Below, in pieces: positions 1 through 47,554 of a DNA stretch of 47,554 nucleotides. Each line of letters opens with the position of its first letter. Position 1 is the stretch's first letter. The stretch comes from Rubrivivax sp. (lineage in GTDB: Bacteria > Pseudomonadota > Gammaproteobacteria > Burkholderiales > Burkholderiaceae_C). Location of the stretch: NCBI GenBank assembly GCA_016789955.1, contig JAEUPB010000023.1:1-47554 (forward strand), given 5' to 3'. Position numbers and translations under genes: made by a program. The notes below the pieces were generated by a model. The model was not told where the DNA came from and searched no databases. It saw only the letters and a program-made list of their open reading frames with translations.

Positions 1-780
1 GAAGTGCGGGCTGTCGCTGGCCACCACGCCCAGCGCCATCTGCGTGGGCACCACCGGTGCGCCGAGTCGCGCGGCGAGCGAGCGCACCTGGTCGGTGGCA
101 TCGGCGGCGACGACGCCGCCGCCGGCCACCACCAGCGGCCGCCGCGCCGCGCGCAGGAGGCCGGCCGCCTCGTCCACCGCCGCGGCGGCCGGCCGCGGCC
201 GGTGCACGGCGCGGCTGCGCGACGGCGCCACGTCGAAGGTGCCGGCGGGCCAGTCCAGCGACTGCGCCAGCACGTCCTGCGGGATGTCCAGGTGCACCGG
301 GCCCGGAGCGCCGCCCAGGGCTTCGCGGAACGCGGTGCGCACGAGTTCGGGCAGGCGGCGTCCGTCGTGCACCACGGCGTTCCACTTCGTCACCGGCGCG
401 AACACGGCACGGGTGTCGAGGTCCATGAACATGCCCAGGTGCGGATAGGCCGCGGCGCGGTGCTGGTTGGTGGTGACGAAGAGCGCCGCCAGCCGGTTGG
501 CGTACGCCACGCCGGCGCCCGATGCGAGGTTCAGCCCGCCCGGCCCCATCTCGCCGAAGGCGAGCGCGACCCGCCCGGTCGCGGCGAACTCCGCCGCCGC
601 CATCATCGACGCGCTGGCCTCGTGGCGCACGCCGGTGTAGCGGATCGACGAGCCCGCGATCGCCTGCAGCAGCGGTGCGAGCTTGCCGCCGACGACGCCG
701 TAGGCATTGCGCACGTCCTCGGCGCGCAGCAGCCGCACGAGGGCCTGCGCAACGGTGAGTCGTTCGGTCGCGTCGGCCAT
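1..780 (-). CDS. Thiamine-pyrophosphate-binding enzyme, N-terminal part (cut by left edge)
   Basis: The first 260 residues of a TPP enzyme of the acetolactate synthase/benzoylformate decarboxylase superfamily; the frame stays open to base 1, so the C-terminal TPP-binding half lies outside the window. The Pyr domain is visible, with the cofactor-activating glutamate in VRHEAS (Glu54), then EMGPGG and the PVHLDIPQD motif, followed by the start of the middle domain. The ATG overlaps the stop of the upstream Bug receptor gene (TGATG), and a GGAGG lies just before it, so translation is probably coupled. As the last visible gene of the operon it may decarboxylate or ligate a 2-oxo acid from the pathway. 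The exact reaction is not assignable because the specificity-determining half is missing. Confidence 0.85.
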   Translation of the reverse strand, partial: MADATERLTVAQALVRLLRAEDVRNAYGVVGGKLAPLLQAIAGSSIRYTGVRHEASASMMAAAEFAATGRVALAFGEMGPGGLNLASGAGVAYANRLAALFVTTNQHRAAAYPHLGMFMDLDTRAVFAPVTKWNAVVHDGRRLPELVRTAFREALGGAPGPVHLDIPQDVLAQSLDWPAGTFDVAPSRSRAVHRPRPAAAAVDEAAGLLRAARRPLVVAGGGVVAADATDQVRSLAARLGAPVVPTQMALGVVASDSPHF

Positions 781-1760
781 CAGTCCTCCGGCGTGAAGCC
801 GGTGGCCTTGACCACCGGTCCCCAGTGCGCCAGCTCGGCCCTCACACGCTGCGCGAACGCTTCGGGCCCTTCGCGCAGCGGCACCAGGCCGTGCTGCTGG
901 AACACCGCCGCCATCTCGGGTGTGGCCAGCGCCTCCTGCACCGCGGCGTTGAGCTTCGCGACGAACTCGGGCGGCGTCCTCGCCGGCGCGTACCAGCCGA
1001 GGAACTCGACGGCGACGATGTCCTTGTAGCCGAGCTCGGCCAGCGTCGGCACGTCCGGCAGCGAGGCCCAGCGCTGCGGGCTGGCCACGGCGAGCGAGCG
1101 CAGCCGGCCCGAGCGCACATGCGGCAGCACCTCGCTGACCACGTTGAACGCGACGGCCACCTGCCCGCCCATCAGGTCCTGCAGCAGCGGCGCGCCGCCC
1201 TTGTAGGGGATGCTCTTCATCGGCACCCCGGCGGCCCGCTCGAACATCATGCCGACGAAGTGCGGCACCGAACCCGGCGCCGGGATGCCGTAGTTGGCCT
1301 TGTCGGGGTTGGCCTTGGCCCACCGCACGAAGTCGGCCACCGTGCGCACGTCGGCAGGCACACCGGGGCCGACTGACATCGACAGCGTGTAGCCCGCCAG
1401 CGGCGTGACGGCCACGAAGTCCACCAGCGGGTCGTAGCTCAGCTTGCGGCCGTAGCTGTGCGGATAGATCGTCAGCGGCGACGAGGGCAGCTGCAGCAGC
1501 GTGGCCCCGTCGGGGGCGGCGCGCTTGACGAAGTCGGCCGCGATGCGGCCGCCGGCGCCGGGCTTGCTGTCCAGGATCACGGCGCCCGGCCAGCGGCCCT
1601 TCAGCCGCTCGAGCAGCGGACGCGTCACCTGGTCACCCAGGCCCCCGGACGGGAAGCCGGACCACACGACGGTCTGCGCGGGCTGCGCCGCCAGCGGCGG
1701 GAGCGCGAACGCAAGGGGCAGCGCGGCGCCGTGCTGCAGCATCTGTCGGCGGTTCGACAT
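780..1760 (-). CDS. Bug-family (TctC-like) periplasmic solute-binding protein 1
   Basis: A 326-residue tripartite-tricarboxylate-type receptor. The N-terminus MSNRRQML followed by a hydrophobic stretch is a signal peptide with a twin-arginine look. Family features include the GGLGDQVTRPLLERL helix, KPGAGG near residue 70, and the DLMGGQVAVAFN segment. I chose the ATG at 1760 rather than the longer frame from 1796 because GGAGA sits about ten bases upstream and the signal peptide starts there. Bug proteins bind small carboxylates or aromatic acids in the periplasm. It is the first of two receptors in the operon, and no TctA/TctB membrane subunits are seen in the window, so transport partners must be elsewhere. 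Confidence 0.9.
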   Translation of the reverse strand: MSNRRQMLQHGAALPLAFALPPLAAQPAQTVVWSGFPSGGLGDQVTRPLLERLKGRWPGAVILDSKPGAGGRIAADFVKRAAPDGATLLQLPSSPLTIYPHSYGRKLSYDPLVDFVAVTPLAGYTLSMSVGPGVPADVRTVADFVRWAKANPDKANYGIPAPGSVPHFVGMMFERAAGVPMKSIPYKGGAPLLQDLMGGQVAVAFNVVSEVLPHVRSGRLRSLAVASPQRWASLPDVPTLAELGYKDIVAVEFLGWYAPARTPPEFVAKLNAAVQEALATPEMAAVFQQHGLVPLREGPEAFAQRVRAELAHWGPVVKATGFTPED

Positions 1761-1815
1761 GGGCGGGTCTCCAGCGGGATCAATGGGCGGGGCCACGGTG
1801 GGCGCGCGGGGTGGG

Positions 1816-1834
1816 CGCGGCCCGCGGGGCCGCG
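1816..1834 (-). other. GC-rich hairpin between the two Bug receptor genes
   Basis: A perfect 8-bp stem (CGCGGCCC / GGGCCGCG) with a 3-base loop lies in the 90-base spacer between the two receptor genes, the largest gap inside this operon. There is no T-run after it on the minus strand, so it is not a clear intrinsic terminator. It could act as an RNA-stabilising or partial-attenuation element giving different receptor levels, as seen between binding-protein genes of other transport operons. That role is inferred. Confidence 0.4.
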
Positions 1835-1850
1835 AGGTGCGAGAGCGTGA

Positions 1851-2816
1851 TCACTCGGGCAGCACGCCGATCTCCTTCGTGAACGCGCTCCAGCGGGCGA
1901 TCTCGGCGCGCAGGAACTCGCCGACCGCGGGCACCCCCATGCTGCCGTCGACGATCGGCCCGATGGCCGCGATGCGCTCGGCCATCTCCTTCTCGCCCAG
2001 CAGCGCGTTCAGGTCGCGGTTGAAGCGCTCGATGGCCGCCGCCGGCGTGCCCGTGGGCGCGACGATGGCGAACCAACCGACCATCTCGAATCCGGGCAGC
2101 TTCTCGGCCAGCGCAGGCACTTGCTCCCACCCCGCGACGCGCCGGGCGGCGGTGGTGGCGAGCACGCGCAGCCGGCCCTGCCGCGCGAGCGCGGCGGTGG
2201 CGGCGAGGTCGGCCACCATGGCATCGATCTGGCCACCCATCAGGTCCTGCGTGCCCACGCCCACGTTCGCATACGGCACCAGGTTGGCCTGCGCGCCGGT
2301 GCGCGCGTTGAGCAGCCGGGCGATCATGCCGCTGAAGGTGCGCGGGCCCTCGTTGCCCAGCGTGAGTCGGCCCGGCTCGGCCTTGGCGCGCGCGACCAGG
2401 TCGTCGAAAGAGGCCAGCGGCGAGTCGCCGCGCACCAGCACCGCGAACGGGCTGCGCGCGACGAAGGCCACCGGCACGAAGTCGCGCGCCGGGTCGTAGG
2501 GCAGCGACTTGAACAGCAGCGGGTTGGTGACCAGCGCCGCGGTGGTGGCGAAGTAGAACGTCGCGCCGTCGGGCGCCGAGCGCGCGGCGGCCTGCGCGCC
2601 GATCGTGTTCTGGCCGCCGGGCTTGTTGTCGATCACGATCGCCTGGCCCCAGGCCTTGGCGAGCCGCTCGGACAGGATGCGCGCGACGTTGTCCGGCCCC
2701 GAGCCCGGCGGCTGCGACAGCACCCAGCGCACGGGCTTGTCGGGCCAGGCCTGCGCGCGTGCGGCCCGGGGCGCGCACAGCGCGGCGAGCGCGAGCATGG
2801 CGTGGCGGCGTTGCAT
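1851..2816 (-). CDS. Bug-family (TctC-like) periplasmic solute-binding protein 2
   Basis: A 321-residue receptor starting MQRRHAMLALAALC, with a short signal peptide probably cut after the ARAQA region, so mature protein begins near AWPDKPVRW. The family signature follows: a SQPPGSGPDNVAR segment, DNKPGGQNTIGAQ, DLMGGQIDAMVAD and a C-terminal GVPAVGEFLRAEIARW. It is clearly paralogous in fold to the next receptor but well diverged, so the two probably bind different ligands or pathway intermediates. It sits 20 bases after the FAD hydroxylase gene, consistent with one transcript. The ligand is unknown; a hydroxylated aromatic acid is an inference from the neighbours. Confidence 0.9.
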   Translation of the reverse strand: MQRRHAMLALAALCAPRAARAQAWPDKPVRWVLSQPPGSGPDNVARILSERLAKAWGQAIVIDNKPGGQNTIGAQAAARSAPDGATFYFATTAALVTNPLLFKSLPYDPARDFVPVAFVARSPFAVLVRGDSPLASFDDLVARAKAEPGRLTLGNEGPRTFSGMIARLLNARTGAQANLVPYANVGVGTQDLMGGQIDAMVADLAATAALARQGRLRVLATTAARRVAGWEQVPALAEKLPGFEMVGWFAIVAPTGTPAAAIERFNRDLNALLGEKEMAERIAAIGPIVDGSMGVPAVGEFLRAEIARWSAFTKEIGVLPE

Positions 2817-2836
2817 GGTCTCGTCTCCTCGGAATG

Positions 2837-4345
2837 TCAGTGCAGCGCGGCGCGCCACTGCGCGAGCCGCGCGTCCAGGCCCGCGGCGTCTGTCGCCGTG
2901 CCGTACACGTAGTGGTCGGGCCGCACCAGCGCCGCATGGCAGCCGTGCCGGGCACACCAGGCGGCGAGCACGCCGTCGGCGTCGTGCAGTCCGTCGCGGC
3001 CGAAGGCGAGCACGGTGAGGCCGGGCGCCGCAGGCGGCGGCTCGAGCGCCTCGTCGAGCACGAGCCGCCAGCCGTGGCCGCAGCGGTCGTCCATCCGCGT
3101 GCCGTCCGCCAGCCGCGGCTGCGGGAACAGCGTGCCGCGGCCCGGCGTGTCCTGCGGCGCCAGCAGGCCAGCCTCCAGGCGCGGCAGGATGTCCTGGCGC
3201 GGTGTGTCCTTCACGACGCCCCCGCAGTCGGCGAGGAGCTTGGCGTCGCGCGCGCGGGCCAGGGCGACGTCGCGCTCGCAGATCACCGCACCGACGCCCT
3301 TGATGCGCGTGGTCAGTTCGCGCACGTGGGCCTTGCGTTCGGTGCCGTAGCTGTCGAGCAGCCGCTCGGCGGCCGCGCCGCGCACGTCGCCACGCACCAC
3401 CGCGGCGAGCTTCCATGCGAGGTTGGCCACGTCGCGCACGCCCTGGCACATGCCCTGGCCGAGGAATGGCGGCTGCATGTGCGCGGCGTCGCCGGCGAGG
3501 AACACGCGCCCGGCGCGCCAATGCTCGGCCACCAGCGCATGGAACCGGTAGCTCGACTGTCGCCACAGCGTGCCGTCGTCGGGCGTGAGCCAGCGCGACA
3601 GCAGCGCCCACGTGCCCTCGGGCGAGGACACCTGCCGCGCGTCCTCGTCGGGGTTCAGCGAGATCTCCCAACGCCGGTGGGAGCCGGGCCCGATCACCAG
3701 CGTGCACGGGCGTGCCGGCTCGCAGTACTGCACGCTCGTCTTCGGCAGCTTCGCGAGCCCGCGCTCGTTCACGAGCACGTCCACCACCAGCCACGGCTCG
3801 TCGAAGTCCAGGTCCTCCAGGCCGATGCCGAGTTGCCCGCGCACGAAGCTCGCACCGCCGTCGCAGGCGATCGCCCAGCGTGCCCGGACCGGGCGTTCGC
3901 GGCCGTCGGCACTGCGCTGCACGAGCGTCACGCCGTCGGCGTCCTGCGCGACCGCGACGACCTCGGTGCCCAGCGCCATCGTCACCCCGGACATCGCGGC
4001 GACCCGGTCGCGCAGCGCCCGCTCCACCGGCGGCTGGGTGAACACGATCGACGGCGTCCAGCCCTGCGGGTGGGGCGGCGCCACCATCGTCATGCGGCGG
4101 ATCAGCTGCCCGTCGACACCGTAGTACTCCGACGGCGTGAACGGCTCGCAGTGCGGCAGCACGGCGTCCATCACGCCGATCTGCTGGAACACGCGCTGGA
4201 TCTCGTGGTCGAGCGAGATGGCGCGCGGGATCTCGTGGACGCCGTCCATGCGGTCGCACACGTGCACCGACAGGCCTGCCTGGCCGAGCAGCGCGGCGGC
4301 CACCACGCCAGCCGGACCGCAGCCGACGATGGCAACGTCGTGCAT
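2837..4345 (-). CDS. FAD-dependent aromatic hydroxylase (MhpA-like)
   Basis: A 502-residue flavoprotein monooxygenase of the PHBH/UbiH class, closest in layout to 3-(3-hydroxyphenyl)propionate hydroxylase. The Rossmann FAD motif GCGPAG is at residues 8-13, the second FAD/NADH motif CDGG at 161-164, and GDAAHMQPPFLGQGMCQG at 285-302. A C-terminal thioredoxin-like region after residue 400 is typical of this subgroup. Expected reaction: NAD(P)H- and O2-dependent hydroxylation of a phenolic substrate to a catechol or hydroquinone. The gene lies between a ring-cleavage-type chain and two receptor genes, supporting a catabolic role. The protein is a little shorter than E. coli MhpA (about 550 residues). 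Substrate not assignable. Confidence 0.87.
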   Translation of the reverse strand: MHDVAIVGCGPAGVVAAALLGQAGLSVHVCDRMDGVHEIPRAISLDHEIQRVFQQIGVMDAVLPHCEPFTPSEYYGVDGQLIRRMTMVAPPHPQGWTPSIVFTQPPVERALRDRVAAMSGVTMALGTEVVAVAQDADGVTLVQRSADGRERPVRARWAIACDGGASFVRGQLGIGLEDLDFDEPWLVVDVLVNERGLAKLPKTSVQYCEPARPCTLVIGPGSHRRWEISLNPDEDARQVSSPEGTWALLSRWLTPDDGTLWRQSSYRFHALVAEHWRAGRVFLAGDAAHMQPPFLGQGMCQGVRDVANLAWKLAAVVRGDVRGAAAERLLDSYGTERKAHVRELTTRIKGVGAVICERDVALARARDAKLLADCGGVVKDTPRQDILPRLEAGLLAPQDTPGRGTLFPQPRLADGTRMDDRCGHGWRLVLDEALEPPPAAPGLTVLAFGRDGLHDADGVLAAWCARHGCHAALVRPDHYVYGTATDAAGLDARLAQWRAALH

Positions 4346-4350
4346 CGCCT

Positions 4351-5187
4351 TCAGCCTTCGGCGGCGATCGGGTTGCGCAGCGTGCCGATGCGCTCGATCT
4401 CGATCGTGTCGCCCGCCTTCATCCACACCGGCGGCGTGCGCGCCTGGCCGACGCCGGCCGGCGTGCCCATCACGATCACGTCGCCCGGCTCGAGCGTCAG
4501 GCACTGCGCGAGCAGGTGGATGGTCTCGGCGACGGAGAAGATCATGTCGCTGGTGTTCGCGTCCTGCATCACCTGGCCATTCAGCCGGCTCTGGATGCGC
4601 AGCCCGGCAGCGCCGGGCGGCAGCTCGTCGGCCGTCACGAGCACCGGGCCGAAGCCGCCGGTGGCGTCGAAGTTCTTGCCGATCGTCCACTGCGGCGTGC
4701 GCTTCTGGAAGTCGCGCACCGACATGTCGTTGAAGCAGGTGTAGCCGAACACGTACGCCAGCGCGTCGGCCTGCGACACGTGGCGCGGCACGGTGCGGCC
4801 GATCACCACCGCGAGCTCGGCCTCGTAGTCGAACTTCGACGACACCTTCGGCAGCAGCCCCGGCACGCCGTGCGCCACCAGCGAGCTCTTGCCGCGGAAG
4901 AAGAACCAGGGGTACTCGGGCTTGTCTCGGCCGCCTTCCTTCGCGTGGTCGAAGTAGTTGAGTCCGAGGCAGACGATCTTGCCCGGCTCGGGCACCAGCG
5001 GCGCGTGGGCGAGCGAGGCGAGCGGCAGGCGCGGTGCGGCCGAGGCCAGCGCGGCGCGGCCGGCCGCGGCGAGGTCGGTGCCGCGAGCGAGTTCGGCGCG
5101 CAGGTCGGCGGCCAGGTCGACGGCCGCATCGCCGTCGACGACGGCCAGGCGCGGCGTGCCGTCGCGCAGGTAGGTGGTGAAACGCAT
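4351..5187 (-). CDS. Fumarylacetoacetate hydrolase family protein
   Basis: A 278-residue FAH-superfamily enzyme. The N-terminal domain (1-60) is short and variable; the catalytic core starts at GKIVCLGLNYFDHAKE. Divalent-metal ligands are expected at Glu122 and Glu124 in DYEAELAVVIGR, with the downstream GYTCFNDMSVRDFQ motif around 148-161 and GDVIVMGTPAGVG near the C-terminus. Members hydrolyse C-C bonds of acylpyruvates, or hydrate or decarboxylate 2-oxo dienoates from aromatic ring cleavage. Its place between a VOC dioxygenase and an aromatic hydroxylase suggests it processes a ring-cleavage product. Hydrolase versus hydratase/decarboxylase cannot be told apart from sequence alone. Confidence 0.9.
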   Translation of the reverse strand: MRFTTYLRDGTPRLAVVDGDAAVDLAADLRAELARGTDLAAAGRAALASAAPRLPLASLAHAPLVPEPGKIVCLGLNYFDHAKEGGRDKPEYPWFFFRGKSSLVAHGVPGLLPKVSSKFDYEAELAVVIGRTVPRHVSQADALAYVFGYTCFNDMSVRDFQKRTPQWTIGKNFDATGGFGPVLVTADELPPGAAGLRIQSRLNGQVMQDANTSDMIFSVAETIHLLAQCLTLEPGDVIVMGTPAGVGQARTPPVWMKAGDTIEIERIGTLRNPIAAEG

Positions 5188-5198
5188 CGGAGGGAGTC

Positions 5199-6110
5199 CT
5201 AGAGGGAGGGAGCGAAGTGCACCGCGCGCTGCGCCCGCTTGAGCTCATCGCCGGGCGGCGGCGCGATGCCCCACTGGTCGACGCGGCCGGGAGGCCACTG
5301 CCAGTCGGCGGGGCCGCGCGGCGTGTGGGTGTCGTCGATCTGCTCGACCTCGGCCGTGTACTCGATGACGAGGCCGAACGGATCGATGAAGTAGTTGAAG
5401 GCGTTGTCGCCCGGGCCGTGGCGCCCGGGGCCCCACTGGCTCGGGTAGCCCGCGTCCTTCATGCGGCCACCACCGCGCATCACCGCGTCGAGCGTGGGCA
5501 TCAGGAACGCGACGTGGTTCAGCGCGTCGTTGTCGGTGTCGCCGAGGGCCAGCGTGTGGTGGTCGGCGTCGCAGTTCATGAACGCCATGATCTTCGTGCG
5601 GTCGGCGAGCACGAAGCCCAGCGCCTGCTCGAGGAAGGCGCGGCTGTGCTCGACGCGGTGGCTGTTGAGCACCGCGTGCGCGAGGCGCACCGGCTGGTCG
5701 CGCGGTGGCGGCGCCGCGGGAGTCCGGCGCGCATCGCCATGCACGATCTCGTAGCGGCGGCCATCGGCGTCGACGATCGTGAGCGCCGTGCCGCCGGCCG
5801 GGTCGCCCGCGGGGCCGCGCGACGCCACCCGCCCGCCGGCAGCAGGCGTGGCGCCGGCGATCGACTCGAGCGCGGCCGCGCTGCGCGCGCGCAGCGTCAC
5901 CTGGCGGATGCGCGGCGTGCCGGCGCGTTCGTGCAGCGCGAGCAGGTGGTGGTCGGCACCGCTGCCGCGCAGGTACAGCGCACCAGGCTCGCGCGCCGCC
6001 ACGTCGAGCTGCCACACCGTGGTGTAGAAGCGCTCGGCGGCGGCGAGGTCGGGCACGTCGAAAGCCACGCTGCGCAGCGCGCGCACCCATGGGGACGTCA
6101 TCGTGGCCAT
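5199..6110 (-). CDS. VOC-fold protein, probable type I extradiol dioxygenase
   Basis: A 303-residue protein with two glyoxalase/VOC modules (about 10-125 and 140-255), the layout of catechol 2,3-dioxygenase and BphC-like enzymes. The C-terminal module keeps the expected 2-His-1-carboxylate triad: His145 in RLAHAVLNS, His199 in ALNHVAF and Glu250 in GLVIEYTAEVEQ. That supports an active metal enzyme rather than a structural relative. Predicted role: O2-dependent meta-cleavage of a catechol made by the downstream hydroxylase. The start is ambiguous between ATG 6110 and ATG 6101 (MTSPW). It sits 14 bases after the GlcG-like gene and 11 bases before the FAH-family gene, so all are probably co-transcribed. 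Confidence 0.82.
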   Translation of the reverse strand: MATMTSPWVRALRSVAFDVPDLAAAERFYTTVWQLDVAAREPGALYLRGSGADHHLLALHERAGTPRIRQVTLRARSAAALESIAGATPAAGGRVASRGPAGDPAGGTALTIVDADGRRYEIVHGDARRTPAAPPPRDQPVRLAHAVLNSHRVEHSRAFLEQALGFVLADRTKIMAFMNCDADHHTLALGDTDNDALNHVAFLMPTLDAVMRGGGRMKDAGYPSQWGPGRHGPGDNAFNYFIDPFGLVIEYTAEVEQIDDTHTPRGPADWQWPPGRVDQWGIAPPPGDELKRAQRAVHFAPSL

Positions 6111-6124
6111 GCGCGCACGCCCGC

Positions 6125-6556
6125 TCAGAGGCGGTGCTTCAGCCCGGCCGCGACGATGCCGGCCGCGCAGATCTGCTCGTCCTCGTCGCCGGTGCCGCCG
6201 GAGGCCCCCGCGGCACCGAGCACGGCACCGTCGTCGCCCACGATGAGCACGGCGCCGGTCTGCGCGATGAAGGGCTGCCTGGACACCGCGGCGATCGACG
6301 TGAAGAAGGTCGGCAGGTCCTTCGCGCGGGTGGCCAGCGCGCGGCTGTCGACGCCCATGCCCACCGCCGCGGCGGCCTTGCCCAGGGCGATGTCCAGCCG
6401 CAACGCGGTCGCGCCGTCCTCGCGCGCCGATGCAACCACCTGCGCGGCGGCGTCGACCACCACCACGCCCATCGGCTTGAAGTTCGCCTGGCGCGCCGCC
6501 GCCAACGCGGCGTCGAGGATCGCGCGGGCTGCGGAAAGGGTGAGCGGCGTCGGCAT
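6125..6556 (-). CDS. GlcG/HbpS family heme-binding-like protein
   Basis: A 143-residue single-domain protein (GlcG, formerly DUF336). The fold signature is visible as LTLSAARAILDAALAAAR, then PMGVVVVDAAAQVVASARED, GKAAAAVGMG and a C-terminal GAVLGAAGASGGTGDEDEQICAAGI. Family members occur in glycolate and diol catabolic operons and in heme sensing (HbpS); the catabolic function is poorly understood. It is the first gene of the operon. I chose the ATG at 6556 (MPTPL); an alternative ATG at 6586 would add ten residues (MELRHLRITT) with no ribosome-binding site upstream, within a few bases of an AT-rich promoter-like block. Confidence 0.85.
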   Translation of the reverse strand: MPTPLTLSAARAILDAALAAARQANFKPMGVVVVDAAAQVVASAREDGATALRLDIALGKAAAAVGMGVDSRALATRAKDLPTFFTSIAAVSRQPFIAQTGAVLIVGDDGAVLGAAGASGGTGDEDEQICAAGIVAAGLKHRL

Positions 6557-6590
6557 GGTGGTGATACGAAGATGTCGAAGCTCCATTTTT

Positions 6591-6656
6591 ATATACAAAA
6601 CTGCTTCAACGCAATAGTTTTGACCCGGTAAGCCGCCGAGCTGGTCTCTTGTACAT
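6591..6656. promoter_or_regulatory. Divergent promoter region with inverted TTGTAyAT sites
   Basis: The catabolic operon and the GntR gene are transcribed away from this region. The 8-mer TTGTATAT occurs on the minus strand at 6591-6598 and TTGTACAT on the plus strand at 6649-6656, an inverted pair differing at one base. Both sit close to the start codons, and AT-rich DNA is rare in this genome. FCD-type GntR regulators commonly bind short TTGTATAC-like palindromes, so these are candidate operators. A TTGACC at 6620-6625 could be a -35 element for the regulator, but I see no good -10 partner. Confidence 0.4.
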
Positions 6657-6666
6657 TCAAAGCCCG

Positions 6667-7371
6667 ATGCCGCGCCTGCCTGCCCCCGCTGCCGGAGCCA
6701 CCCGCGCGACCAGCGTCTTCGATGCGCTGCGCGCCGACATCGTCGGTGGCCGCTTCGAGCCCGGCGGCCGCCTCGCGATCGAGGCGCTCGCCGAACACTA
6801 CGGCGCCAGCGCCACGCCGCTGCGCGAGGCGCTGAACCGGCTGGTCTCCGACGGGCTCGTCGAGAAGCGCGAGCAGCGCGGCTTCGCGGTGGCACCGATC
6901 AGCGCCGCCGACCTGACCGAGATCACGAAGACGCGCTGCTGGCTGGAGGAGGTCGCGCTGCGCGAGTCGATCGCCGCGCACACCACGGCCTGGGAGGAGG
7001 AGCTGGTGCTGGCGCACCACCGGCTCGCGCGCACGCCCCGATCGCTGTCGGACACGCGCTTCGAGGACAACCCCGCGTGGGAGCCGCTGCACCGCGCCTT
7101 CCACCGCGCGCTGATCGCCGGTTGCGGCTCGCGCTGGCTGCTGGGGTTCTGCGACCAGCTCGCCGACCAGCACCACCGCTACCGCCGGCTGTCGGCGCCG
7201 CGCGCCTTCGCCAAGCGCGGCGTGAAGACCGAGCACCAGGCGCTGATGGAAGCCGCCGTCGCCGGCCGCGCCGACGACGCGGTGGCCCTGTTGCGCGCCC
7301 ACTTCGAGCGCACGGCGCGCATCCTGCTCGACGATCCCGCGCTCGCCCGCACCGGCGGACCCGCCGGCTGA
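6667..7371 (+). CDS. GntR-family (FadR/FCD subfamily) transcriptional regulator
   Basis: A 234-residue regulator. A winged helix-turn-helix spans about residues 16-80 (VFDALRADIVGG, then ASATPLREALNRLVSDGLV, the typical recognition helix). An all-helical FCD ligand-binding domain covers about 85-225, with FHRALIAGCGSRWLL and the EHQALMEAAVAGRADDA segment. I chose the ATG at 6667; a TTG at 6649 would add six residues but lies inside the candidate operator. The gene is divergent from the aromatic operon, so it most likely represses that operon and responds to a pathway acid. This is inference from orientation and family. Confidence 0.9.
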   Translation: MPRLPAPAAGATRATSVFDALRADIVGGRFEPGGRLAIEALAEHYGASATPLREALNRLVSDGLVEKREQRGFAVAPISAADLTEITKTRCWLEEVALRESIAAHTTAWEEELVLAHHRLARTPRSLSDTRFEDNPAWEPLHRAFHRALIAGCGSRWLLGFCDQLADQHHRYRRLSAPRAFAKRGVKTEHQALMEAAVAGRADDAVALLRAHFERTARILLDDPALARTGGPAG

Positions 7372-7387
7372 ACGCCTCGGCGCAGCC

Positions 7388-7406
7388 GGGCGGCAATCAG
7401 CCGCCC
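7388..7406. terminator. Possible bidirectional terminator hairpin
   Basis: A perfect 7-bp GC stem (GGGCGGC / GCCGCCC) with loop AATCA lies between two convergent genes. The loop contains the stop codon of the minus-strand gene ending at 7397. There is no T-tract, so intrinsic termination is uncertain. Confidence 0.35.
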
Positions 7407-9064
7407 GCCGGGTAGCGCTCCTTCAGCCACGCCAGCGCGGCGCCTTGCAGCATCGGCGCGAACACTTCGGGCAGCTCGGCCGGCACCGCCAGGGCCTCGA
7501 ACTCGTCGAGGCCGCAGGCGCGGCGATGTGCCAGCTCGGCCGCGCGCTGGCGGTCTTGCGCGTCGGCGAAGTCGGCGAAGCTGCGCACCGGCCGCACCTT
7601 GAGCGCCGGCTGGCGGGCCCGCAGCGCCGCCAGGCGCCCTCGGTGCAGGGCCAGCATGCGTTCGAGCGCCAGCGTCGGATCGGTGTGCAGCACGTCCACC
7701 GTGGCCCCGCCGCTCATGCAGGTGCGGCCGCGCGCGTTGCTCGTGATCACGTATCGCCCGTCGGTGAACTCGGTGCTCGCCTCCACGGCGAAGGCGTCGG
7801 CGCCCAGCGTCACCGCTACCACCGTCACGGTGCCGTCGCGGCTGGCCCACACGTGGCAGGGCACGCGGCCGCCCGACGGATCGTCCAGCGAGGGATGCTC
7901 GGCCCACGCCAGCGCCGCCAGGCCCGCCTCGTCCATCGCGGTGTCGGTGGGCAGGCCGTCGGGCATCGACAGGTCCGACGGCGTGCGCCGGGCCTCGCGC
8001 CAGCGGCCGGCCACCGGGTCGAGCAGCGGGGCGAGCTGTTCGGCCACGGCACGCGCCAGCATCGCCAGCCGCGCCTGCTGCTGTTCGGAAGATTCGCCGG
8101 GCGCCGAACTGCCGCTCTTGCCGGACGTCTGCTTGCCGGTGGGGATGCCGGGGAACGTGGGCATCGAGAACAGCGTGCCCGGCGTGTGCGGGCCGCCGCC
8201 GGAATCGGGCAGCCACGGGCGGCTGAGGGTGTCGCGGCCGCCGCTGCAGCGCTGTGCCAGCGCGAAGGCGCGGTCGGCATACGAGCGTGCGCGCGCGCCT
8301 TCGCCGGGCGGCAGGTCGGTGCGGTCGGACTCGCGGTCCCACGCGCGGCCGGCTTGCGCGAAATCCATCTCCGCGGCCACGAAGCGGCTCACGCCCTGAT
8401 GGACCAGTGCGCGGGCGTTGAGCAGCTCGGGGTCGCCGGGTGAGGCGGCCAGCGCCTCGTCGAGCGCCGCGAGCGCGCGCCCGGCCACCAGCGCGTCGCA
8501 CAGGTTGCCGGTGGCGTCGAGCGTGAAGCCCAGCGGCGGCCGCCCGTCGGGCGACTCCAGCGCCGGCGGGTGCTGCACCAGCTGCGCCCAGCTCAGTGCC
8601 AGGTGCCGCTGCAGCGCCGGATCGGCCGGGTGCAGCGCCGCCGCATGCAGCGCGATCTGCAGCCGCCACCAGGGCTCCCACACGCTGGATCCGTCCCACA
8701 CGTCCAGCGCCCAGGTCAGCCGCTTGGCATCGCTGCCGAGCTGGTTCAACAGGCCCAGCAGCCGCGTCAGCCGCCGGCCGGCCGCCGCGGGGTCGAGGTC
8801 GACTCCGACGCCTTCCCATGCGAACTGCTGCAGCCCGAGCTCGAGCGCGGCCAGGCCGCGCGGGTCGATCTGCACCAACGCGCGCAGGTCCTCGAGGTAC
8901 TCGTCGCGCAGGTTGGCCGCGCGCGCCAGCGCCATGCGCAGGCGCCGCAGCCGGCGCGAGCCCGGGGTGCCCTCGATGGCCGCCTTCAGCTTGCGCCACG
9001 TGTCCTCGAAGTCGTGCGTGCCGGCGAGCGTGGCGTCGACCAGGACGGACAGATCTTCATTCAT
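7397..9064 (-). CDS. Uncharacterised 555-residue protein divergent from the cyclase gene
   Basis: I do not recognise a named family. The first ~300 residues are rich in short amphipathic helices with repeat-like spacing (for example DPALQRHLALSWAQLV and GDPELLNARALVHQG), suggesting a degenerate TPR fold. A low-complexity linker rich in Ser/Gly/Gln follows around 300-335, then a C-terminal domain with a beta-rich core (TVTVVAVTLGADAFAVEAS, DGRYVITSNARGRTCM). There is no signal peptide or membrane segment, so it is probably cytoplasmic. The ATG at 9064 has a good ribosome-binding site (AGGGGA). It starts 54 bases from the divergent cyclase gene, suggesting shared control or a functional pair. 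The long frame continuing to 11638 is only an antisense shadow. Confidence 0.65.
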   Translation of the reverse strand: MNEDLSVLVDATLAGTHDFEDTWRKLKAAIEGTPGSRRLRRLRMALARAANLRDEYLEDLRALVQIDPRGLAALELGLQQFAWEGVGVDLDPAAAGRRLTRLLGLLNQLGSDAKRLTWALDVWDGSSVWEPWWRLQIALHAAALHPADPALQRHLALSWAQLVQHPPALESPDGRPPLGFTLDATGNLCDALVAGRALAALDEALAASPGDPELLNARALVHQGVSRFVAAEMDFAQAGRAWDRESDRTDLPPGEGARARSYADRAFALAQRCSGGRDTLSRPWLPDSGGGPHTPGTLFSMPTFPGIPTGKQTSGKSGSSAPGESSEQQQARLAMLARAVAEQLAPLLDPVAGRWREARRTPSDLSMPDGLPTDTAMDEAGLAALAWAEHPSLDDPSGGRVPCHVWASRDGTVTVVAVTLGADAFAVEASTEFTDGRYVITSNARGRTCMSGGATVDVLHTDPTLALERMLALHRGRLAALRARQPALKVRPVRSFADFADAQDRQRAAELAHRRACGLDEFEALAVPAELPEVFAPMLQGAALAWLKERYPAGG

Positions 9065-9118
9065 GGCGGCTCCCCTGAGCTGAGCCCCGATGGGCGGAGC
9101 CATGGTACACACAGACAC

Positions 9119-12100
9119 ATGCCCACCGACGAACGACAGCAACTCGCCGCCGCCATCTCCGCACTCGAAGGCCAGCGCGCGCTGCTCGGCGATGCCGTGG
9201 TCGATGCGGCGCTGGGCCCGATGCGCGAACGGCTGGCCCGGCTGGATTCCGTCGACGCGCCGCCTCTGCCCCCACCCGCGCCGACCTCGCCCGGCGGGCA
9301 GTGGCGCCGCCAGGTCTCGGTGCTGTTCCTCGACGTGGTCGGCTCCGCCGCGCTGGCCCAGCGGCTGGACCCGGAGCAGTTCTACGAACTGATCGACGGC
9401 CTGCTGCGCCGCTGCACCGAGGTGGTGGCCGCGCACGGCGGCCGCGTGCTGCAGTACGCCGGCGACAACCTGCTCGCCGTCTTCGGCGCCGACGGCGCGC
9501 GCGAGGACGATGCCGAGCGCGCCGTGCGCGCCGGCCTCGCGCTGGTCGCCGAGGGCTCGGCGTTCGGGCAGCGCGTGCGGCGCGACCACGCGCACGAAGG
9601 CTGCCATGTGCGCGTGGGCGTGCACACCGGGCCGGTGCTGCTCGGCGGCGGCGTCGACGACGACGGCTCGATCCGCGGCCAGGCCGTGAACATCGCCGCG
9701 CGCATGGAGCAGACCGCGCCGGCCGGCGGCGTGCGCATCAGCCACGACACCTGGATGGGCGTGCGCGGCCTCTTCGACGTGCAGGTCCAGCCGCCGATCG
9801 CGGTGAAGGGCGTCGACGAGCCGCTGGCGACCTACCTCGTGCAGGCCGCCAAGCCGCGCTCGTTCCGCGTGCCTGCGCGCGGCATCGACGGCGTGCAGGC
9901 GCGGTTGATCGGGCGCGAGGCCGAAGTCGCGCAGCTGGCCCTTCTGCTGGACGAGGTGGCCACCGGGCGCCGGTTCGTCGCGGCCACGCTGATCGGCCCG
10001 CCGGGGCTGGGCAAGAGCCGCCTGCTGGCCGAAACCCAGGAGCGGCTCGAGGCGCAGGCGTCGCGCTGGTGGCTGTTCCTCGGGCGCGCCGATGCGCAGC
10101 AACGACTGCAGCCCTACGGCGTGCTGCGCGACCTGCTCGCGTGGCGGCTGTCCATCCCGGACAGCGATACCGGCAGTGCCGCGCGCCAGCGGCTCGTCGA
10201 CGGCCTCATGCCCTGGCTGGGCGAGCAGGCCGAGACCCGCGCCGAGTGCATCGGGCAGCTCATCGGCATGGACTTCAGCCACAGCGCGCATGTCGCCGGC
10301 TTGAGCCCGCGGCAGCTGCGCGAGCAGGCCTTCGCCGCGCTGGTTCACTACCTGCACGTGCTGGCCGCCGAAGGCTCGGCGGTGGCGATGCTGATCGAGG
10401 ACCTGCACTGGGCCGACGACGGCACGCTGGACTTCCTGGAGCACCTGGCCGCGCAGGCGACGGCGCTGCCGCTGGCGCTGCTGGCCACCGCGCGGCCCGA
10501 CCTGCTCGAGCGGAGGCCCGAGTGGGGCACCCGGGCTGCAGGCCAGCGCTTGCTGCGGCTGGGCGACCTGCGCGCCGACGATGCGCAGGCGCTGGCCGCC
10601 GCGCTGCTCGAACGTGCCGGCGACGAGGGCCGCGCGCTGGCCGCCACGATCGTGCAGCGCAGCGGCGGCAACCCCTTCTTCATCGAGGAGCTGGTGCGCA
10701 TGTGCATCGACCTCGGCGTGCTCGTGCCCGACGCCGGCGCCAACGGCGATCGCTGGCGCGTGCAGCCCGAGCGCCTCGACCTCGAACGGCTGCCGACCAC
10801 GCTGGTGGGCGTGCTGCAGGCGCGCCTGGATTCCCTCACGCCCACGCAGCGCATGGCGCTGCAGCAGGCGAGCATCGTCGGCTCGGTGTTCTGGGACGAC
10901 GCCCTGGGCACGATGGACGCTGCCGCCCCGGCGCAGGTGGAGGCGCTGCAGCAGCGGGAGCTGGTGCACCGGCAGCCGCAGAGCGCCTTCGATGACACGC
11001 TCGAGGCCGCCTTCCACCACCAGCTGATGCAGCAGGTGACCTACGACACCGTGCTGCGCCCGATGCGCCGCACCGGGCACGCGGCCACCGCACGCTGGCT
11101 GGCCGAACGCGTGGGCGACCGCTCGGCCGAGTACCTGGCGATCACCGCCGAGCACTACGACCGCGCCGGCGATGCCGAGCACGCGCTGCAGTACTTCCAG
11201 CGTGCCGCCGCCGACGCGCGGCGGCGCTACGCCAACGACGCGGCCTACGAGTACCTGCGCCGCGCGCTGGCCAACCCTTTGGCCGCCGACCCGCGCGTGC
11301 GCGAGCGGCTGCTGGCCAGCCTGCAGTCGCTGGCCGATGCCACCGGCCAGCGCCAGCTCCAGGAGGACACGATCCGCCAGCGGCGCGCCAACCAGCAGGC
11401 GCTGGACGACCCTCACGCCGAGGCCAGCCTGCTGATGGACGAGGCGCTGCTGCACTCGCGCCGCGGCGACGATGAGGCGGCCTACGGGCTGGCGATGCAG
11501 GTCGTCGCGATGGAGGAACGCCTCGGCGCCACCCAGAGCACCTCCACCGCGCACGGGCAGGTGGCCTGGAGCCTGTACCGCCGCGGCGACCTCGAAGGCG
11601 CCGAGCGGCACGCGCAGGCCAGCATCGCGCTGGGGCATGCGCTGGGCCGGGAGCCGGGCAACGAACGGCTCGCCGCGTCACTGGCGGCGCGCGGGCTGAC
11701 GATGCGGCTGGTGCTCGCGGAAGCGCGCGGCGACATCGTGCAGGGCCTGGCCATCGGTGACGAGATCCTCGCGCTGACCGAGCACCACGGCCTGCGGCGC
11801 GAACAGGCGCAGGTGCTGATCTCGCGCAGCATCGCGCTGCAGCATGTCGGCCGCTGGCGCGACGCGCTCGAAGGCTTCGAGACGGCGCTCACGGTCGCCG
11901 GCGAGATCGGCCTGGCGATGACGGTGGCCACGGCGCACTACAACATCGCGATCTGCTGGTACATGCTGGGCGACGCCGACCGGGCGCTGCTGAGCATGGA
12001 CCGCGCCGAGGCCGGCTTCGTCGTGGTCGAGGAACAGTCGCTGGTGGCGCGCAGCCGCTGGTTCCGCGCCCGGGTGGCGATCGACCGCGGGCAATTCGAT

Positions 12101-12499
12101 GAGGCCGACCGCTGGCTGGCCGATGCGATGGCCACCTACACCGCGCTCGGCCTGCAGGCGTGGGTGGTGCAGTGCCTGGGCTGGCAGGCCGAGGTGGCGC
12201 TGAGGCGCGGAGACCTGGCCCGTGCCGCCGTGCTCGTCGAGCAGTCGCGCGAGCAGCGCCTCGAGGGCGGCGTGATGACCGAGGTCGACGAGCCCCACCA
12301 CCCCGACTGGATCGCCGCCCGCGTGTGGCGCGCACTGGGCGACCCGCGCGGCGCGGCGCAACTGCGGGACCTGCGCGACCGCCTGCTCGCCGAGGCGCAG
12401 CGCATCGCCGACCCCGAGCTGCGGCGCGGCTTGCTGGAAGACGTGCCAATCAACCGGGAGATCCTCGCGGCGGCGGCCGCGCAGCCGACACCGGCCTGA
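9119..12499 (+). CDS. Class III adenylate/guanylate cyclase with ATPase and TPR-like repeats
   Basis: A 1126-residue soluble protein with three parts. The class III cyclase homology domain (about 65-240) has metal aspartates Asp72 (FLDVVGS) and Asp116 (AGDNLLAVFG) and the transition-state pair Asn191/Arg195 (NIAARME). The usual substrate-binding Lys four residues before Asp116 is Gln112. A STAND/AAA-type NTPase follows, with Walker A GPPGLGKS at 293-300 and a Walker B LIEDLHWADD near 424-433. The C-terminal half is helical repeats rich in Ala and Leu (TPR-like). Such fusions are usually signal-responsive regulators. The start is ATG 9119 with no clear Shine-Dalgarno close by. cAMP synthesis is uncertain because of the substituted lysine. 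Confidence 0.85.
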   Translation: MPTDERQQLAAAISALEGQRALLGDAVVDAALGPMRERLARLDSVDAPPLPPPAPTSPGGQWRRQVSVLFLDVVGSAALAQRLDPEQFYELIDGLLRRCTEVVAAHGGRVLQYAGDNLLAVFGADGAREDDAERAVRAGLALVAEGSAFGQRVRRDHAHEGCHVRVGVHTGPVLLGGGVDDDGSIRGQAVNIAARMEQTAPAGGVRISHDTWMGVRGLFDVQVQPPIAVKGVDEPLATYLVQAAKPRSFRVPARGIDGVQARLIGREAEVAQLALLLDEVATGRRFVAATLIGPPGLGKSRLLAETQERLEAQASRWWLFLGRADAQQRLQPYGVLRDLLAWRLSIPDSDTGSAARQRLVDGLMPWLGEQAETRAECIGQLIGMDFSHSAHVAGLSPRQLREQAFAALVHYLHVLAAEGSAVAMLIEDLHWADDGTLDFLEHLAAQATALPLALLATARPDLLERRPEWGTRAAGQRLLRLGDLRADDAQALAAALLERAGDEGRALAATIVQRSGGNPFFIEELVRMCIDLGVLVPDAGANGDRWRVQPERLDLERLPTTLVGVLQARLDSLTPTQRMALQQASIVGSVFWDDALGTMDAAAPAQVEALQQRELVHRQPQSAFDDTLEAAFHHQLMQQVTYDTVLRPMRRTGHAATARWLAERVGDRSAEYLAITAEHYDRAGDAEHALQYFQRAAADARRRYANDAAYEYLRRALANPLAADPRVRERLLASLQSLADATGQRQLQEDTIRQRRANQQALDDPHAEASLLMDEALLHSRRGDDEAAYGLAMQVVAMEERLGATQSTSTAHGQVAWSLYRRGDLEGAERHAQASIALGHALGREPGNERLAASLAARGLTMRLVLAEARGDIVQGLAIGDEILALTEHHGLRREQAQVLISRSIALQHVGRWRDALEGFETALTVAGEIGLAMTVATAHYNIAICWYMLGDADRALLSMDRAEAGFVVVEEQSLVARSRWFRARVAIDRGQFDEADRWLADAMATYTALGLQAWVVQCLGWQAEVALRRGDLARAAVLVEQSREQRLEGGVMTEVDEPHHPDWIAARVWRALGDPRGAAQLRDLRDRLLAEAQRIADPELRRGLLEDVPINREILAAAAAQPTPA

Positions 12500-12540
12500 C
12501 CCTGCGCTCCCGAGCGCCTTGATCGCGAGCAGCCGGGCTC

Positions 12541-14298
12541 TCAGCGCCGCGCCGGCAGGAAGTCCGCGCGCACCCAGGCGGCGCGGAACGCCGCGCCGTT
12601 GGCCTGGGCCTCCGCCGTGCGACCCAGCGCCGCGAGGCTGCGCTCCAGCCCCTGCAGCGCGCGCGGGTCGCCGGGCCAGGCCTCGAGCTGTTCGCGGTAG
12701 ACCTTCTCGGCATCGGCCGCACGGCCGGCGGCCAGCAACGCGGTGCCCAGCGCCGGCGCGGTGATCGAACCGAAGCTCGCCACCTCGCCGCCGTCGATGC
12801 TGCGCTCCAGTTCCTGCGCCCGCTTCAGCCAGTGCAGCGCCTGCTCGCGGTCACCGCGGGCCCAGGCCACCTCGCCGCGCAGCGAGGCCACGGCGATGCG
12901 CAGCGTCGGCGCGGCAGCCTCCACCGGATCGCGCTCGCCGGTGCCGGCCATCACTTCGAGCGACGCGAGTTCGCCCAGCGCATCGTCGGCCTGGCCCAGG
13001 CCGCGCGCCAGCGCCATGCCGCGCGCGTAGTGGGCCACGGCGCGCTCGTGGCGGTACCACGGCCGCGGCAGCTCGGTGCTGAGGATCTCGCCCCAGCGCT
13101 CGACCTGCACCATCGCGAGCCACGGCAGCTCGGCCGCGAGGTCGGCAGCCCAGCCGCCGCGGATGCGCTCGAGCATGCCGAACTTCGCCGACAGGCGCCG
13201 CGCGGCATCCACCGCCACGCGGCCCTGGCCGTCCATGGCGGCGGCGAACCACAGGAAGTGCAGGTGATGGAAGTCCCAGTTGCGGCCCGGCTCGCCGCCC
13301 TGCGCGCGGATCGCCGCGGCCAGTGCCACGTCGGCCTCCAGCGCACGCTGGTTGACGCGCGCCGCATCGCCGTAGCGGCCGACGCGGATGTAGGTGTGCG
13401 AGGGCATGTGCACGAGGTGCGGCAGCCCGGGCGAGATCGCGCCGAGACGATCGGCCGGGGCCTCGGCCCAGGTGGCGTCGGGGCCCTGCTCGGTGGCGTG
13501 GATCAGGAAGTGAATCAGGCCCGGGTGCTGCGGCGCCGCGGCCAGCGCACGGCGGATCACGTCGATGGCGGTCCTGGTGTTCGCGTGCGGCTGCTTGTTC
13601 TTGCCGTACCACGACCACGGCGTGAGCATCATCAGCGACTCGGCGTACAGCGCCGCCACGTCCACGTCGTCGGGGTGGCGCGCATGCGCCTCGGCCATCG
13701 CACGGGCGTAGGCCGTCTCGCGCGCAGGGGCGGCCGCGGCGTCGCCACTGAACGGCGAACCGGCCGCCGAGCACACCGAGCCGGGGCCGCCGGGGCCGGT
13801 GGTCTCCGAGGCCGCCGGCGTTTCGGGCGTGGGCTTCGGGTCGGCGTCGTAGCGCTCCTGCATCGCGGCGATGAGCCGCGCGTCGCGCGCGGACACGCGG
13901 CCGGCCGGCTGCCCCGCGGCGATGGCCGCGGCCTGCTGCGCGAAACCGTGCGCGCGCTTCAGCGCCGGCAGGTCCACCTCGCTGCGCGGGCGGTTGATGT
14001 TCGGCCCGAGCACGTAGGCCGCGCCCCAGGCGCACATCGCGCAGTCGGGATCCTCGCGCAGCGCCTGCTCGAAGGCGCGCGCGGCGCGGCCGTGCTCGAA
14101 GCCGTAGGCCAGCAGCACGCCCTGGTCGATCCAGCGCTGCGCGGCGGGGCTGGCGCCGCTCATCGTGGTGCGCCACGCGCCCAGGCCTTCGAGCCGCGGC
14201 ACCGGGCGCGTGGCATCGGCTGGAGCCAGCGTGGAGCAGGCACCGAGCAGCCCGGCGGCGAGCGGCCCGGCGACGACGAGGCGCAGCCGCCGTGTCAT
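12541..14298 (-). CDS. TPR-repeat lipoprotein at the end of the sen operon
   Basis: A 585-residue predicted lipoprotein. The signal peptide ends in the lipobox LGAC with Cys21. Tetratricopeptide-like helices follow (YGFEHGRAARAFEQALREDPDCAMCAWG and similar units), a low-complexity Pro/Gly/Ser segment sits around 150-180, and a conserved-looking HLVHMPSHTYIRVGRYGDAARVN stretch lies near 300. The protein is expected in the cell envelope. Its ATG overlaps the stop of the PhyH gene by four bases (ATGA), so it is translationally coupled to that gene. It is convergent with the cyclase gene, with 41 bases between. Function unknown; it may be a scaffold for envelope proteins. Confidence 0.8.
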   Translation of the reverse strand: MTRRLRLVVAGPLAAGLLGACSTLAPADATRPVPRLEGLGAWRTTMSGASPAAQRWIDQGVLLAYGFEHGRAARAFEQALREDPDCAMCAWGAAYVLGPNINRPRSEVDLPALKRAHGFAQQAAAIAAGQPAGRVSARDARLIAAMQERYDADPKPTPETPAASETTGPGGPGSVCSAAGSPFSGDAAAAPARETAYARAMAEAHARHPDDVDVAALYAESLMMLTPWSWYGKNKQPHANTRTAIDVIRRALAAAPQHPGLIHFLIHATEQGPDATWAEAPADRLGAISPGLPHLVHMPSHTYIRVGRYGDAARVNQRALEADVALAAAIRAQGGEPGRNWDFHHLHFLWFAAAMDGQGRVAVDAARRLSAKFGMLERIRGGWAADLAAELPWLAMVQVERWGEILSTELPRPWYRHERAVAHYARGMALARGLGQADDALGELASLEVMAGTGERDPVEAAAPTLRIAVASLRGEVAWARGDREQALHWLKRAQELERSIDGGEVASFGSITAPALGTALLAAGRAADAEKVYREQLEAWPGDPRALQGLERSLAALGRTAEAQANGAAFRAAWVRADFLPARR

Positions 14299-15113
14299 GC
14301 GGACTCCCGGGCCGGCCGGTGCCCTACCTCGAAGTCGTTGCGCCCGGTGCGGTCCACCCCGCGCAGCAGCCAGATCGGCCGGCGCGCGAAGTCCACTGGC
14401 ACGCCGCTCTGGCCGTCCACCGGGCGCAGCGTGCGGTCGAACAGCGACGTGGCCGGCATGTAGCGCAGCGCGACACCGGTGCGGCGCTGCGCCGAGCGGT
14501 TGGCCGCGGCGCCGTGGATCATGTAGACGTCGTGCAGCGACATCTGGCCCGGCTCGAGCTCGATGTCCACTGCGGAGCCTTCGTCCCAGTCGCCGTCGGC
14601 CATGCGCTGGTTCAGCGTGAGGTCGGTGCGGTCCTCGTGCAGGTGCGGCCACAGCCGTTGCCCGCGGTGCGAGCCGGGGATCACGCGCAGGCAGCCGTTG
14701 GCCCGCGTCGAGGGTTCCAGCGCCACCCAGGCGGTGCAGGTGGCCAGCGGCCGGATCGGCCAGTAGTGGCCGTCCTGGTGCCACGGCGTCTCGTAGCCTT
14801 CGCCGGGGGGCTTGCAGAACACGTGGCAGCCCCAGAGGATCACGTCGTCGCCGATCACGCCGGACACCAGCTCGACGATCTCGGGGTCGCGCGCCAGCTC
14901 GAGGAAATCGCGCACGCCGCGCACGCCCTCGCCGTTGTCGCCCTCGATGTGCGCCGACACCAGCTTCTCCGGGCGCACGCCGGGGTTGGCGGCCAGCAGC
15001 GCTTCCAGCGCCGCGGCCATCGCCGCCACGTGCGCCGGCGGCAGGCGGAAGCGCGGCACGACCCAGCCGTCGCGTGCGTAACGTTCGACTTCATCGGGCG
15101 CGAGGTGGGCCAT
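14295..15113 (-). CDS. Phytanoyl-CoA dioxygenase (PhyH) family Fe(II)/2-oxoglutarate oxygenase
   Basis: A 272-residue cupin-fold oxygenase. The iron-binding HxD is His112-Gln-Asp114 in TPWHQDGHYW; the distal ligand is most likely His200 in MIHGAAANRS, and a 2-oxoglutarate-binding Arg is expected at 211 or 217 (QRRTGVALRY). All catalytic residues are present, so it should be active. Family members hydroxylate varied small molecules. It sits two bases after the reductase gene and overlaps the lipoprotein gene by four bases, placing it in the transcript that begins at senB. A role in modifying a histidine betaine or selenium metabolite is a hypothesis only; members of this family do other jobs. 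Confidence 0.88.
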   Translation of the reverse strand: MAHLAPDEVERYARDGWVVPRFRLPPAHVAAMAAALEALLAANPGVRPEKLVSAHIEGDNGEGVRGVRDFLELARDPEIVELVSGVIGDDVILWGCHVFCKPPGEGYETPWHQDGHYWPIRPLATCTAWVALEPSTRANGCLRVIPGSHRGQRLWPHLHEDRTDLTLNQRMADGDWDEGSAVDIELEPGQMSLHDVYMIHGAAANRSAQRRTGVALRYMPATSLFDRTLRPVDGQSGVPVDFARRPIWLLRGVDRTGRNDFEVGHRPARESA

Positions 15114-15115
15114 CG

Positions 15116-16339
15116 TCAGTCTTCCACGGTCAAGGTCATGCCGGCCTCGCGCAACCGGCGCACGAGCACGGCGCCGAAGGCGGTGGCCGGCGTCAGCACC
15201 CCGCCGCCGGGCGGCAGCGCGTCGGCGTCGTGCAGCAGCGCCAGCGCCGACTCGCAGACGAACTTCGTCGTCGCGCGGTTGCCGGGGTCGCCGCGGTCGG
15301 CGATCTTGCCGCGCAGCACATGGCCTTCGGCATCGCGCGCCACCAGCCGGCAGCGGAACCAGCCTTCATCCATCGCCCGCTCGCTCGGGCCCTCGCCGGG
15401 CGCGGGCGTCACCTTCGACAGCAGCCAGCGCATCGGCGCCAGCGCCAGCGCGCCCTGCCCCGAGACTGCCATCGCGCTCATGCCCGCGGCCGCCAGCGCC
15501 GCGGCGGCGCCGTCGCCGTAGTGCTGGTACTCCTGGTAGCGCAGTCCCTCGGCGTAGCCGCCGTCGCCGCGCGCGCGGGCCAGCGCGGCGCTGCGGCGCA
15601 CCACGCGCGTGTTGATCGGCCCCATCACGAACGGGCCCAGCCACGCGTCGAAGTCGTCGTCGCGGTGCGGCGCGTAGGGGTCGGCATGCGGCGCGGTGTC
15701 TTCCGGCGCCGTGCCGGCTGGGTTCAGCAGGAACGGCTGCAGGAAGGCGTCGGTACGGCCCGACGCGAGGTTGTTCAAGAGCGACGCCACCGTGCCGCCG
15801 TTGACCCCGCCCTTCATCGAGAAGCTGGCCTTCACCTCGACGCAGGCGCTGCCGTGGCGCTCGCGCATCGCGCGCGTCATCAGCCATGTGCCCAGGTCGG
15901 ACGGCACCGAATCGAAGCCGCAGCCCGGCACGATGCGCGTGCCGTCGCGTGCCGCGGCATCGTGGTGGCGGTCGATCATCTTGCGCACCCACGGCGTCTC
16001 GCCGGTGATGTCGACGTAGTGCGTGCGCCGCCGCACGCAGGCCGCCACCAGTTCGCTGCCGTAGAGCGCGTAGGGCCCGGCCGAACTCAGCACCACGCGG
16101 GTCCCGGCGGCCAGCGCATCGAGCGCCGCGGCATCGTGGGCATCGGCGACAATGACGCCGGCCTCCGCCGCCGCAGGGCCGAGGCCGGCGAGCACCTCGC
16201 GCAGCTTGCCCGCGTTGCGCCCGGCCACCGCCCAGCGCAGGCCGGCGCCGTGGCGCGCGATGTATGCGGCGGTCTGCCGGCCGACGAAGCCGCTCGCGCC
16301 GTAGAGGACGAGGTCCCAGCGTCGCGTCGAGCGGGCCAT
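15116..16339 (-). CDS. Saccharopine dehydrogenase-like NAD(P)-dependent reductase
   Basis: A 407-residue protein of the saccharopine dehydrogenase/trans-acting enoyl reductase family. The N-terminal Rossmann motif GASGFVG (14-20) follows a short basic lead, the AGRN dinucleotide-specificity segment is near 39-42, and GCGFDSVPSDLGTWL marks the substrate domain. A DINT-like second half ends in a typical AFGAVLVRRLREAGM region. The start ATG at 16339 is 11 bases after the selD stop codon. It is between selD and a PhyH oxygenase in one operon, so it may act on a product of that pathway or on an unrelated lipid. Exact reaction unknown. Confidence 0.85.
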   Translation of the reverse strand: MARSTRRWDLVLYGASGFVGRQTAAYIARHGAGLRWAVAGRNAGKLREVLAGLGPAAAEAGVIVADAHDAAALDALAAGTRVVLSSAGPYALYGSELVAACVRRRTHYVDITGETPWVRKMIDRHHDAAARDGTRIVPGCGFDSVPSDLGTWLMTRAMRERHGSACVEVKASFSMKGGVNGGTVASLLNNLASGRTDAFLQPFLLNPAGTAPEDTAPHADPYAPHRDDDFDAWLGPFVMGPINTRVVRRSAALARARGDGGYAEGLRYQEYQHYGDGAAAALAAAGMSAMAVSGQGALALAPMRWLLSKVTPAPGEGPSERAMDEGWFRCRLVARDAEGHVLRGKIADRGDPGNRATTKFVCESALALLHDADALPPGGGVLTPATAFGAVLVRRLREAGMTLTVED

Positions 16340-16350
16340 CGCGGCGGCCG

Positions 16351-17412
16351 TCAGCGCACGACGAGCCGCGCCGGCCCGTCGACGATGCGGCCCACGGTGG
16401 CCGCCGCCGCGAAGCCGTGGCGGCGGAACACCGCCATCACCTCGGGCAGCGCGGCCTCGGTGCACGAGACGAGCAGCCCGCCGCTGGTCTGCGGGTCGGT
16501 CAGCAGCGCCTGGTCTTCCTTCGCGAAGCCGGCGGGCAGCACCACGTCCCTGCCGTAGCCGGCCCAGTTGCGGCCCGAGGCGCCGGTGACGAAGCCCTGA
16601 CTCGCGAGCGCGCGCACGCCGACGAGCAGCGGCACCTGCGCCCAGTCGATCTGCACCTCGCAGCCGGCACCGCGCGCCAGCTCCAGCCCGTGGCCGGCGA
16701 GGCCGAAGCCGGTGACGTCGGTCAGCGCGTGCACGCCGTCGAGTGCGGCCAGGTCCGGCCCGGGCGTGTTGAGCTTCGTCGTCGTGGCGATCATGCGCTC
16801 GTAGCCGGCGGCGTCGAGCTGCTCCTTCTTCAGCGCCGCCGACAGCACGCCCACGCCCAGCGGCTTGCCGAGCACCAGCACGTCGCCGGGGCGCGCGTCG
16901 GCATTGCGCTTCACGCGCTTGGGGTGCACAAGGCCGAGCGCGACGAGGCCGTAGATCGCCTCCACCGAGTCGATCGTGTGGCCACCGGCGATCGGGATGC
17001 CGGCCGAGCGGCACACCGACGCGCCGCCCTCGAGCACGCGGCCGATGGTGGCGGTGGAGAGCACGTTGATCGGCATGCCCACCAGCGCCAGCGCGAGGAT
17101 CGGCGTGCCGCCCATCGCGTAGACGTCGCTGATCGCGTTGGTAGCGGCGATGCGGCCGAAGTCGTGCGGGTCGTCGACGATCGGCATGAAGAAGTCGGTG
17201 GTGGCGATCAGCGCCTGCTCGTCGTTGAGCTGGTACACCGCCGCGTCGTCGCTGGTCTCGATGCCCACCAGCAGCTGCGGCGGGATCGGCATCGCCGCGG
17301 TGCCCTTGAGGATCTCCGAGAGCACGCCAGGGGCGATCTTGCAGCCGCAGCCGCCGCCGTGCGAGAGCGAGGTGAGGCGGGGCTCGGCGGGCGGCTTCTC
17401 GGGGGCGTTCAT
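16351..17412 (-). CDS. selD: Selenide, water dikinase SelD (SenC in selenoneine loci)
   Basis: A 353-residue SelD/AIR-synthase-fold enzyme that makes selenophosphate from selenide and ATP. The active-site loop GGGCGCK holds Cys22 and Lys25, matching Cys17 and Lys20 of E. coli SelD; the codon is Cys, not selenocysteine. Further motifs are TTDFFMPIVDDP, the NAISDVYAMGG segment and AGGHTIDS. The ATG overlaps the senB stop codon (ATGA), so the two are co-translated. No selA, selB, selC or tRNA 2-selenouridine synthase gene is visible, which points to a supply role for the adjacent selenosugar synthase. It may also serve selenoprotein or tRNA pathways encoded elsewhere. Confidence 0.95.
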   Translation of the reverse strand: MNAPEKPPAEPRLTSLSHGGGCGCKIAPGVLSEILKGTAAMPIPPQLLVGIETSDDAAVYQLNDEQALIATTDFFMPIVDDPHDFGRIAATNAISDVYAMGGTPILALALVGMPINVLSTATIGRVLEGGASVCRSAGIPIAGGHTIDSVEAIYGLVALGLVHPKRVKRNADARPGDVLVLGKPLGVGVLSAALKKEQLDAAGYERMIATTTKLNTPGPDLAALDGVHALTDVTGFGLAGHGLELARGAGCEVQIDWAQVPLLVGVRALASQGFVTGASGRNWAGYGRDVVLPAGFAKEDQALLTDPQTSGGLLVSCTEAALPEVMAVFRRHGFAAAATVGRIVDGPARLVVR

Positions 17413-18383
17413 GGTCGTGTCTCCAGCAACTGCGCCACGAGGCCGAGCACACGCTCGCGCTCGCGCGCCGGATCGAACAGCGGCGCCCGAGCCAGGGCAC
17501 GGGCGGTGAGGTCCGCCAGCATAGCGGGATCGTCGCGCAGGCGTTCCAGCGCGGCGGCGAGGCCCGCGGCGTCGCCGGCCTCGAACAGCGCCGGCCAGTC
17601 GTCGCCCAGCATGCCGAGGTTGCCGTCGATGCGCGAGGCCAGCACCGGGGTGCCGCTGCGCAGCGCCTCCATCACGACATGCGCGCCGCCTTCCATGCGG
17701 CTCATGTGCACCAGCACATGGGCGCGCCGGATGCGCGCGCGGGACGTCCCGTGCGGCAGGCCACCGAGCCAGCGGTAGTTCGGCGCCGCGGCCATCGTCT
17801 CGCGCGCTTCGTGGGCCAACGGCTCGGAGAGCGACGCACCGATGTGGTCGAGCACGATGTCGTCACGCGCGGCCAGTCGGCGCGCCGCCTCGAAGTAGGT
17901 GCGTGGGTCCTTCTCGTCGCGCAGGTGGCCCACGGCAAGAGCACGCAGCCGACGGCGCGTCTTCTCGTGCGGCTGCCAGGCGCTGCACGACTGCACGCTG
18001 ACGAACGCCTTCGCGCGCATCGCCTCGGGCAACGACTGCACGCCCAGCGCCTGCAGCACCACGAGCCGATCTGCGAGTTCGAGCGAACGCCGTGCGGCCG
18101 CATCGACCGGTACGTCGCGGTACAGGTCGGTGCCGGTGAGCACCACCACCAGTGGCCGCGCGACGAGCTGCTCGCGCCACGCCTGCACCGATGCGGCCGA
18201 GCGCCGCGCGTGCAGCGCGATCAGCAGATCGTCGTCCCCGCCGTCCCAGCGATCGACGAGCCGCACCCGATAATGGCCCGACAACCAGCGCGCCCAGCGT
18301 GACGCCGTCTGCCAGTTGCCGTTGTTGGCCGATGCGAGCGCGGGCGTGACCACACACAGTCTCGCTTTCGAGGGAATCGACAC
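17409..18383 (-). CDS. senB: Selenosugar synthase SenB (family TIGR04348 glycosyltransferase)
   Basis: A 324-residue GT-B glycosyltransferase. The N-terminal strand and loop LCVVTPALASANNGNWQTASRWARW carries the NGN...TA.RWAR pattern of the SenB family, and the C-terminal donor site includes MSRMEGGAHVVMEALRSGTPVLAS (the EGG...E motif). Known SenB forms a C-Se bond from selenophosphate and a UDP-sugar, giving a 1-seleno-sugar. The adjacent selD and divergent senA support this call strongly. Its start is GTG at 18383; it has no good ribosome-binding site and lies only seven bases from the senA start. The four-base overlap with selD couples the pair. Confidence 0.92.
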   Translation of the reverse strand: MSIPSKARLCVVTPALASANNGNWQTASRWARWLSGHYRVRLVDRWDGGDDDLLIALHARRSAASVQAWREQLVARPLVVVLTGTDLYRDVPVDAAARRSLELADRLVVLQALGVQSLPEAMRAKAFVSVQSCSAWQPHEKTRRRLRALAVGHLRDEKDPRTYFEAARRLAARDDIVLDHIGASLSEPLAHEARETMAAAPNYRWLGGLPHGTSRARIRRAHVLVHMSRMEGGAHVVMEALRSGTPVLASRIDGNLGMLGDDWPALFEAGDAAGLAAALERLRDDPAMLADLTARALARAPLFDPARERERVLGLVAQLLETRP

Positions 18384-18390
18384 GGGCTCG

Positions 18391-19626
18391 ATGATGGAGG
18401 AATCGACGCTGCTGCGCCGCGGCGACGCCGACGCGCTCGCGCAAGGCCTGGCCGATGCACGCGGCCGGCTGTCCCGGCTGCTCGATGCCTACGAGCGCAC
18501 GCTGCCGCGCGGCCTCGAGGTGCCCTATGCCGCCGAGCTGAACCCGCCGCGCTGGGAGTTCGGGCACGTCGCGTGGTTCGAGGAGTTCTGGATCGGCCGC
18601 CACCCGGGCCGCCTCTCGGGGCTCGCGGCGACGGCCGACTCGCCGCGCGCCGCCTCGTGGTGGCCCGCGGCCGATGCGCTGTACGACTCGTCGAAGGTGT
18701 CGCACACCTCGCGCTGGCACCTCGACCTGCCGTCGGCCGCCACCACGCGCCGCTATGCCGCCGCGGTGCGCGAGCGCACGCTGGCGCTGCTGGCCGGCAC
18801 GCCCGACGACGACGCGCTGCTGTACCCGTACCGCCTCGCGCTGGCCCACGAGGACATGCACGGCGAAGCCTGGAGCTACATGGCGCAGCACCTGGCGCTG
18901 GACGTGGCCGACGCGCTGGAAGCCACCGGGCCCGCCGCGGTGGCGCCCGAGGCCGACGGCGAGGCCACGCTGCCCGCCGCCAAGCACCGCCTCGGCCACG
19001 ACGGCCCCGGCTACGCCTTCGACAACGAACTCGGTGCGCACGACGTGGAGCTGGCCGCGTACACGATCGACCGCGCGCCGGTGACGTGGGCCCGCTACCT
19101 GCCGTTCGTGGAGGACGGCGGCTACCGCGAGGCGCACTGGTGGAGCCCCGAGGGCTGGGCCTGGCGGCAGCGCGCCAATCTCGCCGCGCCGCGCTACCTG
19201 CGGCGCGACGACGACGCCGGCGGCACGTGGCAGCGCGCCACCTTCGGCCGCTGGATGCCGCTGGACCCGCAGCAGCCCGCAGTGAACCTGTCGCGCCACG
19301 AGGCCGAGGCCTGGTGCCGCTGGGCCGGCCGGCGGCTGCCCACCGAGGCCGAGTGGGACCACGCGGCACAGGCGCTGGGCGATGCTTGCACCTGGGGCCA
19401 GGTGTGGGAGTGGACCGCGAGCCCGTTCGCCCCCTACCCCGGCTTCGTGCCGCACCCGTACGCCGACTACTCGCAGCCCTGGTTCGACGGCCGCCCGGTG
19501 CTGCGCGGCGCGTCGTTCGCGACCGCGCCGCGCATGAGGAGCCGCGCCTACCGCAACTACTTCCCGGCCGGGCGCAACGACATCTGGGCGGGGTTCCGGA
19601 CCTGCGCGGTCGAGCTGGCCGGCTGA
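18391..19626 (+). CDS. senA: Selenoneine synthase SenA (EgtB-like, DinB + FGE domains)
   Basis: A 411-residue non-heme iron enzyme of the EgtB superfamily. A DinB-like four-helix domain (about 15-180) carries the iron ligands His59 (FGHVAW) and the HxxxHxE pair His153/His157 with Glu159 (AHEDMHGEAW). A formylglycine-generating-enzyme-like domain follows from about 210 (HDVELAAYTIDRAPVTWARY ... RLPTEAEW ... LRGASFATAP). SenA joins hercynine to the selenosugar with O2. A plain EgtB for ergothioneine is the alternative; the adjacent senB and selD favour SenA. Starts at tandem ATG 18391/18394; no close Shine-Dalgarno. The stop lies one base from the convergent dehydrogenase gene. Confidence 0.9.
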   Translation: MMEESTLLRRGDADALAQGLADARGRLSRLLDAYERTLPRGLEVPYAAELNPPRWEFGHVAWFEEFWIGRHPGRLSGLAATADSPRAASWWPAADALYDSSKVSHTSRWHLDLPSAATTRRYAAAVRERTLALLAGTPDDDALLYPYRLALAHEDMHGEAWSYMAQHLALDVADALEATGPAAVAPEADGEATLPAAKHRLGHDGPGYAFDNELGAHDVELAAYTIDRAPVTWARYLPFVEDGGYREAHWWSPEGWAWRQRANLAAPRYLRRDDDAGGTWQRATFGRWMPLDPQQPAVNLSRHEAEAWCRWAGRRLPTEAEWDHAAQALGDACTWGQVWEWTASPFAPYPGFVPHPYADYSQPWFDGRPVLRGASFATAPRMRSRAYRNYFPAGRNDIWAGFRTCAVELAG

Positions 19627-19627
19627 G

Positions 19628-20416
19628 TCAGCTCCGCGATCGGCGCACGATCGCGCCCGAGACCTTGCGCAGCAGCCACTTCGGCGTGGCGCGCGCGGCC
19701 AGCGTGGCGGCGAGGTTCACGGCGCCGGGCACCACGATCACGTCGCCGCGCAGGCAGCCGCGCACGCCAAGGTCGGCCACGTCGGCCGCGTCGCCCACCA
19801 CGGCGCGCGGCAGCTTCGAGAGCACCGGGTTCGCGTCGGCGGCGCCGCTGAGCATCTCGGTGGCGGTGATGCCGGGGCAGAGCGCGGTGATCGTCACGCC
19901 GCTGTCGCGCAGTTCCTCGGCCAGCGACTCGGTGAGCGAGAGCACGTAGGCCTTCGTCGCCGCGTAGGTGGCCAGGTGCGGCACCGGCTGGAACGACGCG
20001 ATCGAGGCGACGTTCAGGATGCGCCCGCTGCCGCGTTCGCGCATGCCGGGCAGGAACAGCGCGATCAGCCCGGTGAGGGCGCGCACGTTCAGGTCGATCA
20101 TCGCCAGGTGGTCGTTCATCGTCATGTCGGCGAACGGCCCCTGGTCGAGCACGCCGGCGTTGTTGACGAGGATGTCCACGTCGAGCTTGCGGCGCCGGCA
20201 CGAGGCCAGCAGCCGCGCCGGCGCGCCGGGCTCGGTGACGTCCATCGCCACCACATGCGCCTTCACGCCGTGCGCCTTCGCCACTGCCGCGGCCAGCGTG
20301 CGCAGCCGTTCCTCGCGGCGCGCCACGAGCACGAGCGCATGGCCTTCGGCCGCGAAGCGGTGCGCGAGCGCTGCGCCGATGCCCGAGGAGGCGCCGGTCA
20401 CGAGGGTGGTGGTCAT
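19628..20416 (-). CDS. Short-chain dehydrogenase/reductase downstream of egtD
   Basis: A 262-residue classical SDR. The cofactor motif TGASSGIG spans residues 7-14, NNAG is at 85-88, and the catalytic Ser near 138-141, Tyr151 and Lys155 (YAATK) are all present. The basic residues after the second strand (ARREERL) suggest NADP(H). The C-terminal tail is long and basic (TPKWLLRKVSGAIVRRSRS), possibly membrane-associated. It lies 60 bases after egtD on the same strand and is convergent with senA, one base apart. It may be a genuine partner of the selenoneine genes or a passenger; the substrate is unknown. Confidence 0.88.
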   Translation of the reverse strand: MTTTLVTGASSGIGAALAHRFAAEGHALVLVARREERLRTLAAAVAKAHGVKAHVVAMDVTEPGAPARLLASCRRRKLDVDILVNNAGVLDQGPFADMTMNDHLAMIDLNVRALTGLIALFLPGMRERGSGRILNVASIASFQPVPHLATYAATKAYVLSLTESLAEELRDSGVTITALCPGITATEMLSGAADANPVLSKLPRAVVGDAADVADLGVRGCLRGDVIVVPGAVNLAATLAARATPKWLLRKVSGAIVRRSRS

Positions 20417-20476
20417 CGGGTGCGGGATCGGAACACGGGATGGAGCCGATTCTGCGGCGGCATCAAGACGCCGGCA

Positions 20477-21439
20477 TCACGACGCCAGCATCAGCGCGAA
20501 CCAGCCACGCTCGTCGGTCCAGTGCTGCACGTGCACGTAGCCGGCATCGCGCAGCAGCGCGGCGAAGTCGTCGAGGCGCCACTTGTACGAGTTCTCGGTG
20601 TGGATGCGTTCACCCGCCGCGTAGCGCCGCTCGCCACCGGGCCAGCGCACGACGAGGTCGGCACGCGCCTCCAGGTGCATCTCGATGCGCGAGCGCGGCT
20701 CGTCGAAGAGGGCCACGTGGCGCCACTGGCGCGGGTCGAAGTCGCAGCCGACGAGCCGGTTCGCGTGGCGCAGCAGGTTGAGGTTGAAGGCGGCCGTCAA
20801 GCCCACCGCGTCGTCGTACGCGGCTTCGAGCACGGCGCGGTCCTTCACCAGGTCGACGCCGATCAGCAGTGCGGCCTGCGGCGCGATCGTGCGCGCCTGC
20901 CTCAGCAGCCCCAGCGCTTCGTCGGGCGTGAAATTGCCGATGCTCGAGCCCGGGTAGAACACCAGCGCCCGCTCGCCGACCAGTTCGGCCGGCAGCGCCA
21001 GCCGGCGCGAGAAGTCCAGGCCCACGCCGACCATCTCGAGCGTCGGATGCAGCTTCTGCTGCTCGGCCAGTGCGTCGCGCAGGAACGCCGCCGAGATGTC
21101 CACCGCGACGTAGCGCGACAGCGGCAAGCCGCCGAAGAACCACGCGGCCTTGCGGCAATTGCCGGCGCCCAGGTCGACGAGGCTGCAGCCGGCGCCGAGG
21201 CGCTCGACCACGGCCGCACAGATGCCGGCGCCCTGGGCGGCGACGATGGCCGCCTCGGTGCGCGTGGGGTAGTACTCGGGCAGCAGCGTGATGGCGTCGA
21301 ACAGCGTCGAGCCGAGCGCGTCGTAGAAGAACTTGGGCGGCAGTGTCGACGGCCTGGCGAGCAGGCCGCGCACGATCTCGGCAGCGGGAGCCTCTCCGGC
21401 GGCGGGGTCGTCGAGTTGCAGGAATCGAGGTGGGGTCAT
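20477..21439 (-). CDS. egtD: L-histidine N(alpha)-methyltransferase EgtD
   Basis: A 320-residue SAM-dependent methyltransferase that trimethylates histidine to hercynine, the substrate of SenA. The SAM motif is DLGAGNCRKA (Asp89 onward), preceded by the family lead KFFYDALGSTLFDAITLLPEYYPTR. Histidine-binding positions recognisable from mycobacterial EgtD are Asn169 in YPGSSIGNF and Glu282/Ser284 in IHTENSYKW. No other ergothioneine gene (egtA, egtC or egtE) is nearby, so its product most likely feeds selenoneine synthesis here, possibly also ergothioneine elsewhere. The start ATG at 21439 has only a weak ribosome-binding site. It is divergent from the TlpA-like gene. Confidence 0.94.
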   Translation of the reverse strand: MTPPRFLQLDDPAAGEAPAAEIVRGLLARPSTLPPKFFYDALGSTLFDAITLLPEYYPTRTEAAIVAAQGAGICAAVVERLGAGCSLVDLGAGNCRKAAWFFGGLPLSRYVAVDISAAFLRDALAEQQKLHPTLEMVGVGLDFSRRLALPAELVGERALVFYPGSSIGNFTPDEALGLLRQARTIAPQAALLIGVDLVKDRAVLEAAYDDAVGLTAAFNLNLLRHANRLVGCDFDPRQWRHVALFDEPRSRIEMHLEARADLVVRWPGGERRYAAGERIHTENSYKWRLDDFAALLRDAGYVHVQHWTDERGWFALMLAS

Positions 21440-21565
21440 GGGTGGGGCGCGATCTTGCCTGGGATGGGCCCGCGCTGTCCATGCGGCGCGCGGGGGTTGA
21501 AAGCCTTTGTCAGACTTCGCGGCCGTTTCCGACAACGTCCGATGGACGGGCAAGAATCCCCGCCG

Positions 21566-22123
21566 ATGAGTGACCGTCGATGCCCCGCTCCGCGCCGCCG
21601 GCTGGCGCTGCAGGCGCTGGCTGCCTGCGCCGGCTGCGCGCTGCTGTCCGCGCATGCGGCCGAGCCCGGTCACGAATGGCGCCCCTGGCCGCGCAACAAG
21701 GCCGTGCCACCGCCGATGGAGCTCGACGCTCTCGACGGCACGCGCTGGCGAGCCGCCGCCTCGCGCGGGCAGGTGCTGCTGGTGAACTTCTGGGCCACCT
21801 GGTGCGAACCCTGCCGCGCCGAGCTGCCGTCGCTGCAGCGGCTGGCCCTGCGCGGGCCGGCGCAGGGCCTGCGCGTGGTGGCCGCAAACTACGGGGAATC
21901 CCCCGCCGCGGTGCAGCGCTTCCTGCAGGCGCAAGGCCTGCAGCTCGACGTGGTGCTCGACCGCGACGGCCAACTCGCCCGCGCGTGGACACCACGCATC
22001 TTCCCCTCCACCGTCGTGTTCGACCGCCGCGGCCGGCCCGCCGGCGTGCTGGTCGGCGAGATCGACTGGGACACCGCCGAGGCGCGGGCGCTGCTCGCGC
22101 CGGTGCTCGCAACCCGCCCCTAA
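21566..22123 (+). CDS. TlpA-like periplasmic thioredoxin
   Basis: A 185-residue secreted thiol-disulfide protein. The N-terminus MSDRRCPAPRRRLALQALAACAGCALLSAHA is an Arg-rich signal peptide, cut near AHA-AEP. The thioredoxin domain has the redox motif WATWCEPC with Cys80 and Cys83, then the cis-proline region FPSTVVFDRRGRP. These proteins are usually reductants for periplasmic disulfides. Two in-frame ATGs exist, 21542 and 21566; I chose 21566 because the signal peptide begins there. It is divergent from egtD with about 126 bases between, and starts a run of plus-strand genes. A link to selenium or sulfur redox chemistry is possible but unproven. Confidence 0.87.
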   Translation: MSDRRCPAPRRRLALQALAACAGCALLSAHAAEPGHEWRPWPRNKAVPPPMELDALDGTRWRAAASRGQVLLVNFWATWCEPCRAELPSLQRLALRGPAQGLRVVAANYGESPAAVQRFLQAQGLQLDVVLDRDGQLARAWTPRIFPSTVVFDRRGRPAGVLVGEIDWDTAEARALLAPVLATRP

Positions 22124-22156
22124 ACTTCCCGCACTCACCGTTCACGAGGAGACTTC

Positions 22157-23272
22157 ATGAGCACCACCCGCCGCCGCCTGATCACCGGCGTCCCGTCGGT
22201 CGCCCTGGCCACGATGGTCCCGGGCCTGCTGCATGCGCAGACCGCGGCCCCGGCCCAGCGCCGCTTCGACCCGCAGCCCGGCCCGTGGCGCCGCTTCGAG
22301 CTGACCACCACCGTGGAGCTGAAGGGCGCGAAGGGCCCGGCGCGCGTGTGGGTGCCGCTGCCCTCGGTGGACAGCGACTACCAGCGCTCGCTGGAGAACA
22401 CCTGGAGCGGCAACGCCGCGCTGCGCTCCGCGTCCGATGCGAAGTACGGCGCCAAGATGCTGGTGGCCGACATCGCCGAAGCCTCGGCGGCCACGCCGGT
22501 GGTCGTCACCAGCGTCTTCGAGACGCGCAGCCGCGCCGTCGACTGGAGCCGCAAGGCGGTGGTGCAGGAGGATGCCGAGACGCTGCGCTACTGGACGCAG
22601 GCCACCGACCTGATGCCCACCGACGGCATCGTGCGCGACACCGCGCGCGAGGTCACCAAGGGAGCGCGCACCGATGTCGAGAAGGTGCGCCTGCTGTACG
22701 ACTGGGTGGCGCGCACCACCTTCCGCGAACCCAAGGTGCGCGGCTGCGGCGTCGGCGACATCAAGGCGATGCTCGAGACGCGCAACTTCGGCGGCAAGTG
22801 CGGCGACATCAACGCGCTGTTCGTCGGGCTGTCGCGGGCGGCGGGCGTGCCGGCGCGCGACGTGTACGGCCTGCGCCTCGTGCCGTCGGCCTTCGGCTAC
22901 CGCGAGTTGGGCGGCAACCCGGCCAGCCTGAAGGGCGCGCAGCACTGCCGTGCCGAGGTGTTCCTGAAGGAACACGGCTGGGTGGCGATGGACCCGGCCG
23001 ACGTCGGCAAGGTGATGCGGCTGGAAACGCCCGAGTGGATCAAGGACCCGACCCACCCGGTGGCAGCCCCCGTCTACAAGGCGCTCTTCGGCGGCTGGGA
23101 AGGCAACTGGCTGGCCTACAACGTCGCGCACGACGTGGCGCTGCCGGGCTCCAGCGGGCCGAAGCTGGGCTTCTTCATGTACCCGCAGTCCGAGCACGGC
23201 GGCAGCCGCGTCGACTGCCTCGCGCCCGACGACTTCAAGTACACGATCACGGCGCGCGAGCTCACCGCCTGA
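22157..23272 (+). CDS. Secreted transglutaminase-like cysteine protease-fold protein
   Basis: A 371-residue protein exported by a probable Tat signal (TTRRRLITG followed by a hydrophobic stretch, cut near LHAQT). A transglutaminase-core domain occupies about 150-285; the catalytic triad is expected at Cys215 (GGKCGDINALFVGLSRAAGVPAR), His263 (AQHCRAEVF) and Asp279 (WVAMDPADV). A beta-sandwich-like N-terminal part (45-130) precedes it. Family members act as peptidases or amidases on the cell envelope. The start has a strong ribosome-binding site (GAGGAG). It follows the TlpA gene by 33 bases, so the two are probably co-transcribed. Confidence 0.86.
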   Translation: MSTTRRRLITGVPSVALATMVPGLLHAQTAAPAQRRFDPQPGPWRRFELTTTVELKGAKGPARVWVPLPSVDSDYQRSLENTWSGNAALRSASDAKYGAKMLVADIAEASAATPVVVTSVFETRSRAVDWSRKAVVQEDAETLRYWTQATDLMPTDGIVRDTAREVTKGARTDVEKVRLLYDWVARTTFREPKVRGCGVGDIKAMLETRNFGGKCGDINALFVGLSRAAGVPARDVYGLRLVPSAFGYRELGGNPASLKGAQHCRAEVFLKEHGWVAMDPADVGKVMRLETPEWIKDPTHPVAAPVYKALFGGWEGNWLAYNVAHDVALPGSSGPKLGFFMYPQSEHGGSRVDCLAPDDFKYTITARELTA

Positions 23273-23304
23273 CGGGCGAGCGGGCAGCGCAGCCACCCTC
23301 GCGA

Positions 23305-23925
23305 ATGGCTGAGCTGCCGACCACGTTCGCAGCGATCACGCCCTGGCTGCTCGAGCGGCAGCAGGATCTGGTCGCGTGGCAGGCCACGTCGCCATGGCTC
23401 TTCGGCGGCGGCTTCTTCGTCGCTTTCGCGCTGCTCGCGGCCTTCACGCTGCCGGGCTGCAGCGTGCTCGGGCTCGCGGCCGGGCTGTGCTTCGGCGCCT
23501 GGGTGGGCACCGTGGTGGTGAGCGCGGCATCCACCGCCGGCGCCGCGCTGTCGTTCCTCGCGGCGCGCCACGCGCTGCGCGAGCGGCTGATGGCGCGCCA
23601 CGGCGAGCCGCTCTCGCGCGTGCAGCGGCTGCTGGCCCGCGATGGCGCGCTGGTGCTCCTGAGCCTGCGGATGGTGCCGGTGGTGCCGTTCCCGCTGGTC
23701 AATCCGCTGATGGGGCTGACGCACATGCCGCTGCGGCAGTTCGCGGTGTGGAGCTTCGTCGGCATGCTGCCCGGCAGCGCCTTGTACGCGGTGGCCGGGC
23801 GCGAGCTGTCGGCCTGGGCTGCCGGCGGCCCGCCGATCTCGATGGCGGCATGGGCGCTGCTGGCGGCGCTGGCGGTGCTGCCGTGGGGGGTGCGCGCCGC
23901 GTGGCCCGGAGACCGGGCGCGATGA
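23305..23925 (+). CDS. VTT/TVP38-DedA-like integral membrane protein
   Basis: A 206-residue polytopic membrane protein of the SNARE-associated (VTT) family. Hydrophobic segments lie near 32-60, 62-85, 115-130, 140-165 and 178-195. The characteristic motif appears as LSLRMVPVVPFPLVNPLMGLTHMPLRQF with Arg and Pro residues typical of DedA-like lipid transporters. The ATG at 23305 is 32 bases after the transglutaminase-like gene, and its stop overlaps the ATP-grasp start (ATGA), so those two are translationally coupled. DedA-like proteins move lipids or handle undecaprenyl phosphate; its exact role is unknown. Confidence 0.88.
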   Translation: MAELPTTFAAITPWLLERQQDLVAWQATSPWLFGGGFFVAFALLAAFTLPGCSVLGLAAGLCFGAWVGTVVVSAASTAGAALSFLAARHALRERLMARHGEPLSRVQRLLARDGALVLLSLRMVPVVPFPLVNPLMGLTHMPLRQFAVWSFVGMLPGSALYAVAGRELSAWAAGGPPISMAAWALLAALAVLPWGVRAAWPGDRAR

Positions 23926-25283
23926 CGCTGCCGCGCATCGGCCTGTTCTTCAGCTACGACTGGGACACGCACGGCTTCAACCGCTCGCTGGCCCGCTACG
24001 GCTACGACGAAGCCGGCTTCGACCTGTTCAGCTTCCCGAGCAACGCGCGGCTGGCCGCCTTCGACCTCGACCGCTTCGCCGCGCGCCAGGCCGCGCGCGG
24101 GCGCGCGCTGCGCTGGCGCGGCGTGGTTTCGCACCACGAGCAGTTCGGCGCGCTGGCCGCGGCGCTAGTGGCCGAACGGCTCGGGCTGCGGGCTCCGCCG
24201 GTGGAAGCCGTGCTGGCCGCGCAGCACAAGCTGCATGCGCGCCGTGTGCTGCAGCAGGTGGCGCCCGAGGCCAACATCGGCTTCAGCGACCTCGACGCGG
24301 TGTACGGCGGCGAGATCCCCGCGCGGCTGCGCTACCCCACCTACGTGAAGCCGGTGAAGGCGGCGTTCTCGGTGCTGGCGCGCGAGGTGGCCAGCCGCGA
24401 CGAACTGGTCGAGCACACCCGCTTCGGCTGGCGCGAGCTGTGGGTCATCAAGCGCCTCGTGGAGCCGTTCGAGCGCATCTGCCGCGCGCGGCTGCCGCAG
24501 GCCGGCACCGCGCACCGCATGATGCTCGAGGAGCCGGTGCCGATCGAGACGCCGCAATACAACCTCGACGGCTGGGTGCAGGGCGGCGAGGTGCACCTGC
24601 TCGGCGTGGTCGACGCGATCATGGTGCCCGGCACTCAGGCCTTCCTGCGCTGGGACGTGCCCAGCCGGCTGCCCGCGCCGGTGCAGCAGCGGGCGCTCGA
24701 CGTGGCGCGCCGCTTCCTCGCGGCGATCGGCTACGACCACGGCTTCTTCAACATGGAGTTCTTCTTCGACGCCGCCGCAGACCGTCTCGCGGTGATCGAG
24801 TTCAACCCGCGGCTGGCCTCGCAGTTCTCCGACCTCTACCTGCGCACCACCGGGCACGACGCGCATGCGATGTCGCTGGCGCTGGCCACCGGCGAGGACC
24901 CGCTGGCGCTGCCGCGGGCCGAGCCGGTGGGCGGCGCGGCGGCGAGCTTCGTCTACCGCACCTTCCCCGGCCAGGCGCCGCCGCCGATGCCCGATGCACA
25001 CCTGGTGCGCGAGTTCGAGCGCTGCTTCCCCGATGCGCTGCTGTACGCCTACCCGCGCACGGGCCATGCGCTCGAGCGCGACTACAAGTGGCTGGGCAGC
25101 TGGCGCCACGGCATCATTCATCTGCACGGCCGCGACGCACGCGACCTGCGCGAGCGCTGCGAGCACGCCAGCGCGCTGCTCGGCTGGACCCCGCCCTACG
25201 CCGACCTGCAGCGCCACCGCGCGCCGACGGTGCCGCAGCGACCCGACGAACCCTGGAACCTGCAAGGAGTGACGACCCGATGA
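23922..25283 (+). CDS. ATP-grasp family enzyme
   Basis: A 453-residue protein with an ATP-grasp core. A non-canonical N-terminal domain opens with IGLFFSYDWDTHGFNRSLARYGYDE. The ATP-binding lysine region appears at PTYVKPVKAAFSVLAREV, and the metal/ATP motif is GFFNMEFFFD ... LAVIEFNPRLASQFSDLYLRTTG near 265-305. Such enzymes ligate carboxylates to amines or thiols through an acyl phosphate. It overlaps the VTT gene by four bases and the YHS lipoprotein gene by four, so the three are one translational unit. The substrate is unknown; pairing with membrane and envelope proteins suggests an envelope or small-peptide product. Confidence 0.83.
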   Translation: MTLPRIGLFFSYDWDTHGFNRSLARYGYDEAGFDLFSFPSNARLAAFDLDRFAARQAARGRALRWRGVVSHHEQFGALAAALVAERLGLRAPPVEAVLAAQHKLHARRVLQQVAPEANIGFSDLDAVYGGEIPARLRYPTYVKPVKAAFSVLAREVASRDELVEHTRFGWRELWVIKRLVEPFERICRARLPQAGTAHRMMLEEPVPIETPQYNLDGWVQGGEVHLLGVVDAIMVPGTQAFLRWDVPSRLPAPVQQRALDVARRFLAAIGYDHGFFNMEFFFDAAADRLAVIEFNPRLASQFSDLYLRTTGHDAHAMSLALATGEDPLALPRAEPVGGAAASFVYRTFPGQAPPPMPDAHLVREFERCFPDALLYAYPRTGHALERDYKWLGSWRHGIIHLHGRDARDLRERCEHASALLGWTPPYADLQRHRAPTVPQRPDEPWNLQGVTTR

Positions 25284-25870
25284 AGACGATCCTGCGCGCC
25301 GCGACGATGCTCGCGGCGACGGTGCTGCTCGCCGGCTGCGCGGCCATGTCGGCGCAGAACCCCGACACACCGCTGAAGCCCGTCAACGCGGTGCCCGAGG
25401 GCAACGCCGCGCTGATGCTCAAGGGCCACGACGTCGTCGCCTACTTCACGCAGAAGCGCCACGCGCCGGGCTCACCCGAGCACCAGAGCGTCTACGAAGG
25501 CGTGACCTTCCGCTTCGCCAGCGCCGAGCACAAGCGGCTGTTCGATGCGAACCCGAAGCAGTACCTGCCACAGTACGGCGGCTACTGCGCCAACGGCATC
25601 GTCTACAGCATCCCGTGGGGCGGCGACGCCGACAGCTGGGTGATGCACGACGGCAAGCTCTACATCTTCGGCGGCACCGGCTCGCGCGACGCGTTCCTGC
25701 TCGACGTGCCGGGCAACATCCGCCTGGCCGACAGGTACTGGGCCGAGGAAGTGGCCGGCGCCAACAGCTGGGTGCAGCGCTACAAGCGGCTGGTGTTCCG
25801 CGTGCCGCACTACAAGAGCGGCGACGAGCTGGCCAAGGCGGTGGCGGACGCGCGGGCGAAGAAGGGCTGA
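25280..25870 (+). CDS. YHS-domain lipoprotein (family with selenocysteine variants)
   Basis: A 196-residue predicted lipoprotein: signal peptide ending LAGC with Cys20 as the lipid site. The YHS-like metal-binding domain spans about 45-150 with GHDVVAYFTQKR, RFASAEHKRLFDANPKQYLPQYGGYCANG and a terminal DGKLYIFGG. The key Cys103 (GGYCA) is encoded by TGC; some relatives carry selenocysteine here, so this is the cysteine form. It overlaps the ATP-grasp gene by four bases. Proximity to selenium genes is interesting but may be chance. The C-terminal helical tail (SWVQRYKRLVFRVPHYK) is additional to the core domain. Confidence 0.85.
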   Translation: MKTILRAATMLAATVLLAGCAAMSAQNPDTPLKPVNAVPEGNAALMLKGHDVVAYFTQKRHAPGSPEHQSVYEGVTFRFASAEHKRLFDANPKQYLPQYGGYCANGIVYSIPWGGDADSWVMHDGKLYIFGGTGSRDAFLLDVPGNIRLADRYWAEEVAGANSWVQRYKRLVFRVPHYKSGDELAKAVADARAKKG

Positions 25871-25963
25871 TCGTCGGGGTACGCTCAGTTCGGCTTCGCA
25901 CCCACGGCGCCGGCTTCCATCGGCATGGCGCTCCGGACCAAACGCGCTTCCGGTGCGGCCCAA

Positions 25964-26002
25964 GGTGACGTTCACCCGTAGCCGGTTTGGCATTGACGTC
26001 AA
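25964..26002. promoter_or_regulatory. Two palindromes upstream of the orphan gene at 26038
   Basis: GGTGACGTTCACC (25964-25976) is a perfect inverted repeat around a 3-base centre, and TTGACGTCAA (25993-26002) is a perfect 10-base palindrome. They share the TGACGT core and lie 36-74 bases before the GTG start, a typical operator position. No regulator gene is adjacent, so the factor is unknown. Confidence 0.35.
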
Positions 26003-26037
26003 CTCGCGGTGCATCCACCGCATCACGGAGGTACCCC

Positions 26038-26448
26038 GTGGCCACAGACTTGAATCGCACCAAGGACAACCCCTGGCACCTCAAGACTCCTCCGGGTACG
26101 TCGGACTACACGATGCACACCGACGAGAAGGATGGCAGGAAGATCCTCGTCTGCACGGTCGGCGGCACCGTCCTGCACTACGACGCCAGGTGCATCGATG
26201 ATCTCCACGCCATGTTGAAGCAGGCTGCGGACTGGGTCGAACTTGGCGGGGCAGATGAGCAGAAGCCTGCAAAGGACGGCACTGTCGAGGCGTGGGGTCG
26301 CTCACCGAGCAATCCGGTCGGCGGCTGGTACGGGCTGAAGAAGGGCTTGCGGGGACGCTTCGGCGTGTATGTCCCGCCACTGATGGAGGCGCTCGGCCTG
26401 TGCCAGCTCGAGCACAACCCGAAGAACAACCGCATGCGGGCCCGGTGA
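26038..26448 (+). CDS. Conserved-looking orphan protein, 136 residues
   Basis: I do not recognise a named family with confidence. The protein begins VATDLNRTKDNPWHLKTPPGTSDYTMHTDE and continues with a compact region (RKILVCTVGGTVLHYDARCIDDLHAMLKQAADWVELGGADEQ) and a basic C-terminus (LEHNPKNNRMRAR). There is no signal peptide or membrane segment. GTG start at 26038 is set by a perfect GGAGG six bases upstream. Codon use is less GC-extreme than its neighbours, and it stands alone between two convergently unrelated blocks, which hints at more recent acquisition. Two palindromes precede it. Confidence 0.7.
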   Translation: MATDLNRTKDNPWHLKTPPGTSDYTMHTDEKDGRKILVCTVGGTVLHYDARCIDDLHAMLKQAADWVELGGADEQKPAKDGTVEAWGRSPSNPVGGWYGLKKGLRGRFGVYVPPLMEALGLCQLEHNPKNNRMRAR

Positions 26449-26604
26449 CAACCTTCCATCGGAGCCGCTGCGGCAGCCGCCGCAAGGCCGCTCCAGGCGA
26501 TACCTCTCATCGTCCTGCCGCGACCTTGCGGATGAAGCCATCGTCGAGCTCAGCGGTCTGTTCGGCACGACTGGAGCGGCGGCGGACAATGCGCGGTTCT
26601 CGCC

Positions 26605-27195
26605 ATGCACCACACGGTATTCGACACCCCGGTCGTCAACACGCTGCTCCGTGGCTTCTCGCGGGCAGTGCTCCGGCTGAAAGGCTGGCAGGTCCAGGGG
26701 AGCCTGCCTCCCGAGGCGGTCAAGGCGGTGCTGATCGCCGCGCCGCACACCAGCAACTGGGACCTCCCGTACACGCTGATGGTGGCCTTCTGCCTGCGGC
26801 TGCGCATCCATTGGCTGGGCAAGGCCAGCCTGTTCCGCGGCGTCGCCGGCCCAGTGATGCGCTGGCTCGGCGGCATCCCGGTGGACCGCAGCAAGAGCAA
26901 CAACCTGGTGGCCGCGGCCGCCGCGGTGATCGTCGCCGCGCAGGGCTCGCTGCAGCTGGTGATCCCGCCCGAGGGCACGCGCGGCAAGACGCGGCACTGG
27001 AAGACGGGCTTCTATTTCATCGCTCTGCAGGCGCAGGTCCCGATCGTGCTCGCCTACATGGACTACGCGCGCAAGGTCAGCGGGCTCGGGCCGGTGTTCG
27101 TGCCGACCGGTGACGTCGAGAAGGACATGGCGGAGATCAAGCGCTTCTACGCCGACATCCGCGGGCGCAACGAAGACCAGTTCTCAGCGCAGTGA
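26605..27195 (+). CDS. Lysophospholipid acyltransferase family protein
   Basis: A 196-residue acyltransferase of the PlsC-like superfamily. The catalytic HX4D is His48-TSNW-Asp53 in APHTSNWDLPY, and the acyl-acceptor motif PEGTRGK is at 122-128 (PPEGTRGKTRHWKTGF). A hydrophobic segment (YTLMVAFCLRLRIHWLG) follows the active site. The reaction is acyl transfer to a lysophospholipid or related acceptor at the inner membrane. It is short compared with PlsC (about 240 residues), as in the 1-acyl-glycerol-phosphate acyltransferase-like group. It is preceded by a 156-base spacer with no recognisable feature and is convergent with the LacI-family gene. Confidence 0.88.
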   Translation: MHHTVFDTPVVNTLLRGFSRAVLRLKGWQVQGSLPPEAVKAVLIAAPHTSNWDLPYTLMVAFCLRLRIHWLGKASLFRGVAGPVMRWLGGIPVDRSKSNNLVAAAAAVIVAAQGSLQLVIPPEGTRGKTRHWKTGFYFIALQAQVPIVLAYMDYARKVSGLGPVFVPTGDVEKDMAEIKRFYADIRGRNEDQFSAQ

Positions 27196-27199
27196 GGGT

Positions 27200-28351
27200 T
27201 CAGCCCGCCGGGCGCAGCCGCGGCACGGCGGCCACGCGCCGCGGCGCGGTGCTGCCGCGCTCCATCAGCGTCCACGCCACGGCGCCAGTGCCCTCTTCGG
27301 CGCCCTCGCCCGCCTCGCCCAGCCGCCGCAGGATCATCGCCGCCGTCTCGCGGCCGATCTCGTAGCGCGGCGGGCGCACGCTGGTGATGCCCGCGCCGAG
27401 CTGGCGGGTGAGAGGGAAGTCGCCGAAGCCCATCAGCGCCACCTGCGCCGGCACGGCGATGCCGCGCCGCTCGGCCTCGAGGTACGCACCGCAGGCGAGG
27501 TGGTCGTTGGCGAAGGCGATGGCGTCGACCTGGATGCGGCCGCGCGAGTCGAGCAGGCGCGTCACCGCCTCGCGGCCCGCCTCGAAGGCGTCGCCCGCCG
27601 TCGCGGTGAGCAGTTGCGCCTGCACGCCGGCCACCGCGCGCGCGGCGCCGAGGAATGCCTTGCCGCGCTCGTGCGCGCGGAAGTCGGCGGCCACGCCGGT
27701 GTCCACGTAGGCCAGCGCCCGGTAGCCGGCGCGCGTGAGGTGGCGCGCCATCGCGCGGCCGACCTCCGCATGGTTGAAGCCCACCTGCGCGAAGGCGGTG
27801 GCGCGGGGCTGCCAGTCCCACATCTCGATGATCGGCGTGCCGGCGTTCGCGGCGGCCTGCAGCAGCGCACGGGCTGCGTCGGTGTGCTGTCGGCCGGTGA
27901 CGGCCAGCGCGTCCGGCGACCACCCGAGCACCGCGCGGATCTGCTGCTCCTCGCGCGTCGGCGAATAGCCGGTGGCTGCCAGCAGCAGCTCGTAGCCGCG
28001 ACTCTGCAGCCCCTCGGCCAGACCCTGCACGGTGTCGGCGAACACCGAATTGGCGAGCGACGGCACGATCGCCGCCACCACGCGCGAGCGGCCGCTGGCG
28101 AGCATGCCCGCCTGGCGGTTCGGCATGTAGCCCTGCTCGGCCAGCGCGCGGGCGATGCGCTCGGCGGTGGCCGGCGCCACGCGGTGCGGCTCGCGCAGGT
28201 AGCGCGACACGGTCACCTTCGTGACGCCCACCGCGTCGGCGATGTGCTGCAGCGTGCTGCGGCCGTGCGTGCGGCGTCTGGGCGCCGTGGCGGGGGAATC
28301 GGCCGGGGGGGCCGCGGGAGCGGGTGGCATGTCGCGCGGAGGCATCGGCAT
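27200..28351 (-). CDS. LacI-family transcriptional regulator (gluconate-repressor-like)
   Basis: A 383-residue repressor. A helix-turn-helix lies at about 33-55 (STLQHIADAVGVTKVTVSRYLREP), the hinge continues through MLASGRSRVVAAIVPSL, and a periplasmic-binding-type sensor domain occupies about 70-345 with the usual DAIAFANDHLACGA and VALMGFGDFPLTRQL motifs. The Pro/Ala-rich N-terminal 25 residues are extra. Alternative starts are ATG 28345 and 28330; no start has a clear ribosome-binding site. It is divergent from the dehydratase gene, and a gnt-type operator lies between. Ligand likely a sugar acid or its phosphate. Confidence 0.92.
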   Translation of the reverse strand: MPMPPRDMPPAPAAPPADSPATAPRRRTHGRSTLQHIADAVGVTKVTVSRYLREPHRVAPATAERIARALAEQGYMPNRQAGMLASGRSRVVAAIVPSLANSVFADTVQGLAEGLQSRGYELLLAATGYSPTREEQQIRAVLGWSPDALAVTGRQHTDAARALLQAAANAGTPIIEMWDWQPRATAFAQVGFNHAEVGRAMARHLTRAGYRALAYVDTGVAADFRAHERGKAFLGAARAVAGVQAQLLTATAGDAFEAGREAVTRLLDSRGRIQVDAIAFANDHLACGAYLEAERRGIAVPAQVALMGFGDFPLTRQLGAGITSVRPPRYEIGRETAAMILRRLGEAGEGAEEGTGAVAWTLMERGSTAPRRVAAVPRLRPAG

Positions 28352-28392
28352 CAGGGTAGGGCCCGATGGCCGGGCATGCTACCCCGCTCAGA

Positions 28393-28420
28393 ATGTCACC
28401 GGTAACATCACCGGTGTCAT
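28393..28420 (+). promoter_or_regulatory. gnt-type LacI operator, overlapping tandem copies
   Basis: ATGTCACCGGTAACAT at 28393-28408 is nearly identical to the E. coli GntR (gluconate repressor) operator ATGTTACCGGTAACAT, with one mismatch. A second copy, ACATCACCGGTGTCAT, overlaps it at 28405-28420 with the 8-base palindrome CACCGGTG at its centre. Both lie 10-37 bases before the dehydratase start, between divergent genes, so binding would repress the dehydratase and probably the regulator itself. Confidence 0.75.
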
Positions 28421-28429
28421 CGGCCGACC

Positions 28430-30166
28430 ATGTCCCGCCCGCTGGAATCGCTGCGCAGCCGCCGCTGGTTCGCCGCCAACGACATGCGCGGCTTCGCGCA
28501 CCGGCAGCGCCTGCAGCAGATGGGCGTGCGCCGCGAGGACCTGCTCACGCGCCCGGTGGTGGCGGTGATCGACACCTGGAGCGAGCTGTCGCCGTGCCAT
28601 GCGCACCTGCGCGAGCGTGCCGAGTCGGTGAAGAAGGGCGTGCTGATGGCCGGCGGGCTGCCGCTGGAACTGCCGGCGCCGGGCCTGGGCGAGGTGATCG
28701 TCAAGCCCACGACGATGCTCTACCGCAACCTGCTCGCGCTCGAGGTCGAGGAGCTGCTGCGCTCGCACCCGGTGGACGGCGCGGTGATCCTGGCCGGCTG
28801 CGACAAGACCACGCCCGGCACGCTGATGGGCGCGATCAGCATGAACCTGCCGGTGCTGTTCTTCGCCGCCGGCCCGATGCTGTCCGATCGCCTGGTGCGC
28901 GACGGCCGCACCATGCTCGTCGGCGCCGGTACGCACACCCGCATGTTCTGGGACGACCACCAGGCCGGCCGCATCGGCGCCGACGAATGGGTGGCGCTGG
29001 AAGCCACGATGACGCGCTCGCCCGGCACCTGCAACACGATGGGCACCGCCAGCACGATGACCTCGCTGGTCGAGGCGCTGGGGCTGGCGCTGCCCGGCAG
29101 CACTGCGATCCCGGCGATGGACGCGGCGCACGTGCGCATGGCCACCACCTGCGGCGAACGCATCGTCGGCATGATCGGCGAGGACCTCACGCCGTCGAAG
29201 CTGCTGACGCGCGGCGCCTTCCTCAATGCCGGCGCGGTGCTGATGGCGCTGGGCGGCTCCACCAACGCGGTGATCCACCTGACGGCGATGGCCGGCCGCG
29301 CCGGCGTGACGCTGACGCTCGACGACTTCGACGCACTCGGGCGCCGGGTGCCGGTGCTGGCCAACATCTTCCCCACCGGCGACCGGCTGATGGAGGACTT
29401 CCACTACGCCGGCGGCCTGCCCGCACTGATGTCGCGGCTGGCCGGCGCCGGGCTGCTCTCGCTCGAGGAGCGCGGCGTCGACGGCCGCACGCTGGGCGAA
29501 CGGCTGCACGACGCCGTGGTGCGCGACCCCGAGGTCATCCGCCCGCTCGACCGGCCGCTCTCCACCGAGGGCCTGGTGGTGCTGCGCGGCAACCTGGCGC
29601 CCGACGGCGCGGTGATGAAGGCCTCGGCCGCCGAGCCGCGGTTCCGCCGCCACCGCGGCCGCGCGCTGGTGTACGACTCGCCGCTGGCGATGCGCACCGC
29701 GATGGCCGACCCTGACCTCGACTGCGACGAGGACACCGTGCTCGTGCTGCGCCACGCCGGCCCGATCGGCGCGCCGGGCATGCCCGAGTGGGGCGGCCTG
29801 CCGCTGCCGCAGAAGCTGCTGCAGCGCGGCGTGCGCGACATGGTGCGCATCTCCGACGCGCGCATGAGCGGCACGCACTATGGCGCCTGCGTGCTGCACG
29901 TGGCGCCCGAGGCCGCGATCGGCGGGCCGCTGGCGCTGGTGCGGAGCGGCGACGAGATCGAGCTCGACGTCGCCGCGCGCCGCCTGCACCTGTGCGTGGG
30001 CGACGACGAGCTCGCGCGGCGCCGCGCCGAGTGGCAGCCGCCGGCACCGCGCTACGAGCGCGGCTACACAAAGCTGTACCAGGCCCACGTGACGCAGGCC
30101 CCCGAGGGCTGCGACTTCGATTTCCTGCAGGGCCGGGCGCCGACGCCCGAGCCCGACATCTTTTGA
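28430..30166 (+). CDS. IlvD/Edd family sugar-acid dehydratase
   Basis: A 578-residue [Fe-S]-dependent dehydratase. The iron-sulfur ligands are Cys56 (SPCHAHL), Cys124 (LAGCDKTTPG) and Cys201 (PGTCNTMGTAST), matching the L-arabonate and D-xylonate dehydratase type. Its length (578) also fits that subgroup. Expected reaction: dehydration of a sugar acid to a 2-keto-3-deoxy acid. The substrate could be an aldonate, or a galactonate/fuconate-type acid; the sequence does not decide. It is followed by a TonB receptor 28 bases later. The start lacks a clear ribosome-binding site and is almost adjacent to the operator. Confidence 0.92.
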   Translation: MSRPLESLRSRRWFAANDMRGFAHRQRLQQMGVRREDLLTRPVVAVIDTWSELSPCHAHLRERAESVKKGVLMAGGLPLELPAPGLGEVIVKPTTMLYRNLLALEVEELLRSHPVDGAVILAGCDKTTPGTLMGAISMNLPVLFFAAGPMLSDRLVRDGRTMLVGAGTHTRMFWDDHQAGRIGADEWVALEATMTRSPGTCNTMGTASTMTSLVEALGLALPGSTAIPAMDAAHVRMATTCGERIVGMIGEDLTPSKLLTRGAFLNAGAVLMALGGSTNAVIHLTAMAGRAGVTLTLDDFDALGRRVPVLANIFPTGDRLMEDFHYAGGLPALMSRLAGAGLLSLEERGVDGRTLGERLHDAVVRDPEVIRPLDRPLSTEGLVVLRGNLAPDGAVMKASAAEPRFRRHRGRALVYDSPLAMRTAMADPDLDCDEDTVLVLRHAGPIGAPGMPEWGGLPLPQKLLQRGVRDMVRISDARMSGTHYGACVLHVAPEAAIGGPLALVRSGDEIELDVAARRLHLCVGDDELARRRAEWQPPAPRYERGYTKLYQAHVTQAPEGCDFDFLQGRAPTPEPDIF

Positions 30167-30194
30167 CCGCAACAACCACGACGGAGACCAGCCC

Positions 30195-32501
30195 ATGAGC
30201 CGTGCACGCAACGCCGAACTCCATCGGCGCCCCCTCGCCGCCACCGCGCTGGCACAGGCCCTGGCCTGCGCCGGCCTCGCCGCGCTGGCGCTCGCGCCGG
30301 CGCAGGCGCAGACCACCGCGCCGGCCGCCGGCGCGCAGAAGCCCGACGACAAGGTCCAGGAGGTCGTGGTCACCGCCACGCGGCGCGCCGAGCCGCTGCA
30401 GAAGGTGCCGGTGGCCGTGTCGGTGCTCGACGGCCTGGGTCTCGAACAGGCGAACCTGAACACGCTGCAGTCGATCACGACCCAGGTGCCCAGCGTCAAC
30501 TTCCGCACCAACGCGTCGAACAAGGACCGCTCGCTGTTCATCCGCGGCGTCGGCACGATCTCCACCTCGCCCGGCGTCGAGCCGACCGTCTCGACCATCG
30601 TCGACGGCGTGGTCATGGCCCGCCCCGGCCAGGCTACGCTCGACCTGCTGGACGTCGAGCGCATCGAGGTGCTGCGGGGCCCGCAGGGCACCCTTTTCGG
30701 CCGCAACGCGTCGGCGGGCGTGATCAACGTCGTCTCGAAGTCGCCCAGCAAGGCGCGTGAGGGCTACATCGACCTCGGCTACTTCAGCGGCGGCAACGAG
30801 CGGCGCATCCGCGGCGGCGTGTCGGGCGAGTTCGCGCCCGGCGTGGCGCGTGGCTCGGTCACCGCGCTGGCCGGCAAGTTCGACGGCAACGTCACCAACA
30901 TCGCCAACGGCGAGAAGGTCAACGGCTACGACAAGCAGGGCGCGCGCGCCAAGGTCGAGCTGACGCCGAACCGCGACCTGAAGGTCACGCTGTCGGCCGA
31001 CTACCTGAAGTCCGAGGACACCGTGCCGCTGGGCGTGGTGACACGCACGAGCCTGATCGCCTTCCCCAGCGGCGTGGTCAGCACCTTTCCCGCGTTCGCC
31101 ACGGCGCTGGCACCGGCGAAGATCGCCGACGACAGCCGCGAGATCAACAGCGACATCCGCACCCGCGTGGAAGACACCAACGCCGGCGTCTCGGCGATGC
31201 TCGACTGGAACCTGGGCGGCGGCCACACGCTGACGTCGATCACCGCGCAGCGCACCTGGAAGAACCGCCAGATCCAGGACGGCGACCGGCTGTCGGCACC
31301 GCCCTCCACCGCGTTCCCGAGCTCCAACGACGACGGCCGCGTCGACTTCAAGCAGACCACGCAGGAGCTGCGCATCGCCTCGCCCGGCGGGCAGACCTTC
31401 GACTACGTGGCCGGCTTCTTCTACCTGAAGGGCGACAACGACGAGGTCTACCGCCGCGACGTCAAGCGCATCATCAGCGGCGCCACGCAGGCCGACTTCG
31501 GCGTGGCCGACTACGGCACGCAGACCACCAGCTGGGCGGTGTTCGGCGAAGGCACCTGGCGCTTCTCGCCGGGCCTGCGCGGCGTCGTCGGCCTGCGGTA
31601 CACGAAGGACGAGCTCGAGTTCCGCCACCTGCGTACGTCCACGCAGGCCGCGGCCTTCCCCGGCGTGAGCCCGGGCCAGGCCAACGCCACCGGCACCACG
31701 TCCACCCACGGCACCTCCGGCCGCATCGGCCCGCAGTTCGACCTCGCCCCCGGCATCAGCGGCTACGCCACCTACTCGCGCGGATACAAGGGCCCGGCCT
31801 TCAACGTGTTCTTCAACATGCTGGAGCGCGACCGCATCGCCATCGCACCCGAGACCTCGGATTCGTACGAAGTCGGCCTGAAGACGACGCTGCTGGACAA
31901 CAAGCTGCGGCTCAACGTCGCGATCTTCGACACGCGCTACAAGAACTACCAGGCCAACTTCTTCGACACCGTGGCGGGCACGGTGGTCACCCGCCTCATC
32001 AACGCGGGCGAGGTCGGCACCAAGGGCATCGAGATGGACTTCACCGCCAAGCCGACCACGGCGCTGACGGTGTCGGGCTCGGTGGCCAACATCAAGGCGC
32101 GCATCCGCAACTTCAACTGCCCGCCGGGCGCCGCGACGAGCTGCCAGGTCAACGGCCTGCCGCTGCCGTTCGCGCCCGACTGGAAGGCCGCCGTGCAGGC
32201 CACGTACCGCTGGACGCTCGCCGGCGGCATGGGCCTGGAGCTGGGCACCGACTACGCGTGGCAGAGCAAGACGCAGTACGACATCGGCCAGTTCCCCGAC
32301 ACCGTGCAGCCCGAGTACGGCATCTGGAACGCCAGCGTCGCGTTGTCGAGCAGCAGCGGCTGGCGCGCCGCCTTCCTCGTGAAGAACATCACCGACAAGT
32401 CGTACGCATCGTTCCTGGGCCGTGGCGGCACGTTCCTGAGCCGCGCCGTGCCGCGCGACGACACGCGCTACTACGGCGTGAACCTGCGCTACGACTTCTA
32501 A
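30195..32501 (+). CDS. TonB-dependent outer-membrane receptor
   Basis: A 768-residue receptor. A signal peptide ends near AQAQ; the TonB-box-like segment EVVVTATRRAEPLQKVPVAVSVL lies at about 55-80. The plug domain (about 60-190) contains IRGVGTISTS and VERIEVLRGPQGTLFGRNASAGVINVVSK. The C-terminal barrel ends in the usual aromatic residue (LRYDF). These proteins import large or scarce substrates by proton-motive energy. Co-transcribed with the dehydratase 28 bases upstream, so its substrate is probably a sugar or oligosaccharide rather than iron. A GGAG ribosome-binding site precedes the ATG. Confidence 0.93.
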   Translation: MSRARNAELHRRPLAATALAQALACAGLAALALAPAQAQTTAPAAGAQKPDDKVQEVVVTATRRAEPLQKVPVAVSVLDGLGLEQANLNTLQSITTQVPSVNFRTNASNKDRSLFIRGVGTISTSPGVEPTVSTIVDGVVMARPGQATLDLLDVERIEVLRGPQGTLFGRNASAGVINVVSKSPSKAREGYIDLGYFSGGNERRIRGGVSGEFAPGVARGSVTALAGKFDGNVTNIANGEKVNGYDKQGARAKVELTPNRDLKVTLSADYLKSEDTVPLGVVTRTSLIAFPSGVVSTFPAFATALAPAKIADDSREINSDIRTRVEDTNAGVSAMLDWNLGGGHTLTSITAQRTWKNRQIQDGDRLSAPPSTAFPSSNDDGRVDFKQTTQELRIASPGGQTFDYVAGFFYLKGDNDEVYRRDVKRIISGATQADFGVADYGTQTTSWAVFGEGTWRFSPGLRGVVGLRYTKDELEFRHLRTSTQAAAFPGVSPGQANATGTTSTHGTSGRIGPQFDLAPGISGYATYSRGYKGPAFNVFFNMLERDRIAIAPETSDSYEVGLKTTLLDNKLRLNVAIFDTRYKNYQANFFDTVAGTVVTRLINAGEVGTKGIEMDFTAKPTTALTVSGSVANIKARIRNFNCPPGAATSCQVNGLPLPFAPDWKAAVQATYRWTLAGGMGLELGTDYAWQSKTQYDIGQFPDTVQPEYGIWNASVALSSSSGWRAAFLVKNITDKSYASFLGRGGTFLSRAVPRDDTRYYGVNLRYDF

Positions 32502-32531
32502 GTGAAGCCCCCGAGCTCCCTAGCGGTCGCT

Positions 32532-32587
32532 GCCCCCAGGCCCAGTCATGGGCCCTTTCATGGCCCAGGGGGCGCCCGTCAACGGGC
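32532..32587 (+). other. Structured intergenic element after the TonB receptor gene
   Basis: The 185-base gap between the TonB and ABC-ATPase genes carries several nested inverted repeats. GCCCCC (32532-32537) pairs with GGGGGC (32568-32573). Inside, TGGGCC (32549-32554) can pair with either flanking GGCCCA copy (32539-32544 or 32562-32567), giving two alternative hairpins. A further hairpin (GCCCG / CGGGC, loop TCAA) follows at 32574-32586. It may be a Rho-independent-like barrier without a T-run, an attenuator, or a dispersed repeat. The rest of the gap holds a 60-codon frame ending at 32684 that I do not call as a gene. Confidence 0.4.
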
Positions 32588-32686
32588 CGGCAGAGCCGGA
32601 CCGGTGACGGTGCTCGGTCCTTGGCATTCGTGCGCCATGCGCGGGAACGCCACCGAGGCGCGCGACGTGATGCTGGAGGACTGACG

Positions 32687-33757
32687 GTGGCCGCCGTCGA
32701 ATTGAACCGCGTCACCAAGTCGTACGACGGCCGTGCGACGGTGATCCACGGCATCGACCTCGAGGTGCGCCACGGCGAGTTCGTGGTGTTCGTCGGCCCG
32801 TCGGGCTGCGGCAAGAGCACGCTGCTGCGGATGATCGCGGGGCTGGAGCCGATCAGCGGCGGCGAGGTGCGCATCGGCGGGCAGGTCGTCAACGACCGCC
32901 CGCCGCGCAGCCGCGACATCGCGATGGTGTTCCAGGACTACGCGCTGTACCCGCACAAGACGCTGTTCGAGAACATGGCCTTCGGTCTGCGGCTGCGCGG
33001 CACGCCGCAGCCTGAGATCGACCGCCGCGTCGGCGAAGCCGCGGCGCTGCTGAAGATCGAGCACATGCTGCAGCGCAAGCCGCGCGAGCTTTCGGGCGGG
33101 CAGCGGCAGCGAGTGGCGATCGGCCGCGCCATCGTGCGGCAGCCACAGGTGTTCCTGTTCGACGAGCCGCTCTCGAACCTCGACGCGCAGCTGCGCAACG
33201 AGATGCGCACCGAGATCAAGCGGCTGCACCAGAGGCTGGGCGCCACCATCGTCTACGTCACCCACGACCAGACCGAGGCGATGACGCTGGCCGACCGCAT
33301 CTGCGTGCTGCAGGCCGGCCACAAGATGCAGTACGACACGCCCGAAGCCATCTACAACCGGCCTGCGGCGCTGTTCGTGGCCGGCTTCACCGGCGCGCCG
33401 CCGATGAACCTCGTGCCCTGCACCGTGGCCGAGGGCCGCGCGCGCATCGGATCGCTCTCGGTGATCCTGCCGCAGCGCCTGGCCCCGCTGGACGGCGAGC
33501 GCATGCTCGGCGTGCGGCCGGAGAACATGGCGCTCGAGCGCCGCGGCCGGCTCGACCAGCCGTGGCCGGCGACGCTGTCGCTGGTGGAGCCGCTCGGCGC
33601 CGAGACGCTGATCACCGTGCGTGCCGGAGACGCCGACTGGATCGCGCGCGTCGGCGCCGCGTTCCCTCAGAAGCCGGGCAGCGAGCTGACGCTGCACGTG
33701 GACCCGGAGCAGCTGCACCTGTTCGACCGCGCCAGCGGTCAGGCCCTGGGCCTGTGA
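32687..33757 (+). CDS. ABC transporter ATP-binding subunit (UgpC/MsmK-type)
   Basis: A 356-residue ATPase for a carbohydrate importer. Walker A GPSGCGKS is at 37-44, the signature LSGGQRQR at 135-142 and Walker B VFLFDEP at 155-161, with the switch His in YVTHD. The C-terminal TOBE-like regulatory domain (about 240-356) is typical of MalK-type ATPases. I chose the GTG start at 32687 because GGAGG sits seven bases upstream, and the long upstream frame is a shadow. It energises the permeases encoded at 35039 and 35934; the order ATPase-binding protein-permeases is common for polyol and sugar systems. Confidence 0.93.
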   Translation: MAAVELNRVTKSYDGRATVIHGIDLEVRHGEFVVFVGPSGCGKSTLLRMIAGLEPISGGEVRIGGQVVNDRPPRSRDIAMVFQDYALYPHKTLFENMAFGLRLRGTPQPEIDRRVGEAAALLKIEHMLQRKPRELSGGQRQRVAIGRAIVRQPQVFLFDEPLSNLDAQLRNEMRTEIKRLHQRLGATIVYVTHDQTEAMTLADRICVLQAGHKMQYDTPEAIYNRPAALFVAGFTGAPPMNLVPCTVAEGRARIGSLSVILPQRLAPLDGERMLGVRPENMALERRGRLDQPWPATLSLVEPLGAETLITVRAGDADWIARVGAAFPQKPGSELTLHVDPEQLHLFDRASGQALGL

Positions 33758-33774
33758 CGACGAGGAGACACCCG

Positions 33775-35028
33775 ATGAGATACGCCCGCACGCTCACGTT
33801 CATCACCGCGCTGCTGGTGGCCGGCAGCGCTGCCGCGCAGACCACCTTGCGCGTGTTCTCCGGCGGCACGAACCAGCGGCCGGACCTGATGCGCAAGCTG
33901 TTCGACAAGTACGAGGCCGCGAACCCCGGCGTCAAGGTGCAGATCGAGACCGGCGGCGCCACCTCGGAACTGCAGCGGCAGTACCTGACGACCGTGCTGA
34001 ACGCGCGCGATCCGTCGATCGACATCTTCCTGATCGACATCGTGAACCCTGCGCAGTACTACGCCGCCGGCTGGCTGGAACCACTGGACGCCTACATCGG
34101 CGCGCCCGCTGCAGCGCTGAAGCCGCACCTGGCGGTGTACCAGCAGTCCAATGTCGTGAAGGGCAAGCTCGCGGCGATGCCGGGCTTCGCCGACGCGATG
34201 TTCATGTACTACCGGCGCGACCTGCTGGAGAAGCACAAGATCGCCGAGCCCAAGACCTGGGACGAACTGGCCGCCGCCGCCACGAAGGTGCAGAAGGCCG
34301 AGGGCGACGCCAACCTGCAGGGGCTGTCGATCCAGGGAGCGCCCATCGAAGGCGCGGTGTGCACCTTCCTGCTGCCGTACTGGAGCCAGGGCAAGGAATT
34401 CAACGATGCCAACGGCCGCCTGACGCTGGACAAGGCCGCCGCCAGCAAGGGCCTGCAGCAGTGGCTCACGCTCGTCGACCAGGGCGTGATCAAGAAGAAC
34501 GTGGCCGAGGTGAAGACGCCCGACACGGTCAACGAGTTCAAGGCCGGGCAGGCGGTGTTCGCGATCAACTGGAGCTGGGCCTGGGACCGCTTCAAGGACG
34601 ACGCCGACAGCAAGGTCAAGGGCAAGGTCGGCGTGATGCCGCTGCCGGCGATGGCCGGCGGCAAGAGCGCCACCTGCATCGGCGGCTGGCAATGGGCGGT
34701 GAGCGCCTTCAGCAAGCACAAGCCCGAGGCCGCGAAGCTCGTGAAGATGCTCACCAGCCCCGAGAGCGGCCGCTTCCTCGCCGCCGAAGGCGCGCTGATG
34801 CCCACCGCGCCCGACCTCTACACCGACCCCGAGGTCGTCAAGCAGGTGCCGTGGTTCAAGGACGCAGCGCAGGTCGTCGTGTTCGGCCGCAGCCGGCCGA
34901 TGAGCGAGCGCTACGGCGAGGTGAGCGACGTGATCCGCACCACCACCAGCGCCGTGCTGGCGCGCACCAAGAAGCCAGAGGACGGCGTGGCGGAGATCGA
35001 GTCGCGCCTGACGCGGGTCATGCGCTGA
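33775..35028 (+). CDS. ABC transporter sugar-binding protein 1 (UgpB/COG1653 type)
   Basis: A 417-residue periplasmic binding protein with a Sec signal peptide cut near AAAQ-TTLRV. The family core shows LRVFSGGTNQRPDLMRKLFDKYEAANPGVKVQIETGGATSE and MYYRRDLLEKHKIAEPKTWDEL, the usual sugar-binding-protein scaffold. A strong ribosome-binding site (GAGGAGA) precedes ATG 33775. It lies 17 bases after the ATPase and 10 bases before the first permease. A closely related paralogue is encoded at 45992. The substrate is unknown; carbohydrates, polyols or glycerophospho-compounds are typical for this family. Confidence 0.93.
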   Translation: MRYARTLTFITALLVAGSAAAQTTLRVFSGGTNQRPDLMRKLFDKYEAANPGVKVQIETGGATSELQRQYLTTVLNARDPSIDIFLIDIVNPAQYYAAGWLEPLDAYIGAPAAALKPHLAVYQQSNVVKGKLAAMPGFADAMFMYYRRDLLEKHKIAEPKTWDELAAAATKVQKAEGDANLQGLSIQGAPIEGAVCTFLLPYWSQGKEFNDANGRLTLDKAAASKGLQQWLTLVDQGVIKKNVAEVKTPDTVNEFKAGQAVFAINWSWAWDRFKDDADSKVKGKVGVMPLPAMAGGKSATCIGGWQWAVSAFSKHKPEAAKLVKMLTSPESGRFLAAEGALMPTAPDLYTDPEVVKQVPWFKDAAQVVVFGRSRPMSERYGEVSDVIRTTTSAVLARTKKPEDGVAEIESRLTRVMR

Positions 35029-35038
35029 CACCCCTGCC

Positions 35039-35932
35039 GTGAACGGCTGGCTCGACCGCATCCGCGACCCCAGCGAGAAGACGCTGGCGTGGGTGCTGCT
35101 CGCGCCGGCCTTCCTGCTGCTCGGGCTGATCGTCGCCTACCCGATCGGCAAGCTGGTCTGGAACAGCTTCCACGACCTGCGCCTGTCCGGCGGCGGCGAG
35201 GCGAAGTTCACCGGGCTGCTGAACTACAGCGACGTGCTGCAGGACGGCGACTTCTGGAACGCCGCACTGAACACCTTCCTGATCACGGTGATCACGGTGC
35301 CGGGCGGGCTGGTGGTTGGCCTGGGCCTTGCGATGCTGGCCAACCTGCCGTTCCGCCGCCGCTGGCCGGTGCGGCTGGCGCTGCTGCTGCCGTGGGCGCT
35401 GCCGCTGTCGTTCGTCGGGCTGATCTTCGCTTGGTTCTTCCACACCGAGTACGGCGTGGTCAACGACGTGCTGCGCCGCCTGGGCGCGCGCGAGCCGACG
35501 ATGTGGCTGCTGACGCCGGGCTACGCGTTCGCGGCGATCTGCGCCAGCATCATCTGGAAGAGCTCGTCGTTCATCGCGATGATCCTGCTGGCCGGGCTGC
35601 AGATGATCCCGCGCTCGCTGTACGAGGCCGCCGAGGTCGACGGCGCGTCGAAGTGGCAGCAGTTCCGCGAGGTGACGCTGCCGATGCTGATGCCGTCGAT
35701 CATCGTCGCGCTGATCTTCCGCACCATCACCGCGCTGCAGACCTTCGACATCCCGTACACGATGACCAAGGGCGGCCCGGGCAACGCCACCGAGACGCTG
35801 GCGATGCTGATCCACAAGACCACCATTGACTACCTCGACGTGGGCTACGGCTCGACGCTGGCGGTGTGCATGTTCCTGTTGTCGCTCGTCTTCACCGCGC
35901 TCTACCTCCGGCGCATCGGAAAGTCGGATTGA
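35039..35932 (+). CDS. ABC transporter permease 1 (UgpA/MalF type)
   Basis: A 297-residue inner-membrane permease with about six transmembrane helices; the first is LAWVLLAPAFLLLGLIVAYPIG. The cytoplasmic EAA loop, which docks the ATPase, is AAEVDGASKWQQFREVTLPMLMP near 200-222. GTG start at 35039 is close to the preceding stop, with no strong ribosome-binding site, suggesting coupling with the binding-protein gene. It pairs with the next permease. Confidence 0.92.
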   Translation: MNGWLDRIRDPSEKTLAWVLLAPAFLLLGLIVAYPIGKLVWNSFHDLRLSGGGEAKFTGLLNYSDVLQDGDFWNAALNTFLITVITVPGGLVVGLGLAMLANLPFRRRWPVRLALLLPWALPLSFVGLIFAWFFHTEYGVVNDVLRRLGAREPTMWLLTPGYAFAAICASIIWKSSSFIAMILLAGLQMIPRSLYEAAEVDGASKWQQFREVTLPMLMPSIIVALIFRTITALQTFDIPYTMTKGGPGNATETLAMLIHKTTIDYLDVGYGSTLAVCMFLLSLVFTALYLRRIGKSD

Positions 35933-35933
35933 G

Positions 35934-36785
35934 ATGACGGCCTCCGCATCACCCGCCACCTCCTGGCTCGAAGGCGGCCGGCTGCGGCTGGTGGCCGGCG
36001 CCATCGTCGTCGTCAACGGCTTCTTCCCGGCGCTGTGGATCCTGCTCACGTCGCTGAAGACCGAGACCGAGCTGGTCAGGAAGCCCATCACCTACTGGCC
36101 CGACGCACTCACGCTGCAGAACTACGCGCAGGCCTTTCGCGACCAGCCTCTGCTGGCCTACCTGGGCAACAGCCTGATCGTCTCGCTGCTGGCCACGGTC
36201 GGCTCGCTGGTCGTCTCGGCGTGCGCCGCCTATGCCATCGCCCGGCTGAACCTGAAGCACCGGCAGCTCATCCTCACCGCCATCGTCGCTTCCAGCATGT
36301 TCCCGCTGGTCACGCTGCTGGTTCCGATCTTCGAGACGATGCGCTCGCTGGGGCTGCTGAACCGCTACATCGCGCTGGTGCTGCCCTACATCGTGCTGAA
36401 CCTGCCGGTGTGCACGCTGGTGCTGGTGAGCTACTTCCAGGGCATTCCGCGCGACCTCGAGAACGCCGCGATGATCGACGGCTGCACCCGCGTCGGCGCG
36501 CTCGTGCGCGTGGTCGTGCCGCTGGCGGCTCCGGGCGTGTTCACCGCGGCCATCCTCGCCTTCGTCAACGCGTGGGACGAGTTCCTGCTGGCGCTGTCGC
36601 TCAACGCCAACCCGGCGATGCGCACGCTGCCGGTGGGCATCACGCTGTACCAGGGCGAGTTCAGCTTCCCGTGGCCGATCATCTCCGCGGCGCTGATCGT
36701 GGCCATCGTGCCGATCGCGGTGCTGATCGCCGTGTTCCAGGAACGTGTCGTCGGTGGGTTGACCCAGGGCGGCCTGAAAGGTTGA
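35934..36785 (+). CDS. ABC transporter permease 2 (UgpE/MalG type)
   Basis: A 283-residue permease with several hydrophobic segments and the EAA-like loop ENAAMIDGCTRVGALVRVVVPLAAPG near 177-202. The first helix is GAIVVVNGFFPALWILLTSL. The ATG is one base after the first permease's stop codon, so the two permeases are translated together. It forms the transmembrane channel with permease 1. Confidence 0.92.
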   Translation: MTASASPATSWLEGGRLRLVAGAIVVVNGFFPALWILLTSLKTETELVRKPITYWPDALTLQNYAQAFRDQPLLAYLGNSLIVSLLATVGSLVVSACAAYAIARLNLKHRQLILTAIVASSMFPLVTLLVPIFETMRSLGLLNRYIALVLPYIVLNLPVCTLVLVSYFQGIPRDLENAAMIDGCTRVGALVRVVVPLAAPGVFTAAILAFVNAWDEFLLALSLNANPAMRTLPVGITLYQGEFSFPWPIISAALIVAIVPIAVLIAVFQERVVGGLTQGGLKG

Positions 36786-36790
36786 AACGC

Positions 36791-37909
36791 ATGATCCGTT
36801 ACGCGATCGTCGGCTGCGGCAGCATGGGCCGCGAGCACATCGAGAACCTCCACGCCCTCTGGGGTGCATCGGGCAATGGCCGCATCGTCGCGGTGGCCGA
36901 CACCGATGCCGGCAGCCGGGCGCAGGCCGCCGCGATGCTCGAGCCCGGCACGCCGGTGCTGGCCGACCACCGCGAGCTGCTCGACCGCGGCGGCTTCGAC
37001 GCGGTGGTGATCGCCACGCCCAACCACACCCACGCCGCGGTGCTGGCCGACGTGCTGACCACCGACGCGCACGTGCTGGTCGAGAAGCCGCTGGTCACGC
37101 GCGTCGAGGATGGCCTGGCGCTGCTGAAGCAGGCGCAAAGCCGCAAGGGCATCGTGTGGGTGGCGCTGGAGTACCGCTACATGCCGCCGGTGGCCGAGCT
37201 GATCCGCATGACGCATGGCGGCGCGGTGGGGCGCGTGCACCAGGTGGCGATCCGCGAACACCGCGAGCCGTTCTACCAGAAGGTCGGCCACTGGAACCGC
37301 TTCAGCGCCAACACCGGGGGCACGCTGGTGGAGAAGTGCTGCCACTACTTCAACCTGATGGAGCACATCCTCGGCGAGCCGGCCGTGCGCGTCTTCGCCA
37401 GCGGCGGGCAGCGCGTGAACCACCTCGACGAGGTCTACGACGGCCGCCGCAGCGACATCCTCGACAGCGCCTACGCGGTGATCGAGCATGCCAGCGGCGC
37501 GCGCGCGATGCTCGACCTGTGCATGTTCGCGGAAGGCTCGATCGACAAGGAGCACATCGTCGTGGTCGGCGACGAAGGCAAGCTCGAGTCGCTGCTGCCG
37601 GCCTGCACGCTGCGCTACGGCCGCCGCGAGGACTGGGGCCGCCGCGACGGCTGGAACGACACCTCGGGCACGGGCCGCGGCGTCGACGTGCGCCGCATCT
37701 GGGACCGCACCATCCGCTACCAGGGCGCGCACTTCGGCGCGTCGTACATCGAGCACGCGAAGTTCGCCCAGGCCATCTCCGCCGGCTCGCCGTCGGAGAT
37801 CACGCTGGCCGAAGGACTGCGCGCGGTGGCGGTGGGAGTGGCGGCGCATCGCAGCATCGAGACGGGGATGCCCGTCGCGCTGGCCGACGTGCTGCCGGCA
37901 CTGACTTGA
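36791..37909 (+). CDS. Gfo/Idh/MocA-family dehydrogenase
   Basis: A 372-residue NAD(P)-dependent sugar dehydrogenase. The nucleotide motif GCGSMG is at 8-13, the catalytic EKP at 98-100 (LVEKPLVTR), and the AxxYRYMPP motif lies near 126. The usual active-site His is in KCCHYFNLMEH (about 188-198). It oxidises a cyclitol, sugar or sugar derivative. It lies five bases after permease 2 and just before an SDR gene, all plus strand, so it acts in the same pathway as the importer. Confidence 0.9.
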   Translation: MIRYAIVGCGSMGREHIENLHALWGASGNGRIVAVADTDAGSRAQAAAMLEPGTPVLADHRELLDRGGFDAVVIATPNHTHAAVLADVLTTDAHVLVEKPLVTRVEDGLALLKQAQSRKGIVWVALEYRYMPPVAELIRMTHGGAVGRVHQVAIREHREPFYQKVGHWNRFSANTGGTLVEKCCHYFNLMEHILGEPAVRVFASGGQRVNHLDEVYDGRRSDILDSAYAVIEHASGARAMLDLCMFAEGSIDKEHIVVVGDEGKLESLLPACTLRYGRREDWGRRDGWNDTSGTGRGVDVRRIWDRTIRYQGAHFGASYIEHAKFAQAISAGSPSEITLAEGLRAVAVGVAAHRSIETGMPVALADVLPALT

Positions 37910-37919
37910 CGCGAGTGCG

Positions 37920-38705
37920 ATGAACGCGATCACCCTGTACCCCTCGCTGCGCGACCGGGTCGTCTTCATCTCCGGCGGCAGCTCGGGCATCGGCGCGGAA
38001 CTCGTGCGCGCCTTCGCGGCGCAGGGCGCCCGCGTGGCCTTCTGCGGCACGAAGCCCGATGGTGGCGCGGCGCTCGCCGACGAACTCGCCGCCGCGGGGC
38101 ACCCGCGCCCGTGGTACGGCGCCTGCGACGTGCGCGACGTGGCGGCCTACCAGGCGCTGCTGGCGCGCGTGGCGGCCGAGGTGGGCGCGATCCGCGTGCT
38201 GGTCAACAACGCCGGCCGCGACGACCGGCATGCGATGGAGGACGTGACCTCAGAGTACTGGGACGACCGCCTGGCGCTGAACCTCAAGCACTACTTCTTC
38301 GCGATCCAGTCCGTGGCACCCGGCATGGCTGCCGCGGGCGGCGGCAGCATCGTCAACATGGGATCGGTGAGCTGGATGCGCGGCCGGCCCAACCTCGTGG
38401 GCTACACCACCGCGAAGGCCGGCATCCTCGGCCTCACGCGCACGCTGGCGCGCGAGCTGGGGCCACGCGGCATCCGAGTCAACGCGATCGTGCCGGGCGC
38501 CATCGTCACCGAGCGGCAGACCACGCTGCACCGCGACCCGGCCGCCGACCAGGCCTTCCTCGACGCGCAGTGCCTGAAGATCCGGCTCGACCCGGGCCAC
38601 GTCGCGCGGCCCACGCTGTTCATGGCCGCCGACGACTCCGACGGCATGACCGGCCAGCACATCCTGGTCGACGCCGGCATCGCGCAGCAGTCCGTGATCG
38701 CTTGA
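37920..38705 (+). CDS. Short-chain dehydrogenase/reductase
   Basis: A 261-residue classical SDR. Cofactor motif SGGSSGIG at 18-25, NNAG at 96-99, catalytic Ser149 and Tyr162/Lys166 (GYTTAKAG). The C-terminal segment MTGQHILVDAGIAQQ is the usual substrate-loop region. Oxidoreduction of a sugar-derived alcohol or ketone is expected, for example with the preceding dehydrogenase. Ten bases separate the two genes. It is convergent with the PhyH gene. Confidence 0.92.
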   Translation: MNAITLYPSLRDRVVFISGGSSGIGAELVRAFAAQGARVAFCGTKPDGGAALADELAAAGHPRPWYGACDVRDVAAYQALLARVAAEVGAIRVLVNNAGRDDRHAMEDVTSEYWDDRLALNLKHYFFAIQSVAPGMAAAGGGSIVNMGSVSWMRGRPNLVGYTTAKAGILGLTRTLARELGPRGIRVNAIVPGAIVTERQTTLHRDPAADQAFLDAQCLKIRLDPGHVARPTLFMAADDSDGMTGQHILVDAGIAQQSVIA

Positions 38706-38721
38706 CGGCCGCGCGCACCGT

Positions 38722-39471
38722 TCAGGCCGCGACCGGTACGGGCATTCTGACGGCGCGGTTGTGGGCGCGGCCGGTGTCGGGCCGCAGCAGCGGCTCGGCG
38801 GTGTACTGGCACACGAGGGCGCGGCGCGGGCGGTCGGTGGTGTTGGCGCCGGTGCGGTGCAGCGTGACGCTGGAGAACGCGACGATGCTGCCGGCCGGCG
38901 CCTCGACCAGCTCGCCGGGCTCGTCGCCGTGGTAGCCGACGAGGTTGGCGCCCGCCGTGTCCCAGGCGTGGGGCGTCACGCTGCGGTCGGCCTCGATGTC
39001 GCGCGGGATGATGTAGACGGTGCCGTTGTGGCGCGTGGCGTCGTCGAGCGCGCACCACAGCGTCAGGTACGGCCGGTGCGCGAACTTGATGTAGCCGGAA
39101 TCCTGGTGCCACGCGAAACTGTCGCCATGCTGCGGCGCCTTCACCACCATCTGCTCGTTGAACAGGTAGGGCTGCGCGCCCAGCAGCTCGTGCGCGATCG
39201 TGCCCATCAGCTCGCCCTTGACGAAGGCCTCCAGGCCGGGGAAGTGCTCGCAGCGGTTGGAGAAGAAGAGTCGGTTGCCGGCCTTGGTGATGGCCGTGTA
39301 CGACTCGCCTTCGCGCAGGAACGACGGCGGGTACGGCTCGTCGCGCGCGGCCGCGGCCACCAGGGCGTCGGCCGCCTCGCGGGCGGCGGCGAGCTGTTCG
39401 GCCGACATCACGTGCGGCATGACGCAGTAGCCGCGGGTCTTGAAGCTGTGGATCTGCTCGGTGCTCAGCAT
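38722..39471 (-). CDS. Phytanoyl-CoA dioxygenase (PhyH) family oxygenase 2
   Basis: A 249-residue Fe(II)/2-oxoglutarate oxygenase, minus strand, divergent from the araC-type gene. The iron ligands are His122 and Asp124 (FAWHQDSGYI), with His205 (TLHRTGANTT) as the distal ligand and Arg214/216 for 2-oxoglutarate. All are intact. It is distinct from the first PhyH gene, with low similarity outside the core motifs. It sits in the sugar cluster, so it may act on a sugar derivative or an alkyl chain. The start ATG at 39471 follows GGAG about eleven bases upstream. Confidence 0.87.
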   Translation of the reverse strand: MLSTEQIHSFKTRGYCVMPHVMSAEQLAAAREAADALVAAAARDEPYPPSFLREGESYTAITKAGNRLFFSNRCEHFPGLEAFVKGELMGTIAHELLGAQPYLFNEQMVVKAPQHGDSFAWHQDSGYIKFAHRPYLTLWCALDDATRHNGTVYIIPRDIEADRSVTPHAWDTAGANLVGYHGDEPGELVEAPAGSIVAFSSVTLHRTGANTTDRPRRALVCQYTAEPLLRPDTGRAHNRAVRMPVPVAA

Positions 39472-39551
39472 GGTGGCGGTGTCTCCGGAAGGGTGCGAGC
39501 CTGTACGGTAGTCGCGGGTGCCGCGCACCGCTGCGCCTCGGCCGCCGAACT

Positions 39552-39569
39552 CTGCGCATTTGCGGCTGC
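39552..39569 (+). promoter_or_regulatory. Inverted-repeat copy 1 upstream of the AraC-type gene
   Basis: CTGCGCATTTGCGGCTGC lies in the divergent region between the PhyH and AraC-type genes. Its exact 18-base reverse complement is at 40406-40423, just past the conserved DNA-binding domain of the AraC-type gene and before the isomerase gene. The pair brackets the regulator gene, so the sites may be operators for autoregulation and for the next operon. Confidence 0.4.
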
Positions 39570-39581
39570 ACCGGAGGGCCC

Positions 39582-40466
39582 GTGGCCCGCGTCGCGCTGA
39601 ACCTGATCCCCGATGCGCTGCAGGGCCTGTGCTGGCTCAGCGCCGCGGCGCGGCCGCGCCACCCCCGGCGGCGCAGCCCGCACTCGCACGCCGAGATCGA
39701 GGCCAACCTCGTCGAGGCCGGCAGCTGCCGCTACCTGATCGACGGCCGCGTGCAGCTGCTGCACCGCGGCGACCTGTTCTGGCTGTTCCCCGACCAGCCG
39801 CACATGATCATCGACGCCAGCGCCGACATGTCGCTGTGGGTGCTGATCGCACGGCCGGCCTTCGCATCGCAGCGCGGCCTGCCGCTGCCGGCCTCGGCCG
39901 CCGAGCGCCCGCCGTACGCCCGCCCGCACCGGCTGCGCGAGGCCGACCGGCTGCACCTGAGCGGCGTGGCCGCGGCGCTGGCTGCCTGCGAGGACGACCC
40001 CGCGCACCACGCCGACGGCCTCGCGTGGTGGCTGGCCGAGGCAGCGCGGCTCACCGAGCAGCAGGAAGGCCGCGTCGGCAAGCCGCTGCATCCGGCGGTG
40101 ATCAAGGCGCTGTCGCTGCTGGAGGCCGATCCGTCGCTGCCGCTGCCGGCGCTGGCCGATGCGGTGCACGTCAGCGCCAGCCGGCTGAGCCACTTGTTCG
40201 TCGAGCAGTTGGAAAGCACGGTCTCCGCGCACCGCAACCAGATCCGGCTGCGCCGCTTCCAGGACCGCCTGGCCACCGAGGGCGTGCGCAACCTCACCCA
40301 GGCGGCGTTCGACGCCGGCTTCGGCAGCTATGCGCAGTTCGCGCGCGTGCTGCGCGCCTCGACGGGGCTGAACCCGCGCACGATGCTCGGGCCCGCTGCC
40401 GCAGCGCAGCCGCAAATGCGCAGTGGCCAGCCGAGGGCGCCGAGCGCTGCCGCGCGGCGCCGTTGA
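39582..40466 (+). CDS. AraC-family transcriptional regulator
   Basis: A 294-residue regulator with an N-terminal cupin-like sensor (about 20-100, including HSHAEIEANLVEAGSCRYLIDGRVQLLHRGDLFWLFPDQPH) and a C-terminal double helix-turn-helix (about 165-265: LPLPALADAVHVSASRLSHLFVEQLES and LTQAAFDAGFGSYAQFARVLRASTGLNPRTML). GTG start at 39582 with GGAGG five bases upstream. The Ala/Arg-rich tail after residue 270 is unconserved-looking and overlaps the second repeat copy. It is divergent from PhyH and precedes the isomerase operon; it probably controls one or both. Confidence 0.92.
   Translation: MARVALNLIPDALQGLCWLSAAARPRHPRRRSPHSHAEIEANLVEAGSCRYLIDGRVQLLHRGDLFWLFPDQPHMIIDASADMSLWVLIARPAFASQRGLPLPASAAERPPYARPHRLREADRLHLSGVAAALAACEDDPAHHADGLAWWLAEAARLTEQQEGRVGKPLHPAVIKALSLLEADPSLPLPALADAVHVSASRLSHLFVEQLESTVSAHRNQIRLRRFQDRLATEGVRNLTQAAFDAGFGSYAQFARVLRASTGLNPRTMLGPAAAAQPQMRSGQPRAPSAAARRR
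40406..40423 (-). promoter_or_regulatory. Inverted-repeat copy 2 downstream of the AraC domain
   Basis: GCAGCCGCAAATGCGCAG is the exact reverse complement of the copy at 39552-39569, about 840 bases away. Similarity extends imperfectly for about 17 bases more on the outer side (GCGCC..TCGGC). It lies inside the non-conserved tail of the AraC-type gene and 55 bases before the isomerase ATG, a plausible operator position. Confidence 0.38.
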
Positions 40467-40477
40467 GCATCGCGACC

Positions 40478-41527
40478 ATGCCAGCCCCTGCCCCGACCCG
40501 GGCCCGCCCGCCGCTGCTGTTCGGTATCACCGCCAACGGCATCCTGCACACCGACGCCGACGCCTTCGATCTCGACACGAAGCTCGCGATGGTGAAGGCG
40601 GCCGGCGTGTTCGACTACGTCGAGCGCTCGCCGCCGCCGCACGAGCTCGATGCGCACGTGCGCGCCTGCCGCCGCCACGGCGTGCCGATCCGCGCCGGCG
40701 GCTTCTACTACCTGCTCGGCCGCGACGAGCCGCTGCTCGAGTGGCACCTGCGCATCGCGCACGAGCTGGGCGCCACCGTGCACAACGTGCAGCTGATGAC
40801 GCACCGGCGCGACGGCACGCCCGTCACCGACGACGAGGTCGCCGAAGCCTACCTGCGCGCCTTCGACATCGGCGTGCGCCTGGGCGTGACGCCGTGCTTC
40901 GAGATCCACGTCAACATGTGGTCCGAGCACTACGGCCGCGTCGAGCGCGTCGCCGAACTCGTGCGGCAACGCGGCGTGCCGTTCGCGATCACGCTCGACG
41001 CCTCGCACGTGGTGTTCAAGATCGACAACCCGCGCGAGCAGGCGGTGCAGGGGCTCATCGACGACGTGGCCACCGGCCGCGTGGTGCTCGACCCGTACGA
41101 CCCGCGCAGCGTCACCGCACGCTGGATCGCCGGCGGCCTGGTGACGCACGCCCACGCGCGGCCCGCGGTGCCGGGCAACCCGGTGAACGTCTGGGCGCGC
41201 CACCCGGACGGCTCACCCGGCCGCGGCATCCAGTACCCCTTCCGCCGCCCGCCGCCGGGCAGCTGGCACAGCGAATGGCACGAGGACCTGCTGCTGCCCT
41301 GGAAGCACGTGATGCGCGAGCTGATGCGCCACCACGCGCGCGACCCGGCCAGCCGCCTGCGCCACATCAGCACCGAGATCATCCCGTTCCCCGACTACGG
41401 CGGCGGCGCGCGCTACTCGCTGTTCGACGACAGCGTGGCCCTGGCGCAGTGGCTGCGCGCCACCTGGGACGCGGTCTGGGACGAAGCCTGCATGGAGCAC
41501 CAGAGCACCGATGGACACCCCCGTTGA
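40478..41527 (+). CDS. Xylose isomerase-like TIM-barrel protein (sugar isomerase/epimerase)
   Basis: A 349-residue TIM-barrel enzyme of the sugar phosphate isomerase/epimerase (AP endonuclease 2) superfamily. Metal-binding candidates are Glu142 and His144 (CFEIHVNMW), Asp174 and His177 (TLDASHV), and a late Glu in ISTEIIPFPDYGG. Expected role: isomerisation, epimerisation or related chemistry on a keto-sugar. Its 3' end overlaps the oxidase gene by 17 bases. The ATG at 40478 is in the same block just after the AraC-type gene. Substrate not assignable. Confidence 0.85.
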   Translation: MPAPAPTRARPPLLFGITANGILHTDADAFDLDTKLAMVKAAGVFDYVERSPPPHELDAHVRACRRHGVPIRAGGFYYLLGRDEPLLEWHLRIAHELGATVHNVQLMTHRRDGTPVTDDEVAEAYLRAFDIGVRLGVTPCFEIHVNMWSEHYGRVERVAELVRQRGVPFAITLDASHVVFKIDNPREQAVQGLIDDVATGRVVLDPYDPRSVTARWIAGGLVTHAHARPAVPGNPVNVWARHPDGSPGRGIQYPFRRPPPGSWHSEWHEDLLLPWKHVMRELMRHHARDPASRLRHISTEIIPFPDYGGGARYSLFDDSVALAQWLRATWDAVWDEACMEHQSTDGHPR

Positions 41528-43046
41528 GTCCCGGCCGCCGCACGACGCGGCCGCCATCCCGGCACGCGACCTCGACCCGGCCGCACTGCAGGCGCTGCGC
41601 GCGATCGTCGGCGAGGCCCATGTGCTCGACGCCGTGGCCGAGCGCTACGCCTACGCCCGCGACCGACTGCCGTGGGCGCTGTACCAGCTGCGCGCCGGGC
41701 GATTGCCGGCCACGCTGCCCGCGGCCGTCGTCGCGCCGGCCTCGCGCGACGAGCTGGTGCGCGTGGTGCGGCTCGCCAACCGGCTCGGCCTGCGGCTGAT
41801 CCCCTTCGGCGCCGGCTCGGGCGTGCTCGGCGGCACGCTGCCGCTGGGCCACGAGGTCATCGTCGACCTGAAGCGGATCAACCAGCTCCTGGAGCTGAAC
41901 GAGATCGACGGCACCGTGCGCGTACAGGCCGGCATGAACGGCGCGCAGTTCGAGGACGCGCTGCACGCGCGCGGCTGGTCGGCCAACCACCTGCCGCAGT
42001 CGATCCGCATGTCGACCGTTGGCGGCTGGGCGGCCTGCCGCGGCGCCGGGCAGGCCTCGTCGCGGCACGGCAAGATCGAGGACATCGTGATCGGCCTGGA
42101 AGCGGTGCTGCCGGACGGCCGGCTGCTCACGGTGCGGCCGGTGGCACGGCGCTCGGTAGGCCCGAGCATCAAGGATCTGCTCGTCGGCAGCGAAGGCGTG
42201 TACGGCTTCATCACCGAGCTGACGCTGCGCATCACGCGGCGGCCGGCGCACGTGCAAGGCCGTGTCTATGCGTTCCCCACGCTCGCCGCGGGCCTGGACG
42301 CGATGCGCGGCATCGTGCAGGCCGAGGGCCGGCCGAACGTGATGCGGCTGTACGACGAGGTGGAGTCGGCGTCGCGCGCCCAGGGCGAGCACGGCATCGA
42401 CGGCCACGCGCCCGGCGAAGTGCTGGCGATCCTCGAGTTCGCGGGCCCGCGCGTGCTGGCCGAGGCCGAGGCCGCGCTGGCGCACGACGTCTGCGCCGCG
42501 CAGGGCGGCCGCCGCGTCGGCGACGGTCCCTACCGCCACTGGCAGCAGACGCGCTACGACTCCTACTCGATCCAGTGGCAGACGCGCGGCTGGTACATGG
42601 ACACGGTGGAGATCACCGGCCCGTGGAGCGCGCTGCCGCGCATGCATGCGCGCATGCGGGAGGCCGTGCACGCGCTGCGCGCCGACATCCACTTCGGCGC
42701 ACACTGGTCGCACATCTACCCCGAGGGCGCCTGCCAGTACATGACGATGCGGTTGCCGCCGATGGACGAAGCCCAGGCGCTGGCGCTGCACCGCCGGGTG
42801 TGGGACACGCTGCAGCGCCTGTGCCTGGAGCTCGGCGGCTCGATCGCCCACCACCACGGCGTGGGCGTGTTCCGCAACGAATGGCTGCGCGAGGAACTGG
42901 GCACGGGGCTGGATCTGCTGCAGATCCTGAAGGACGGGCTGGACCCTCAGAACCTGATCAACCCCGGCAAGGTGGGCCTGCGCGGCGCGCCCGGTGCGAT
43001 CGAGATCCGCGGCGGCATGCCCGCCGCGCAGGGAGACGCACGATGA
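41511..43046 (+). CDS. FAD-linked oxidase (VAO/PCMH, GlcD or ADHAP-synthase-like)
   Basis: A 511-residue flavoprotein. The FAD-binding motif FGAGSGVLGG is at 99-108, followed by MSTVGGWAACRGAGQASSRHGKIEDIV around 164-190. The C-terminus (DPQNLINPGKVG) is the typical FAD-oxidase end. The family covers glycolate oxidase subunit D and alkyldihydroxyacetone-phosphate synthase-like proteins, which oxidise 2-hydroxy acids or handle dihydroxyacetone derivatives. It overlaps the TIM-barrel gene by 17 bases and the small Cys protein by four, so the three are translated together. Substrate not assigned. Confidence 0.88.
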   Translation: MDTPVESRPPHDAAAIPARDLDPAALQALRAIVGEAHVLDAVAERYAYARDRLPWALYQLRAGRLPATLPAAVVAPASRDELVRVVRLANRLGLRLIPFGAGSGVLGGTLPLGHEVIVDLKRINQLLELNEIDGTVRVQAGMNGAQFEDALHARGWSANHLPQSIRMSTVGGWAACRGAGQASSRHGKIEDIVIGLEAVLPDGRLLTVRPVARRSVGPSIKDLLVGSEGVYGFITELTLRITRRPAHVQGRVYAFPTLAAGLDAMRGIVQAEGRPNVMRLYDEVESASRAQGEHGIDGHAPGEVLAILEFAGPRVLAEAEAALAHDVCAAQGGRRVGDGPYRHWQQTRYDSYSIQWQTRGWYMDTVEITGPWSALPRMHARMREAVHALRADIHFGAHWSHIYPEGACQYMTMRLPPMDEAQALALHRRVWDTLQRLCLELGGSIAHHHGVGVFRNEWLREELGTGLDLLQILKDGLDPQNLINPGKVGLRGAPGAIEIRGGMPAAQGDAR

Positions 43047-43372
43047 GCGCGCATGCGACGAGCCCAACATCGACGCCCACGCCCCTCGACTCCCGCACCG
43101 TGCTGCGCGAGTGCGCGTTCTGCCCCAACACCTGCCGCCCCGCGTGGCCGGCCGATGCCGCGCCGCAGCTCGAATCGCAGACGCCCTCGGCGCTGGCGCT
43201 GATCGCGCTGGCGGTGCTCGATGGCCGGCTCGACCCCGCGCGCAGCGGCGCCCTCGCCGCGCTGCAACGGCGCGACGCCGTGCGCGCCAGCCAGGCCCGC
43301 TGCACCTTCGGCCACGACGTCGACGCGGCGCTCGATGCGGCGCTCGCCACGTCCGCGGAGACCCGTAGATGA
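43043..43372 (+). CDS. Small Cys-rich protein, probable [Fe-S] partner of the oxidase
   Basis: A 109-residue protein with four cysteines: Cys24, Cys27 and Cys31 in RECAFCPNTCRPAWP, and Cys87 in SQARCTFGHDVD. The CxxCxxxC start resembles a half-ferredoxin or GlcF/HdrD-like motif, and a fourth Cys about 55 residues on could complete a [4Fe-4S] site. It overlaps the FAD oxidase stop and the kinase start, so it is translated with both. It could pass electrons from the oxidase to quinone. I do not recognise a named family; iron-sulfur binding is inference. Confidence 0.7.
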   Translation: MSAHATSPTSTPTPLDSRTVLRECAFCPNTCRPAWPADAAPQLESQTPSALALIALAVLDGRLDPARSGALAALQRRDAVRASQARCTFGHDVDAALDAALATSAETRR

Positions 43373-44913
43373 CCAGCGCTCCGCGCCTGATGGGCATCGA
43401 CCTCGGAGCCGGCAGCCTGAAGACGATGATCGTCGCCGCCGACGGCGCGGTGCTGGGCTCGGCCTCGGCCGACATCCCCACGCACTCGCCCCACCCCGGC
43501 TGGAGCGAGCAGGACCCACAGGACTGGTGGCGCGCGCTGTGCGCCACCGTGCCGCGTGCGCTGCAGGCCGCCGGCTGCGCAGCAGAAGAGATCGCCGCGG
43601 TGTCCTTCAGCGCCGGCGCGCACACGCCGGTGCTCGAAGACCGCGACGGGCGCCTGCTGCGCCCGGCGATCCTGTGGAACGACCAGCGCAGCGGCGCCGA
43701 GGCGGCCGAGCTGCAGGCCAGTGACGGCGAGCGCATCCTGGCCACCACGCTGAACCGCCCCACCCCGACGTGGACGCTGCCGCAGCTGCTCTGGCTGGCG
43801 CGCCACGAGCCGGGCATCGTCGAACGCACGCACCGCCTCTACGTGGCCAAGGACTGGCTGCGCACGCGGCTCACCGGCGGCTGGGAGACCGACCGCACCG
43901 AGGCCGTGGGCACCCTGATGTACGACGTGCCGGCCGACCGCTGGTCGCACGAGTTGTGCACCCGCATCGGCTGGAACCCGGCCACGCTGCCACCGATCGT
44001 CGGCACCGCGCAAGTGGTGGGTGAAGTCACCTCGAGCGCCGCGGCCGCCAGCGGGCTGCGCGCCGGCACGCCGGTGGTGTGCGGCACCTCGGACACCTCG
44101 ATCGAGACCTTCGGCGTCGGCTCGGTGGCGCCGGGCGATGGCACCATCAAGCTCGCCACCGCCGCCACCGTGAGCATCGTCGGCGAAGCGCCGCGCGTGC
44201 ACCCGACGCTGATCAACTACCCGCTGGTGGTGCCCGGGCTCTGGTACACGATCACCGGCACCAACAGCTGCGCGTCGGCGCACCGCTGGCTGCGCGACCG
44301 CTTCTTCGCGCACGACGAGCGCGACGGCCGCAGCGCCTTCGACGTGATGGACCGCCTCGCCGCCGAGGTGCCGGCGGGCTCGCAGGGCCTGCTGTTCCAC
44401 CCCTACCTGCGCGGCGAGCGCGCGCCGCACTGGGACCCGCTGCTGCGCGCCGACTTCATCGGCATGACCTTCGCGCACGACCGCGGCCACTTCGTGCGCG
44501 CGCTGTACGAGGGCATCGCGTACTCGCTGCGCGACATCCTCGAGCAGTTCCGCGCGCAGGGACTCGGCATGTCGTCGGCGCGGCTGGCCGGCGGTGGCGC
44601 GCGCAGCGCCTGCTGGCGGCAGATCGTGGCCGACGTGCTCGGCGTCGAGGTGCTGCTGCCGGCGGTGACCGATGCATCGTTCGGCGCGGCGCTGGTGGCC
44701 GGCGTCGGCGCCGGCGTGTTCGCGAGCGAGCGCTCCGCGGCCGCAGCCTGCACGCGCATCGTCGGCCGCGCCGAACCCGACGCGGCCCGGCACGCCTACT
44801 ATGGCGAGCTGTTCGAGCTGTACCGCCGCTCGCAGGCGGCGCTGGTGTCCACGCACCACGCGCTGTCGCGGCTGCGCGAGGCCCCTCCTTCCGCTGCGGA
44901 GCCCGCACGATGA
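43369..44913 (+). CDS. FGGY-family carbohydrate kinase (xylulokinase-like)
   Basis: A 514-residue sugar kinase. The phosphate-binding loop is GIDLGAGSLK near 9-18, and the sugar-binding WNDQR is at 103-107. The catalytic Asp lies in CGTSDTSIETFG. FGGY signatures include PYLRGERAPHWD and GGGARSACWRQIVADVL. ATP-dependent phosphorylation of a pentulose, tetrulose or polyol is expected; D-xylulose is the commonest family substrate but is not proven here. The ATG overlaps the stop of the Cys-rich gene (ATGA), and the stop overlaps the GldA-like ATG. Confidence 0.9.
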   Translation: MTSAPRLMGIDLGAGSLKTMIVAADGAVLGSASADIPTHSPHPGWSEQDPQDWWRALCATVPRALQAAGCAAEEIAAVSFSAGAHTPVLEDRDGRLLRPAILWNDQRSGAEAAELQASDGERILATTLNRPTPTWTLPQLLWLARHEPGIVERTHRLYVAKDWLRTRLTGGWETDRTEAVGTLMYDVPADRWSHELCTRIGWNPATLPPIVGTAQVVGEVTSSAAAASGLRAGTPVVCGTSDTSIETFGVGSVAPGDGTIKLATAATVSIVGEAPRVHPTLINYPLVVPGLWYTITGTNSCASAHRWLRDRFFAHDERDGRSAFDVMDRLAAEVPAGSQGLLFHPYLRGERAPHWDPLLRADFIGMTFAHDRGHFVRALYEGIAYSLRDILEQFRAQGLGMSSARLAGGGARSACWRQIVADVLGVEVLLPAVTDASFGAALVAGVGAGVFASERSAAAACTRIVGRAEPDAARHAYYGELFELYRRSQAALVSTHHALSRLREAPPSAAEPAR

Positions 44914-45995
44914 TCCGCACGATCGGCTTCCCCGGCCGCTACCTGCAAGGCCCCGGCGCGCTTGCGCTGCTGCCCGGGCTGCTCGACGAACTCGGCGCGC
45001 GCCGGCCGGTGCTGCTGGCCGACGGCGTGGTCCGTGCCGCGCTGGGCGAGGCGGTGGACGCGCACTTCGCGGCTGCCGGCACCCGGCCCGCCTGGCTCGA
45101 CTTCCCCGGCGAGTGCTCGGCCGCGGCGATCGCCGCGCTCGCCGACGCGGCACCGCAGTGCGATGCGGTCGCGGCCCTGGGCGGCGGCAAGACCATCGAC
45201 ACCGCCAAGGGCCTGGCGAAGCGGGCCGGCGCCCGACTCGTGATCGCGCCCACCATCGCCTCCAACGACTCGCCCACCAGCCGCCTGATCGTGCTGTACG
45301 ACGACGCGCACCGCGTCGCCGGCGTCGAGCTGATGGTGCGCAACCCCGACGTGGTGCTGGTCGACACCGAAGTCATCGCGCGGGCCCCGGTGCGCTTCTT
45401 CGCCGCGGGCATCGGCGATGCGCTGAGCAAGACCTACGAGTCGCGCCAGTGCTGGCTGGCCGGCGGGCGCAACTTCTACGGCACGCCGTCGCTTTCCACC
45501 GCGAGGATGATGGCCGACCGCTGCCACGCCACGATCGCCGAGCATGGCGAGGCAGCGCTGCGCCGCGTGGAGCAGGCACGCGCCCCCGACGACGCGGTGG
45601 AAGCGGTGGTGGAGGCCACGGTGCTGCTCTCGGGCATCGGCTTCGAGAGCGGCGGGCTGTCGCTGGCGCATGCGCTGGTGCGCGGCTTCTCGGCGCACCC
45701 GGTGCTCGGCGGCTACCTGCACGGCGAGCTGGTGTCCTTCGGCACGCTGGTGCAACTGGTGGCCGAAGGCCGCAGCGACGAGGAACTCGCTGCGCACGCG
45801 GCCTTCGCGCGGCGGCTGCGCCTGCCGATCGCCTTCGGTGACTTCGGGCTCGGCATGCCACCCGCCCATGAGCTCGACGAGATGGCCCGCATCACCTGCA
45901 CGGCGCCGTACATCGGCCACCTGCAGCGGCCGGTGGATGCAGCCGCGGTGGCCGCGGCCTTGCGCCATGCGCACCGCATCGGGAGTGCCGCGTGA
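44910..45995 (+). CDS. GldA-like iron/zinc glycerol dehydrogenase family protein
   Basis: A 361-residue NAD-dependent polyol dehydrogenase. The NAD motif GGGKTIDTAK is at 91-100, and metal ligands Asp170 (GIGDALSK), His254 (LAHALVRG) and His271 (YLHGELVSFG) match glycerol dehydrogenase. It should interconvert a polyol and a hydroxyketone, for example glycerol and dihydroxyacetone, or a related sugar alcohol. It overlaps the kinase and the second binding-protein gene by four bases each, so this is one translational chain. Confidence 0.9.
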   Translation: MIRTIGFPGRYLQGPGALALLPGLLDELGARRPVLLADGVVRAALGEAVDAHFAAAGTRPAWLDFPGECSAAAIAALADAAPQCDAVAALGGGKTIDTAKGLAKRAGARLVIAPTIASNDSPTSRLIVLYDDAHRVAGVELMVRNPDVVLVDTEVIARAPVRFFAAGIGDALSKTYESRQCWLAGGRNFYGTPSLSTARMMADRCHATIAEHGEAALRRVEQARAPDDAVEAVVEATVLLSGIGFESGGLSLAHALVRGFSAHPVLGGYLHGELVSFGTLVQLVAEGRSDEELAAHAAFARRLRLPIAFGDFGLGMPPAHELDEMARITCTAPYIGHLQRPVDAAAVAAALRHAHRIGSAA

Positions 45996-47266
45996 ACCGC
46001 CGCCCGCTGCTGGCCGCGGGCGCTGCGGCGCTGCTCGGCGCGGCCCTGCGCCCAGCCCATGCCCAGACGCCGCCGGTCGTGCTGCGCGTCTTCGTCGGCG
46101 GCAACAACCGTATCGACGTGATCCGCCGCCTGCTCGACCGCTACGAGCAGCAGCGCCCGGGCGTGCGCGTGACGATCGAATCCGGCGGCGCCACGTCCGA
46201 CCTGCAGCGGCGCTACCTGGCCACCGTGCTCTCGGCGCGCGACCCGAGCCTGGACGTGATGCAGATCGACATCGTGAACCCGGCGCAGTTCGCGAAGGCG
46301 CAGTGGATCGAGCCGCTGGAGCCGTTGCTGGGCACGGATGCGGCCACGCTGCTGCAGCCGTACCTGCCGGGGCACGGTCGCGCCAACCTCGTCGACGGCC
46401 GCGTGGTCTCGCTGCCGGCGTACGTCGATGCGCAGATGCTGTACTACCGGCGAGACCTGCTCGAGCGGCACGGCGCCGCCGTGCCGCGCACCTGGGACGA
46501 ACTGGCCGCGGCGGCGCGCAAGGTGCTCGACGCGGAACGCTCGCCCGCGCTGAAGGGCCTGTCGGTGCAGGGCGCGCCGATCGACGGGACCGTGTGCACC
46601 TTCCTCACGCCGTACTGGAGCCAGGGCAAGTCGCTGCTCGACGCGCAAGGGCGCCTGGCGATCGACAAGCCTGCCGCCGAGCGAGGCATGGCGATGTGGC
46701 TGCGGCTGATGGAGCAAGGCGTGCTCCAGCGCAACACCGGCGAGGTGAAGACGCAGGACACGACCAACGACTTCCGCGCCGGCAACACGATCTTCGCGGT
46801 GAGCTGGGGCCTGGCGTGGAGCCGCTACCAGGAGGCTGACTCGCCGGTGCGGAACAAGGTCGCCATCGCCCCGTTGCCGGCGATGCCCGGCGGGCAGCCC
46901 GCCACCTGCGCCGGCGGCTGGCAGTGGGCCGTCTCCGCGCACTCGCGCCACAAGCGCGCGGCGGCCGACCTCGTGCGCTGGCTGGCCGGCACCGAGGCTG
47001 CCAAGGTGCTGGCCATCGAGGCCTCGATGCTGCCCGCGTGGCCCGCGCTCTACGAAGACCCCGACGTGCTGCGCGCGATGCCCTGGGTGGCCGCGGCGCT
47101 GCCCGTGCTGCAATCGGCGCAGGCGCGGCCGGTGTCGGCGCGCTACGGCGAGATCTCCGACATCGTGCGCACCACCACGTCGGCGATGCTCAGCCGTTCG
47201 CAACCGGTGGCGATGGGGGTGGGGAACATCGAGTCGAGGCTGCGGCGGGTGTTGCGGCATCCCTGA
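45992..47266 (+). CDS. ABC transporter sugar-binding protein 2 (paralogue of that at 33775)
   Basis: A 424-residue periplasmic binding protein starting GTG (GTGA overlap with the preceding stop). The signal peptide has a twin-arginine look (MNRRPLLAAG) and is cut near AHAQ-TPP. It closely parallels the binding protein at 33775 over the whole length, sharing blocks such as RVF.GG, IE.GGATS.LQR.YL.TVL.ARDPS, QIDIVNPAQ and CTFL.PYWSQGK. No second permease pair follows in the window, so it may share the upstream permeases or use a system elsewhere. A different ligand preference within one regulon is likely. Confidence 0.92.
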   Translation: MNRRPLLAAGAAALLGAALRPAHAQTPPVVLRVFVGGNNRIDVIRRLLDRYEQQRPGVRVTIESGGATSDLQRRYLATVLSARDPSLDVMQIDIVNPAQFAKAQWIEPLEPLLGTDAATLLQPYLPGHGRANLVDGRVVSLPAYVDAQMLYYRRDLLERHGAAVPRTWDELAAAARKVLDAERSPALKGLSVQGAPIDGTVCTFLTPYWSQGKSLLDAQGRLAIDKPAAERGMAMWLRLMEQGVLQRNTGEVKTQDTTNDFRAGNTIFAVSWGLAWSRYQEADSPVRNKVAIAPLPAMPGGQPATCAGGWQWAVSAHSRHKRAAADLVRWLAGTEAAKVLAIEASMLPAWPALYEDPDVLRAMPWVAAALPVLQSAQARPVSARYGEISDIVRTTTSAMLSRSQPVAMGVGNIESRLRRVLRHP

Positions 47267-47554
47267 CACGGCTCGTTGCTGTGTGCGCTTTATGCTTGCG
47301 GGCGCAGGGAGGCGATGTCCGAGTCCGGCGCGTTGCGGTCGTTCATGGTGGGCAGTTCGTGGAGGCCGTGCAGCAAGGCCGAGGGTGGGCCCTCGCGGCG
47401 GCGAATATCGAGACGCCCGAGAAGCGCAGCTTCTTCGACCGCGCGCCGCAGGCGCGCTTCGTGATCTGACTCACCGCGATTGTTCGAGCACAGCGAACGC
47501 AGTGAGCGGAGCGAGTTCCGCGGTGGGGCGAAGAAGCGAGCATCGCAGGGGACG
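47267..47554. other. Right-edge stretch without a supported gene; possible dispersed repeat
   Basis: This 288-base end shows only short frames with no ribosome-binding site. The segment 47470-47530 is made of short GAGCG/GAACGC-type units and contains CACCGCG pairing with CGCGGTG around a long loop. It resembles a repeated intergenic element rather than a gene. A minus-strand frame with the peptide ending SDIASLRPQA may be a remnant, but it has no convincing start. Confidence 0.3.

Follow-up and report, generated by a model that had tools for sequence, protein, structure and literature searches.

Organization of the sen locus

The window analysed here is the whole contig C8 of the draft genome G000, 47,554 bases long, and the assembly (5.26 Mb in 116 contigs, completeness 79.6%, contamination 2%) is probably derived from a metagenome. 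The original prediction had placed selD, senB, senA and egtD on a 5.1-kb stretch inside this window, and all four genes were found there. On the minus strand, selD (equivalent to senC; positions 16351..17412) encodes a selenide, water dikinase of 353 aa for selenophosphate synthesis, and senB (17409..18383) encodes a selenosugar synthase (Se-glycosyltransferase) of 324 aa with a GTG start; the two genes overlap by 4 bp. On the plus strand, senA (18391..19626) encodes a selenoneine synthase of 411 aa counted from the ATG at 18391, a start that is uncertain, since other candidates exist further upstream and at 18394, also an ATG. Two further genes follow on the minus strand: an SDR-family oxidoreductase (19628..20416; Pfam adh_short, 178 bits), whose end and that of senA are 1 bp apart, and egtD (20477..21439), which encodes a histidine N-alpha-methyltransferase of 320 aa for hercynine synthesis. 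Elsewhere in the window, positions 23958-25283 gave no Pfam match, and no family was found for 21580-22123 in the frame scanned.

The senA gene diverges from senB and selD, the start codons of senA and senB as used here being 7 bp apart. Because senA and senB stand head-to-head, the locus consists of at least two transcription units facing apart and is not one operon. The same head-to-head arrangement was observed in 72 of 83 loci, a set that includes the window itself and counts a few loci twice; the median senA-senB spacing, measured between positions equivalent to the first codons of the window, was 24 bp versus 7 bp in the window.

Gene order was compared over 43 loci of relatives in which senA, senB and egtD all had matches; in some of these loci egtD or selD is several kilobases off. 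The order selD< senB< senA> egtD< was found in 22 of them, and nine showed senB< senA> egtD< with selD not seen, the flanks being short in several; the gene order of the window is common to these 31 loci and differs from that of the other 12. Rubrivivax, Rhizobacter, Hydrogenophaga and other Burkholderiales (L070-L104) share both order and orientation with the window. The 12 Polynucleobacter-type loci (L108-L116 and L120-L122) carry the same four genes but in the order senA> selD> egtD> senB<, and those of their SenA proteins with a long match are 33-36% identical to the window SenA. At the level of the order, the SenA cut-off was passed in 65 of 300 genomes, and within the family in 21 of 60, members of the SenA2 clade defined below included.

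The sen cluster of Variovorax paradoxus DSM 30034 (senA, senB and senC) was reportedly described by Kayrouz et al. in Nature in 2022. As known from PMC9814287, PMC10891094 and PMC10702425, it encodes the same three enzymes by family as found here, and its SenB and SenA residues are conserved in the window proteins. Compared with that cluster, the window locus includes egtD, with the SDR gene standing before it, and no SelD other than the one encoded there was detected in the genome, which contains selA, selB and tRNA-Sec as well.

Identity of the encoded enzymes

Each protein was compared with NCBIfam models and PDB chains. SelD scored 423.5 bits on TIGR00476 (cut-off 125), and its best PDB match was 3u0o (E 2.1e-93), with SHGGGCGCKI aligned to SHGAGCGCKI of that chain. 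EgtD, scanned from 21436, one codon short of its ATG, scored 350.9 bits on TIGR03438 (cut-off 290.9), and its best PDB match was the EgtD 4uy6 (E 8e-58). SenB scored 416 bits on TIGR04348 (cut-off 300) and contains the EGGAHV motif; its top PDB matches were the Se-glycosyltransferases 8k5u (E 2e-96) and 8fbx (E 4.6e-92), and 171 of 314 residues aligned with the latter were identical. PMC10891094 assigns N20, T23 and E231 of SenB to the sugar donor and K158 to Se-P cleavage. When the 16 residues named in that paper were mapped via the 8fbx chain in the 8jjq register, 14 were identical in the window protein, including N20, T23, K158 and E231.

The SenA protein scored 502 bits on NF041186 (cut-off 420), and its best PDB match was the selenoneine synthase 8ryz (E 2e-111). 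Its residues His59, His153 and His157, numbered from the ATG at 18391 as residue 1, share columns with histidines of the PDB EgtB (4x8b) and SenA chains. These three histidines are the putative iron ligands. The protein-level claims of the original prediction held throughout: the SelD active site is intact, as judged by the GCGCK motif aligned to 3u0o, the glycosyltransferase overlapping selD by 4 bp is of the TIGR04348 type, the EgtB-like enzyme has the three histidines in the aligned columns, and EgtD is present by its family cut-off.

Two trees were used to place SenA. The quick tree had 105 rows, i.e. 102 of 123 collected proteins and three PDB chains, after 21 proteins were dropped to thin near relatives; hits of <600 bases, proteins of <300 aa and identical copies had been left out of the collection. 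In this tree the window SenA fell inside a 49-row clade with the PDB SenA 8ryz (SH-aLRT 98), and the EgtB chain 4x8b, the one solved EgtB chain included, sat apart from it in a separate 14-row group whose long branches were flagged by the program. In the careful tree of 61 rows, the window SenA was again grouped with 8ryz, in a 30-row clade (bootstrap 99, SH-aLRT 97). The original prediction had counted a placement among ergothioneine EgtB proteins, together with a glycosyltransferase outside the SenB clade, as evidence against itself; the protein groups with 8ryz instead, and the glycosyltransferase passes TIGR04348 and matches Se-glycosyltransferases best in the PDB. Among named SenA proteins, the closest to it comes from Rubrivivax sp. 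Ww161 (L070), with 62% identity over 402 columns. From this match, and from the identity of SenA2 between G325 and a Rhodoferax record noted below, the genome is placed in the Burkholderiales. SenA-like proteins next to SenB also occur outside the clade of the window SenA, e.g. L003 and L005.

Proposed pathway and alternatives

Judged from the four protein identities, their residues, the tree placement and the common gene order, all of which were observed directly, the locus very probably encodes a complete selenoneine pathway. The succession of EgtD, SenC, SenB and SenA steps that had been predicted is supported by the family cut-offs, the PDB matches and the SenA tree. By analogy with published work on relatives, which would hold for the reactions and for the product alike, EgtD would trimethylate histidine to hercynine, SelD (SenC) would convert selenide to selenophosphate, and SenB would join selenium to a UDP-sugar with release of a selenosugar. 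SenA, as a putative non-haem iron enzyme, would then use oxygen to couple hercynine to the selenosugar, giving a selenoxide that would break down to selenoneine. In PMC9814287, PMC10903977 and PMC10702425, the sen cluster, SenC, SenB and SenA are described, and SelD and SenC are given as one activity. The pathway and its clusters are already published (PMC9814287, PMC10891094 and PMC10702425), and the locus is of an ordinary, known type.

The selenoneine pathway accounts neither for the inserted SDR gene nor for the minimal spacing of senA and senB. Moreover, two SenB positions deviate from V. paradoxus SenB, V157 being replaced by Glu and T214 by Ser, which would count against selenoneine as the product; according to PMC10891094, V157 lies near the N-acetyl group and its mutants are less active. 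As an alternative, the locus might make a different or additional selenium compound, e.g. a selenosugar as end-product or a selenoneine changed by the SDR, and PMC10891094 states that SenB yields free selenosugars and accepts several UDP-sugars. The SDR gene is read in the same direction as egtD and follows it after 60 bp, in keeping with such a role, but no SDR match was found between senA and egtD in any of the 43 relatives' loci, many of whose gaps are too short to hold one (the spacer is <130 bp in 23 of the 43). In the nearest relative, L070, this gap holds a frame unrelated to the SDR, which fits a passenger, and SenA and EgtD of the window are intact. No NCBIfam equivalog was over its cut-off among the best 25 of 220 matches of the SDR. 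Given its absence between senA and egtD in the relatives, the SDR was rejected as a pathway gene; it is probably a passenger, and we regard a different or additional product as very unlikely.

Production of ergothioneine, with the SenA-like enzyme as a thiol-using EgtB and the glycosyltransferase unrelated, is likewise very unlikely: SenA and EgtB have their fold and iron ligands in common, and the protein reached 263.2 bits on the EgtB model TIGR03440 and passed the broad EgtB-related signature TIGR04373 (78, cut-off 71), but we rejected this reading since the EgtB cut-off of 360 was missed where that of SenA was passed and both trees place the protein with SenA, whose gene adjoins senB and selD as in relatives.

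The selenoneine pathway shares the EgtD step with the ergothioneine pathway, and the genome content suggests that hercynine would be routed to selenoneine, not ergothioneine. No EgtB over the cut-off was found in the whole draft genome (79.6% complete), where all matches to the EgtB model were below it (SenA, 255 bits; a SenA-like paralogue, 143; a weak one, 46). At this completeness, the lack of an EgtB match is suggestive only, and neither EgtB nor another SelD is proven to be absent.

A single SelD that probably serves two selenium pathways

The selD gene of the locus is the sole SelD over the cut-off in the genome at its 79.6% completeness, the next match reaching 59 bits (cut-off 125). 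On a contig other than that of the sen locus, selA (C48:59055-60395, 582 bits), selB (C48:57086-58966, 446 bits) and tRNA-Sec (C48:56960-57051) cluster together. Because only this SelD was detected and selA, selB and tRNA-Sec are present elsewhere in the genome, the single SelD probably supplies the selenoneine and selenocysteine pathways alike. A dedicated extra SenC was considered and rejected, only one SelD being over the cut-off in the 79.6%-complete draft genome. Among 40 family genomes, a SenA-level match was found in 13 (one split over frames) and SelA in 12, the two occurring together in three (G000, G310 and G335). Two whole SelD genes over the cut-off were found in none of the 40, G302 having one SelD in two pieces.

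MnmH, a third selenophosphate user, gave no match in G000 (79.6% complete). Loss of selenouridine synthesis was rejected in favour of incompleteness as the likelier cause: because MnmH is over the cut-off in 35 of the 40 family genomes, mnmH of this genome may sit in the missing part of the assembly. In the family, 14 of the 27 genomes that lack a SenA-level match have selD and mnmH within 2.5 kb of each other, versus none of the 13 genomes that contain such a match (Fisher p 0.001, relatedness ignored).

SenA2, sister to SenA and often with a broken histidine triad

A second SenA-like protein is encoded in the same genome outside the window (G000:C25:50572-51801; L123). It scored 292 bits on the SenA model, below the cut-off of 420, and the careful tree places it in the sister group of canonical SenA, here called SenA2, which comprises 24 rows drawn from 23 genomes (bootstrap and SH-aLRT 100). 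The histidine triad is kept in all 37 rows of the careful tree outside this clade. Within SenA2 it is broken in 15 of the 24 rows, with the third histidine lost in every one, and intact in nine rows from eight genomes (L100 and L160 are identical); the SenA2 of L100, a Rhodoferax record, is also identical to that of G325, which belongs to the family of the window genome. The fewest triad-loss changes on the tree are two.

Among the eight genomes with intact SenA2, seven contain SenB, six of them without canonical SenA over the cut-off; the exceptions are G340, which has canonical SenA, and G346 (86% complete), in which SenB was not found. Among the 15 genomes with broken SenA2, eight have both SenB and canonical SenA, which in G318 is split over two frames and may itself be broken, and seven have neither SenB nor another SenA over the cut-off. 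The combination of SenB with no canonical SenA over the cut-off was thus seen in 6/8 versus 0/15 genomes (Fisher p 0.0003, relatedness ignored), the sub-cut-off SenA-like matches in these genomes (~315-371 bits) being only partly placed on the tree. This is a natural control that favours the selenoneine pathway, as no genome with SenB has broken SenA2 without a canonical SenA match over the cut-off (0/15, with SenA of G318 split). In G313, senB, selD and egtD lie together without senA, and an intact SenA2 is encoded on another contig.

At least three SenA2 members without the third histidine exceed the SenA cut-off (L126, 477.8 bits; L128, 424.5; L131, 441.2). Such proteins would be annotated as selenoneine synthase, which matters for annotation. 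Full-length frames of broken SenA2 persist in 15 genomes of different genera. Differences at first, second and third codon positions were 20, 18 and 41% between L128 and L153, and 28, 34 and 37% between L123 and L164; because constraint on codon positions is uneven in this way, selective retention of broken SenA2 is likely for some members and unproven for L123, the copy of the window genome. No SenA paralogue was found in titles and abstract openings of open-licence literature on selenoneine synthase and SenA homologues.

Association of SenA2 with molybdenum and tungsten genes

The SenA2 gene of L123 follows a hybrid kinase and shares 11 bp with the gene of a LuxR-type response regulator, and a molybdenum hydroxylase and a ModE/LysR-like regulator lie downstream. 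Genes for tungstate/molybdate transport, for a molybdenum hydroxylase or for a ModE/LysR-like regulator are often neighbours of broken SenA2. As markers we used the ModE-like regulator, TupA, TupB and molybdenum-hydroxylase subunits, with queries from L123, L126 and L131; a lone weak ABC-ATPase match, seen in four control loci, was not scored. Controls came from the 35 loci L070-L104, of which 27 had the length needed (12 kb); 26 were left after L100, which is a SenA2, was dropped. Nearby markers were present in 16 of 22 SenA2 loci versus none of the 26 canonical SenA loci (Fisher p 3e-8), a comparison in which the controls are unmatched by genus and the rows are related. The idea arose from five loci; in those fetched afterwards, markers were present in 11 of 16 (p 1e-6). 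The six SenA2 loci without a marker are L129, L153, L154, L155, L162 and L163.

Common ancestry of the region could also produce this pattern. We tentatively suggest, as a possibility that we hold to be less likely than not, that an enzyme of selenium metabolism was recruited, as broken SenA2, to an iron-free, non-selenoneine role linked to molybdenum or tungsten enzymes, and that in a few genomes intact SenA2 took the place of SenA. In the iron-free role, the protein may be a pseudoenzyme for binding or sensing, or it may have a different chemistry. No paper combining selenoneine and tungstate was found in the open-licence literature.

Implications

The locus adds one more genome to those with selenoneine genes, and its gene order makes the pathway easy to recognise. 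With a single SelD that probably serves both sinks, selenium would be shared between selenoneine and selenocysteine in one cell. SenA2, outside the window, is a novel lead of wider interest, and if its molybdenum/tungsten link is functional, it would mean that a selenium enzyme had, unexpectedly, been put to a second use.

Gene organization around senA and selD

In the window, only 7 bp separate the divergent start codons of senA and senB (18383-18391), and this gap is also short in relatives, with a median of 24 bp. Because these gaps are so short, the promoters of senA and senB probably lie inside coding sequence. Of the 27 family genomes without a SenA-level match, 14 have selD no more than 2.5 kb from mnmH; of the 13 with such a match, none does. 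On its own strand, selD is followed by genes for a saccharopine-dehydrogenase-like protein and a dioxygenase of the PhyH family (14295-16348, minus strand), and neither was matched in relatives' loci. Further along, genes for a LacI-type regulator, a dihydroxy-acid/phosphogluconate dehydratase, a TonB receptor, sugar ABC transporter parts and an FGGY kinase (27200-44913) likely form a sugar-use cluster.

SenA2 proteins and their neighbourhoods

By sequence, the proteins that we call SenA2 are a sister clade of SenA; the loci examined are L126, L128, L130, L131 and L152-L168, plus L123. In 16 of the 22 wide-flank SenA2 loci, L123 included, the neighbourhood holds genes for tungstate/molybdate transport, for a ModE/LysR-like regulator or for molybdenum hydroxylases. 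Locus L123 carries the second SenA-like protein of the window's own genome, encoded outside the window (L123:6573-7802, i.e. G000:C25:50572-51801, plus strand); its triad is HHS, without the third putative iron histidine, and its gene has two-component system genes and a molybdenum hydroxylase gene as neighbours.

In L167:45-7286, three molybdenum hydroxylase subunits directly adjoin selD, senB and an intact SenA2. In genome G313, senA is missing from the group of selD, senB and egtD (L165:4735-7719), and the SenA-type enzyme is a SenA2 encoded on another contig.

Three proteins without the third putative iron histidine, at L126:6420-7670 (minus strand, 477.8 bits), L131:6361-7590 (minus strand, 441.2 bits) and L128:6404-7657 (plus strand, 424.5 bits), exceed the 420-bit cut-off of the SenA model, and therefore automatic annotation would name them ‘selenoneine synthase’.
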